From Halocatena pleomorpha (lineage in GTDB: Archaea; Halobacteriota; Halobacteria; Halobacteriales; Haloarculaceae): a DNA stretch of 45,551 nucleotides. The position numbers and the translations under genes were made by a program. Each line of letters starts with the position of its first letter. Position 1 is the first letter of the stretch. Positions 1-45,551 of the stretch are shown piece by piece. Location: contig NZ_RRCH01000036.1 in the NCBI RefSeq assembly GCF_003862495.1, positions 1-45,551 on the forward strand, read 5' to 3'. The notes beneath the pieces were generated by a model. It ran no database searches. It had not been told where the DNA came from and worked only from the letters and a program-made list of their open reading frames with translations.

Positions 1-37
1 GTTTCAATCCCGTGTTGGGTTTCTAGGGTACTGTGAC
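1..37 (-). CRISPR. First repeat of the left CRISPR array (array continues outside the window)
   Basis: The first 37 bases are the exact reverse complement of the repeat that starts the array at 9828. On the minus strand the repeat begins GTCACAGTACCC and ends in the 8-nt handle ATTGAAAC. The leader lies to its right (38-150), so this is the leader-proximal, most recently formed repeat, and the spacers lie to the left, outside the window. The array is read leftward, the same direction as the cas operon. Its length cannot be judged here. Confidence 0.93.
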
Positions 38-150
38 AAGGGGTGAATATGCGCCGAGAGGGCCTATAAGCGTTTCTCATTCAGTGAGCAACAGGGACAT
101 CTTCGTGGACCCCCCCCCCTGTACACAGACTTTATAAAGGTCCACGTAGC
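38..150 (-). promoter_or_regulatory. CRISPR leader of the left array
   Basis: This stretch between cas2 and the first repeat is a near-identical inverted copy of 9717-9827. Comparing about 105 bases by eye I count five substitutions and one length change in a C run (10 here, 7 in the other copy). It contains a TTTATAAA TATA-like box flanked by GTGGACC/GGTCCAC arms. It should hold the pre-crRNA promoter and the integration signals. It starts directly after the 3' end of cas2, so cas-operon transcripts could read into the array. Confidence 0.85.
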
Positions 151-156
151 TTCTCT

Positions 157-429
157 TCACAGAACGTTCGACTGTTCCTCAGGTGGTGCGACACCAAGAT
201 CAGTCACACTATCGCAACAGGCCTCACAGAGCCGATAGAGGCGGATTCGATCCCCATCCGTTGGCTCGATCTGTGTGGCGAGTTCGTCTTCCAGTTCTAC
301 CCGTTCTGTTTTCGAGACGTCCAGTTCGAAGACGCTGTACTGTCGCCATGCTCCGTAGCGCTCTAACGTTCGATACACCTGCCGACGATTCGCGTCATCA
401 CTCACATCGTAGGTTACAACGAGTCTCAT
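157..429 (-). CDS. cas2: CRISPR-associated endoribonuclease-fold protein Cas2
   Basis: Cas2 bridges two Cas1 dimers in the spacer-integration complex. The 90-aa product has the family's length and opens with the typical MRLVVTYDVSDD strand holding the conserved Asp, followed by RRQVYRTLERYG and YSVFELDVS. The ATG at 429 overlaps the stop of the cas1 remnant as ATGA; a GTG two codons upstream (435) is a possible alternative start. It is the last gene of the leftward cas operon, next to the left leader. Cas2 looks intact although its partner Cas1 is reduced to a stub, so it may be non-functional in integration or work with a Cas1 encoded elsewhere. Confidence 0.93.
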   Translation of the reverse strand: MRLVVTYDVSDDANRRQVYRTLERYGAWRQYSVFELDVSKTERVELEDELATQIEPTDGDRIRLYRLCEACCDSVTDLGVAPPEEQSNVL

Positions 430-590
430 CGACACACCGCCAGCGCGTGATACTCATCTAACTCTCCTGTAATCGCCTTCCGGAGGAGAATCGCTTGCTG
501 GCGGATCGCCTTCCGCCGACTCACCTGATACTCGAAATAGGGGTGGGTCAGTGTCTCACTCATGTAAGCATCAAATCTCACCAGATTCCA
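426..590 (-). pseudogene. cas1: Remnant of cas1: C-terminal ~55 codons only
   Basis: In the minus frame ending at the TGA (426-428) that overlaps the cas2 start, the translation includes RFDAYMSETLTHPYFEYQ and then AIRQQAILLRKAITGELDEY. This is the characteristic C-terminus of archaeal Cas1 with its HPYFEYQVSRR helix. The frame is closed by TAA at 591-593, and cas3' ends only 11 bases further upstream, so about 270 codons of Cas1, including the metal-binding Glu/His/Asp residues, are missing. An ATG at 563 could give a 45-aa peptide but no integrase. cas4, usually between cas3' and cas1 in type I-D, is absent too, which suggests one deletion removing cas4 and most of cas1. Confidence 0.85.
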
Positions 591-603
591 TTAAGGTGTT
601 ATG

Positions 604-2790
604 TCACCGCTTTTGAGCTACTAACTGCGCGTGAGCCTTGATAGCATCATCCCATAGTAGTAAGGTTCCACTTTGTGGCGTTGGAATCACAGCTGCATAC
701 GGTCCCAGTCCGAATCGCGCTCGTGCCCGTTCAACATCGTCACGTACGAACTGCGCGAGGACTCCCGTGTCGCCGATATCGATATGCTCGGTCCCGATCA
801 CACCGGGACTGGTCTTCACTTCGGGATCATCGATGGTACCAATCGCACGGTGGAGATTGCCCGACTTAGCACGTTTTTCCATCCGATGGAGGAAACCGAA
901 ATCGTTCAGATAGTAGTCCCGGGGGGTTTCGCACCGACCTGTCGCTACGAAGCCAGCAGCAGCGTAGTTGATATGCTGGGTGAAAAACGACCGTTCCTCG
1001 CTTGATGGTTGACGTCCGATGACAGTTTCAAACCGATTGAGAAGATCGTCACATGGAATCACTTCGCCTTCACGGTGACGCATGACATGATATAGACTGG
1101 ACATTTTTAACCGCTCCTCACTATCGTTGACATCAATGACGAGACACCCGAGTGACGATGATCGGTAGGAGTGCAATCTTTCAAAGATATCGGCTGTTGG
1201 TGATTCTGAGACCAACTGGTCGGCGAGAGCCCAGAACGCTGGTTCGGTCATCTGCTGATCGAAGAACTGCTCGAAATCGGGCCCGAAATGATCGAAAGCG
1301 GTCGTTCGGTAGGCAGCATCCTTCAAGGCATATTGTTCATCAAGCGATCTATCGGTGTGTTCCCATAGATAGCGGGGATATGCTCCACACAGAACATCGT
1401 AGTAGGGACGGTTCGTGACGGCGTTGTTGACATTGTGGAGCGCATCATCGAACGTAGACCGCGCAAGAGTGTCTCCATCTGTCATCGTCACGAGATACTC
1501 TTGAACGGCTGGTGTCGTGATGAGGAGTGCTCGGTAGTCATTGAACTGTGACCGATACCGCATTCGACCGATTCGTTGGAGGGTACTACTCGGTTCGTAA
1601 CCTGTACAGATTAGTCGATTAACTCGATCGAAGTCTACCCCAACCTCAACTGCACTGTTACCGACGACTACGTCGCTCTTCTCGATTGCCTGCTGCCGTC
1701 CCTTCTTCTTCCATCCATAGACTCGGCCGACCGATAAGTCTGTCTCACTCTCAAACGCCTCGGTGACGGCCTCCACTTCGCGGATGCTATCGACGATGAT
1801 GAGCAACTGGCCTGGTGGTTCGTGTGCCGCAGCGAGGGCCTCAACGTTGTTCACAAGCAATCTGTCACTCGTGAAGCGTGGCTGCGATGTGATGCCCAGT
1901 TGTACCTCCGGGAGGATTTGGCGAGCCGACTGTTTGTTAGGTGCTTTATCCAAGACCGTGTTGGAAACATGGGTCGGATTGAATGCACGTTTGATACGTT
2001 CGATGTAGCTGGGCTCTGGTGTCGCAGAGAGGAACACGAAAGTATCCAAATATCGGCCAGCGAGACGATTATAGACATCCAAATGGAGTGGGAGCAAGCG
2101 GCGGGCGCGATCGGTTGTGAGATGGAATTCGTCAACCACGATGGCGTCCAACTCCGGGACTATCCGAGAGATATCGTTGTCATGGAATCGGTTCGTCGCC
2201 ATGTATGTCAGTGTATCCGGCGTCGTGAGGATAACCGTCGGAAGCCCCGTTGATTGAAGCGTATCGACAGCCTTGTCATGTATGTCACGTAGCTGTGTCT
2301 TGATGCTCTCATCGCCGATGCCTGAACTCACTGCGGCGACACGCTCCGTTAGCGGGACGGCCTCTGATCCGTTGGTTAATACCTCCGTCGCCTCTTTCTC
2401 GCCATTCAGGTCGCTACGGGTATTTAGCTCATACGACCGCTCGCTCACCCACGGTGCTTTGTCAGTACCATAGTACCGTCGGAACAGATTCAGTATCGTC
2501 CGTTGCTGATCCTGAATCAGAGCTGTCGTCGGGTAGGTTGCCATCACAAGCGATGGCACGTCGGTGATACTCTCCCGAATAATCGGGGCGACCCATGAAA
2601 GTGTCTTTCCACCGCCCGTCGGATTCGTGTTGAGGAGGACAGTCGCATCGCTCTGCAGTGCTGCACACATCTCCAGCTGGTGGGCGTCTACGTGCTCGCT
2701 CGGCAGCGGGAAGTATTCCGCTGTCGTGGTACCAGGCATCCACGCTCCAGCGAGGCGCAACTGCGTATCGAAGAGGCGGTCGAGCGTCAT
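604..2790 (-). CDS. cas3': Type I-D Cas3' helicase (no HD domain)
   Basis: This superfamily-2 helicase unwinds target DNA after Cascade binding. The 728-aa protein has a P-loop at about residues 55-63 (TNPTGGGKT), the Walker B box VVDEFH near residue 220, motif III FLSATPEP, and a C-terminal helicase half with SDVVVGNSAVEVGVDFDR and LQRIGRMRYR. There is no N-terminal HD nuclease, as expected for type I-D where HD sits on Cas10d. The ATG at 2790 overlaps the csc1 stop as ATGA. Downstream, only 13 bases separate its stop from the broken cas1 frame, marking the deletion junction. Confidence 0.93.
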   Translation of the reverse strand: MTLDRLFDTQLRLAGAWMPGTTTAEYFPLPSEHVDAHQLEMCAALQSDATVLLNTNPTGGGKTLSWVAPIIRESITDVPSLVMATYPTTALIQDQQRTILNLFRRYYGTDKAPWVSERSYELNTRSDLNGEKEATEVLTNGSEAVPLTERVAAVSSGIGDESIKTQLRDIHDKAVDTLQSTGLPTVILTTPDTLTYMATNRFHDNDISRIVPELDAIVVDEFHLTTDRARRLLPLHLDVYNRLAGRYLDTFVFLSATPEPSYIERIKRAFNPTHVSNTVLDKAPNKQSARQILPEVQLGITSQPRFTSDRLLVNNVEALAAAHEPPGQLLIIVDSIREVEAVTEAFESETDLSVGRVYGWKKKGRQQAIEKSDVVVGNSAVEVGVDFDRVNRLICTGYEPSSTLQRIGRMRYRSQFNDYRALLITTPAVQEYLVTMTDGDTLARSTFDDALHNVNNAVTNRPYYDVLCGAYPRYLWEHTDRSLDEQYALKDAAYRTTAFDHFGPDFEQFFDQQMTEPAFWALADQLVSESPTADIFERLHSYRSSSLGCLVIDVNDSEERLKMSSLYHVMRHREGEVIPCDDLLNRFETVIGRQPSSEERSFFTQHINYAAAGFVATGRCETPRDYYLNDFGFLHRMEKRAKSGNLHRAIGTIDDPEVKTSPGVIGTEHIDIGDTGVLAQFVRDDVERARARFGLGPYAAVIPTPQSGTLLLWDDAIKAHAQLVAQKR

Positions 2791-3521
2791 TGGTCAGTTC
2801 CGAGAAAGTAGACGTCGGTGGGGAGTGTGATCCCTGTGTCATTTTTTTCGGGACCAAACTGAGCGTCGACACGCACGTATTGGCCCGATAAGTCGCTCTG
2901 GGTAAGCAGGTCTACGGGTGCCATTGACTCCATGCGAACCGACCCCAGAATATCGTACTCGTCGGTGCTAATATCTTGCTTCCCGACTGGTTGGTCGAGA
3001 GTAAACTGGCCCTCCTTCGGAGTTACGTCATGGACATCCGTTTCGAGACGGGCGCTGGTCATTTTCTTCCCGACGCGGATGTACGAAGGGAGTTGCTGTG
3101 CGAACGCGAGAGCATCTGTCCCGCCATCACACGTCACAAAGGTTCGAAACTGGATGTCAGGCTCATACGTTCGTTGATGTCCCGTTTCGAGCAGGTTTTT
3201 GTTCTCCTGCTGGGCTTCACTCCGATATGTGTCGCCTTTGACGCTGAACCGCCGAGTCATGTGCCGACCTCCACCGACGATCGTCGCAGGATGAATATAG
3301 ATTCCTCTGGCCGCCTCCGACTGTTTGTAGTGGGTGGTGTATTCGGGTGTTTGTTCGCTGACACGGAATCGGGTCGGAAGCAGCCCAAGCGCGTAAAACA
3401 GCGCGGAGTGCATGATGTAGGGCTTCGTCGAAAACCGATCACCACTCTCCCGGGAGACGTAGTAGTACTGGTCAAGTGGTGTGATCGATAGTTCGACCAC
3501 ACTAGTCACATCCCTCGGCAT
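2787..3521 (-). CDS. csc1: Csc1, Cas5-type subunit of type I-D Cascade
   Basis: Csc1 is the Cas5 relative that caps the 5' handle of crRNA in the I-D effector. The 244-aa product has the expected size and features such as the N-terminal LDQYYYVSRESG segment, FYALGLLP, and a glycine-rich GGGRHMTRR stretch. The assignment rests on these and on its place between csc2 and cas3'. Its ATG overlaps the csc2 stop by one base (TGATG), and its own stop overlaps the cas3' ATG. The tight coupling supports one transcript and balanced subunit amounts. Confidence 0.88.
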   Translation of the reverse strand: MPRDVTSVVELSITPLDQYYYVSRESGDRFSTKPYIMHSALFYALGLLPTRFRVSEQTPEYTTHYKQSEAARGIYIHPATIVGGGRHMTRRFSVKGDTYRSEAQQENKNLLETGHQRTYEPDIQFRTFVTCDGGTDALAFAQQLPSYIRVGKKMTSARLETDVHDVTPKEGQFTLDQPVGKQDISTDEYDILGSVRMESMAPVDLLTQSDLSGQYVRVDAQFGPEKNDTGITLPTDVYFLGTDQ

Positions 3522-4519
3522 CAGTCTTCGACGCGGGCGATGTAGTCTTCGACTTTTTCGTACTGCCGTTCGAGTATAGTTGCTAGCTGGTTATCGTCTC
3601 CTAATGTTTGAACTACGCCCTCAAGGATCTCATCCGGAACCCTGTTGAAATCAAGGCCTCGCCGCTCCTGCAGTTGTGTGTATGCAGACTGGACGGCGTC
3701 AGTAGCCGCTGCAATGTCAATGGGATCTGACCTGATCGTTGTTTTAAGATCCTCGACAGCGTATTCATCACCCGTACCACTTAACATGCCAGCTGCTACT
3801 CGTGTAAGTTCAAGGTTTGCTGGACCATCCTGTCGACCGGTATAAACTCCGAGGAAGTGATTGCGGACGTTTCCGCCGCGCGTTTCGTTGGCACCATAGC
3901 GTGTCGTTTGAGCAATCGCTGCCATGACGAAAACCACCTCCTCTGGAGTAGCGCTATCGAGCGTGACAACACTCGGGAATAGCGTCCCTGGTTTCACGAA
4001 GTCAGGTGTCCAAGTTCCCTGCCCCTCAGTTGCGTCGACACGGGTCTCATCGCCGGGGGCATTTTGGACGTTCTGTTGAACAGCAGCCTCAGCCGTTCTG
4101 ATGCTGTAAGCGCTGTTATAGTATACTCGGCTGCGTTGACTGATCTGTTCGTCGCCTGCCGCACTCCCGAACAAGACACTCTCAACGGAGTTCTGTTGCA
4201 TCTCATTAGGAGCCATATGGTCATCAGCACATGCATCAATGTGGCTGAGGAGATCGCGTTGAATACTTTTGGCCGTCCGGCGTTCCGCGCCGGGTTGTTT
4301 CCGGTAGAAGAGGTCAACAACCCGAGCAAGTTGCGTCTCGCCCTGTGGATCACCGGTCCGTATCCGCATCGTATTGACCGTCTCACCGTCGGTAGTGAAT
4401 CGAGCCGGAGCAGTAACCTCCCGCAGGAGCAAAAGGTGAGTGAATCGGTTCTGTCGGGTGTTCTGTAGCTGTGCGACTGTTCCGGGTTCAAGCTCGTCGG
4501 TAAAGGTATCGAGGGTCAT
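3521..4519 (-). CDS. csc2: Csc2, Cas7-type backbone subunit of type I-D Cascade
   Basis: Csc2 coats the crRNA spacer as the multi-copy RAMP backbone. The 332-aa protein carries the family's RRTAKSIQRD region, RSRVYYNSAYSIRTAE, the FVKPGTLFPSVVTLDSAT strand and the TTRYGANETRGGNVRNH motif, all typical of Csc2. It lies 15 bases downstream of cas10d and overlaps csc1 by one base. Length and order match canonical I-D operons. I see no damage. Confidence 0.92.
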   Translation of the reverse strand: MTLDTFTDELEPGTVAQLQNTRQNRFTHLLLLREVTAPARFTTDGETVNTMRIRTGDPQGETQLARVVDLFYRKQPGAERRTAKSIQRDLLSHIDACADDHMAPNEMQQNSVESVLFGSAAGDEQISQRSRVYYNSAYSIRTAEAAVQQNVQNAPGDETRVDATEGQGTWTPDFVKPGTLFPSVVTLDSATPEEVVFVMAAIAQTTRYGANETRGGNVRNHFLGVYTGRQDGPANLELTRVAAGMLSGTGDEYAVEDLKTTIRSDPIDIAAATDAVQSAYTQLQERRGLDFNRVPDEILEGVVQTLGDDNQLATILERQYEKVEDYIARVED

Positions 4520-4534
4520 TAGTGTATTCTGTGG

Positions 4535-7500
4535 TTATTCTCTGTGTTCATCGAAGAATTCTTGCAGCCGTCGACGGATAGCAGCATTATATCCGCTGGC
4601 GAGATGATTTTCGTGACGCCGCAATTCGTAGAAATCCCCATCACAGAGCCCGTAAAAGATGTCATCGACGAAGATCGTCGAGAACTCCTCTGCGGGCTCA
4701 CGCTTGCGGGAGACATCGTCGTACCCGGGAGTCTCAGCCCGGGCTGCAGCTTTCATTACATCGCCAGTGACGATATCGATCAGTTCATCTTGCGAGGCAT
4801 TCTGTGCCAGCCCATCGCTAATCGACTCACGAGCGACACGAAACAGCCGCTCGTACTCGTAATTGCTCGTGCTCTGTGCATCCGGTTGAAGTGTATTGAA
4901 CCCTGCATCGGCGAGGGCATCAATTCGATTGCTCATTGTTGGATATAGGAGGGTATCAAGGACGAGCGCAGAGTGCAATGCTCTCGGATCAGTGCTTTGC
5001 TCCTTACCCCTGAGCATTGTTTCTGCACCCGGGAACGGTTCTTTCGCGCGATTGAGAACGGTTTTTACCCGCTGTATCTCCGTTCCATGCGCACGGAAGG
5101 CCACGGTGAACAAACTGGCGAGTTTGTACAGTGTAGTCTCGAGATCCGTCTCTAATTCGATGTTGACATGTCTACTCACCCTGTCTGTTGAGTCAAGCGA
5201 CGTAGTTTTTCCACACTCAGAGTCATGGGCCGAATCGGCACCATTCTCCGCTACCTCGGCCGATTCGTCAACGGGGTCGGCGTCATCGAGAAGCATCGAT
5301 GAGGATATCGACTGGGTGAGCCGAGAGTCGATATTGAATGATTCCGGACTAATGCCCAGATCTCGGCGGTACGAGATGGATACCTCGTTGCCAGTGAACC
5401 GCTTGACGACGCCCGGGAGGTTATTGAGATGTACCTGTTCGTTGAATTCGTCGAATTGTGTTACCGGAATTTGCGTCTTCGTGAGTAACACCCGCGACGA
5501 GGTCAACCATGCCATTCCTGTGGCAACCATTGAGCTGACGAGCCCGCTTGGAATCCGAGTGATGGGTTTCCTACTCTGTGTCCCCCGCCGTGGTGGGTCA
5601 ATCCGGAAAAGTCCAAGGGCACCATCCTGTTTATACATCGCATCATAGTTCCTCACCATGTTGCGGAACGACGCGTCGTTGGCCCCCTCTCGCGCGGAAT
5701 CAAACTCTGAAAATATTTCCTCGACGATCGATGCACGAGTGGTTTTATCACCGACGACTATCGAACGGGCCAATTGCAATAGAGTGAGGCCACTCGCGAA
5801 GTAGACAGCCTCACGAATGCGCTGCTCGATGAGAACATCCCCTGGCGCATAGAAGTAGTCGGGGGCGAGGAAGAGGTAATGTGATTCCCCGTCCGATGAC
5901 GTGTCATGTACAGCGTCACGGAGGGTCAGCTCAAGTTCACATTGTGGACAGATGGCTGATTTTGGCTCTCCTTTCTCAGTTGTGATTGGCTTGTAGTGTG
6001 AGAAACCGAATGTTATGTCTCCGCTCCCAGTCGTTTTGAAATCGTCAAGCGATCTAGACCCGATCAGCACGTCATCACAGAGTAGACAAACGTGCGGTTG
6101 TGAACTACGTCCGTACTGTCCAAGTTTTGTCTTCGATGCGTCCGTGTCGAAGATCGGACGTTGGTTGACCTGAAGGTTCTGTCGGACGTATTCTGGGTGT
6201 GACTTCCAAATGAGTCCTTCCTTAACGCGCTCAAACTGCTCGCGTTTACTGGCTGAGGTGTCAGAATCTGTTACGCTGATCGGAGCACTGTGGTCCCAGT
6301 CTGTGGGCCACGACCGATAGTATGATAGCAGGTGCTCTTCGGCAGCTTCGAGAATCGTCTCAAGCGGGCGCTCATCCCATCTAACTCCTGCTTCATTGTC
6401 AGATTGTAAGAATGCCGCCGCAATCAAGATTGGGAACGACCGCGTTCCCCCACTCGTCAACTTCACACCAGACGTGAGGTCCTCCGCGACGTCCGACTGA
6501 TCTGCATTAAATCGCTCGGCGAGCGTACTGAGCGTGCGTCTCGACGGTGTATCTGTCACGTACTCAAGATACCAATTCTCGGTTTCAGCACTAATCCATT
6601 CTCCAACATCCGGGATGTTCAGTGCCTTGCATAAATGTCTAATAGCGTCACGTCTCTCCTCGCCTGAGAGAGGATAATAGAGTTCCCCGTAATAGGTACT
6701 GAGTTGCAGTCCGAGCGGGATTGCCTTCTCGGTGGAGGGTAGTGGCTCCGAGAGAAGATCCCCAGCGATTCCGACCTGAACAGCGTACTCGTATGTGTTG
6801 TACTCTCCCCAATCGCTGTTTTCGCTGCGGTCACGGAGTAGATGACGTGCACTCCGGAGAGACGTCTCTACCCCACTGAGAAGATACATCGAGGCTGAGA
6901 TATCGAGTTTCCCTTTCTGGAAATCAGGGTTGATTCCCGTCGTCATCCGCTCCGGGTCGGCGAATTCGGTTCGAGCTTCACGGAGGGTCTCAATGAACGA
7001 GTCTGTTATCTCCTTCGCTGACGTATTCTCGCTCTTGAATGGGTCCACGATATCGGTTCCATCAGGCACCAGATAGAGAGCACCATCGACAAAGTAGACC
7101 ACAAGGGCAGCCGGTGTCGAAGCGCAGATTTCGTCAGTAATGGTCGTATGGAGGATATTTGTCGATAGGCCTTTCGTATCGTCAAATGAGTGGCTGGCGA
7201 GACAGACATCGGAGTCGATCGCCTGCACACGCTCTTCAAGGTGGTCGTCCACGACTGGGACATCGAGCCCCGCAGCAGCGTCCATCACACGGATCCACTC
7301 ACGGTATCGAGTGAATACACGGCTTGGAGACTCGGCGTGACGACCACTATTTTCCTCGGCAGCAAGGGCACTTGCTCTGTAGTCGTCGGGGTCAAGGTTT
7401 GTGTCCAATTGCGATAGTCGGAGGCGGTCGACGTATGCCTTCGTCTCGGATTTCGTAATATCTTTGTCGGCGTTCTTTCGATCGGTGGCCCCCGCTCTCC

Positions 7501-7858
7501 GCTGCTGGGCCTCTCGGGTTTTGTGGAGATCATGGCAGGCGTAGAGAGCAAGCACTTTAAGTAGCTCCGTCTCCGGCAGCGCAGCACTTGAGTCTAGTCG
7601 GCTGAGTGCATGATTGAGACGAGCCCCGAAAGCAGCACCGTTGAGTACGTGACTCCGCAATGTCTGATCGGTGTACGGTTTGCCCGTCCAGCGACTCCGG
7701 ACCGCACGACTCTTAGCCGGAATGACATCGAACTCGGCGTCGAACATCCCTGGATCAACTGTCTGTCTGAACCGCAAGTAGACATTGTCAGAGGGACTCA
7801 GCCCCTCGTCGCCATCGTCTGCTTTGAGAACGTCCTCGATAAACTCCGCCGGATTCAT
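4535..7858 (-). CDS. cas10d: Cas10d (Csc3), large subunit of type I-D Cascade with HD nuclease
   Basis: Cas10d is the large subunit that recognises the PAM and supplies the nuclease in type I-D. The chosen start, ATG at 7858, overlaps the cas6 stop as ATGA and gives 1107 aa; the frame stays open upstream to 7993 but that part is shadow sequence of cas6. The N-terminal HD domain is visible as H70 and the H109-D110 pair in LYACHDLHK. A zinc-finger-like pair, CLLCDD and CPQCEL, sits around the middle. No GGDD cyclase motif is visible, as expected for Cas10d rather than type III Cas10. The C-terminus would carry the small-subunit-like helices. Confidence 0.93.
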   Translation of the reverse strand: MNPAEFIEDVLKADDGDEGLSPSDNVYLRFRQTVDPGMFDAEFDVIPAKSRAVRSRWTGKPYTDQTLRSHVLNGAAFGARLNHALSRLDSSAALPETELLKVLALYACHDLHKTREAQQRRAGATDRKNADKDITKSETKAYVDRLRLSQLDTNLDPDDYRASALAAEENSGRHAESPSRVFTRYREWIRVMDAAAGLDVPVVDDHLEERVQAIDSDVCLASHSFDDTKGLSTNILHTTITDEICASTPAALVVYFVDGALYLVPDGTDIVDPFKSENTSAKEITDSFIETLREARTEFADPERMTTGINPDFQKGKLDISASMYLLSGVETSLRSARHLLRDRSENSDWGEYNTYEYAVQVGIAGDLLSEPLPSTEKAIPLGLQLSTYYGELYYPLSGEERRDAIRHLCKALNIPDVGEWISAETENWYLEYVTDTPSRRTLSTLAERFNADQSDVAEDLTSGVKLTSGGTRSFPILIAAAFLQSDNEAGVRWDERPLETILEAAEEHLLSYYRSWPTDWDHSAPISVTDSDTSASKREQFERVKEGLIWKSHPEYVRQNLQVNQRPIFDTDASKTKLGQYGRSSQPHVCLLCDDVLIGSRSLDDFKTTGSGDITFGFSHYKPITTEKGEPKSAICPQCELELTLRDAVHDTSSDGESHYLFLAPDYFYAPGDVLIEQRIREAVYFASGLTLLQLARSIVVGDKTTRASIVEEIFSEFDSAREGANDASFRNMVRNYDAMYKQDGALGLFRIDPPRRGTQSRKPITRIPSGLVSSMVATGMAWLTSSRVLLTKTQIPVTQFDEFNEQVHLNNLPGVVKRFTGNEVSISYRRDLGISPESFNIDSRLTQSISSSMLLDDADPVDESAEVAENGADSAHDSECGKTTSLDSTDRVSRHVNIELETDLETTLYKLASLFTVAFRAHGTEIQRVKTVLNRAKEPFPGAETMLRGKEQSTDPRALHSALVLDTLLYPTMSNRIDALADAGFNTLQPDAQSTSNYEYERLFRVARESISDGLAQNASQDELIDIVTGDVMKAAARAETPGYDDVSRKREPAEEFSTIFVDDIFYGLCDGDFYELRRHENHLASGYNAAIRRRLQEFFDEHRE

Positions 7859-8703
7859 GAGTTGACCTCCACAGCGACAGCACCACACCCACGCGCGACG
7901 AAGCCACCGACGCCTCCGAACTCGCCAAACAGCGCGAGCGCTGTCACCGCCGTCCGAACCGCCTCGCTTGCACCCTTGAACTTGTAGGTGCACTGCCCAG
8001 AGAAGCCTTGACGTTGGATTGGTCTGCCGTTCTCGCCACGGTTCACGAGGACGCTGTGGGAGTCGAGCGACCGAAAGTCGGGCTTTTCGATGAGGTTCTC
8101 CTCGAAGTCCGCTCGGGCCAGACTCAGTTCCAGTTCGTCGGCCTGTTCGGTCGGCACCGTCTTGTTCCAGCGACGCAGCAGCGAGCGGAACGTGCTCGCT
8201 CGATGAGGGAACATCGTGGTGATCTCAGCTGTTTCCCGAATACACGTCGGCGTCCGGAACGTCAGTTCGAGCTCGACGTTCGGCGGAGCCTGCTCAACCA
8301 GTTCAGCTGCATCGGCTAGCAGTTCCTCGTGCGTCGCGTTCATGCTCGCGAAGCTACGCACGTGGAAGCTGCCGCGATCGAGGTCCAATGAGTCACCACT
8401 GAATACGAACGCGTCCGCGAGCGCTTCGAACACGTCTTGATCACGTGGATCGGTGACGCCGAGATCAAGCGTGTACGTCTGGTCCGTGATCGTCTGTTTG
8501 TGATGCTTTCGCTCACTGTTCGCGAACGATCCCACCAACCCACTGTTGTGGAGACTCCCGAGGGGGGCGTCGTGGAGTCGCTCGCTCACTCCCGCGGAAA
8601 CGTCTCCGAGTGCCGAAAGCAGCGCTCCGTACACCTGATAGCCGTTCCATGTCGGCACAGCGAACGCCCCCTCTGGCTCAAGTGTCAATGTAATCTGTCG
8701 CAT
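7855..8703 (-). CDS. cas6: Cas6 pre-crRNA processing endoribonuclease
   Basis: Cas6 cuts the repeat RNA and leaves the 8-nt 5' handle. The 282-aa protein starts with a ferredoxin-like strand (MRQITLTLEPEG), has NGYQVYGALLSAL, and ends in the glycine-rich loop GEFGGVGGFVARGCGAV diagnostic of Cas6. It is the first gene of the leftward operon; the ATG at 8703 is preceded by an AGGTGA ribosome-binding sequence and a TATA-like AATATA about 45 bases upstream. The stop overlaps the cas10d ATG. Confidence 0.93.
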   Translation of the reverse strand: MRQITLTLEPEGAFAVPTWNGYQVYGALLSALGDVSAGVSERLHDAPLGSLHNSGLVGSFANSERKHHKQTITDQTYTLDLGVTDPRDQDVFEALADAFVFSGDSLDLDRGSFHVRSFASMNATHEELLADAAELVEQAPPNVELELTFRTPTCIRETAEITTMFPHRASTFRSLLRRWNKTVPTEQADELELSLARADFEENLIEKPDFRSLDSHSVLVNRGENGRPIQRQGFSGQCTYKFKGASEAVRTAVTALALFGEFGGVGGFVARGCGAVAVEVNS

Positions 8704-8998
8704 GGTGTCACCTGAAGAGTCGGATTATTTCCGACGGGAATTGGTATATTGATGACAGAATCGACGATGCTATCCACTACAGAGGCCCTCCCTGACAGCT
8801 CGGGCTGATAATCTCTGCCTGTTGGCCACAACTGTTATCCTGATGTGTTTCAATTTGTATCACACATCTCTGCATGGAGTATCACCTACTAAATCCTTTC
8901 GATATTGTGAGACGATCCAAGTTATCTGGGATTCACGTCTTTGATCCCATGGTAATAGGACGGTGTTGTTTTATCGCTGCAGTTCGAGGAGCATGACA
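8704..8998. promoter_or_regulatory. Divergent cas6/csa3 promoter region
   Basis: This 295-bp gap separates the leftward cas operon from the rightward csa3. For cas6 a TATA-like AATATA lies near 8744-8750, and a small inverted repeat (TCGGA/TCCGA, 8720-8734) would overlap the transcription start. For csa3 an AT stretch TTGTTTTAT lies at about 8964-8972. The middle holds a 7-bp inverted repeat (8842-8868). No real gene is visible; only tiny ORFs occur. Confidence 0.6.
8842..8868. promoter_or_regulatory. Perfect 7-bp inverted repeat between cas6 and csa3, candidate Csa3 operator
   Basis: GATGTGT (8842-8848) and ACACATC (8862-8868) form a perfect inverted repeat around a 13-nt centre. Csa3 proteins are dimeric winged-helix regulators, so a palindrome between csa3 and the cas operon is a natural binding candidate. 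The centre contains GTTTCAAT, which on the minus strand reads ATTGAAAC, identical to the 8-nt end of the CRISPR repeat. Function is inferred. Confidence 0.45.
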
Positions 8999-9643
8999 AT
9001 GCGAACGTATCTTTCTCCGATCGGCTACAATAGCACGAGTGTGACCCGGACAGTGTTGAGTCATGGGGTAGACGGCGACGATCGGATCGTTCTAATTCGG
9101 CCGACAGCGGAGACAGATACCAGTCGTGCAGACGAGGCGATCAACGATGTGCAGCGGCTACTCGGCGAGGTCCAGCCGGAGATCGCGGTGACGACGGAAC
9201 GGATCCCACACGACGATTTTGAAACGGCTGTGGTCCGGTGTCAGGAGTTACTCCAGGCAGCTGGGGGCGCTGTGACGGTTAATCTGGGGGGCGGTGCGCG
9301 TGATATTCTGCTGCCGCTGATGACGGCTGTCCTCACAGAGATCCAGCAGATCGATAGCGTTCTCGTTTTCAGCGATGTTGATGGCAAGGTCCGTGAATGG
9401 GAACTGCCCACCCTCAGCACGACCGTGTCCGACACCGTGTATGAGACTCTTACCGCCATCGCCGGGGCCGACGGAGAGATCTCGATACCGCAACTCACGG
9501 AGGCCACTGGCCGTCCAAAGAGCACGGTGGCCCGTCATGTTGATCTCCTCGAACAGAACGATGCTGTCGCCGGCCGGCGCGAGGGGAAAACGAAGCGTGT
9601 GTCACTGACCCTGACGGGCCAACTGGTGGTGAACAGTGAGTGA
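8999..9643 (+). CDS. csa3: Csa3-family CARF/winged-helix transcription regulator of the CRISPR-Cas locus
   Basis: Csa3 regulators couple a CARF ligand-sensing domain to a DNA-binding HTH and control cas genes or arrays. The 214-aa product begins MRTYLSPIGYNSTSVTR, has the glycine-rich ligand loop NLGGGARDILLPL at about residues 88-100 (CARF domain about 1-130), and ends in a winged helix (SIPQLTEATGRPKSTVARHV). I chose the ATG at 8999 because GAGGAG lies 7-8 bases upstream; an ATG at 8993 is too close to it. It is divergent from cas6 and followed by the right-hand leader, so it could control both. Confidence 0.9.
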   Translation: MRTYLSPIGYNSTSVTRTVLSHGVDGDDRIVLIRPTAETDTSRADEAINDVQRLLGEVQPEIAVTTERIPHDDFETAVVRCQELLQAAGGAVTVNLGGGARDILLPLMTAVLTEIQQIDSVLVFSDVDGKVREWELPTLSTTVSDTVYETLTAIAGADGEISIPQLTEATGRPKSTVARHVDLLEQNDAVAGRREGKTKRVSLTLTGQLVVNSE

Positions 9644-9716
9644 GGGGGTGAGTTGGAAGCACGTCCCGACTCCACTCTCAGAGTCACCCCCGGGTGAGAC
9701 CTCTTGTGAGGGAGTG

Positions 9717-9827
9717 ATCTTCGTGGACCTTTATAAAGTCTGTGTACAGGGGGGGTCCACGAAGATGCCCCTGTTGCTCACGGAATGAGAAATGCTTATA
9801 GGCCCTCTCGGCGCATGTTCACCCCCT
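9717..9827 (+). promoter_or_regulatory. CRISPR leader of the right array, with a 13-bp inverted repeat around a TATA box
   Basis: This is the inverted partner of 38-150. The outer part is a perfect inverted repeat, ATCTTCGTGGACC at 9717-9729 and GGTCCACGAAGAT at 9754-9766, enclosing 24 bases that include the palindromic TTTATAAA (9730-9737) and a run of seven G. The remaining ~60 bases lead directly into the first repeat at 9828. The TATA-like box is about 90 bases before the repeat. Confidence 0.85.
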
Positions 9828-10120
9828 GTCACAGTACCCTAGAAACCCAACACGGGATTGAAACCGCGTGCGGCTACTATCGCGCCGAAGGCGTGAATGG
9901 GTCACAGTACCCTAGAAACCCAACACGGGATTGAAACGGCGATGTCCTTGAGGCGCAGGTCGGGACGAACGTGTCACAGTACCCTAGAAACCCGACACGG
10001 GATTGAAACTGTGTCTGTGGGGATCTGCACAGGGACAGTCCCGTCACAGTACCCTAGAAACCCAATACGGGATTGAAACCGCCGACCAAAGGAACTCTCG
10101 TTCGACGACGTGCGTCACAG
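9828..10120 (+). CRISPR. Right CRISPR array: four 37-nt repeats, three spacers, degenerate tail
   Basis: Repeats lie at 9828-9864, 9901-9937, 9973-10009 and 10043-10079. Spacers are 36, 35 and 33 nt. The first two repeats are identical to each other and to the repeat at 1-37; the third has one substitution (A to G in CCCAACAC) and the fourth has one (C to T in the same part), the usual decay at the leader-distal end. After a further 34 bases GTCACAG recurs in phase at 10114-10120 with nothing recognisable behind it, probably the stump of a fifth repeat. The array is read rightward from the leader at 9717. Confidence 0.95.
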
Positions 10121-10160
10121 CACGTTACAGACGACCCCTCGTCGGGTTGGAGCACGTTCT

Positions 10161-10388
10161 TTATGGGCTATCGGTAATATGGAGGTCTCCATCGACGGCA
10201 TACAGATATCCCTTTGAGAGCAACCGATCAAGGACGCTGTGGGCAACGGACGGCTCACAGTCGAGCTCTGCAAGTGCGCTGACGGCCACCGCTCGTGAAA
10301 AACTGTCTGCAACCGGCTCGTCGTCTTCGTACAGTCGCTCAAGGGCGGCTTGTTCGGTGTGACTCAATGGTGTCCGCTGGTTCCGCAT
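10161..10388 (-). CDS. Small hypothetical protein, winged-helix-like
   Basis: I do not recognise a family. The 75-aa acidic protein has a compact helix-rich pattern (HTEQAALERLYED, then SVAHSVLDRLLSKGYLYAVDGDLHI) that resembles a winged helix with a short wing strand. It faces the CRISPR array tail and has no operon partner. It could be a small DNA-binding protein; the composition supports coding but not a precise role. Confidence 0.5.
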   Translation of the reverse strand: MRNQRTPLSHTEQAALERLYEDDEPVADSFSRAVAVSALAELDCEPSVAHSVLDRLLSKGYLYAVDGDLHITDSP

Positions 10389-10536
10389 ACAGACATGAAC
10401 GGCCCCGAGAACCGAGACTGTTCGGGTCCGTGCCAGTATCGGCGATAGCGAGCTGTCGAGAGAAGTTGTTCCGAACTGTCATCTTCATCGCGGATCGCAC
10501 GCTCAGTCAACTACTGTCTTGCTTCCAGTACTTCCG

Positions 10537-10824
10537 ATGCAGATTGGTATATCTGCAGCCGAACAGGTCTTGTGCAATAATCAGGTTCCGATCGGCCAAC
10601 TCATCACGGTTGTATTAGGGTTGTTCTCGATGTATCTCATTCTCAAGTTCATGCTCCGACTGATGAAAGGACTCGACAAAGCCGGAAGCATTCACGTGAA
10701 ACGCGGCTATTTCGCCCATCAAGTACAGAATGGTTCCTACTCGCTGCTGGCAGCCCTGCTGCCAGTGGTTGTTCCCGTATTTCTAAACCTCGTTGAAATT
10801 GACGTCGTTGAGTGTATGTTGTGA
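10537..10824 (+). CDS. Small membrane protein, partner of the downstream ATPase
   Basis: I recognise no family. The 95-aa product has two hydrophobic segments, about residues 16-37 (GQLITVVLGLFSMYLILKFM) and 63-85 (SLLAALLPVVVPVFLNLVEI), with a basic stretch KRGYFAHQ between them. The ATG at 10537 is chosen over the TTG at 10519 as the first ATG in frame. Its TGA overlaps the GTG start of the ATPase gene (GTGA), so the two are probably translated together, suggesting a membrane-anchored ATPase module. Confidence 0.55.
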   Translation: MQIGISAAEQVLCNNQVPIGQLITVVLGLFSMYLILKFMLRLMKGLDKAGSIHVKRGYFAHQVQNGSYSLLAALLPVVVPVFLNLVEIDVVECML

Positions 10825-11336
10825 GCAACGGCTCTTACCTTGAACTCTCAGAACAAAGCCTCAACGCGTATCGGGAACGGGTCCGTATCCGCACTGAGGA
10901 GAAGGCCGTCGTTCAGCACTCGGAACTGACCACGATTCTCGAGCATGCTCGTGATTCCAGCTCAAGAAACTACCTGCTACCGATCGTCGGGAACTCGGGA
11001 TTCGGAAAAACCGTCACGTGCTATCAGGCAATGGAGGAGTGGTCGGACTCCGGACCGGCCCTTCGTCTCGAACCAGCCGACATTCAGGGAGCTACGAGTC
11101 TCTCGCAGGCGATCCAGTCGGCGTTTGATCGGCTGTATCCGACATTGAACTTGGTAGCGGGGCAGGATGCCCTACGGATCGCGCGGGATACCGATCGCCT
11201 CCTGCTCGTCGTGGACGATCTCAATCGGGCGAGCGATTCGTCCCAACACTCAATTGAAGCTGGCTGTAAGACCGTGGTGAGCGGGTTTTGGTGTTGCATG
11301 AACACCAAACCCAAGACCTGCGCACACTTCGACTAG
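10821..11336 (+). pseudogene. P-loop (STAND/AAA-like) ATPase, truncated
   Basis: The N-terminal part has a Walker A motif (PIVGNSGFGKTVTC, about residues 55-68) and a Walker B motif (DRLLLVVDDLNRA, about 128-140), like STAND or AAA NTPases. After about residue 150 the sequence becomes unlike a protein domain (CKTVVSGFWCCMNT) and stops, exactly where a strong hairpin occurs (11283-11312). STAND proteins normally continue with winged-helix and sensor domains, so the gene appears cut off. A GTG start at 10821 overlaps the upstream membrane-protein stop; GTG at 10812 is an alternative. Confidence 0.55.
11283..11312. repeat. Strong inverted repeat at the truncation point of the ATPase gene
   Basis: GGGTTTTGGTGTT (11283-11295) and AACACCAAACCC (11301-11312) pair over 12 bp with one bulged T and a GCATG loop. 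It could be a transposon-end hairpin left by an excised IS200/IS605-like element, or a terminator-like structure. It sits where the upstream reading frame loses protein character, which favours a mobile-element scar. Confidence 0.45.
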
Positions 11337-11845
11337 ACGGTGCCCAGTCATGGAATCGGATTAGTCACCGACTTCTTGTAGTAAGTCTGTTATTGTAATA
11401 TAATTTAATATTTAAAATAGTTCACTATCCTCATTGTCCCGACGAACGCTAAGTACAGGAGAAACATCTCACAGATCGACCTCATCGTGCTGTCCGACAG
11501 AGTCGTGGGTTCATCCATCGCTATTATCGTACTGGCTCTACGAAGATGGTATTCCGCTGATGGAACGGCATTATGCAGATGAATCGATGGGAAACACGAG
11601 CATATTGGGAATCAGAGAAAGAATGATCATCCGCTGATATATTACGTCGCCTGTCTATATTTATCGTTCAGGAATAGTCGTAAAGGAATGGAGTACTGTT
11701 CTATGACATTCTGACTAGGTGACGGCTGGAACGACCGGTCGGGCCACACATGGCGGCATCGTCGAGAAGGGGATGTCGTCCCACGGAAGGAGTGTAACTG
11801 CGTCGTGTGGCGATGTATCGGACATCTTCTTTTCCGACCCGCAGT
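11313..11845. other. Intergenic stretch with no convincing gene
   Basis: After an AT-rich patch (about 11380-11420) the sequence contains short coding-like snatches, for example SYWLYEDGIPLMERHYADES in the plus frame around 11520-11590. No start, length or family supports a gene. It is probably decayed coding sequence, perhaps the tail of the truncated ATPase or its neighbour. Confidence 0.4.
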
Positions 11846-12055
11846 TCAATATGCGCTACTGCCTTGATTCATATCACCACGGACGACAAGGTAGAGAATG
11901 AGGCCGGTGAGTCCAATCAGGAACACACCGATTCCCCAGGCGAGGTGATGGCGACTGCCGCGGCGTTTGGCATCTTGGGAGACCCAATAGCTGACACCAA
12001 TCCAGACAGCGTAAAACAAAATGCCAATCATGAGAAGTCCACCGATCTTTGCCAT
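11846..12055 (-). CDS. Small two-helix membrane protein
   Basis: The 69-aa product has two transmembrane segments: LLMIGILFYAVWIGVSYWV, then after the polar DAKRRGSRHH loop, a second one AWGIGVFLIGLTGLILYLVV. This D-KRRG loop plus two-helix layout is common in small haloarchaeal membrane proteins of unknown function. I prefer the ATG at 12055 to the TTG at 12061; a TATA-like TTTATGA lies about 25-30 bases upstream, so the mRNA may be leaderless. Confidence 0.7.
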   Translation of the reverse strand: MAKIGGLLMIGILFYAVWIGVSYWVSQDAKRRGSRHHLAWGIGVFLIGLTGLILYLVVRGDMNQGSSAY

Positions 12056-12626
12056 ATACAAAGTATCTATCGGTTCTCATAAATCATTTTCGGACGCTGT
12101 TATATCGAGAAAATCTGAGGTGGCGAGAGCCGGTAAAAACGATGAGCCTTCACAGTAGATGATCGTACTGAGGCTTCACCCGGCTGGGATTCGTCTGTAA
12201 CCATGTGTATATTGGGTAAAATAGGCTTTGATCTGGCGGTTACGTGGTCACCATTCAATGGACCTTCTGATCCCTCGGTTGACCGGAGGTCGACAACTGG
12301 CCACTCTGGCCTGTGAGAAGGGCTGTCTCTTTCATCTTCGCTCCACCAGGGGTGTTCGTAACCGGGTCATCAGTGGAGAAATCAAGGGGGTCGACTGATC
12401 GGCAGCGGCATCGACCGTCTATGGGTGCTCATTACTCTATCAACCCCCGTTGAGCACCGTATTACTCCTGTGGTGGGAGATGACACCCGATTCTCCCGTG
12501 GCTTCCGGACTGTCGTACGCACCAGCGCCTCGATATCATCCATTTTGACTCTACTAAGAGGCTGCTAAAAAACTTTCCAACTCTATGCCCGATTTCTCCG
12601 TCGTTACGGGAGTACTTCCTGCTTAA
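12056..12626. other. Intergenic stretch, nothing recognised
   Basis: Beyond the likely promoter of the small membrane gene near 12080, I see no ORF with protein-like composition, no RNA gene and no repeat. Confidence 0.4.
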
Positions 12627-12951
12627 CCGACTGGTATCTTTAATATTGGTTATTGTAATTCTAAAACGAATGCTAGTGTAACCATTACGTATGGTATAGC
12701 ACAGGCAGTCATCGCCAGTGATGGAAAATCGATCGACAGGACTGCCCCTCCACAGAAGCTCACTCCATGGACGCGATGCATCGTTGCTGGTGAAGCGACG
12801 ATAACGGACGTTCCCGAGCGTAATCGGGAACGCATCGCCCGTGAAGTGAAAGCCGACGCCGATCGGTTCCCAGACGTTGGGCGTTCCCCTAACGGTGGAA
12901 TGGCTTATCAACGATCTCAAGCAAGCAGAGGTGAGTAGCGATGAGATCTGA
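12627..12951 (+). pseudogene. Coding-like remnant without start codon
   Basis: One plus frame is open from 12627 to a TAG at 12936-12938 and reads like a protein: TITYGIAQAVIASDGKSIDR, then LTPWTRCIVAGEATITDV and RERIAREVKADADRFPDVG. Protein character then jumps to another frame (VEWLINDLKQAEVSSDEI) ending at TGA 12949-12951. There is no ATG at the front. I take it as a decayed gene with at least one frameshift; the family is unknown. Confidence 0.4.
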
Positions 12952-12965
12952 GCCGGTCGCTACCG

Positions 12966-13385
12966 TTGAGAGTGCGTGTCGTCGAGGCACGTGCACTCAG
13001 TGATATCGTTGATCATCGGGACGTGGTCATTGAGCGGCTATCTGAACCACTAGACGATGAGAAAGATAGCGACGCCCCTAATCCATTATCGAAAATGAAA
13101 CCCAGACCGTCGACCAACTCGCTCATGCAATCGCTGACGTGCGGGTTTGACCTGAAAAAGACGCCACAACTCCAATGGGAACTGACTGCAGCAGCCGCTG
13201 AAGCCTACGGTCGAGCGGTGAAATCGTTCAGTAAACAGTTCGTCGGCACCGAGGTTGCCGAGGAGTTTGAGCTCGCAACGGATATCGAGTTACAAATAGC
13301 TATTACCGGTCTCAAGGATCAATTTCTCGTTGAAACCGTGTCAGTTGAGCTTCGATCTACCATCAAGAAACGAGGACCGGTCTAA
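12966..13385 (+). CDS. Hypothetical protein, possibly a decayed gene
   Basis: The frame is open for 139 codons from a TTG at 12966; the first ATG is at 13096 and would give a 96-aa protein. The C-terminal part (ELTAAAAEAYGRAVKSFSKQ, ATDIELQIAITGLKDQFLVE) looks protein-like. Around 13090-13150 another frame (QTVDQLAHAIADVRV) also looks coding, so the gene may carry a frameshift. No family recognised. Confidence 0.35.
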   Translation: MRVRVVEARALSDIVDHRDVVIERLSEPLDDEKDSDAPNPLSKMKPRPSTNSLMQSLTCGFDLKKTPQLQWELTAAAAEAYGRAVKSFSKQFVGTEVAEEFELATDIELQIAITGLKDQFLVETVSVELRSTIKKRGPV

Positions 13386-13399
13386 GGGAAAACGGACGG

Positions 13400-14119
13400 T
13401 CAGTCGTCCGCTGGCATTGACGTGGCCGTATGACTGTCCGTGGCCACGTCACGCCGTACGTCGAGGAACTCCATTGTAGCAGTTGGACACGTGCGCTTGA
13501 TCAGTTCGAACGTGTCACGACACAGTGCACGGCCGTCTGCTTCAGACAGGGCCGGATTACCCGGGACGACCAGCAGGACGTCGTCAGTTGCCTCGGTGAC
13601 TTTGAATGCGTCTGCGTCCCGGCTCACCGGGCCGAGCAGCGCTAAGAGATCCCCGTCGAATTCCCAGAGGAGATCACCCGCTGCGGCCGTCTCCGAGTCC
13701 TCGTGGAAGATCGGCAGCATCGTCTCGCCACCCTCTGCCCGGCGGATCGTAACCGGGCCGTCGATCTCGCCCGCGTCATGCATCCCCATGACCGCGCCCG
13801 AGCGTGCCCCAACGATGTTGTATGCATCGACGATGTTGTTATTGCGATTGAAGCCTCTCGCCTCGATCAGTTTCACGAGTTGCTCACCAGCTGGCTCCTG
13901 ATCGGGTCGTCCAAGTCGACGGAACAATTCCCGTGACCCCTCGACAATGTCGGACTCCAACCTCGCTGATGCGTCGCCAGTCAATTGATTGATCTCGTTG
14001 ATCTCCGCGTCCAATGCGTCTGGTCCCGACTGAACATCGAGATTCCGGATCTGACACCCCACAGGAGCGATGCCCAAGGCATGAACATCGTCCGTGACGA
14101 CTAGTATGTTGCTATCCAT
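13400..14119 (-). CDS. B3/B4 tRNA-binding-domain protein
   Basis: The product belongs to the family sharing the B3/B4 domain of phenylalanyl-tRNA synthetase beta chain. Stand-alone members are thought to bind or proofread tRNA or amino acids, though their roles are mostly unproven. The 239-aa protein shows the hallmark NNNIVDAYNIVGARSGAVMG followed by GPVTIRRAEGGE and a C-terminal DDVLLVVPGNPALSE. I chose the ATG at 14119; a GTG at 14125 is possible. Upstream (14126-14236) is AT-rich and likely carries its promoter. Confidence 0.75.
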   Translation of the reverse strand: MDSNILVVTDDVHALGIAPVGCQIRNLDVQSGPDALDAEINEINQLTGDASARLESDIVEGSRELFRRLGRPDQEPAGEQLVKLIEARGFNRNNNIVDAYNIVGARSGAVMGMHDAGEIDGPVTIRRAEGGETMLPIFHEDSETAAAGDLLWEFDGDLLALLGPVSRDADAFKVTEATDDVLLVVPGNPALSEADGRALCRDTFELIKRTCPTATMEFLDVRRDVATDSHTATSMPADD

Positions 14120-14236
14120 TACCACATACTCACCTTTATAAGCAGAGTTGTTATAATTTTCTATAAATTACCTAATTCGTTTGCGGTTTTGAGATCGAAC
14201 CTGGGAAAAATTAAAAATTGCCAAATTATCAGTACT

Positions 14237-14479
14237 TTAATCAGTGACATACGTCTCATCAAGCTCGTGCGTAAGTATGTCCTCACCTTGCCAGCAGATC
14301 TGTCCGACACGCGTCCCTTCCGGCACGTGCTCGGCGTCGATCTTCTCGTTTGCTTCTGTTACAATCGCCCAGACGTGCTGGTTTGCAAACAGTCCCATGC
14401 CCGGCTCAAGCTTCACCCGTTTTGTCGGAAAAGCTGATTGGACGATGAGAGCAGCCTGGTATTCGGTTTCGTTCCCCAT
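14237..14479 (-). CDS. Small hypothetical protein
   Basis: The 80-aa acidic product (MGNETEYQAALIVQSAFP, EPGMGLFANQHVWAIVTEAN, EGTRVGQICWQGEDILTHEL) has haloarchaeal composition and a small beta-rich pattern with two conserved-looking Trp. I recognise no family. It stands alone between two unrelated leftward genes. Confidence 0.5.
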   Translation of the reverse strand: MGNETEYQAALIVQSAFPTKRVKLEPGMGLFANQHVWAIVTEANEKIDAEHVPEGTRVGQICWQGEDILTHELDETYVTD

Positions 14480-14557
14480 TGCTGTTATGCACTCTGTTTC
14501 ATCGGTTGAGAGATGATGGATTTACACCCAGAAATCGTACAACTCCGCTATGTCCTC

Positions 14558-14893
14558 TTAAACGTGTTGAACATGTCTCTTCTCGGGGAGCCGTTGCTCA
14601 TCGTTTCCGTCGTGTGAGAGAGTGGCCACCTGCTGTGTTTCCCAGTCGGTGCGAGCATCGATCTCGCGCTGGCCCCGACGCGTGAGTGTGTAGGCGTTCG
14701 TCCGCTGGTCGCGCTTGCCCTTCTCGACTAACCCTTTTTCAACAAGTCTGTCGAGACTTGGGTACAGCTGACCGGTATTGATTCGCTTATCGTAGTAGTC
14801 TTCGAGTTCATCTCTGATCGCAAAGCCATGCGGTTCGTTTCGGCCTGCAAGCACATACAGCACATCCCGTTGGAAGGCAGTCAGATCGTGCAT
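14558..14893 (-). CDS. PadR-family winged-helix transcription regulator
   Basis: PadR regulators are dimeric winged-helix repressors. The 111-aa product starts MHDLTAFQRDVLYVLAGR and shows the typical HGFAIRDELEDYY and INTGQLYPSLDRLVEKGLVE recognition helix, then the wing NAYTLTRRGQREI. I chose the ATG at 14893, just after the upstream oxidoreductase stop (14895-14897); the longer frame to 15115 overlaps that gene. It may have regulated the oxidoreductase, which is now broken. Confidence 0.85.
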   Translation of the reverse strand: MHDLTAFQRDVLYVLAGRNEPHGFAIRDELEDYYDKRINTGQLYPSLDRLVEKGLVEKGKRDQRTNAYTLTRRGQREIDARTDWETQQVATLSHDGNDEQRLPEKRHVQHV

Positions 14894-14894
14894 A

Positions 14895-15772
14895 CTAGTG
14901 AGCAGAGAGCAACGGTTTCGATTCGAGAGCCACGCCGGTTCCGTCAGCGCTCGATCGGTAGATAGCGTCGAGCACACGTTGAGTGGTGAGTGCCTGCTCA
15001 GGCATGGCAAGCGGGGACTCACTACCAGCGATGGCATCAAGGAACCGGCGCTGTTCGATCCGGTGGGCGTTGTTCTCGCGCGTCGTGATGGTGCTGTCTG
15101 CAAAGTGTGGTGCACCAGTAGCGCCAGTTTCGAAGATCGTCAGCTCCCCAGTCTGAAGATCGAGCCGTGCGCCAGCCTCCGTCCCGTGGAGCACGACATC
15201 GGTCGTGGGTGGGCGATTAGCCGCCCAGGCGATGTCGAGCGCGATCGTCGTGTCATCCCCACACCGAATGAACGCACTCGCGGAATCGTCGACATCGAAC
15301 GCTCCATCTCCCTCTGTCCCGTGCATGTCGAGGTACGTGTACTCCGACCGATCACCGAACACCGACCGCGTCACACCTGATACGTCCGTCACCGCCGGGA
15401 ATTCGAGCAGGTACAACGCGAGATCGATCGCGTGGGCACCGATGTCGACGAGGGCCCCACCGCCCGCCAGTGCTTCGCTTGTGAACCACGACCCACGGCC
15501 GGGAATGCCCCGCCGACGGAGGTAGTTCGCTTCGATGTGATAGATGTCACCAAAGCGATCGTCCCACAGATAGCTCAGTAACACCTCGACGGGGCTGGCG
15601 ACGCGGTTGTGAAATCCAACCCGACAAATTGATTCGGCGTCCCGAGCTGCCTGTACGATACGTTCGGCGCTCTCAGTGGTGTGCGCGAGCGGCTTTTCGA
15701 TGAGCACGTCAAGTCCAGCCTCGAAGGCGGCGAGTGCGTATTCTTCGTGATACCGATTGGGCGTCGTGGTGA
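14895..15772 (-). pseudogene. Gfo/Idh/MocA-family oxidoreductase lacking its N-terminus
   Basis: These are NAD(P)-dependent sugar or inositol dehydrogenases. The visible part starts in VTTTPNRYHEEYALAAFEAG next to the IS end, continues through the EKP motif (DVLIEKPLAHT) and has GGGALVDIGAHAIDLALYLL with the catalytic-type D-H pair. The first ~65 residues, with the Rossmann GxGxxG loop, are missing: the frame runs directly into the right end of the tnpB element. No matching N-terminus appears on the other side of the element, so insertion was accompanied or followed by a deletion. A shortened protein from the ATG at 15707 would lack cofactor binding. Confidence 0.82.
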
Positions 15773-15780
15773 CATCCTCG

Positions 15781-15798
15781 CCCGCCCTAAAGGGCGGG
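15781..15798 (-). repeat. Right-end hairpin of the IS element (3' of tnpB), likely part of its omega RNA
   Basis: CCCGCCC (15781-15787), TAAA loop, GGGCGGG (15792-15798). In this family the RNA overlapping the tnpB 3' end (called sotRNA in Halobacterium, omega RNA for TnpB nucleases) ends at the element boundary and uses the adjacent flank as guide. Here that flank is oxidoreductase sequence beginning about ATGTCACC. Confidence 0.75.
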
Positions 15799-15834
15799 GC
15801 TTCCTACAAGGGAAGCCTCGCGTCGAGGGAGGTT

Positions 15835-17070
15835 TCAGGACTGAAACGCCGCAAGCGTCGTCTGTCCAGGTTTCGGACTCGGCGTGCGGTGTCCTGTGGT
15901 GCTGTCACAAGCACTCCCGTCCCGAGGCGAGTCATCGCCCGTCGGTTTCAGCGACAGGCTCTCTCCCCACGGGTTGAGGCGACCGGCGATGTTGGCCGCC
16001 GCGTTGATGTCCGCTTGGTACTTCGAAACCCAACACTCGTCGTTCGTGCATCGAAACGACGCCTGCGACGAGCGCGAACCGAGGTGGCCGCAGGCGTGGC
16101 ACGTCTGACTCGTGTAGGCGGGATTCACGAACCGCACCGGGATACCCGCGTCGCGGGCTTTGTCCTCGATGCGTCCGGTGAGACGCGCGAACGCCCAATT
16201 GTGGAGGCGGCGGTTCATCCACTTGCCGTAGTCGAGATGTTCGCGGATGTACGACAGGTCTTCGAGAACGATAACGGGATTCTCGAAGGACCGAGCGTAC
16301 TCGACGGCTTCGCGGGAGGCCTTCTCCACGATGTCCGTCAGCGCGTTCTGATAGTGGCTGAAGCGCCCGTCCACGCGCCATTCGGCGGCGTCCCGCTCTT
16401 GGAGACGGCGGAGCGTGGTGAACATCTCTTTGCGGAGGTGTCGGGCGCGTCCGCCGTCGTAGATGTACGGTTGGGTGGGAGTACCGTCCCGACAGGCACA
16501 GCCCGTCAGGAGCTTGGATTCACCGATGTCGAAGCCGACCGGCGTCGGGTCGTCCGGCTCCTCTGGTTCCGCGACCGCGTACTCGACGGTGACGTGAAGC
16601 ACCCAGTTGGTTCGGTGCTCTTGCAGTCGAAACTCTCCGACACTCACGTCGTCGTCGCGCAGACCGTTCCACAACTCCCGCTGAGCGGGGTTGATGCGGA
16701 GCGGAATCCAAAAGGCGTTACCACGTCCGGCCTGCGGGACGCGCCAACAGAAATCGTGTTCGCGGTCCTCGGAGTGGTCGAGCTTCCACCCTCGGTTCGT
16801 GAAGCGAACGGGGTGGTCGTCGTCCAACCCGGAAGCGTTGTACGTCCGGCGGAGTTGCGGGACGTAGTTCTTGAGCGCGTCCTTCGCGTAGGACGTGAGG
16901 TTGTAGCCGGTGACGACATCGTTGACCGCCGTCTGTGTGTCCGCGCCACTCTCGAACGACTCGGCAAGGGCACGCCGGTACGTCGCCACAGTACGCTGAA
17001 GCCGATGCTCTTTGTGCGCCGTCGGTGGTGCGAGCGTGGCTTCGAGCGTTTTCGTGGCGGTGGCGGTCAT
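15835..17070 (-). CDS. tnpB: TnpB RNA-guided nuclease of an IS1341-type element
   Basis: TnpB proteins are RNA-guided DNA nucleases ancestral to Cas12. The 411-aa protein keeps the split RuvC site: Asp at about residue 178 (PVGFDIGESKLL), Glu at about 267 (VIVLEDLSY), Asp at about 353 (KYQADINAAANIA). Between the last two is the zinc ribbon (CHACGHLG, then CTNDEC). All catalytic residues are present, so it should be active. A 64-aa polar tail follows the last motif. The start ATG at 17070 faces the small gene at 17129. Confidence 0.95.
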   Translation of the reverse strand: MTATATKTLEATLAPPTAHKEHRLQRTVATYRRALAESFESGADTQTAVNDVVTGYNLTSYAKDALKNYVPQLRRTYNASGLDDDHPVRFTNRGWKLDHSEDREHDFCWRVPQAGRGNAFWIPLRINPAQRELWNGLRDDDVSVGEFRLQEHRTNWVLHVTVEYAVAEPEEPDDPTPVGFDIGESKLLTGCACRDGTPTQPYIYDGGRARHLRKEMFTTLRRLQERDAAEWRVDGRFSHYQNALTDIVEKASREAVEYARSFENPVIVLEDLSYIREHLDYGKWMNRRLHNWAFARLTGRIEDKARDAGIPVRFVNPAYTSQTCHACGHLGSRSSQASFRCTNDECWVSKYQADINAAANIAGRLNPWGESLSLKPTGDDSPRDGSACDSTTGHRTPSPKPGQTTLAAFQS

Positions 17071-17128
17071 CCGACACCGATACGTAGCATCCGAAGATAC
17101 ATAAGACTATGGAATGAGATACTCATGT

Positions 17129-17266
17129 ATGCCAAAGAGCATCCACATCAAAGTAGACGAGGACCAATACGAGGAACTAAGCGAGTTCAAAGAGCGGCGC
17201 GGCTACACATGGAAAGGCCTTCTTCTCGAAGGCTACCGCGCACTCGACACCAACGAAACGCAGTAG
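17129..17266 (+). CDS. Ribbon-helix-helix-like small protein, passenger of the IS element
   Basis: The 45-aa product (MPKSIHIKVDEDQYEELSEF, then RGYTWKGLLLEGYRAL) has the strand-helix-helix pattern of CopG/Arc-type DNA-binding proteins. It is divergent from tnpB, with starts 58 bases apart, and lies inside the element between tnpB and the left end. Small genes of this kind often accompany tnpB in haloarchaeal elements; a role as repressor of tnpB is inferred. The ATG overlapped by the first ATG (17125) is in another frame. Confidence 0.75.
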   Translation: MPKSIHIKVDEDQYEELSEFKERRGYTWKGLLLEGYRALDTNETQ

Positions 17267-17295
17267 TTGGACAGACGGCTAAGTGTCGCATTCCT

Positions 17296-17315
17296 CCCCG
17301 CCCCAAGGGGCGGGG
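17296..17315 (-). repeat. Left-end hairpin of the IS element
   Basis: CCCCGCCCC (17296-17304), AA loop, GGGGCGGGG (17307-17315): perfect 9-bp arms. It resembles the right-end hairpin and lies about 30 bases beyond the small passenger gene, where the element's left end is expected. Confidence 0.7.
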
Positions 17316-17325
17316 TTTCCTGCTT

Positions 17326-17473
17326 GTAGAAAGATGACATCGTCCCCAAACTGCACCGTCTCTCCCTCTGACAGTCGGTGGCTATCCTTGTCGTGTCTTC
17401 GACGAGCTGCACCCACTGGGATGCATGATGCGACAATGCCATGGTCGATCGCAGGTGTGACGGTGGATTCCAC
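17326..17473 (-). pseudogene. Unassigned gene fragment beside the IS left end
   Basis: A minus frame reads HDKDSHRLSEGETVQFGDDVIFL before running into the IS end hairpin. The end of this fragment resembles the last strands of an RCK_C/TrkA-C-type domain, but this is only a resemblance. It does not look like the missing Rossmann half of the oxidoreductase on the other side of the element. Low confidence. Confidence 0.3.
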
Positions 17474-17479
17474 TTACTC

Positions 17480-18099
17480 CATGTCAACGGACTCCCAGTG
17501 GGGTGGCTATCCTGTCCGAGTTGGGCACGATGATGGAGGGTGTCGAGACTGAGGTGTATCCCGAGAACATGCACTCGTTCCGCGAGCAACTAGCAGAACT
17601 GGAGACGCTCGGTGGGGTGACAGAATGTGTCTTCTCGCGGTACGGGTACGACGGCGCCACGGCCGATGTTGTCCTCCACACGATTCAGTCAGTACACACC
17701 GCGACGACGCTGACCCGGGGCGATCTGATCCGGTTTATCGAGCGTGGCATCGAAGCGGGGAGCACCCACGATGTCCACGCGAACGCCGGTGCGAACTCGG
17801 TGACTGTCCAAACGATTCACGCAGCAAAGGGGCTTGAACATCCGATCGTCGTGCTCGCAAACATGAACAGAGGGCGATTCCCGCCATCGGGTGGTGGGAG
17901 TGGAACGATTACGTTTCAGGATCCGGTCGGCCTCCGCCAGCGGAAACGCTACGCCGAGTCTGACGGCCTCCCCCACGTGTACGATGACTGGCGGACTGAT
18001 GTCCTCAACCGTGTGCAACACGTCAGGGAGACGCTGTCGATCGGATACGTCGTGTGCCACTACCGCCTCAGAAGCCTGCAGCTTTTTCGTCTTCTGTAG
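17480..18099 (+). pseudogene. C-terminal fragment of a UvrD/PcrA-family helicase
   Basis: The frame contains helicase motif V, SVTVQTIHAAKGLEHPIVVL, followed by RGRFPPSGGGSG and FQDPVGLRQRKRY, as in domain 2 of superfamily-1 UvrD/PcrA helicases. The N-terminal Walker A and motifs up to IV are missing, and it breaks off after TDVLNRVQHV before motif VI. Both ends are therefore lost. A 198-aa ORF from 17503 could be translated but would not be a helicase. Confidence 0.8.
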
Positions 18100-18362
18100 C
18101 TGTTCGACGTGCTTCTCGAGTTTCTCGTCCGACTTGGGTTGTCAGTCAAGGATGTCTTCCTCAATGGTCCCATCGATGTCGGTAAGGACGACATCTTCAT
18201 GGTCCTCGTTCTAGAGATATTCGAAGGGATCGATATTCCCCTTGACGTAGGCTGCTTCGACATCGTTCCACGAACAGTGAACTTCGAATCGCTCGTAGTT
18301 GCGGTACTACGCGTTGACATTTCGTTGCTGTTCCTTCGAACCCGACCCCGAGACCACCAATG
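18055..18362 (-). pseudogene. Decayed minus-strand gene with three in-frame stops
   Basis: One minus frame reads like a normal haloarchaeal protein (NYERFEVHCSWNDVEAAYVK, NEDHEDVVLTDIDGTIEEDI, EKLEKHVEQLQKTKKLQASE) but is interrupted by TAG, TAG and TGA. The last part would form a coiled coil. The family is not recognised. It overlaps the end of the UvrD fragment, and together they form the left border of the BREX locus. Confidence 0.55.
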
Positions 18363-18417
18363 AGAGTGCAATCAGTATAGACGAAATATGAAGTGGGTCG
18401 GTTTATTCTATCATCGT

Positions 18418-19257
18418 ATGACCCTCATATCCGACGGAGGTGACGTTCCTCTTCCATCGTTGTCTGGCCAATTCTCGCCAGATGAAGTCAATATGGATCT
18501 AACGATGTGCGGCCTTCTCGTTGACCGGGCTGAGGAACTGGCTCGACTCTATGCAGATCTGGGAAACTGGAACGACGTGAAGCATATCTGGTTCGACGAG
18601 CGTCTTTCGAATCGGAGCACGCGGGAGAGTTCGCAGAAAATATTTCGTATCCTGACATCTCGATTCAAGAACGCACCGACAGCACTTCCGAATCCAAGTC
18701 GTCTCCCCAACGTGTTCGAGCACTGTGAGACGACACGAGATAAGGCACAGATCCTCTACCTATATTTTGTTTCCGACGATGCCTTGGTTCGGTACGTCGT
18801 TCACGAATACAGTGCTCGTCTCGCTCGCGAGGAGTCGAAACCACTGAACTTCTCTAACGAAACCCTCCAGAACATCCTCAACGGACTCACGTATTCGGAT
18901 GGGAGCAGCTTCGATTATGCAGAATCGACGACAGAACGGTGGTGTGAAGGAATCCGATCAGTGATGCGTAAGATCGATGTGCTCAAAGAGCAACAAACAG
19001 TGATGCGTTCCATCCCATCGATCAGCACTGTGCCACTTCTCGTAGCGATGGACTATTCCTACGAAATTAGTGATGATGAATGGATCACGGCCCCACGAGG
19101 ATTGCTGTACCTCTTCCAACCGGAGAAACGCTGGGAAGAGCTGTTTGACCGCGCTGCCACCACCCCTGCCTGGGAGTATCGCGAACTCCACGGTAACCTG
19201 AATCTCCGTCCCACCGAAAAAACGTATTCGTGGATCAACAGTGGAGGTGACAATTGA
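18418..19257 (+). CDS. brxA: BrxA-like protein (DUF1819), first gene of the BREX locus
   Basis: BrxA is a small helical DNA-binding protein found in most BREX systems. The product (279 aa from the ATG at 18418; 289 aa from ATG 18388) has the expected order: CGLLVDRAEELARLYADLGN, then RSTRESSQKIFRILTSRFK, the LYLYFVSDDALVRYVVHEY helix, and WCEGIRSVMRKIDVLKEQ. It is longer than typical BrxA (about 200 aa) because of a C-terminal extension. Its stop overlaps the brxC1 ATG, after the strong Shine-Dalgarno GGAGGTGA (19243-19250) located at its own end. Confidence 0.75.
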   Translation: MTLISDGGDVPLPSLSGQFSPDEVNMDLTMCGLLVDRAEELARLYADLGNWNDVKHIWFDERLSNRSTRESSQKIFRILTSRFKNAPTALPNPSRLPNVFEHCETTRDKAQILYLYFVSDDALVRYVVHEYSARLAREESKPLNFSNETLQNILNGLTYSDGSSFDYAESTTERWCEGIRSVMRKIDVLKEQQTVMRSIPSISTVPLLVAMDYSYEISDDEWITAPRGLLYLFQPEKRWEELFDRAATTPAWEYRELHGNLNLRPTEKTYSWINSGGDN

Positions 19258-22200
19258 TGGTCGACGCGAGTTGGTTTGAGGACCTTCCAGAAGATTTCGA
19301 GGAATCAGTTCGTATCGACAGGGATGAACGTGATCATCGTGAACGCGCTATCCAGTCATACCACATGACGGCGGACTCCCAGCGCTTTATTCGAGACTTC
19401 GTCGACCGGATGCTCGGAAAGGAGGACAATATGCGAACAGGGTCGAACTATTGGCTCTATGGCTATTACGGCAGCGGGAAGAGCCACCTTCTGACTGTCC
19501 TCGACGGGCTGCTTGACTCCGACTGGCTCAATGGGCGATACGAGGACGTCTGGGACGACCTTACGCAGGTAACAGAAGACGACAGTGTAACTCAGTTGTG
19601 CGACCACTGGCGCACGATCCACAACGAGTACAACATAATTCCCATCTCGGTCAATCTCCTCAAATATCAAGGGCAAAAGCAGAGAAGTTTCAGCGAAATC
19701 GTTCTCAGACATGCTCATCAGGATCCAAATCTGACTGGGGTTGAAGACGACATTTCAAGGGGACTCTCTTCGCAACTCGATGTTGCGTACTTCGAGAAAT
19801 GGTTCCGGACGACCGACGCGTGGTCCGAGCGCCAGACTCGTGCACAAGATGCACTCGCGACTGTCGCCACCGGATCTGGGGGGTACAACTGGAATTCAGA
19901 GAATCTGTGGACAGACATCCAAAAATACAACGCACTGGCGGAGGTAATTCTCCCGACACTCTTCGAAAAAGCCAACGGAACCCGGGATGGGTATACGGAC
20001 CTCCAACCCTCGGATATTGATCCAGAGGAGGTGGTGACACGACTGAATCAACTGCGAGTGGAGCGGGAGGAGGAGTTAGAGAAACCGGTGAAGCTGGTGT
20101 TGCTTCTCGACGAAGTGAGTCTCTTTATCGGGACTGACTTCGAACGCTTGACCGAACTCCAGACGCTCGCAGAAAATATCGACGACATCGGCGGTGGCGA
20201 CATCCAACTCGTCGCGACTGCTCAAGCCAAGATCGAAGACGTCCAGCCGAAGTTCGCCGCCCACGGTGCTGATTTTAATATCGTCAAAGACCGCTTTCCG
20301 CACCGTTACCAGCTACCCAGTAAGCACGTTGGCGACATCGCAAAGCGGCGTCTGTTCGAGAAGTCCGCCCACGGTGAGGCCCGAGTTAGTGAGATACTCG
20401 ACACGGCCTCGGTGAAACCAACTGAATCGCTGGTTTACAACGAAATCAAGCAGAACACGAAACCGCCGCTCGATAGCATTGACGACGACGAACTCGTCGA
20501 GTTCTACCCCTTCCTTCCGTATCACGCCCCCTTGTTCCTCGAAATATTGTTCAATCTCAGGCAGGAAGCCCCAGATCCCGCAAAATCGATCTTCTCAGGA
20601 ACCGCTCGCGCGATTCTCGCGCTCATGCACAATCTCCTTCAGGGCTGGGTTGAGGATGGAAAATCAGACCACATCATCACCGTGGTCGATTTCTATGAGC
20701 TGATCAAACCAGAGCTTCGTGAAATACTCACACAGGATGTGCGCGTTATCGAGGGAGCGGATGCGATCCGTGGAATCGTTGACGAGGTCGAAGACGGTAC
20801 CCTCGAAGAGTTCGACCTTGATGTGGCGAAGGCGGTGTTGTTGCTGCAGCATGTCTACGACATCGTCCCACTGAATGAGGGGAACATCGCCGTCTCCGTA
20901 ATGGCTGACCTCAACGGGCAGTCGTGGATCAGTACGCAAAATCGAGTCGAAGAATCGCTCAACCGGCTTCAGAAATTCATTCGCCCAACTGAGGACGAAT
21001 CTGGCGCCAGATATCGGTTCGCTACGCAGGAAGAACGACTCATTTACGATGACACGGAAGCGAACGAGGAGAACCCGGACTGGGAAGCCATTCTCCATAC
21101 ATTGGATGAGTATCTCTGGGGGCGAATCATTCAAGACCTTTCCCTCCCGGAGTCCGTCCCGTATGGAGCGTCTGGCGATGAATATCCCGTTGCATACGAG
21201 TTCAGTCTCGACGGGGTAGACTTTGAGACGACCACGGAAGCCGACGGAAGCTTAGAGGTCCTCACCGCAGTTCAGGGTGTTCATCCCGATTACTCGCCAC
21301 AAAACGGGGATGAAGAGACTCTCTACTGGGAGATCGATACGGATGGGCTCGACGATCTTCGGAAACACATCATCGAGTGGTGGGCACTTCGAGATGCAAT
21401 TTCGACACACACTGCACCACCAGCTGTCAAACGTGATCTCGAACGACGAGCCAGTGCTGTCAGAAGCAAGCTCGTTAGCGTGATGCAGAGTGGTTCCTAC
21501 ACCGTGAAAGATCGAACGGGTATCAGGGGTCTATCAACGGCAGTGGAGACTGCGGTCGATGTCGGGTACCCAGATGATTTCCATCCGATGATGCTTCAAG
21601 TGACCGAGGATCGTCTGCAGGAACTCGCGGAGCTTTCCACTGAAGATCCACTGCCAGCATGGGCACACACGATCCAAGTGCCGTCTTCGGAGCCAGCCGC
21701 GAGCCAAGGGAAGAAAACGATACAAAGCAACGTGATGGCGCTTACTGGACGGCAGCTGAAGGACAAAGAAGACGGTCTCAACATGAATACGGTTCTCGAT
21801 GGGATCACTAGAAAGAAGCCGTTCTACGATGACGCCCGCCCCGCATTGTGCGCCATCATCTGGGGTTTCTGTCGCAAGGGACGGCTCGTTCCTGTCGACG
21901 AAAAAGGGAATACGCTCGAAAACGCGGTCGTGCTCAATCAGAACCAACTTCCGACAACGAGACTGAAACTTCTTCCACGCAAACCGATCGGAAAGCTCCT
22001 CGAAAAAGGCGGGTTCAAAGAAACCACGGAGACAGTTGCCGACGGGCTGATCAACCTTCAGGAAGCGAATCAACAGCTCCATTCAGCGCTCACTGGACTC
22101 CGAGAGGACATCCAACTGGTTGCAGACACTGACATCCGTTCAGATGCTATCGAAACCCTGCTCGATTCTCTCACCGACGAATTATCCGACCAGATTGACG

Positions 22201-22976
22201 CCACCTCCACCCGGCTCGCTGTCGTCAGGTCACAAGGTGACGGGCTCGGAGACGCGATTGAACAGACCAACGAAGGACAGGAATGGCTCGACGAAGTCGC
22301 AGATGTCTGGAATCGCCGGCTCGTGTCCCTCTACCGCTTCGATGTGGAGCTCACCGTCGGTGAGTGTGAGTTCGAATGGATCGATGAGGAAACCCAATCG
22401 GTAGTGATGGAGCAACGTGAGACACTCACGACGTTCGGCGGGAATTGGTGGACGACTGATGGATGGAACGTGTTGGTCGGGGAAACGACCACGGGGCTTA
22501 GCGACGAACTCCAGCGTTCGTGGAACGAGTACGTCAACAAACAGGGTCTCTCTTCGTTCGTCGCTCGCCTCGAAGAACATCCGTGGATCGTTCCTGCAAC
22601 GGAGCTTCCGATGAGTGTGCAACCAGCGTTTGAGCGGACGTACATCACGCCGCTCCGCGAACGTCGGCGCTGGTACGAAACTATCGCGGAGACAGTCTTA
22701 GCACTCGACGCCGATGACGAAGATACGCTCATTTCAGCGGCAGATGACATCGCCGGCGTGCAACCTCGTACAGACGCTACTGACGACGATATCGATGTAC
22801 TAGAGTCCAGACTCGAACGTCTGTCGACAATCGTCGGCAATCAAGCCCCCGAGGATGTAGACCAGATCGGCGCCCTCCCAGATGATCGGCATGCCATCAG
22901 CCAGCGCCTCGGACGGCTCATCGAGAACCGGGAGTTGGATATCGAGCGGGTTGATTCGGGAGTGATCATTCGATGA
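19257..22976 (+). CDS. brxC: BREX ATPase BrxC/PglY, first copy
   Basis: BrxC/PglY is the large AAA-type ATPase (DUF499/DUF6079-like) of BREX. The 1239-aa product has Walker A at about residues 69-76 (GYYGSGKSHL) and Walker B at about 280-287 (VLLLDEVSLFIG), with a long alpha-helical C-terminal half. I chose the ATG at 19257, which overlaps the brxA stop (TGATG) and has GGAGGTGA six bases upstream, over the in-frame TTG at 19254. The end overlaps brxB. It is only distantly similar to the second copy at 23560, so the two probably have different partners. Confidence 0.92.
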   Translation: MVDASWFEDLPEDFEESVRIDRDERDHRERAIQSYHMTADSQRFIRDFVDRMLGKEDNMRTGSNYWLYGYYGSGKSHLLTVLDGLLDSDWLNGRYEDVWDDLTQVTEDDSVTQLCDHWRTIHNEYNIIPISVNLLKYQGQKQRSFSEIVLRHAHQDPNLTGVEDDISRGLSSQLDVAYFEKWFRTTDAWSERQTRAQDALATVATGSGGYNWNSENLWTDIQKYNALAEVILPTLFEKANGTRDGYTDLQPSDIDPEEVVTRLNQLRVEREEELEKPVKLVLLLDEVSLFIGTDFERLTELQTLAENIDDIGGGDIQLVATAQAKIEDVQPKFAAHGADFNIVKDRFPHRYQLPSKHVGDIAKRRLFEKSAHGEARVSEILDTASVKPTESLVYNEIKQNTKPPLDSIDDDELVEFYPFLPYHAPLFLEILFNLRQEAPDPAKSIFSGTARAILALMHNLLQGWVEDGKSDHIITVVDFYELIKPELREILTQDVRVIEGADAIRGIVDEVEDGTLEEFDLDVAKAVLLLQHVYDIVPLNEGNIAVSVMADLNGQSWISTQNRVEESLNRLQKFIRPTEDESGARYRFATQEERLIYDDTEANEENPDWEAILHTLDEYLWGRIIQDLSLPESVPYGASGDEYPVAYEFSLDGVDFETTTEADGSLEVLTAVQGVHPDYSPQNGDEETLYWEIDTDGLDDLRKHIIEWWALRDAISTHTAPPAVKRDLERRASAVRSKLVSVMQSGSYTVKDRTGIRGLSTAVETAVDVGYPDDFHPMMLQVTEDRLQELAELSTEDPLPAWAHTIQVPSSEPAASQGKKTIQSNVMALTGRQLKDKEDGLNMNTVLDGITRKKPFYDDARPALCAIIWGFCRKGRLVPVDEKGNTLENAVVLNQNQLPTTRLKLLPRKPIGKLLEKGGFKETTETVADGLINLQEANQQLHSALTGLREDIQLVADTDIRSDAIETLLDSLTDELSDQIDATSTRLAVVRSQGDGLGDAIEQTNEGQEWLDEVADVWNRRLVSLYRFDVELTVGECEFEWIDEETQSVVMEQRETLTTFGGNWWTTDGWNVLVGETTTGLSDELQRSWNEYVNKQGLSSFVARLEEHPWIVPATELPMSVQPAFERTYITPLRERRRWYETIAETVLALDADDEDTLISAADDIAGVQPRTDATDDDIDVLESRLERLSTIVGNQAPEDVDQIGALPDDRHAISQRLGRLIENRELDIERVDSGVIIR

Positions 22977-23563
22977 CAAACTCACCGTATCTCGCATTCA
23001 AAGAAAAACTGTGTACGTTCGCCGATGGACAGGCCGGAATCCGGAATCCGTTTGTCATTGCAGCAGTCGACCCATCGATCGAGCATCGGGTTACAGATCG
23101 GCTCAGTGCGTGGACGACAAACGCTGACGAAGCACCAGCCATCGAAAACGGAGCCTCCGTGCAGCTGATCTGGCTTGACGAACTCCTCCCAGAGACGAAA
23201 GTGCACAATCTCTCGGTAGCATTGGGAGGTAAAACGACCGCCGAGCGCATCGAAGAGACGATGCAAGATCGCCTAGCCGAGGAACTCGTCGAAGAGATAA
23301 TCGTGAGCGAGATCGACGACGATCGACTGCAAACCCAACAACACATCGTACTACTCCTCAATCTTGGGAGCCTCTATCCGTTCACCCGTGCATCCGAACT
23401 CCTCGACGAACTCGATCGTCGCAACGTCAGATCCACCATTGGCATTCCGTTCCCCGGAGACATCGTCGGTGGGAAGCTGAGTTTCTTCGGCGGGGAGTCG
23501 AGGCACTACTATCCAGCCCATCAGATTGATGTGCAGATTCGAGAGGTGCATCTCCAACAATGA
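22973..23563 (+). CDS. brxB: BrxB (DUF1788)
   Basis: BrxB is a small conserved BREX protein of unknown biochemical role. The 196-aa product has the family's ending, TIGIPFPGDIVGGKLSFFGG followed by SRHYYPAHQIDV, and a central IVLLLNLGSLYPFTRASELL. It lies between the two brxC genes with ATGA overlaps at both ends, so all four genes of this block are translationally coupled. Confidence 0.88.
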   Translation: MTNSPYLAFKEKLCTFADGQAGIRNPFVIAAVDPSIEHRVTDRLSAWTTNADEAPAIENGASVQLIWLDELLPETKVHNLSVALGGKTTAERIEETMQDRLAEELVEEIIVSEIDDDRLQTQQHIVLLLNLGSLYPFTRASELLDELDRRNVRSTIGIPFPGDIVGGKLSFFGGESRHYYPAHQIDVQIREVHLQQ

Positions 23564-26500
23564 GTATCAAGAGGCTATTCCGGAGGGATCCGACACGAGA
23601 ACTCGAAGAAGTCAAGAAAGTAAACGCCAGAGAGCGAGCAGAAACCGACGTCGCAGAGTTCCACGAAACTGAAAGCGCAAAGCGCGCTCTTACCGAACTC
23701 GGAGGCGTCATCCAAACACATCCTGGACAGGCGGCTCGCTTTCTCTACCTCAACGCGACGTTCGGGTCTGGGAAGACACACCTGTTGAAACTGATCGGTC
23801 TCGTTGCTGACCGCGAATCCGAGTTCGCTCCTCTGGGTGAAAAGCTGGCAGAACGGTGGCCTGGCTTCGACAACTTAGCACAGTCGATTGACGCCTCGCA
23901 CGTCGACCGGCTCAAACCCGTGTTTTTGAATCTCTTGGATCGCGATGCCTCGAAAGAGGCACCACTCCCGTTTCTCATCTTCGAGGCAATCGGACGCGAA
24001 CTCGGGTATCCGACTGATCCGAACTGGCTGCTTGAGTGGGCCTGGACTGTTGATATGGAATACGACGGTGTCTGGCACGCACTCACTACGACCGAGCAGA
24101 ACGGCCAGACCTTCGAAGATGTCCGCGAAGAACGCGCATCGTTGCGACGCTGGCTCTACGAGACGCTACCGTCATTGCCAGAGACAAGTGGGACCAATCT
24201 CGAGAGCAAATCCGGCGTCAAAGCATCCATTGAGCGAGCAGAGGAGGAGGTGAACCCAGAGTCGTTCGACCCGAAAGAGTTGGTCAAGCGGGTGGAAACT
24301 GTCACCGACGCAGTAAGCGAAAGTGGATCACAGACCGAGTTGCTGCTCGGACTCGACGAGGTCGCGCTCTTCGTCGGCGATAGCCGTCACCGCTACCGGG
24401 AGTTCGAGGAGACGATGGAAGCGCTCCAGCATGGCCCGAATCCAGTCGTCGTCACGACTGGGCAGTATTCACTCCCGGTTACGCGAGAGAGTCTCATCGG
24501 TGAGCCGAGAGAAAATCACTGGACGTACCAGCAGGTCCCACTCAAAGGCGCTGACACGGAAATTATCGTTCGGAAACGGTGGTTGCAGAAGGACAGCGCG
24601 GGCAACGATCGGATCACCTCGATCGTCTCATCGATGTCCGATCTCTCTTTAGAGACGTACTCGCCAGTCAGGAGTGCCAACCCTGACCCGGTCGAGTCGT
24701 ATCCATTCCGTGAGTACGATTTGACCTTGCTTCGAACGGTAATGCAGGAGTTGATCACACAGGGGAGAGAGACCGACCGGGACTACATCCAAGGACGAGC
24801 GCTGCTCGTGTTGGTTCGGTCGCTCTTCACGAAGTTCGGTTGGGCGACGGCCGACGAGGGGGCACTCGTTACCTGGGATGAGCTGTTCGACTTGCTGGTC
24901 GAGGAAACAACGTACGTCCCGCTGTGGGTGCAGGAGATGCTCGACAACACGCTGATTCCGACCTTTGACGGCGATGAGAGCGTCTGGGAGGTCCGGGTAT
25001 CGAAAGCGTTGTACCTCATCAATCAGACGCCGGCAGTTCCAACAACGCCAGAGAATCTGGGTCGACTGATGCTCGATGATACCCACTCGTCTGTCGATGA
25101 GACAATCGAAGAGACCGAATCGGCGCTGAACACGCTCGTAGACAAGCGAAAGGTGCTCTCCGAGACCAACGACGAAGGGGACGACGTGTACACACTGGTC
25201 TCGGAGGAACAGGAGAGTATTCTCAGCCGAGCACAGACCGAAGCTGAGCGGATTTCGCCCCATCAGCTCTCTGCGTGGCTGGAGGCTCGACTCCGGGAAA
25301 ACGACGCCTTCCTCCGTAGCGATAGTAGCCTGCACGAAGCAGCTGTCGGCGACGAACGACTCGTTCCACTTCGATACGAGTATTCCATCCTCGATCCTGT
25401 CGGTCGAGCGCCAACGACGGAATTCGATGCCGTCCGAATCCGTGTGGTAGCCGACGATCCAGAGACAGTTACTGAGCAGGTCAACACGTGGAAGGACGCA
25501 AACGACGGCCGAGCAGGTGGAGAGCACATTCTCATCGCGATTACGGTGCCTGAGACGACGCTTGAGAGGATTCGGAACGTCCTCGGGATGGATAATGTCC
25601 TCGATGGAGAGACACACGAGGAACTCGAACGGGAACATCGAACGGAGAAACGTCGGTTGAAATCGTCTGTAAGTGATCTCCTTGAAACTGCGTCCGTCCA
25701 CACTGTTCACGAGTATCGCGGTGAACGCCCAACTGTTCTCGAAACGGTTGTCCAAGACCAGATTCAGTCCGTCTTTGGGTCGACCCGGAAGGTACTGTCG
25801 CGCCCTCTCATCGAGGTCGACGACGCGAAGGAGATAGCGAAGTTCTTCCGAGGCAGTGGCGAGTGGCCGCTGGCCGATAGCGATGCGGTCATGTTGGGGA
25901 TAGACACGTCGGATCACCGGATCGGGAACGATGGCTGGTGTCGGGTATTCATCGACGAATACGAGCCACAGAGTGCGGTCGATGTCGAAACGCTACTCCA
26001 GCAAACGCGGACCGCAAACGGTGACTATCGGGGGACGCCCCAAGAGTCGATCGCGGCATTGCTCATCACGCTTGCAACATCCAACGAGAAGGTTGCTCTC
26101 AAACAAGACACCGACTACGTCACCGATCCAGCAGCGATTGGACGCCAGGTGCGTACGAAGAGCGGTCTCACCTCGTTGCAGGTGCGGTTCGGCGTCGATA
26201 CGATCAATCCGAAGGAAATCCGGACGGTCGTGTCGACTGTCCTTGGCGATGATCCGGACGGCGACGACCCCGACGAATGGGTTGCCGAACTTGCGACTCG
26301 GGTTGACGAACAGAGCGTCCTCATCAAGCGAACGTTCAAGGGCGTCTCCCGGGAGTTCGATGTCTCTCTGGACGCGCTGGAAGCCGCACTAACACCCGCG
26401 TACAGTGGCGGAGCGATCACTACATCGGATCTCGTCGAAGATGGCGTCAAATCGGATGCCGAAACGTTCGCAGACGCGCGTGAACTCTTCGCCGTCGAGG

Positions 26501-27375
26501 ATGGTGAGACATCTCTTTGGGCGCAGTTTTCAGAGACCCTAGCGGTGGTAGAGTCGTTGTATCCCAGTGCGACGATCACGTCGGGAATGCAGACCACGGC
26601 TGAAAGCGGCTCCGTGCCCACGAAGGAAACGCTAACAACTCGGATTGTTGATGCGACCGGCCACCGTGTCGATGTCCTGTCCGATCAGTACCGGCAAATC
26701 ACAGGCGGGACGATCGACGGCGCAGATCCGATAGAAATCTGTGCGGATCTCACGACGTGGGTGCGAGAGAACGAATTGTCGGTTCGAACGCTGCTTGATG
26801 ACGCTACAGACACGTTCAGTGGCGTTTCGTTCGACAGCCTTGAAACGGTGTTCGAAACAGCGTGGGCTGGTGACCAAATCGAGGAGGAGACGCTCGTTAC
26901 CTCCAGTGTGCGCCAGCAGGCGAAGACGTACGACAAGGTCCGTGAAATTCTCGATGGCGATCCAAGTCCGTGGACACAGTTGGAATCAGCCGGGGAAACC
27001 CTTCGTGCAGAACATCCGGACTCACCCACGACCGAGGCGGTGGAGACCGTGCTCGGTTCATCCCGACCACCGTCACTCCAGCGGGTACAGCAGCTCATCG
27101 ATGAAGCGGACGATCCGAAGCCACCGGGAGCCGATGACGATGTCTGGGCGGAACTGCAGCGTGTCGCCGAGGCCCTCCGTCAGGAACTGCCGAACGCGAC
27201 GATCACCGATGACGTGACCGCGGCTGTGAACGCCGACGAGCGTCCGACAGAAGAACGGTCGGAAGAACTCCTCTCGGAAGCGAAAACGATCTTGGACCGG
27301 ATGCGGACAATCCAAGAGCAGTTGGATGGTCTTGGTGATGACGAGATTGTGCTCATCGACAAAGCTGAACAATGA
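23560..27375 (+). CDS. brxC: BREX ATPase BrxC/PglY, second copy
   Basis: The 1271-aa protein has Walker A at about residues 66-73 (NATFGSGKTHLL) and Walker B around 263-268 (LLGLDEVALFVGD). The N-terminal order (ELEEVKKVNARERAETDVAEF) matches the BrxC/PglY family, with a long acidic helical C-terminus rich in repeats of the type LETVFETAW. The presence of two BrxC proteins around brxB is a feature I associate with type 5 BREX. It is the last gene of the first coupled block; 611 bases follow before pglX. Confidence 0.92.
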   Translation: MSIKRLFRRDPTRELEEVKKVNARERAETDVAEFHETESAKRALTELGGVIQTHPGQAARFLYLNATFGSGKTHLLKLIGLVADRESEFAPLGEKLAERWPGFDNLAQSIDASHVDRLKPVFLNLLDRDASKEAPLPFLIFEAIGRELGYPTDPNWLLEWAWTVDMEYDGVWHALTTTEQNGQTFEDVREERASLRRWLYETLPSLPETSGTNLESKSGVKASIERAEEEVNPESFDPKELVKRVETVTDAVSESGSQTELLLGLDEVALFVGDSRHRYREFEETMEALQHGPNPVVVTTGQYSLPVTRESLIGEPRENHWTYQQVPLKGADTEIIVRKRWLQKDSAGNDRITSIVSSMSDLSLETYSPVRSANPDPVESYPFREYDLTLLRTVMQELITQGRETDRDYIQGRALLVLVRSLFTKFGWATADEGALVTWDELFDLLVEETTYVPLWVQEMLDNTLIPTFDGDESVWEVRVSKALYLINQTPAVPTTPENLGRLMLDDTHSSVDETIEETESALNTLVDKRKVLSETNDEGDDVYTLVSEEQESILSRAQTEAERISPHQLSAWLEARLRENDAFLRSDSSLHEAAVGDERLVPLRYEYSILDPVGRAPTTEFDAVRIRVVADDPETVTEQVNTWKDANDGRAGGEHILIAITVPETTLERIRNVLGMDNVLDGETHEELEREHRTEKRRLKSSVSDLLETASVHTVHEYRGERPTVLETVVQDQIQSVFGSTRKVLSRPLIEVDDAKEIAKFFRGSGEWPLADSDAVMLGIDTSDHRIGNDGWCRVFIDEYEPQSAVDVETLLQQTRTANGDYRGTPQESIAALLITLATSNEKVALKQDTDYVTDPAAIGRQVRTKSGLTSLQVRFGVDTINPKEIRTVVSTVLGDDPDGDDPDEWVAELATRVDEQSVLIKRTFKGVSREFDVSLDALEAALTPAYSGGAITTSDLVEDGVKSDAETFADARELFAVEDGETSLWAQFSETLAVVESLYPSATITSGMQTTAESGSVPTKETLTTRIVDATGHRVDVLSDQYRQITGGTIDGADPIEICADLTTWVRENELSVRTLLDDATDTFSGVSFDSLETVFETAWAGDQIEEETLVTSSVRQQAKTYDKVREILDGDPSPWTQLESAGETLRAEHPDSPTTEAVETVLGSSRPPSLQRVQQLIDEADDPKPPGADDDVWAELQRVAEALRQELPNATITDDVTAAVNADERPTEERSEELLSEAKTILDRMRTIQEQLDGLGDDEIVLIDKAEQ

Positions 27376-27459
27376 CCCGGTAGCCGGTCGATCACACAAT
27401 TCTAGAGATGTACTCCCGTGAGTTATTGCTGTAGGAGTGATCACACATCACACTAGGGT

Positions 27460-27846
27460 ATGAGCGCAAAGGGCCGGCTCCGGCGGTTCGAGAACAGAGC
27501 GCAACTACTGCGCTATATCGCCGAAGAGACCGGCACAGACATCGATACGCTGTGGGACAAATACGAGGCCCAAATCGAATAGAGCAGCTTTTAACGCGTA
27601 AACGATACTGATCTCGATAGCTCGTTCACCATCGATTCTGAGTCGATTTCACTGAGTCCCGTCGGTGAATACGAAGTCGCAGACATCGAGGGGCCAGTGG
27701 TCTTCATTGGAGATACGGCGTACCGTTCCTCTGGACTTCAGGAAATGGCGGTAGAGGAGATCCGGGGTGCCCTCAACCAGCTTTCTGATCGGGGGCAGCA
27801 GAATCTTTTGTCCACGAGTGTGTTTCTGTGTGTTGGTATTCAGTGA
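27460..27846 (+). pseudogene. Small gene inside the BREX locus broken by two adjacent in-frame stops
   Basis: An ATG at 27460 opens a 40-aa frame (MSAKGRLRRFENRAQLLRYI, AEETGTDIDTLWDKYEAQIE) ending in TAG at 27580-27582. Two codons later comes TAA (27592-27594). The same frame then continues in protein-like sequence to TGA at 27844-27846 (TIDSESISLSPVGEYEVADI, GPVVFIGDTAYRSSGLQEMA). The whole would be about 128 residues. Either one small gene has been killed by two stops, or the 40-aa ORF is a real small protein followed by a remnant. I do not recognise the family. Confidence 0.5.
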
Positions 27847-27986
27847 CAGTTGCTTCAGCGAGTTGTAGATGAGAATTTGTTCCTACTATTTAAATATTGA
27901 AAGAAACTTGGAAGATCGGACTAGGAGGCATTAACAACATTAAAGACGCTGCTGTCGGTTGAAATTACCATACAGGTCATTGTCGC
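27847..27986 (+). promoter_or_regulatory. Likely promoter of pglX-pglZ-brxHII
   Basis: The sequence becomes AT-rich, with TATTTAAATATT at about 27888-27899 as the TATA candidate, roughly 90 bases before the pglX ATG. An AGGAGG-like element (about 27922-27928) lies too far from the ATG to serve it. This suggests that the second BREX block has its own promoter and a leader of about 60 bases. Confidence 0.5.
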
Positions 27987-30900
27987 ATGGAAAATGATTC
28001 TCTCTCTCAACAGAAGGTACAGTTGGATAAGGCCGAACGCGAACAGCTCGAAGAGATCGTTGCTGGGATGCGAGAGCGGGTCGAAGACAACGTCCGATTC
28101 CAACTCACACAGAACGGATTGGACGAGAAACCGGATGATACGGATGCACTAAATGACGACATCTCGTCGCTTGTCGAGGCGATCGAACTGGAGGCTGTCG
28201 ATGGAGACGACTGGGAGAAGGGATTGGAGCAGTATATCACGAGCGTTGGTTACACGATCGTCAATCGACTGGCTGCGCTGCGCTGTATGGAGGTTCGCGG
28301 GTTCATCGACGAGGAGGTCACTGTTTTCAAAGAGAACGGGCTAACACCCGCCGCCGAGACGCTCGTCCACGAGGAGTTTTTGCTGGAGGACGAAGCTATC
28401 CTTGAGGCGTACCATCGTGCGTGTGACGCCCTCGCTGCGGAGATCGAGATCCTCTTCGATCGCTCGTCGGCGTACAGCTTGGTTGATCCCGACGACGATA
28501 CCTTTGGGGAACTCTGTGGAATGCTCGATGAGATTCCTGATGCGGTCTGGCGGGCTGACGACGTGCTGGGGTGGGTGTACGAGTATTACAACCGTCCGGT
28601 CGTGGAGGCGCTCGACGCGAAGAACACGCTCGAACCGGAAGACGTCGGTCCGGCGAATCAGTTCTACACGCCACACTGGGTCGTCCGGATGCTCGCTGAT
28701 AATTCGCTCGGGAAGCTCTATCTCGAAGCGACTGGGAAGGAATCATCCGTTCCTGCTCCCGAGGAACTCTCGCCCGAAGAGCGGAAAGAACGCCTTGTTA
28801 CGCCCGAGGATGCGCCTGACGTGTCGTCGCTCTGTACGTATCTCATTCCCGACGAGGAAGACCAGCAAGCGCCGTCGTTCGACCACCCCTCCGAGCTTCA
28901 GGTGATCGACCCGGCGTGTGGGAGCGGTCACTTTCTCCTCTATGCGTTCGACATTCTGGAGCGGATCTGGTGGGCCGAAACGGATCTGGATCGCGGCGAG
29001 ATCCCAGCGAAGGTGCTGGAGCACAATCTGTACGGCGTGGACATCGACCTGCGCTCCTGTCAACTGTCGGCGTTCAACCTGTATCTGAAGGCTCGCACGC
29101 GGGCGGAAGCCGAGGATAATGCTAGTTTCGAAATGCCGAATCTGGGAATCGTCTGTGCGGACGCTCGGGTGGCAGAGGTCGAGACGGCCGTCGATGTTCT
29201 TGATCAGATCACTGGTGACGAGACGGGCGTTCGGGAGGCGATCGGAGAGGTCATCGAGGAATTCCAGACGACCGAGGCGCTCGGGAGCCTACTCGACGTG
29301 CAAGGCACGCTCGCTGAGGAGTTCGAAAGCGGTCAGTCCGACGTGCTAGAGTGGGGCGGTGAGGGTCCGCAGACATTGCACGAGTTTCTGAAACGACTCA
29401 GAGCGGCCGTCGAGGAGCAAACGGCGGACTCGTTTGGCGAGCAGAACCTCCGGAGCTTTCTGCATCTGCTAGTGGTGCTGACGCAGGACTACGACGTGGC
29501 GCTGATGAATCCGCCGTACGGGTCAAAAGGGCGGATGCCGAATGATGTCAAATCATACGTTGAGGTGCACTACGACTACACCACCGAATACTACATCAAC
29601 TTTTTTGAGACCTGTGGTCGTCTTGTTCAGACAAGCGGACGTATTGGGATGCTCGTTCCACGTTCGTTCATGTTCCTCAAATCCTTTCAGAACTTCCGCG
29701 AAGACTTCATCGGTGGCCGTGGGTCATTCGACTTTCTTGCTGAGTACGGTATCGACATCCTAGACAATGCGACGGTTAGAACGGCAGGGACGGTGCTTCG
29801 CTCGGATGGCGAAGGCAATGATAAAGGGACATTTATTCGACTAGATGACGTTGAGAAGGGTGAGAAAGAACAGTCCTTCTTACATGCTGCATTTGTAAGC
29901 GAGTCCGAAAATGGTGTTCGTCGTCGCTTTACCCGTCCTGTGTCTGAATTCGAATTCGTTCCTGGTTCCCCTCTCACTTATTGGGTTTCGCAGGATCTGA
30001 GGAAGCTCTACGACTCGAATGTCGTACTTGACGCCCCAAACGCAGGCCTCGATAAGAGTAGCGTGGGAAACATCAAAGTCGGACTACAGACGGGTAACGA
30101 TGGACGGTTTACACAGGCCTTCTGGGAAGATGAAGGAGCGAATTGGGTCCCGCTAGCCAAAGGCGGTGAAGATTCTTGGTTGCTACCAAGAATTCGAAAA
30201 ACTGTCCTTTGGGGAGATAATGGCACCGAGGTGACACGGTATTCCGGGTCATATCCTCGTAACACAGCATACTATTACCGAGAGGGAAACACTTTCAATC
30301 GGGTGAAGGAAAGCGGTCGTCGCTTCGGATATCTTCACCCACAATCTGTATTCGGTGACAAGGGACCGGTTATTTTTGCAGATGTCGACCAGTGGACAGT
30401 TCTATCCTTTACCAACAGTCGCCTCTTCACTTACCTGATGCTCGCTCAGACTACTGAGCGGATGTGGGAGGTCGGCCAAGTCTCAAAAATTCCGTGGCGG
30501 AAGGAGTTAGAGGAGATTGACGAACTCAAGTCGCTCTCGAAGGAGGCGGTCGGTTACCTTGTCTCGAAGCGCCAGTACGATTTCGTGTCGCCGCACTACA
30601 ATGGGCCAGTACTCCTTGATGTCCTCGGCGTCAACGATTCCCTGCCGCAGTATGACCATCCCCATCGCGGCCTCCGCGAGGATCTTGATCTCAACGATCC
30701 GGTGGATACTGTCGACCGGTCGGCGTCGCTGGAGGAATTCGGGATGACAGCAGCACGACACTTCGAACGCATCGAATCGGATCTCCAGTCGTGTGCGGAC
30801 GCTATTGACGAGGCAATCTTCGACTCCTTCGACATCACCGACGAGCAGCGCGAGACCATCCTCCAAGAGATCGCACTCCGAACCAACGAGGACCCCCGCG

Positions 30901-32183
30901 AGCGCGAAGAACACGATCCCGAGTCGATCACTGAACCGTCGGACGAATTCTCGGAGATGGTGAAGGATCTCCTGCTCCATCTCACTCTCCGCATCGTCCA
31001 TGAGGACGACGACGGGATCGTTCCTCTCTCAGATGTCGACAGCGAGGACGACCTACTTACCCGCCTCGAAGACGAATTCGAACGGATATTCGGCGAACAC
31101 GCGGACGAACGCCTCGCAGAGGTCGATCAACTCCTTGGAAGCCAAACAGCCGACGAAGAGGCGTACCCGAACCTCCGAGAGTGGCTCGAAAGCGACCTCT
31201 TCGACTATCACGTTTCGACGTTCGACCGAACGCCGATCCTCTGGCGGTTCACGACTGAGCGCCTTGTCTCCGATCCGGAGGGCGAAGGATTTGCTTGCCT
31301 CGTCGACTACCACCAACTCGACGCGAACGTTTTCGACCGACTCCAGAACCGCTACCTCGAACCGCGAAAGGCACTGCTCCGCGAACGCCGGAGCGCGGCC
31401 AACCGCCGACGGGGCGACGACTCGCTCTCGGCCTCCGAACGAGCAGCGGCCACAGAGGAGTACGCGCGATGTGAGAGCGGTCTCGAACAGATCGGCGTGT
31501 TCGAAGACCGGCTCGCAGAACTCGCACAGCCCGCCGCCCGAGACTGGCCCGAGGAAAACCAGACGCTCGCCGAGGCGGCAGCCGAGCAGGTCGCGGCGTT
31601 CCGCAAGCGGACAGCCACCAGACTGAACGCGCTCGACACGCTCGCCGCTCTCGATGACACCGACATGGCCGACCTGTTCAGCCCCACCTTCTACGAGACC
31701 GTTCAGGAAAACCGTGAGGAGTGGCTGGACGCCCTCGACGCCTTGGAAACCGCCTTCGAGACATACGCCGAGGATGGTTCCGAACCCGTCGAAGCTCATC
31801 TCTACGATCTCTTTGAGTATTACGACGACCTCGTCGGATCCACCCACTACGCGAGCAACGGCATCCTCTTCATGACCTACTACTTCGACAAATTCGAGGA
31901 TCCCGAACAGACACAGATCGGCGACAAGGGAATCTCCGAACGCCAGCGCCTCCTCTCCAAGTTGGCAAGCGATCTCGATGACTATCAAGAACTCGCCAAC
32001 GAGATCGCAGATGCCTGCGACGAGATCGCAGCCGACATCCCTTCGGACTGGTCCGACCGTGCGCTCTCAGAGATAACGACCGCCGGCTACCAGCCCAACC
32101 ACAAGCACGGCGTCGAGATCAACATCACACCGCTCGCACAGGCCGAAATCGTGCCGAAAACCGTCGACGACAACGTCCTGTGA
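27987..32183 (+). CDS. pglX: BREX adenine-specific DNA methyltransferase PglX
   Basis: PglX methylates adenine at a non-palindromic host motif, protecting self DNA and allowing BREX to see phage DNA as foreign. The 1398-aa protein has NQFYTPHWVVRMLADNSLG, the SAM-binding motif I DPACGSGHFLLY at about residues 308-319, NLYGVDIDLRSCQLSA, and the catalytic NPPYGSKG at about 507-514, followed by a target-recognition region in the middle and a helical C-terminus. Length fits PglX. The frame is intact. Its TGA overlaps the possible GTG start of pglZ. Confidence 0.95.
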   Translation: MENDSLSQQKVQLDKAEREQLEEIVAGMRERVEDNVRFQLTQNGLDEKPDDTDALNDDISSLVEAIELEAVDGDDWEKGLEQYITSVGYTIVNRLAALRCMEVRGFIDEEVTVFKENGLTPAAETLVHEEFLLEDEAILEAYHRACDALAAEIEILFDRSSAYSLVDPDDDTFGELCGMLDEIPDAVWRADDVLGWVYEYYNRPVVEALDAKNTLEPEDVGPANQFYTPHWVVRMLADNSLGKLYLEATGKESSVPAPEELSPEERKERLVTPEDAPDVSSLCTYLIPDEEDQQAPSFDHPSELQVIDPACGSGHFLLYAFDILERIWWAETDLDRGEIPAKVLEHNLYGVDIDLRSCQLSAFNLYLKARTRAEAEDNASFEMPNLGIVCADARVAEVETAVDVLDQITGDETGVREAIGEVIEEFQTTEALGSLLDVQGTLAEEFESGQSDVLEWGGEGPQTLHEFLKRLRAAVEEQTADSFGEQNLRSFLHLLVVLTQDYDVALMNPPYGSKGRMPNDVKSYVEVHYDYTTEYYINFFETCGRLVQTSGRIGMLVPRSFMFLKSFQNFREDFIGGRGSFDFLAEYGIDILDNATVRTAGTVLRSDGEGNDKGTFIRLDDVEKGEKEQSFLHAAFVSESENGVRRRFTRPVSEFEFVPGSPLTYWVSQDLRKLYDSNVVLDAPNAGLDKSSVGNIKVGLQTGNDGRFTQAFWEDEGANWVPLAKGGEDSWLLPRIRKTVLWGDNGTEVTRYSGSYPRNTAYYYREGNTFNRVKESGRRFGYLHPQSVFGDKGPVIFADVDQWTVLSFTNSRLFTYLMLAQTTERMWEVGQVSKIPWRKELEEIDELKSLSKEAVGYLVSKRQYDFVSPHYNGPVLLDVLGVNDSLPQYDHPHRGLREDLDLNDPVDTVDRSASLEEFGMTAARHFERIESDLQSCADAIDEAIFDSFDITDEQRETILQEIALRTNEDPREREEHDPESITEPSDEFSEMVKDLLLHLTLRIVHEDDDGIVPLSDVDSEDDLLTRLEDEFERIFGEHADERLAEVDQLLGSQTADEEAYPNLREWLESDLFDYHVSTFDRTPILWRFTTERLVSDPEGEGFACLVDYHQLDANVFDRLQNRYLEPRKALLRERRSAANRRRGDDSLSASERAAATEEYARCESGLEQIGVFEDRLAELAQPAARDWPEENQTLAEAAAEQVAAFRKRTATRLNALDTLAALDDTDMADLFSPTFYETVQENREEWLDALDALETAFETYAEDGSEPVEAHLYDLFEYYDDLVGSTHYASNGILFMTYYFDKFEDPEQTQIGDKGISERQRLLSKLASDLDDYQELANEIADACDEIAADIPSDWSDRALSEITTAGYQPNHKHGVEINITPLAQAEIVPKTVDDNVL

Positions 32184-32185
32184 CC

Positions 32186-34336
32186 ATGCCAGCGACCAAG
32201 ACCCTCCCCCAGTGCGCTCACGACGCCATCGAGAGTGCCATCGATGAAGCCCCAGACGAGGAGCCGGTCATTCTCTGGTGGGACGACGGCGGCTACCTCC
32301 GTGACATCGTCCGAAACGCGAGCAAGCAACTCGGCTGTGCGTTCCAAGCCGTAGAACAGACGCCCCTCGAACTTCGCACAGAAGCACCACGAGACCGCGC
32401 TGTCTGGTACGTCCCACACGCCAGCAGCGACGACGTGGACTGGTTCAAAGACGTCGAGCACACCGGCAACGTGATCGAACAGCATATCGGGAAGCTCGCT
32501 GCCCGCTGTTTCGAGACCGACCGTCTGCAAGCTGCGTCCATTCGGACAGCGTACGAGGACGCCGATGATCGGGAGACCGTCGCCAAAACGCTCTATGAAG
32601 AACTGAACGGCGACGGTGGGCTTCCATCACTCCAAGGTCTCCAGACGAAGATCGTTCTCGACGGCCACGATGACCCGGTGCAGTTCGTGCTCGAACACGG
32701 CACGGAACAGCTTCCCAGCGGTGACGACCTGACCAAGCTTCAGGGACTCTTGGTCGACAACGGCATGACGCCCGTCGACGGCGAACACGACGCCCAGACC
32801 ATCGTCGACCGAACGAGACGCTGGGGGGTCGCTGAGTGGCTCGTCGATGAGGGCTTGGACAAGTCCGTGCTGCCAACTGAGTACCAGCCCGAACCACACA
32901 CAGGGATCGGCGTCTCCAGACCCGAACTTCGCTCTGTGCTGAGCAAAACCGAACGCAAACAAGAGTTGGCTCGCGTCTATCTCGACCCTACACAGCGGTT
33001 CTGGCACGACATCCTTCGCACCCACGACGATCCGTGGGACCTCGTGGACTGTCCGGTCGACGCTTCGCTCGAACACCGCCTCTGGGAGGAGTGGACGCGG
33101 TCGTTCTACGCCGGCGACTACGAACAGTGTGCAACTCAGGCAAAACGACGCCACGAACGCCTCAACGCGACCTACGGCGACGTTCCGTGGACAGAACTCT
33201 GGGATCAGGCCATCGATATTGCGACGCTTGCGAACGAACTCGAAACCTGGGAAGAAACCGGTGATACTGGTGACGTCGTGAAGCTGTACGGCGACGTAGA
33301 AGACGGAACGTGGCAGATCGATAACGCTGTGTTCAACCTCATTGTCTCCGGTGAACCGGAAGCCGCGCTTCCAGAAGAGCATCCTGCAACTACGAAGCTC
33401 GATGATCTCCGTTCGTCGCTCGTTGAATCCAGATATCTAGACTACCTCACCGATCTCGGTGAACTCGTCGCAGAGCAGATTGACGCCGGATCCCCGTTCG
33501 TCGGCGAGAATCACGTCCACCAGTTTTTCGCTGAAGAACAGGAACACCTCCAGAGCGGCCAGAGCGTCGCGCTATTCATTGTTGACGCACTGCGCTTCGA
33601 TCTGGCTCACGAACTCGCAGAGTCCATCCGGTGTGAGCTTCCCCAGCTCGAAATAGACGAGAGCAAGTGGGTTAGCACGCTGCCCTCTGACACCGAGTTC
33701 GGGAAGGCAGCGCTCACCCCCGGCAGCAAGTTCAGCTTCAACATCGAACTGCAGGACGGAGAACTCGTTCCCGAACGAAACGGACGCAAGATCACGAACT
33801 ACTGGCGACAGACGCTCCTCGAAAACGAGGGATGGACGTACATTGTGCAAGACGACGAGTACGAGAGCGGTTGGGGGCAGTCCCGCGTCGCTTACTACTG
33901 GAACGACATCGATGAAACCGGCGAGACGGAACTCACGGACTTTGAAGAACTGTTCAGCGACCGGATCGACGCTATCTCTCGGATCATCTGTGAAAAACTC
34001 GGCAACAGCGGGTTCGACCGCGCCTACATCCTCTCGGATCACGGCTTCGTCTCACTCCCCCGACACGTCGACATCGACGATCTGCATCCACCGAGCGACG
34101 CTGAGAAAGTGACTCGTCGGTGGATCGCCGGCGAAGATCTCGACGAGGACGCACCCGGCGTCCTGTTGGGCGAAGACGCACATCTGGGCTACCTCAACGA
34201 CGATACCAAAATCAGCATCCTGACGGACCCGATTCAGCGTTTCAGGAATCAGGGGCTTCCAGATGCTCGATTCTACCATGGGGGCGTCCTCCCACAAGAG
34301 TTCGTCTTGAACTTCATCACAATCACACAGGAGTAA
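32186..34336 (+). CDS. pglZ: BREX alkaline-phosphatase-fold protein PglZ
   Basis: PglZ is the signature BREX protein with an alkaline phosphatase superfamily domain. In the 716-aa product the domain lies in the C-terminal half: LFIVDALRFDLAHELAESI at about residue 463 (metal Asp), VSTLPSDTEFGKAALTPG (the T-E-G substrate loop), and YILSDHGFVSLP at about 614 (metal Asp-His). The N-terminal half is helical. I take the ATG at 32186; a GTG at 32180 overlapping the pglX stop is also possible. Six bases separate it from brxHII. Confidence 0.93.
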   Translation: MPATKTLPQCAHDAIESAIDEAPDEEPVILWWDDGGYLRDIVRNASKQLGCAFQAVEQTPLELRTEAPRDRAVWYVPHASSDDVDWFKDVEHTGNVIEQHIGKLAARCFETDRLQAASIRTAYEDADDRETVAKTLYEELNGDGGLPSLQGLQTKIVLDGHDDPVQFVLEHGTEQLPSGDDLTKLQGLLVDNGMTPVDGEHDAQTIVDRTRRWGVAEWLVDEGLDKSVLPTEYQPEPHTGIGVSRPELRSVLSKTERKQELARVYLDPTQRFWHDILRTHDDPWDLVDCPVDASLEHRLWEEWTRSFYAGDYEQCATQAKRRHERLNATYGDVPWTELWDQAIDIATLANELETWEETGDTGDVVKLYGDVEDGTWQIDNAVFNLIVSGEPEAALPEEHPATTKLDDLRSSLVESRYLDYLTDLGELVAEQIDAGSPFVGENHVHQFFAEEQEHLQSGQSVALFIVDALRFDLAHELAESIRCELPQLEIDESKWVSTLPSDTEFGKAALTPGSKFSFNIELQDGELVPERNGRKITNYWRQTLLENEGWTYIVQDDEYESGWGQSRVAYYWNDIDETGETELTDFEELFSDRIDAISRIICEKLGNSGFDRAYILSDHGFVSLPRHVDIDDLHPPSDAEKVTRRWIAGEDLDEDAPGVLLGEDAHLGYLNDDTKISILTDPIQRFRNQGLPDARFYHGGVLPQEFVLNFITITQE

Positions 34337-34342
34337 TGAGCT

Positions 34343-37246
34343 ATGAATGATCTCGCATCCGGAGACGCGATTCTCCTCAACGATCAACCCGCTGAGGTCA
34401 TCAAGACATACTCCGTCGGTGATCTCGATTATCTCAGGACCTACGTCGAGAACGTCGGTGTGAAAACCGTCTGCGTCGACGACGTAAACATCGAGTCAAG
34501 GCGAGAACAGCTCGGTACACTCGATACAGCGATTGCAGAGCAACTCCACCCAGATCACGATGCGGTATCGGCCGAGTGGTTCGACTTACGCTCACAAGCC
34601 CTCCAGCTTCAAATCGCACACGAACAAGGGCAACTACTCAGTATCTCAAACTCGCTGGTTCGTCTCGAACCGTACCAGCTCGCCGCAGTCAACTGGGTCA
34701 TGCAGAAGCTCCGCCAGCGAGCGCTCATCGCCGACGACGTCGGACTGGGAAAGACCATCGAGGCGGGGCTTATCCTCAAAGAGCTCACTGTACGCAACCG
34801 TGCGGATCGGGTGTTGTTTGTCGTCCCAGCCCATCTCCAGAAAAAGTGGATCCGAGACATGGACCGCTTTTTCGATATCTCGCTCACTCCGGGCGATCGC
34901 CAGTGGGTCGAGGGCGAGCGGCGACGGCTTGGCGAGGCAGCCAACATCTGGAACCAGGACCACCAGCAGATGGTCACAAGTATGGCGTTTCTGCGTCAGG
35001 AAGAGTTCCGCGACGAACTCGACAACGCGTTCTGGGATGTTGTCGTCGTCGATGAAGCACACAAGACAGCCAAGCGAGGCGAGTCCCCGAGCAAGACTTC
35101 GAAGATGGTCGAACGTGTTGCCGACAACTCCGACTCGCTGTTGCTCCTCAGTGCGACGCCACACGACGGCAAAGGGGATGCCTTCGGTTCTCTCATCGAG
35201 TATATTGATCCGTTCCTCGTTGCAGAAGATCAAGAGCTTTCAAAGGAAGCGGTCGACCGCGTGATGATGCGTCGTGGCAAGCAGACGATCTACGACGATA
35301 CCGGTGAACGAATTTTCCCGAATCGCGAGGTTGGGACGATCCCTGTCGAGCGGACACACGAAGAGCGGCAGTTCTACCAGGCAGTCACCGAGTACGTCAA
35401 ACACGTCTACAATCGCTCAGAGCAGCTCAACGAACCTGCAGTCGGGTTCGCGATGGCGCTGATGCAAAAACGCCTTGTGAGTAGTATTGGAGCGATTAAA
35501 GCCACACTAAGCCGCAGGCTTGCGAATCTTGTCGACCAGCAATCCACTGCAACCTCGCTTTCTGAAGGAGCTTCAGCCTATCTCGAAGGCGAAGATCTCG
35601 ACGAAGCAGACAAGCAGAAAGCCGAGGAAGAACTCGCAGGTCTCACCATCACCGAGAGCGATGCTCAACTCGAAGAAGAAATCGAAACGCTACGTGACCT
35701 CGTCTCGCTTGCTGAAGGTATTCCAGTCGATTCCAAGGCCCAGAAGGTTCGTCGCTACATCCAGCAATTACTTGAGGAGAACCCGAACGAGAAGGTACTA
35801 CTCTTTACAGAATACCGTGACACACTCGATTACATCCTCGGTCTCGTGAAAGACGAACCGTGGGCAGACGAAATTCTCGTGATCCACGGTGACATCGATA
35901 AAGGGGATCGAGCGAAGATCGAAGACGAGTTCAATCACGGGCAGTCTCGACTGCTCTTCGCGACAGACGCAGCAAGCGAGGGGATCGACCTGCAGCACAG
36001 TTGCCACATCATGATCAACTACGAGTTGCCCTGGAATCCCAACCGGCTCGAACAGCGGATCGGCCGTCTCCATCGGTATGGCCAAGACAAGGAAGTGAAG
36101 GTGTGGAATTTCACGTTTGAGGACACTCGAGAGGGTGAGATCTTCGAGATGCTCCAGAACAAAGTCGAGAACATTCGGGGGAAGCTTGGGAACACCGCCG
36201 ACGTCCTCGGGGTGCTCGACGACATCAATGTAGACTCACTCATCATGGAGTCCATCCAGAATGAGGAGCCTGCGAGTGTGACCAAAGAGGAACTTGAGGA
36301 ACTCATCGACGAGCGCCAGCGTACACTTCAAGAGTGGTACGAACGCAGCCTCATTGACACGAGTACGTTCGACCAAGAAAGTCGGGAGAAGATTCAAGAA
36401 GTAATGGACGAGTCAGAGGACGTCTACGGGACCGAGGCCGACATTCACGAGTTCGTGGAACGCGGTGTCGAGGCCCTGGGAGGAGATGTCGAGAAGGCCG
36501 GGAACAATCTCTACAGAGCCCAACTCCCTCGCCCCCTTCGGCAAGCGGACGAAGAATACGGTCCGTTCACGTTCAGTCGAGACTTCGCTATGGACCACGA
36601 TGGTATCGACTACGTCTCGCCCGACGATGATCTGGTCCAGCGACTCATGCAGCAAGTGCTAGAGAGTGAGCACGGCGATGTTGGATTGAAGCTTCTCCCG
36701 TTCGTCGACGCATCAGGAATTGCGTACAATTACCGTGTGAAGTTCGAAGACGGAACAGGCGAGGTCATCCGCGAAGACATGATCCCTGTGTATGTCGATG
36801 CCCGCCACCACGATCCCCAACAGCGAATAGGGCAGCGTATTGTTCAGGGTGATAGTATCAAAGGATCGCCCGACACTGATCGCGTACGATCGCTCATTCA
36901 GAGTCAGGAGCAGTTGCGAGCAGCGGCTGATCGTTATATCAGTCAGCAGGTCGCGTCTCTGAGAGAGGAACTACATGAACGCCGTAGAGAGGAAACCCAG
37001 CAAGAACTGGATGACCTCAAGGAGTATGCCAAAGCAGAACGCAGACGGATCGAGGAGTTCATTGAAGACTACGAACGGAAGGCAGAGGCCGGATCGAATA
37101 TGGATATCGCGATTCGGGGACAACAAGAACGCCTCAACAAACTTGAACAGCGTATCGAAGACCGGCGTCAGGAATTGCAACGGAAGGCTCAGGTCATCTC
37201 ACTCGCGCCCGACGTAGAGAACATTTGCTTTGCTCTTCCGGTCTAA
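34343..37246 (+). CDS. brxHII: BREX helicase BrxHII (SNF2/DEAH-type)
   Basis: The product is a superfamily-2 DNA/RNA helicase like BrxHII. Over 967 aa it has Walker A at about residues 131-138 (DDVGLGKTIEAGLIL), DEAH box VVVDEAHKTAKR near 235, SATPHDGKGDAF near 269, and the helicase C part LLFTEYRDTLDYI, ATDAASEGIDLQHSCHIMIN and LEQRIGRLHRYGQ near 570. A long coiled-coil C-terminus (residues about 860-950, rich in RRREE/LEQRIEDRRQEL) follows. It is the last BREX gene; decayed ADP-ribosylglycohydrolase sequence begins immediately after its stop. Confidence 0.9.
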   Translation: MNDLASGDAILLNDQPAEVIKTYSVGDLDYLRTYVENVGVKTVCVDDVNIESRREQLGTLDTAIAEQLHPDHDAVSAEWFDLRSQALQLQIAHEQGQLLSISNSLVRLEPYQLAAVNWVMQKLRQRALIADDVGLGKTIEAGLILKELTVRNRADRVLFVVPAHLQKKWIRDMDRFFDISLTPGDRQWVEGERRRLGEAANIWNQDHQQMVTSMAFLRQEEFRDELDNAFWDVVVVDEAHKTAKRGESPSKTSKMVERVADNSDSLLLLSATPHDGKGDAFGSLIEYIDPFLVAEDQELSKEAVDRVMMRRGKQTIYDDTGERIFPNREVGTIPVERTHEERQFYQAVTEYVKHVYNRSEQLNEPAVGFAMALMQKRLVSSIGAIKATLSRRLANLVDQQSTATSLSEGASAYLEGEDLDEADKQKAEEELAGLTITESDAQLEEEIETLRDLVSLAEGIPVDSKAQKVRRYIQQLLEENPNEKVLLFTEYRDTLDYILGLVKDEPWADEILVIHGDIDKGDRAKIEDEFNHGQSRLLFATDAASEGIDLQHSCHIMINYELPWNPNRLEQRIGRLHRYGQDKEVKVWNFTFEDTREGEIFEMLQNKVENIRGKLGNTADVLGVLDDINVDSLIMESIQNEEPASVTKEELEELIDERQRTLQEWYERSLIDTSTFDQESREKIQEVMDESEDVYGTEADIHEFVERGVEALGGDVEKAGNNLYRAQLPRPLRQADEEYGPFTFSRDFAMDHDGIDYVSPDDDLVQRLMQQVLESEHGDVGLKLLPFVDASGIAYNYRVKFEDGTGEVIREDMIPVYVDARHHDPQQRIGQRIVQGDSIKGSPDTDRVRSLIQSQEQLRAAADRYISQQVASLREELHERRREETQQELDDLKEYAKAERRRIEEFIEDYERKAEAGSNMDIAIRGQQERLNKLEQRIEDRRQELQRKAQVISLAPDVENICFALPV

Positions 37247-37485
37247 GTGGCGATCCGAGTGAGAGCGCTTCCCTGCCGACGTCAGGATACGTGATTCATA
37301 CCCTCCAGACGGCGCTCCACGACGGCCTCCATGCAGGAGATGTTGAGACGGCGATCGTCCGAAGTGTGAATCGCGGCGGTGATACGAATCCCATCGGCGC
37401 TGTCACCAGAGCCATCGCCGGAGCCCGCTTTGGGGCAACTGCGCTTCCCGACCGCTGGCTGGCAGCACAGCTCATGAAACTGTAA
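37247..37485 (+). pseudogene. C-terminal fragment of an ADP-ribosylglycohydrolase
   Basis: The translation PTSGYVIHTLQTALHDGLHA, then VNRGGDTNPIGAVTRAIAGA and FGATALPDRW, is the C-terminal third of ADP-ribosylglycohydrolase (DraG/ARH family), enzymes that remove ADP-ribose from proteins. The usual metal-binding GGDTDTIG is altered to GGDTNPIG. The N-terminal two thirds are missing: the fragment starts within a few bases of the brxHII stop. It is a decayed host or island gene marking the right border of BREX. Confidence 0.8.
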
Positions 37486-38167
37486 CCAGAGTACCGCATT
37501 ATTCGGAATCAGCACAGAAGGGATGAATCGACGGTCATATCGCCTCTCCTCAGTCGGTATGGCAGTATATTCATATAGGTTAGTATGTATTACCGACATG
37601 GTGACTATCGGCATGGTATAAACGTCGGATACATTCATCCTCGCGCGTAGAGACGGCCCACCGAACCGAGAGGGAATGAGACAGACCTCACAAACTGTTC
37701 CATCGGGACGTTCTTCATATTGCAGATGGTGTGTTCCGAGCGCAACTGATCGGGTAGCGCACGATCTGGAAACACTGGAAGTGGTGGTGTGTGATCCCCG
37801 GCTCGTCACGTGGTTTTTCACTCCCAATCCGGGGTGTCTGCACCAGTCGATCGGAACACACCGACGCCGACGCTGCCAGACGGAGTGTAGACGGAACACC
37901 GGCTCTGTCGATCAGACCATGATTGAAGCTCGTCATGATGATTGTCCTCACACCCATTCAAGCGCCGCATTGTGCTGCGCCATGTAATCAGCAAGCGTAT
38001 CGAATGGCTGCCCATGCGGCATCGGTCGCGTCCTACGCTGGAACATCACCGTCGCGGGCAGTCGGTGTGAGAAGATCTTCAGCAGCGTTGAGTAAACAGT
38101 CGATTCGCACCTATCTCCAAATAGTACCAAAGCATGTCGATCGACGACTGGCTCAGATCGCCTTTGC
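37486..38167. other. Intergenic stretch with no convincing gene
   Basis: Several frames are open for 60-100 codons, but their composition is basic, serine- and cysteine-rich, unlike haloarchaeal proteins. A minus-frame end, HGQPFDTLADYMAQHNAALE at about 37950-38010, looks somewhat coding and may be a remnant. No repeat or RNA gene seen. Confidence 0.4.
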
Positions 38168-38332
38168 TCAGCTGTCGATGTGTGCATCAAGTAGTTCGAT
38201 CGTCTGTTCGTAGGTCGTTATCCAATCGAAGTCCGCAGCGTGTTCGATGAGATCGAGCAGCATCCACCGGACCCCATCGGGTACCTGACCGTGCTGTCCT
38301 GCTGGTTTGGCTGGTCCACCGGTAGTGGTCAT
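38168..38332 (-). CDS. Small hypothetical protein downstream of the phosphotransferase
   Basis: The 54-aa product begins MTTTGGPAKPAGQHGQVP and ends in an amphipathic acidic part, MLLDLIEHAADFDWITTYEQ then ELLDAHIDS. Its ATG (38330-38332) overlaps the TGA that would end the repaired phosphotransferase frame (38329-38331), so the two were likely co-translated. It is too short to assign. The clean frame contrasts with the frameshifted neighbour. Confidence 0.5.
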   Translation of the reverse strand: MTTTGGPAKPAGQHGQVPDGVRWMLLDLIEHAADFDWITTYEQTIELLDAHIDS

Positions 38333-39210
38333 GTAGTGAGATGGTCAATGAGATCGAACCCACCGATGACATCGATCTGCTCTGGGGACGCGTTTTTTGA
38401 CGGCTTTAGCAATGCTAGCCTCTGCGTCGATATCGGTGGTGACGACATACACGTACGGGATAGCTTCCTGCCCAAGGTTCGATGGTGACGCCAGCAGGGG
38501 TGGTATCTGCGCTTTGGATGTGATCGTCAGGACGGTTCGCCAGTAATCGAACTCGCCCGGTGCTGCGAGTGCGTGCTCGAAGTCAATCATGCAGCTCACA
38601 CGGTCATCTGTCACTGAGACGTGTTCGGACGTTGCCCAGCCGTGACAGCAGACAGGATTGCCTGCGCCCTCGAAGAGATCCGAATGATCGGTGAGGACAT
38701 CGATGACGGTATCGACGATGTCGGCGTGTCCGTGTTGGTCGGGGACTGACCGGTGACGACGGACATACGCGATTGCAGCGGTGTGCCAGTCGCCCGCTTC
38801 GGTAATCGCGAGTTCGCCGCTCTGTGGCTGGAACTGGCCATACGTGTCGATCAATCGATCAGTTTCAGCATGTAAGGTCGCGAGACCACGTCCCGCGGCG
38901 AATGCCCACGTTTCGTCTGTGTCCCTTCCTGTGTCGACTGGGGGGCGTCTGGATGCCACGCGGCGACGAAGTGATCGTCTCCCACAAGTAGTATCCGCGG
39001 TACTGGGACGGATGTCTGTTCACCGATGAATGCGGCTACCCGTACCTCGATCGCGGCATTCCCTGTCGGGCCAGTATCGCCTTTGTACACGGCGCGATGG
39101 CCATTGACGGTGACTTCATACACTTCGTGGGGTGGAACGTCATGCAGTTGGCGCACGATGCTGTAGCTCTCAAACGCTGCCGCGAACGTATCGTGGACAG
39201 TGTGCCTCAT
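38329..39210 (-). pseudogene. Aminoglycoside phosphotransferase (APH)-family kinase with two frameshifts
   Basis: The first frame (from ATG 39210) has HRAVYKGDTGPTGNAAIEVR, the nucleotide-binding lysine region, and EQTSVPVPRILLVGDDHFVA. At the run of six C on the minus strand (38940-38945) protein character moves to a second frame with TWAFAAGRGLATLHAETD, VCCHGWATSEHVSV and CMIDFEHALAAPGEFDYW, the catalytic and metal (DFE) motifs. At a run of six A (38393-38398) it moves to a third frame ending in QIDVIGGFDLIDHLTT and TGA. Members phosphorylate small molecules; this haloarchaeal variant has HGW where HGD is usual. Both breaks are at homopolymers, so sequencing error or slippage is possible. 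Confidence 0.75.
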
Positions 39211-39544
39211 TGGTAAGTTGCCACGTGACGGATGGCGATCGGCCGTACGCAGGACAGTGCTACGGCTACGGCCGAGAGAAGGTGTCCAGACGGTTCGGGC
39301 AGTCGATAAAAATGGTTTCGGTCAGTCCTTACTACTGATTGCATGTTTGCACAGAAACGTGCAACTCACCCCCAACCCGCACTATCTGCCCGGTTTTGGT
39401 CGCCTCACGAGAACAATATAGCAACCGACAGCTGCAAATTATACGAAATCCTTAGGAAAAACGTGAATCAATGAGAACCGAGCGCCACAAAGACGGCTCA
39501 TTCAACGTCTATATGTCGCGTGTGAGGCTTTATCCGCTACAAAC
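39211..39544. other. Intergenic stretch, nothing recognised
   Basis: The region upstream of the phosphotransferase and downstream of a membrane gene. It contains AT patches near 39410-39450 that could be promoter sequence for the leftward kinase only if far upstream. No convincing ORF. Confidence 0.35.
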
Positions 39545-39979
39545 TCAACTGTAGAGATCGCCTGTTTTGAACCAGTGTACCAATCGTTGATATCCGTCAC
39601 CATAGACGAGTGTATAAGCACCACCATAGCACACACCGATCAGAAGCAGCGCCCAAAGTACAGACAGTACGATATTGCGCGTATCGATCGTGGAGTAGTG
39701 TATAATCACGTCATACAGCATATCAATTGGCAAGCAGACAATGAACATACCGTATTGTGCGACATCGAATCGTCCGAGTTGACGGAGGGATCCCGAGCGA
39801 GAGATGAATAGGGGCGTTCCAACGATCCCTCCGAGGATTGTCCCGACCATCGGCAAGATCGCTAGGAGTGCGTCTGGAGGCAGGAGATATACCCCAAGCA
39901 ACGCAAAGGCTGGGTACACGGCCCAACCCACCAGAAAGAACGTCACGATCACGCGGACTGCTGATCGAAATCGAGACAC
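39545..39979 (-). CDS. Four-helix membrane protein of unknown function
   Basis: The 144-aa product has about four transmembrane segments: VRVIVTFFLVGWAVYPAFALL, then ALLAILPMVGTILGGIVGTP, MFIVCLPIDMLYDVII, and VLSVLWALLLIGVCYGGAY. The start is a GTG at 39979 with an AT-rich TATA-like region (CAAATATCC) about 20-30 bases upstream, suggesting a leaderless mRNA. No family recognised. Confidence 0.65.
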   Translation of the reverse strand: MSRFRSAVRVIVTFFLVGWAVYPAFALLGVYLLPPDALLAILPMVGTILGGIVGTPLFISRSGSLRQLGRFDVAQYGMFIVCLPIDMLYDVIIHYSTIDTRNIVLSVLWALLLIGVCYGGAYTLVYGDGYQRLVHWFKTGDLYS

Positions 39980-40513
39980 AGTATATTGGCATGGATATTT
40001 GAATAAGTATTCCTCGTTCTGCTTACAGTCACTCTCTCCTGCGAGTTGCTAGCCTGCATCTCCGCACCGTAAGTGCCAAAACAGTATTTGCGGAACATTC
40101 CCCAGTCGTCCCGAACCACTGGCTCCGCCAAGTGGTACCGACTTGTATGATTAACCGGCTACGAATGCCACCAACCGCCACTGAATCGGCCTGATCTGCC
40201 CGCTCACTCTCTCCATACGACATGAGTGAGGAAATTGCGTAAATATTCTTGAGAAGCACGAACCTAGTCTCAAAAGCCCCTTCTCTGAGCAAACAGCCCC
40301 AGCGTTGATGTCACCCTGTCATCATGTCCCTGCTGACAGGGGAATGAACCACGAGTACCACGCAACCGAGGTGAGTACCGATGAGTGACCACCGAAATCT
40401 TTACCGGACAGTACAGTCGAGAAGTTCCTCCGGCAGGGCAGAAAAGATCCGCTCCGAGTGGGGGAATCCCGTAGTTCAGTCGTGGGAGGACATCAATCAA
40501 ATACGATTCATCT
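39980..40513. other. Intergenic stretch with possible decayed coding sequence
   Basis: A minus frame around 40060-40130 reads LAEPVVRDDWGMFRKYCF, which looks protein-like, but there is no supported start or family. The rest shows no gene, repeat or RNA I can identify. Confidence 0.35.
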
Positions 40514-41068
40514 CTACCCGAGCGAGACCGTCCGGTCGGCCCAGTCCTTTAGCATTGACAGGGCCTCCCGTTCCCGCCGCGAAACCGGGTCGTCCGTCCC
40601 CAGCTCATCGCTCTCTAAGGCGTTCAAGATGACGTACTCCGCGCGATTGCAGTAAGCCATGAGGCGTTTCGGTTCACTGGCTTCGTGCTGATAGGGGATG
40701 GTCGCGTCGTTGATAAACACCGCCCGCGGGTCCGCGGGCGCGGCATCTATAAGCTCCTGCGCTCGCTCTGTGTTGTTCCTCGCGAGCGCCACCGACTCGT
40801 CTGTCGTCTTGCCTTCATATCGGGGCGCGTGGGCGTTAAGGACGCCGAGCCACGCACCGTCGGGGACGTCCGTAAATCGATCCAGACGCCCTCCCAGAAT
40901 CTCACCGCCGCGCTCGACCTCGGGCGCAAACTCCCAGACGACCATACCCTCTGGCCCATTGTGTTCGACCCAGGTTTCAAGCGCACGGGCAGTAAGACGG
41001 GTCTTTCCCGCCTGTGAGGGGCCGACGATCAGCGTCGATCCTGCGAGTGGGAATGAAACGTCTGTCAC
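40514..41068 (-). CDS. P-loop NTPase coupled to the Nramp transporter
   Basis: The 184-aa protein has a Walker A motif at about residues 16-23 (VGPSQAGKTRLTARAL), a Walker B-like strand RAVFINDATIPY, and a later helical region. It resembles compact ATPases of the HerA/FtsK/ABC-like P-loop class but I cannot place it. The ATG at 41068 overlaps the stop of the transporter gene, so the two are translated together, which suggests a regulatory or accessory role for the transporter. Confidence 0.65.
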   Translation of the reverse strand: MTDVSFPLAGSTLIVGPSQAGKTRLTARALETWVEHNGPEGMVVWEFAPEVERGGEILGGRLDRFTDVPDGAWLGVLNAHAPRYEGKTTDESVALARNNTERAQELIDAAPADPRAVFINDATIPYQHEASEPKRLMAYCNRAEYVILNALESDELGTDDPVSRREREALSMLKDWADRTVSLG

Positions 41069-42390
41069 GCGAGGACCGCCTCCTCGTGGACAAACTTCGC
41101 GAACAACCCGGCCGTTGCGATGCCGAGTGCGGCTGCGAACACAAGGATCGCACCTGAGAGGAGATCGAGACCGCCCGCAACCTGTTCCCAGACGAAGTTC
41201 GCGGCTAGACCTCCCGAAACCAACAGGAGGGTCAGGCCGCCGAGGTTCGAGAACGTTGAATTGGATTCCGGGACCACCTCGGAGTTCAGGAGGTAGAGCA
41301 CGACTGCGATGGCGAACGGCGTCCCGACAGTGCCGATCGCGAGGACGAGCGCAAGTTGACTCAACACAGGCCCGCCGATGAACGCGCCCAGCGCGGAGAG
41401 CAGCGCGGTGGCGACCAGCAGCCAGCGATATCGGTCGTCCTCGACGGTTGTCCCCCAGCCGAGCTTGTCCGCGACCAGAAATGGGAGGACAATGGTGTTT
41501 CCCCCGAGGGTTGAGACGGCGGCGCCCGCGAGTCCGAGGAGGAACAGTCCCTTCGCGCTCTCACCGACTAGGGGACCGAGCGCGTTCGCTGCCTCAACCG
41601 TCGAAAGATCACCCGACGTGAGGACACTCGCAACCACGAGGAAGATCGAGACGCTGTAGATCCCGAAAGCAATGAGCATGGAGGCAACAACGTCGAACGT
41701 CGCCAAGCTGTACTCCTCGCGGAGCCAGCCCCTCGTCCGCATCGTGTAGGAGTGCATCGTGATTAGCGTGATATGCACGGCGCCGCCCAGGATGCCCGCT
41801 GCGACGAGGGCACTTCCCCGCGGAAGGGAAGGTACGAGCCCGGACACAGCGGCGCCCATGTCGAGCGGCACGACGAACAGTGAGGCGACGAACGTAATTA
41901 CGACGCCCGTCACGAGCACCTTCGCCACAGCTTCGAGGAAGCGATAGCCTTGGGTGGCGAGCCCCGCAGCAAGGACGAGTGCCCACACGACGCCCCAAAC
42001 GCGGGCATCGATTCCCGTGAGGGTCGCTGAGACAGCAGCGACGGTCTTCATAATCAGCAGCTGTGCGCTGCCAGCGGCCAGCACCACGTCGATAACGAGC
42101 AGCCAGGCCCACGTGTCGCCAAGGTGGTCCTCGATAACGCCGACAATCCCGCGTTCTGTGAGTAAGCCAAGACGCATCGCGAGGTACTGCGCCAGTGCGC
42201 CGGCAATCGCCGAAAGAACAACGACCCAGAAAAGCGCGTAATCGTACGAGCCGCCCGCGGTGATTAGCGACCCCATCGTCGCAGGACCGGCGGCAATCGC
42301 GCCAGCCACCCACGAGGGCCCCATCTCGCGCAGGTAGGATCGGACGCTGCCCCGGTCGAGTGCCGTCACGTCGGTTCGTGTCTCGCTCAT
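41065..42390 (-). CDS. Nramp-family divalent metal transporter
   Basis: Nramp/MntH proteins import Mn2+ or Fe2+ with protons across the cell membrane. The 441-aa product has about eleven hydrophobic segments and begins with the family pattern GPSWVAGAIAAGPATMGSLI followed by TAGGSYDYALFW; the metal-binding DPGN-like motif of classical MntH is replaced by AAGPATMG, so it is a divergent member and the substrate is uncertain. Later segments include GGAVHITLITMHSYTMRTRGW. I chose the ATG at 42390 (MSETRTDV) over one at 42435 because the extra 15 residues look like leader sequence. Confidence 0.78.
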   Translation of the reverse strand: MSETRTDVTALDRGSVRSYLREMGPSWVAGAIAAGPATMGSLITAGGSYDYALFWVVVLSAIAGALAQYLAMRLGLLTERGIVGVIEDHLGDTWAWLLVIDVVLAAGSAQLLIMKTVAAVSATLTGIDARVWGVVWALVLAAGLATQGYRFLEAVAKVLVTGVVITFVASLFVVPLDMGAAVSGLVPSLPRGSALVAAGILGGAVHITLITMHSYTMRTRGWLREEYSLATFDVVASMLIAFGIYSVSIFLVVASVLTSGDLSTVEAANALGPLVGESAKGLFLLGLAGAAVSTLGGNTIVLPFLVADKLGWGTTVEDDRYRWLLVATALLSALGAFIGGPVLSQLALVLAIGTVGTPFAIAVVLYLLNSEVVPESNSTFSNLGGLTLLLVSGGLAANFVWEQVAGGLDLLSGAILVFAAALGIATAGLFAKFVHEEAVLA

Positions 42391-42942
42391 CGTTGTCCGG
42401 ATTGATCCTCCCACTAATAAACGTGCTACGTTCATGAGTAGTACATTGTTGATGGAGTGCTGTCTTGCAATTCACGTCGATTGGAGCAACTCCGTATTCG
42501 ATGCTGTGGGTAGCCAACACGGACGATCACCACTGCCCGAGCCCTACTGATGCCCATATCGACAATCACCTATAGATGAGTGTTTTGCGGATTGCGAGCG
42601 TGATACGGAACAAGCAGTGCGGGTCTGTGTTGCGAACAGTGTCTCAACCGCGGCAGTGGCTTTCGTCACTCTCTAACTACTCCCCGATTCCGCTCGCGTC
42701 GAACTCCTCGCGCAGGTCGTTCTTGCTACAGATGGCGCACTCAATCATGTCGTCTCAGTTGTCGGATACAGGGAGGCGTGATGTCAACAACAGCCAGTTG
42801 TCAGAGTACGACAGGATAGCTGATGAACAGTACGAACCAGCATCTGAACGGTACCGTAAGGACGCGATTGTGATGCGTGATAATACGATTGTTTTCCGAA
42901 TGTTTTTTGATGGAAGAGAGTGAAGATATTATAAATAAGATA
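42391..42942. other. Intergenic stretch, only a short zinc-like fragment seen
   Basis: On the minus strand, about 42683-42754, a 23-codon ORF reads MIECAICSKNDLREEFDASG, a CxxC-type fragment that could be the remnant of a small zinc-binding protein. The remainder contains promoter-like AT sequence before the lipoprotein gene (42900-42942). Confidence 0.35.
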
Positions 42943-43383
42943 ATGAATAGAATACAAAAATTGATATTGATGGTATTGTTAGTTCTGTCGGGTAGTATTG
43001 CTGGCTGTCTCACTACCACTCCTACTACAGGAAATACTGACACTCCTACCGCAGGAGAGACTCGACCCAATAATTCCATGGCTAACAAGAGTGGACCAAT
43101 CCAAGCGAATGTAGTAGCGGATCCTCCTTCGAGTGCAATAATCATCTCTTCAAATGATGATCGGCTTGATGATGTAAAACCGATCCAGAAAGTAGTTGAA
43201 AAAGCGATTGCAAAAGATGCTACTCGTGGAAAAGCAGGTATAAGGCTTGAAGACGAGCAATTCACAAGAACTGATGAATCACTGAAAAAGTTGCCAATAT
43301 ATAACGAAACATTAGGTGAAGCTGGACATTACATCAGACACGATGGTACAGTGGTTCGAGTGAACCTGCTGCTAGAGCAGTGA
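42943..43383 (+). CDS. Putative secreted lipoprotein
   Basis: The 146-aa product starts MNRIQKLILMVLLVLSGS and continues into IAGCLTTT, a hydrophobic signal peptide with a lipobox (cleavage before Cys at about residue 23). A Thr-rich linker (TPTTGNTDTPTAGETRP) follows, typical of haloarchaeal surface lipoproteins, then a small globular domain (PSSAIIISSNDDRLDDVKPI). I chose the ATG at 42943 because the open frame upstream to 42877 is charged and would precede the signal peptide. The gene is AT-richer than its neighbours, hinting at transfer. Confidence 0.7.
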   Translation: MNRIQKLILMVLLVLSGSIAGCLTTTPTTGNTDTPTAGETRPNNSMANKSGPIQANVVADPPSSAIIISSNDDRLDDVKPIQKVVEKAIAKDATRGKAGIRLEDEQFTRTDESLKKLPIYNETLGEAGHYIRHDGTVVRVNLLLEQ

Positions 43384-44048
43384 AATTGTCATTCTTTGAT
43401 AACATATGTGCCAACGATGATATCTACTGAAACTATATTCCGTCTGTGATTGGTCGTGAGGTTTGAGGTCGTTTACAAACTGAGTTCTATGAGACCGGCA
43501 GTGTGTTGTCGTGGTCGGCGTCTCCAACATTGTTCGGTGGACGGTCCCGACTAATCAAAAAAGTCTGTGTCTACTTCGAAAACGGTGTGTGTCCGCCAAT
43601 CGTTGGGAGGGCTTCAACTGACAGCCCCATGAGTCAAAATCCATTCGAGTTGTAGAATGGTGTTGTCTCTTACCACGGTGAGAAGGTGTCCTTTACGCCA
43701 CGGCAAAAGCTCACATAATAACCGATGATAGAGGGGACGTGACGTAACTTCACTCTGGGCAGCAGTCTAGCATGGTGAGGACAACAGTGTTGTTCATCGT
43801 GAGAGTTAGCTCTCAGGCTGATCAACGGGGTGGACAACAGCCTGTCGCTTGAGCATTTTGAGGGGAACTGCTCAGAGAGGGCATCACGTCCATCAGCATA
43901 TATCACAGTGAAAATCACATACCGGCGATCCGACATCTGGTGAACGACGAGTAGTTGTGATCAGGGGACGATGTCAGGAAACGATTCACCACCCGATAGA
44001 TATCACGACTATATATTCGAGTAGGCCTCACCACAGCTACTAGGTATT
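43384..44048. other. Intergenic stretch, nothing recognised
   Basis: About 665 bases without a supported ORF. The end (about 44006-44018) carries ACTATATATTCG, a TATA candidate for the next gene. Earlier sequence shows only short frames with unlikely composition. Confidence 0.4.
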
Positions 44049-44267
44049 ATGCAAATCAAATCAATCTACGACAGAATTGATAACTGGGTGCGGAACCTCT
44101 CATCGCTTCAGTACGCGCTTTTGGCTTGGGTCGCTGCATTCAGCGTCGGTGTTCCCACCGGCCTCATGTTCCCGTCAAACACCTTCCTCAACGCAGCACT
44201 GACCGCTGCAGGGAGTGCAACTGGGGTCGCGCTTGTCGTTTACCTCACGGGGATGCCAAATGGGTGA
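44049..44267 (+). CDS. Small two-helix membrane protein
   Basis: The 72-aa product has an amphipathic N-terminus (MQIKSIYDRIDNWVRNLSS) and two transmembrane segments, YALLAWVAAFSVGVPTGLMF and AALTAAGSATGVALVVYLTG. A TATA-like TATATATT lies about 30-35 bases before the ATG, consistent with a leaderless message. Function unknown. Confidence 0.65.
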   Translation: MQIKSIYDRIDNWVRNLSSLQYALLAWVAAFSVGVPTGLMFPSNTFLNAALTAAGSATGVALVVYLTGMPNG

Positions 44268-44611
44268 TACCGCGGACATCACTGTTGTTAATACAGTTGT
44301 CGATCCACAGTGTACATCGCATGTCCACTTCGTCCAATGAGCTCACCAAAACTGAACTGCAGGGGAAGACGAAGCGGACCTGCTCTGAGATCGTTTTAGA
44401 TGAATTCTTGTAGGACAAATAATACATTGCCCACACAATCATGTAATATATTACACAACCAACAATTTTCAATACTATTATTGAAAGAATAAATTGGTGA
44501 AGTAAAATAGGACAGAAGATGTCGACGCCACCTGATTCGATAGAGATGACTACGGGACGCGAGGGCCATCGATCTCAGAGAGGAAGAAGAGACGACACAG
44601 GGAGCAACCGC
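44268..44611. other. AT-rich intergenic stretch
   Basis: The part 44400-44510 is strongly AT-rich. The frame from 44519 to 44611 is in phase with the next gene but looks like a non-native extension. No parA-like gene, the usual neighbour of the next gene's family, is present here. Confidence 0.4.
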
Positions 44612-45029
44612 ATGAATAGTTTCAAGTCTGGTTCAGGCAACCTTGATTTCAGTGAGAATGACAGCAGTGAAGAAAAAGAAACAAAAGAGGCTGCTGATAG
44701 CGAGATATCTACTGATTCAACGTCTAGTAACGCCGCCACCTCGGCCCAGCAGTCGCCATCGTAAGCAGAAAGTTCATCAGAGCGAACAAACTCATCAAAA
44801 TATCCATACTTTGTTCGGCGAACCAATGTTGGCGACGAGCGGGAGAACCGGCTCGAAATCCCGTTCGGGACAAGGTAGCCGACCGAGAAGCTAAGTTCCG
44901 GACCGAGCTTGCTGAGCAGTTTGGGGTAGATGAGGTCCCAAACGCGAGTTTGCCCTCCTCGCGGCCTACAATGATCCTGAGCAAGTTGCTGAGCGTATGC
45001 GAGAGGAGGGATTTGGAGAGCTTGAGTAA
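44612..45029 (+). pseudogene. Decayed haloarchaeal partition-partner-like protein
   Basis: The start MNSFKSGSGNLDFSENDSSE and an acidic Ser/Thr-rich linker lead to KYPYFVRRTNVGDERENRLE, then (other frame) VRDKVADREAKFRTELAEQF and GVDEVPN, then (third frame) FALLAAYNDPEQVAERMREE and GFGELE ending at TAA 45027-45029. This order matches a protein I recall as encoded beside ParA-type ATPases on haloarchaeal plasmids. Breaks: a premature TAA at 44762-44764, a frameshift near 44865 and another near 44945. It is non-functional and suggests plasmid ancestry. Confidence 0.65.
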
Positions 45030-45110
45030 GAACCACCCCCAGGAGCTGTAGAAACACTAAGACGAATACTGATAATAGCGCCATCATTACACAACATCCG
45101 CTAGTCACGC

Positions 45111-45287
45111 CTATCCATTCGGCACGTGCTCCCCAGATGAGTGGGTGCCATCATAAGCAGCCTCGATCACCGCAGGCGCGTCGCATACCGTTTGTAGTGT
45201 TGGATCTTCGATTTGACTGTAGGTGATAAGATCGTGGGAGAGCGTCTCTGTGTAGAAATCGTCGTCATTGGTGAAAACGATGTGACA
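45111..45287 (-). pseudogene. PIN-like (DUF5615/VapC-type) toxin fragment cut by an IS element
   Basis: The fragment reads CHIVFTNDDDFYTETLSHDL, then ITYSQIEDPTLQTVCDAPAV and ends in EHVPNG before TAG. The TNDDDF motif with Asp residues is that of the last catalytic part of PIN-like nucleases of the DUF5615/Mut7-C group. The N-terminal half is missing because the frame runs into the end of the second tnpB element at about 45288. No antitoxin is visible downstream. Confidence 0.65.
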
Positions 45288-45291
45288 TCCT

Positions 45292-45311
45292 CCCCGCCGT
45301 AAACGGCGGGG
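45292..45311 (-). repeat. Right-end hairpin of a second IS1341-type element
   Basis: CCCCGCCG (45292-45299), TAAA loop, CGGCGGGG (45304-45311). The layout (hairpin, GCTTCCC, then the 3' end of tnpB on the minus strand) matches the element at 15775, and both are preceded on the plus strand by TGACATCCTC. The rest of the element lies beyond the window. Confidence 0.8.
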
Positions 45312-45353
45312 CTTCCCTTTCAAGGGGATTCCGGCCGACCGTGGCCGTAGGTT

Positions 45354-45551
45354 TCAGCCCGAATACACCGAAAGCGTCATCTGTGCGGGTTTCGCACTCG
45401 TCTTCCGGTGGACTGTGGCGGTGTCACTACCGCTCCCGTCCTGTGGTGAGTCATCGCGTTCCGGTTTCCAAGGAACGCTCTCTCCCCACGGGTCTACGCG
45501 ACGTGCAATGTTCGCCGCCGTCGCCAGATTCCACCGGAATCTGGCTGCCCG
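45354..45551 (-). CDS. tnpB: TnpB of a second IS1341-type element (C-terminal part, runs off the window)
   Basis: The frame ends at TGA 45354-45356 and reads back through ARRVDPWGESVPWKPERDDS and QMTLSVYSG, like the tail of the TnpB at 15835 (GRLNPWGESLSLKP). Just upstream, where the third RuvC Asp (ADxNAAANIA) should be, it reads RAARFRWNLATAANIA, so the catalytic Asp is not seen. A 9-bp inverted repeat at 45524-45544 lies exactly there. The copy may be inactive or interrupted. Confidence 0.75.
   Translation of the reverse strand, partial: RAARFRWNLATAANIARRVDPWGESVPWKPERDDSPQDGSGSDTATVHRKTSAKPAQMTLSVYSG
45524..45544. repeat. Perfect 9-bp inverted repeat inside the second tnpB
   Basis: CCAGATTCC (45524-45532), ACC, GGAATCTGG (45536-45544). 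It sits where the conserved RuvC Asp motif of tnpB should be encoded and where the protein similarity to the first TnpB fails. It may be the edge of another inserted element or a local rearrangement, but the window ends seven bases later. Confidence 0.4.

Follow-up and report, generated by a model that had tools for sequence, protein, structure and literature searches.

A haloarchaeal BREX type 5 locus with two co-inherited BrxC ATPases, only one of which carries the canonical arginine finger

An open problem in BREX is how its BrxC assemblies change over between methylation and restriction. The arginine finger is the residue that normally triggers ATP hydrolysis in a neighbouring subunit. BREX type 5 was reportedly described in Goldfarb 2015 with two BrxC genes, and two are present in all relatives with a complete locus analysed here. 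The relevant passages of two papers describe type 5 as restricted to Halobacteria (PMC9240713), and as occurring in 160 taxa and grouped with type 1 (PMC12839542). For type 1, the sections of PMC13326643 that deal with Acinetobacter BrxC describe an ATP site made of K78, E269 and R430 in cis together with K326 and R330 as trans fingers, and report that the charge reversal R330E blocks BrxC–BrxC association. Among the papers searched, only PMC13326643 and PMC12839542 name both BrxC and an arginine finger, and the relevant passages of neither mention a second BrxC. Our literature search, with subscription papers (Goldfarb 2015 included) outside its scope, found no published report of a finger-less second BrxC.

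The window considered here, a stretch of 45,551 nucleotides from Halocatena pleomorpha (contig NZ_RRCH01000036.1), carries at positions 18418-37246 a complete BREX type 5 locus, a class already known, with seven intact genes. All seven ORFs are uninterrupted and lie on the plus strand, with neighbours overlapping or almost abutting, the sole exception being brxC2 and pglX, which stand 611 bp apart. The features are as follows.

18418..19257, plus strand: brxA, encoding BrxA (PDLC02456, 454 bits, residues 11-288 of the longest ORF; Pfam BrxA, 25.3 bits, cut-off 23)
19257..22976, plus strand: brxC1, BrxC AAA+ ATPase with arginine finger (PDLC02474, 2083 bits; aligned to the BrxC of PDB 9zdx; motifs given below)
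22973..23563, plus strand: brxB (PDLC02467, 335 bits)
23560..27375, plus strand: brxC2, BrxC AAA+ ATPase without the finger (PDLC02473, 2082 bits)
27460..27582, plus strand: accessory 40-aa ORF in the brxC2-pglX gap (tblastn, 60-88% identity in L065, L070, L063, L105, L062 and L072)
27601..27843, plus strand: truncated gene remnant in the same gap (full gene of 459-470 aa in L065, L070 and L105)
27987..32183, plus strand: pglX, predicted BREX-5 adenine methyltransferase (NF033454, BREX_5_MTaseX, 2430 bits, cut-off 900; PADLOC, 2365 bits)
32186..34336, plus strand: pglZ, BREX-5 PglZ of a metal-dependent phosphatase/nuclease family (NF033444, BREX_PglZ_5, 1138 bits, cut-off 250; PADLOC, 1157 bits)
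34343..37246, plus strand: brxHII, Swi2/Snf2 RapA-like helicase of 967 aa (PDLC02504, 1921 bits, positions 2-967 of 971 in the model; SNF2 and Helicase_C)

The start of brxA was placed at 18418, in agreement with the preliminary description of this DNA, because the BrxA model matches the longest ORF only from residue 11 onwards, while brxC1 and pglZ probably start at the ATG codons at 19257 and 32186; BrxC1 residues are nonetheless numbered here from the TTG at 19254. PADLOC models span every BREX protein of the window almost full-length, PglX contains DPACGSG and NPPY motifs, and PglZ can be aligned with the PglZ of PDB 9nv3 over its LPSxT and HGG motifs. PglZ and BrxC/PglY, whose joint presence marks BREX in general, occur together, and the PglX and PglZ of type-5 families are accompanied by BrxA, BrxB, BrxHII and two brxC genes. 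We assigned the locus to type 5 because PglX and PglZ exceed the curated BREX-5 cut-offs and BrxL, the effector that marks type 1, is missing genome-wide (0 matches across the whole source genome).

The preliminary description of this DNA as a complete BREX system with two BrxC genes flanking brxB and no brxL is thus borne out, by PADLOC and NCBIfam BREX-5 models for the system and by PADLOC families PDLC02474 and PDLC02473 for the BrxC pair. The gene it called brxA-like encodes a true BrxA, and the profile search of each protein that it proposed places both large ATPases within BrxC/PglY at more than 2000 bits each, contrary to the refuting outcome that it had named. It did not identify the system as the recognised class BREX type 5. 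Its further claim that brxD is absent holds as far as the PADLOC scan of the 17 window proteins, in which neither BrxL nor BrxD is among the matches listed. The locus as such is ordinary, a further member of a recognised class, to which the finger asymmetry described below adds a class property.

On the same contig, positions 604-9643 of the window hold CRISPR type I-D effector genes (Cas3d, Cas5d/Csc1, Cas7d/Csc2, Cas10d and Cas6d) on the minus strand, together with a plus-strand gene for a Csa3-like CARF regulator; 15835-17070 (minus strand) encodes a TnpB-like protein with a Cas12f1-like TNB domain at a local GC peak of ~0.63. Directly upstream of brxA lies a UvrD-helicase C-terminal fragment (17503-18099); full UvrD-helicase and PD-(D/E)XK genes occupy the matching place on pJ7-1 of Natrinema J7-2 and are found downstream of pglZ in Haladaptatus. 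What is left of a second type-5 BREX system within the same genome (L097, 10135-10959 of G000:C17, minus strand) consists of a BrxC1 N-terminus that continues into a BrxC2 fragment and adjoins an Mrr-type endonuclease gene.

Across 391 genomes of the class, type-5 BrxC1 (at least 400 bits) was detected in 63 and BrxC2 (at least 300 bits) in 61, all of which also encode BrxC1; no genome has BrxC2 alone, and of the two with BrxC1 only, G034 is cut off where its contig ends and G314 is a fragment. The gene order brxC1-brxB-brxC2 is kept in all 51 fetched loci. In 46 of these brxA precedes brxC1; of the remaining five, L066, L067 and L101 stop at the end of a contig, and L063 and L096 yielded no brxA. 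In pairwise distance, BrxC2 tracks BrxC1 closely (r 0.993, 49 loci) and likewise PglZ (r 0.987, n=39), but not PglX (r 0.146, 29 loci), a discordance possibly inflated by the use of only the first pglX per locus and the exclusion of short ones. Because the distances of the core proteins co-vary and those of PglX do not, BrxC2 is part of the BREX-5 core and PglX behaves like an exchangeable module, although correlated distances amount to shared inheritance and are not proof of contact. In a tree of the AAA+ halves, BrxC1 and BrxC2 form separate clades (support 97 and 100, respectively) with mirrored subclades, a topology compatible with one old duplication, or with a pairing that preceded diversification of the class. 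The same block is present on Halobacterium salinarum R1 plasmid PHS3 and on Natrinema J7-2 plasmid pJ7-1; both BrxC proteins are labelled “hypothetical protein” in the plasmid records examined, so the pair is easily overlooked.

In a sub-clade with BrxC identities of 32-39% (L091-L096 and L098-L101), pglZ follows immediately after brxC2; in an annotated example of this arrangement, Haladaptatus sp. QDMS2 (L131), pglX and the helicase gene are located upstream of brxA in divergent orientation, and pglZ is followed by a MutH/Sau3AI-type endonuclease gene. The order X-Z-X, with a second pglX-like gene after pglZ, occurs in L088, L105, L115, L065 and L068, and this second gene usually belongs to another identity class than the first pglX. 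The source genome itself holds one full pglX gene. The interval between brxC2 and pglX ranges from near zero to more than 7 kb in relatives and is a cargo site, occupied in L072 by an Mrr-type endonuclease gene and in the window (27376-27986) by the 40-aa ORF, which is also conserved in six further loci among the fetched BREX-5 set, and the truncated remnant, whose full-length L070 copy has no Pfam match.

The low similarity of the two BrxC proteins, remarked on in the preliminary description, is real: they belong to different BrxC families and can be aligned by profile only, with 22% identity over the AAA+ half and C-terminal halves that are not alignable. A phmmer search of the PDB with BrxC2 found no BrxC, and the link of BrxC2 to BrxC comes from profile comparison, in which it aligns with the type-1 profile at a probability of 99.9 (E 9.5e-35). 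The ATP-site motifs can be placed in both proteins: Walker A K76, Walker B D286-E287, finger R347 and sensor-2 R452 in BrxC1, and Walker A K72, Walker B D266-E267 and sensor-2 R413 in BrxC2, where W321 takes the finger position. In an unbiased column scan of 51 AAA+ domains, comprising 17 BrxC1 and 17 BrxC2 (from 17 of the 52 available loci, the window included) and 17 type-1 domains (9 bacterial), all three groups keep the Walker A Lys, Walker B Asp-Glu, sensor-1 Thr/Gln and sensor-2 Arg without exception.

The finger separates them. R347 of BrxC1 is the aligned counterpart of Acinetobacter BrxC R330, and its column is the only one in the scan with an Arg or Lys invariant in BrxC1 and type 1 yet lost in BrxC2, where it holds Trp in 17/17. 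The motif DRF is present in all 60 unique BrxC1 regions (84 ORFs, 1 dropped), and the equivalent of R330 is kept in all 17 BrxC1 rows of the scan; DRF or GRF is found in 8/8 type-1 regions (11 unique, 3 misassigned BrxC2 excluded), and DRF in 0/56 unique BrxC2 regions spanning the site. The last count derives from 114 ORFs, 30 of them dropped for lack of a readable region, which yielded 59 unique regions, of which 3 were excluded because an early YPF match had cut them ahead of the finger site. A loose text pattern of the finger matched 2 BrxC2 sequences over the whole 560-aa stretch; limited to the region, the count gave one “RF”, in L099, that is not DRF.

Such a distribution would suit an obligate asymmetric AAA+ pair of BrxC1 and BrxC2, a directional hetero-ATPase, and as a complete explanation of the BREX-5 arrangement we give this reading somewhat better than an even chance. 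Several observations count against it. K326, the other finger residue of Acinetobacter, is not matched at the corresponding column of BrxC1, and AlphaFold models of the BrxC1 and BrxC2 AAA+ halves (10 and 13 sequences) reached a mean pLDDT of only 39 and 42 and were set aside as structural support for the pair. BrxC2 also has invariant arginines of its own in the 51-domain scan (R60, R384, R392, R420 and R502), any of which might be a finger that moved, leaving BrxC2 an ordinary, fully active BrxC. We regard such a relocation as decidedly unlikely, since the stretch from sensor 1 to the GADTE helix, which houses the finger in BrxC1 and type 1, has no position-conserved Arg or Lys in the BrxC2 rows, and since the BrxC2 loop, in profile alignment with type 1, is 4-5 residues shorter and carries the invariant Trp.

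The main rival to an asymmetric pair is that BrxC1 and BrxC2 form two homo-oligomers with separate duties, BrxC1 performing type-1-like ATP-driven work and BrxC2 acting as an ATP-binding, non-hydrolysing scaffold, for instance in methylation or at another DNA site. Their unalignable C-terminal halves make separate partners possible, their membership of distinct BrxC families points the same way, and hydrolysis by BrxC2 would be expected to slow without a finger. However, a Walker B Glu and sensor residues as invariant as those of BrxC2 would be unusual in a pure scaffold, and the co-inheritance of the two proteins is near-perfect, so that we consider this reading rather unlikely.

As for BrxB, the relevant section of PMC13326643 reports that Acinetobacter BrxB can bind the BrxC ATP face, where it offers R182 and excludes further BrxC. 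This residue, deduced to be the Arg of YYR from the chain numbering of PDB 9zll_E, is Arg in 7/7 type-1 BrxB (a bacterial sample of n=8, in which the Azotobacter sequence is unread at the site) and Pro in all 52 type-5 rows (P181 in the window). One could thus envisage that BrxC2 assumed the capping or adaptor role of a BrxB that has lost its finger, which would agree with the way Acinetobacter BrxB keeps out further BrxC. We think this very improbable, however: brxB is kept in 51/51 fetched loci, and PglZ, its best-known partner, is still present. An Arg four residues ahead of the lost one (R177) is retained in 51/52 type-5 BrxB and counts against the asymmetric pair. A candidate for a conserved BrxB-contact residue, D204 of Acinetobacter, was dropped from the comparison, as visual inspection showed no conservation of it even within type 1.

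Judged from these alignments, BrxC1 alone among BrxC1, BrxC2 and BrxB has a canonical finger. On the question posed in the preliminary description, whether the two BrxC proteins form a hetero-oligomer or have separate duties, the evidence leans, short of proof, toward an asymmetric hetero-oligomer. The analysis establishes the gene content, the co-inheritance, the retention of the ATP-binding residues and the loss of the finger, whereas the physical hetero-oligomer, its direction and any capping role are inferred, in the following scheme. PglX would mark host DNA, BrxA, BrxB, BrxC1, BrxC2 and PglZ would make up the sensing and restricting core, and BrxHII, by analogy with published type-1 biochemistry, may stand in place of BrxL. 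Both BrxC proteins would bind ATP, and only BrxC1 could give an arginine finger to a neighbouring ATP site; as the only protein able to offer one, it would complete the BrxC2 site as well as other BrxC1 sites. The finger-less back face of BrxC2 would then end or interrupt the stack, and the outcome would be a directed hetero-oligomer instead of the type-1 homo-oligomer. With both ATP sites kept invariant, the simplest arrangement would be a polar hetero-oligomer whose BrxC1 activates BrxC2. The more specific proposal, that type-5 BREX is powered by a hetero-AAA+ machine of BrxC1 and BrxC2 that is obligate and polar, with BrxC1 as sole finger donor among BrxC1, BrxC2 and BrxB, the latter two having lost theirs, is put forward tentatively, at a little less than an even chance.

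If this proposal is true, the polarity of the BrxC1:BrxC2 machine is written in the sequence and provides a natural dissection of BrxC idling versus restriction. A class in which BrxC is split into finger-bearing and finger-less subunits would make the question of switching approachable by haloarchaeal single mutants.

Clamp loaders, ORC and F1 are heteromeric AAA+ or rotary ATPases with unequal ATP sites, and they likewise assign the roles of finger donor and ATP acceptor to different paralogues, a likeness that we offer as analogy only. With known BREX type 5, the window locus shares the BREX-5 PglX and PglZ, BrxA, BrxB, BrxC and BrxHII, the lack of BrxL and the haloarchaeal distribution, and as far as compared there is no difference in gene content. 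With BREX type 1 of Acinetobacter and E. fergusonii, as set out in the relevant sections of PMC13326643, it shares the BrxB-BrxC-PglZ core, the BrxC AAA+ fold by sequence and the ATP-site residues; whereas type 1 has one BrxC with a finger, a BrxB with R182, and BrxL, the window encodes two BrxC proteins, one of them finger-less, a finger-less BrxB, and BrxHII.
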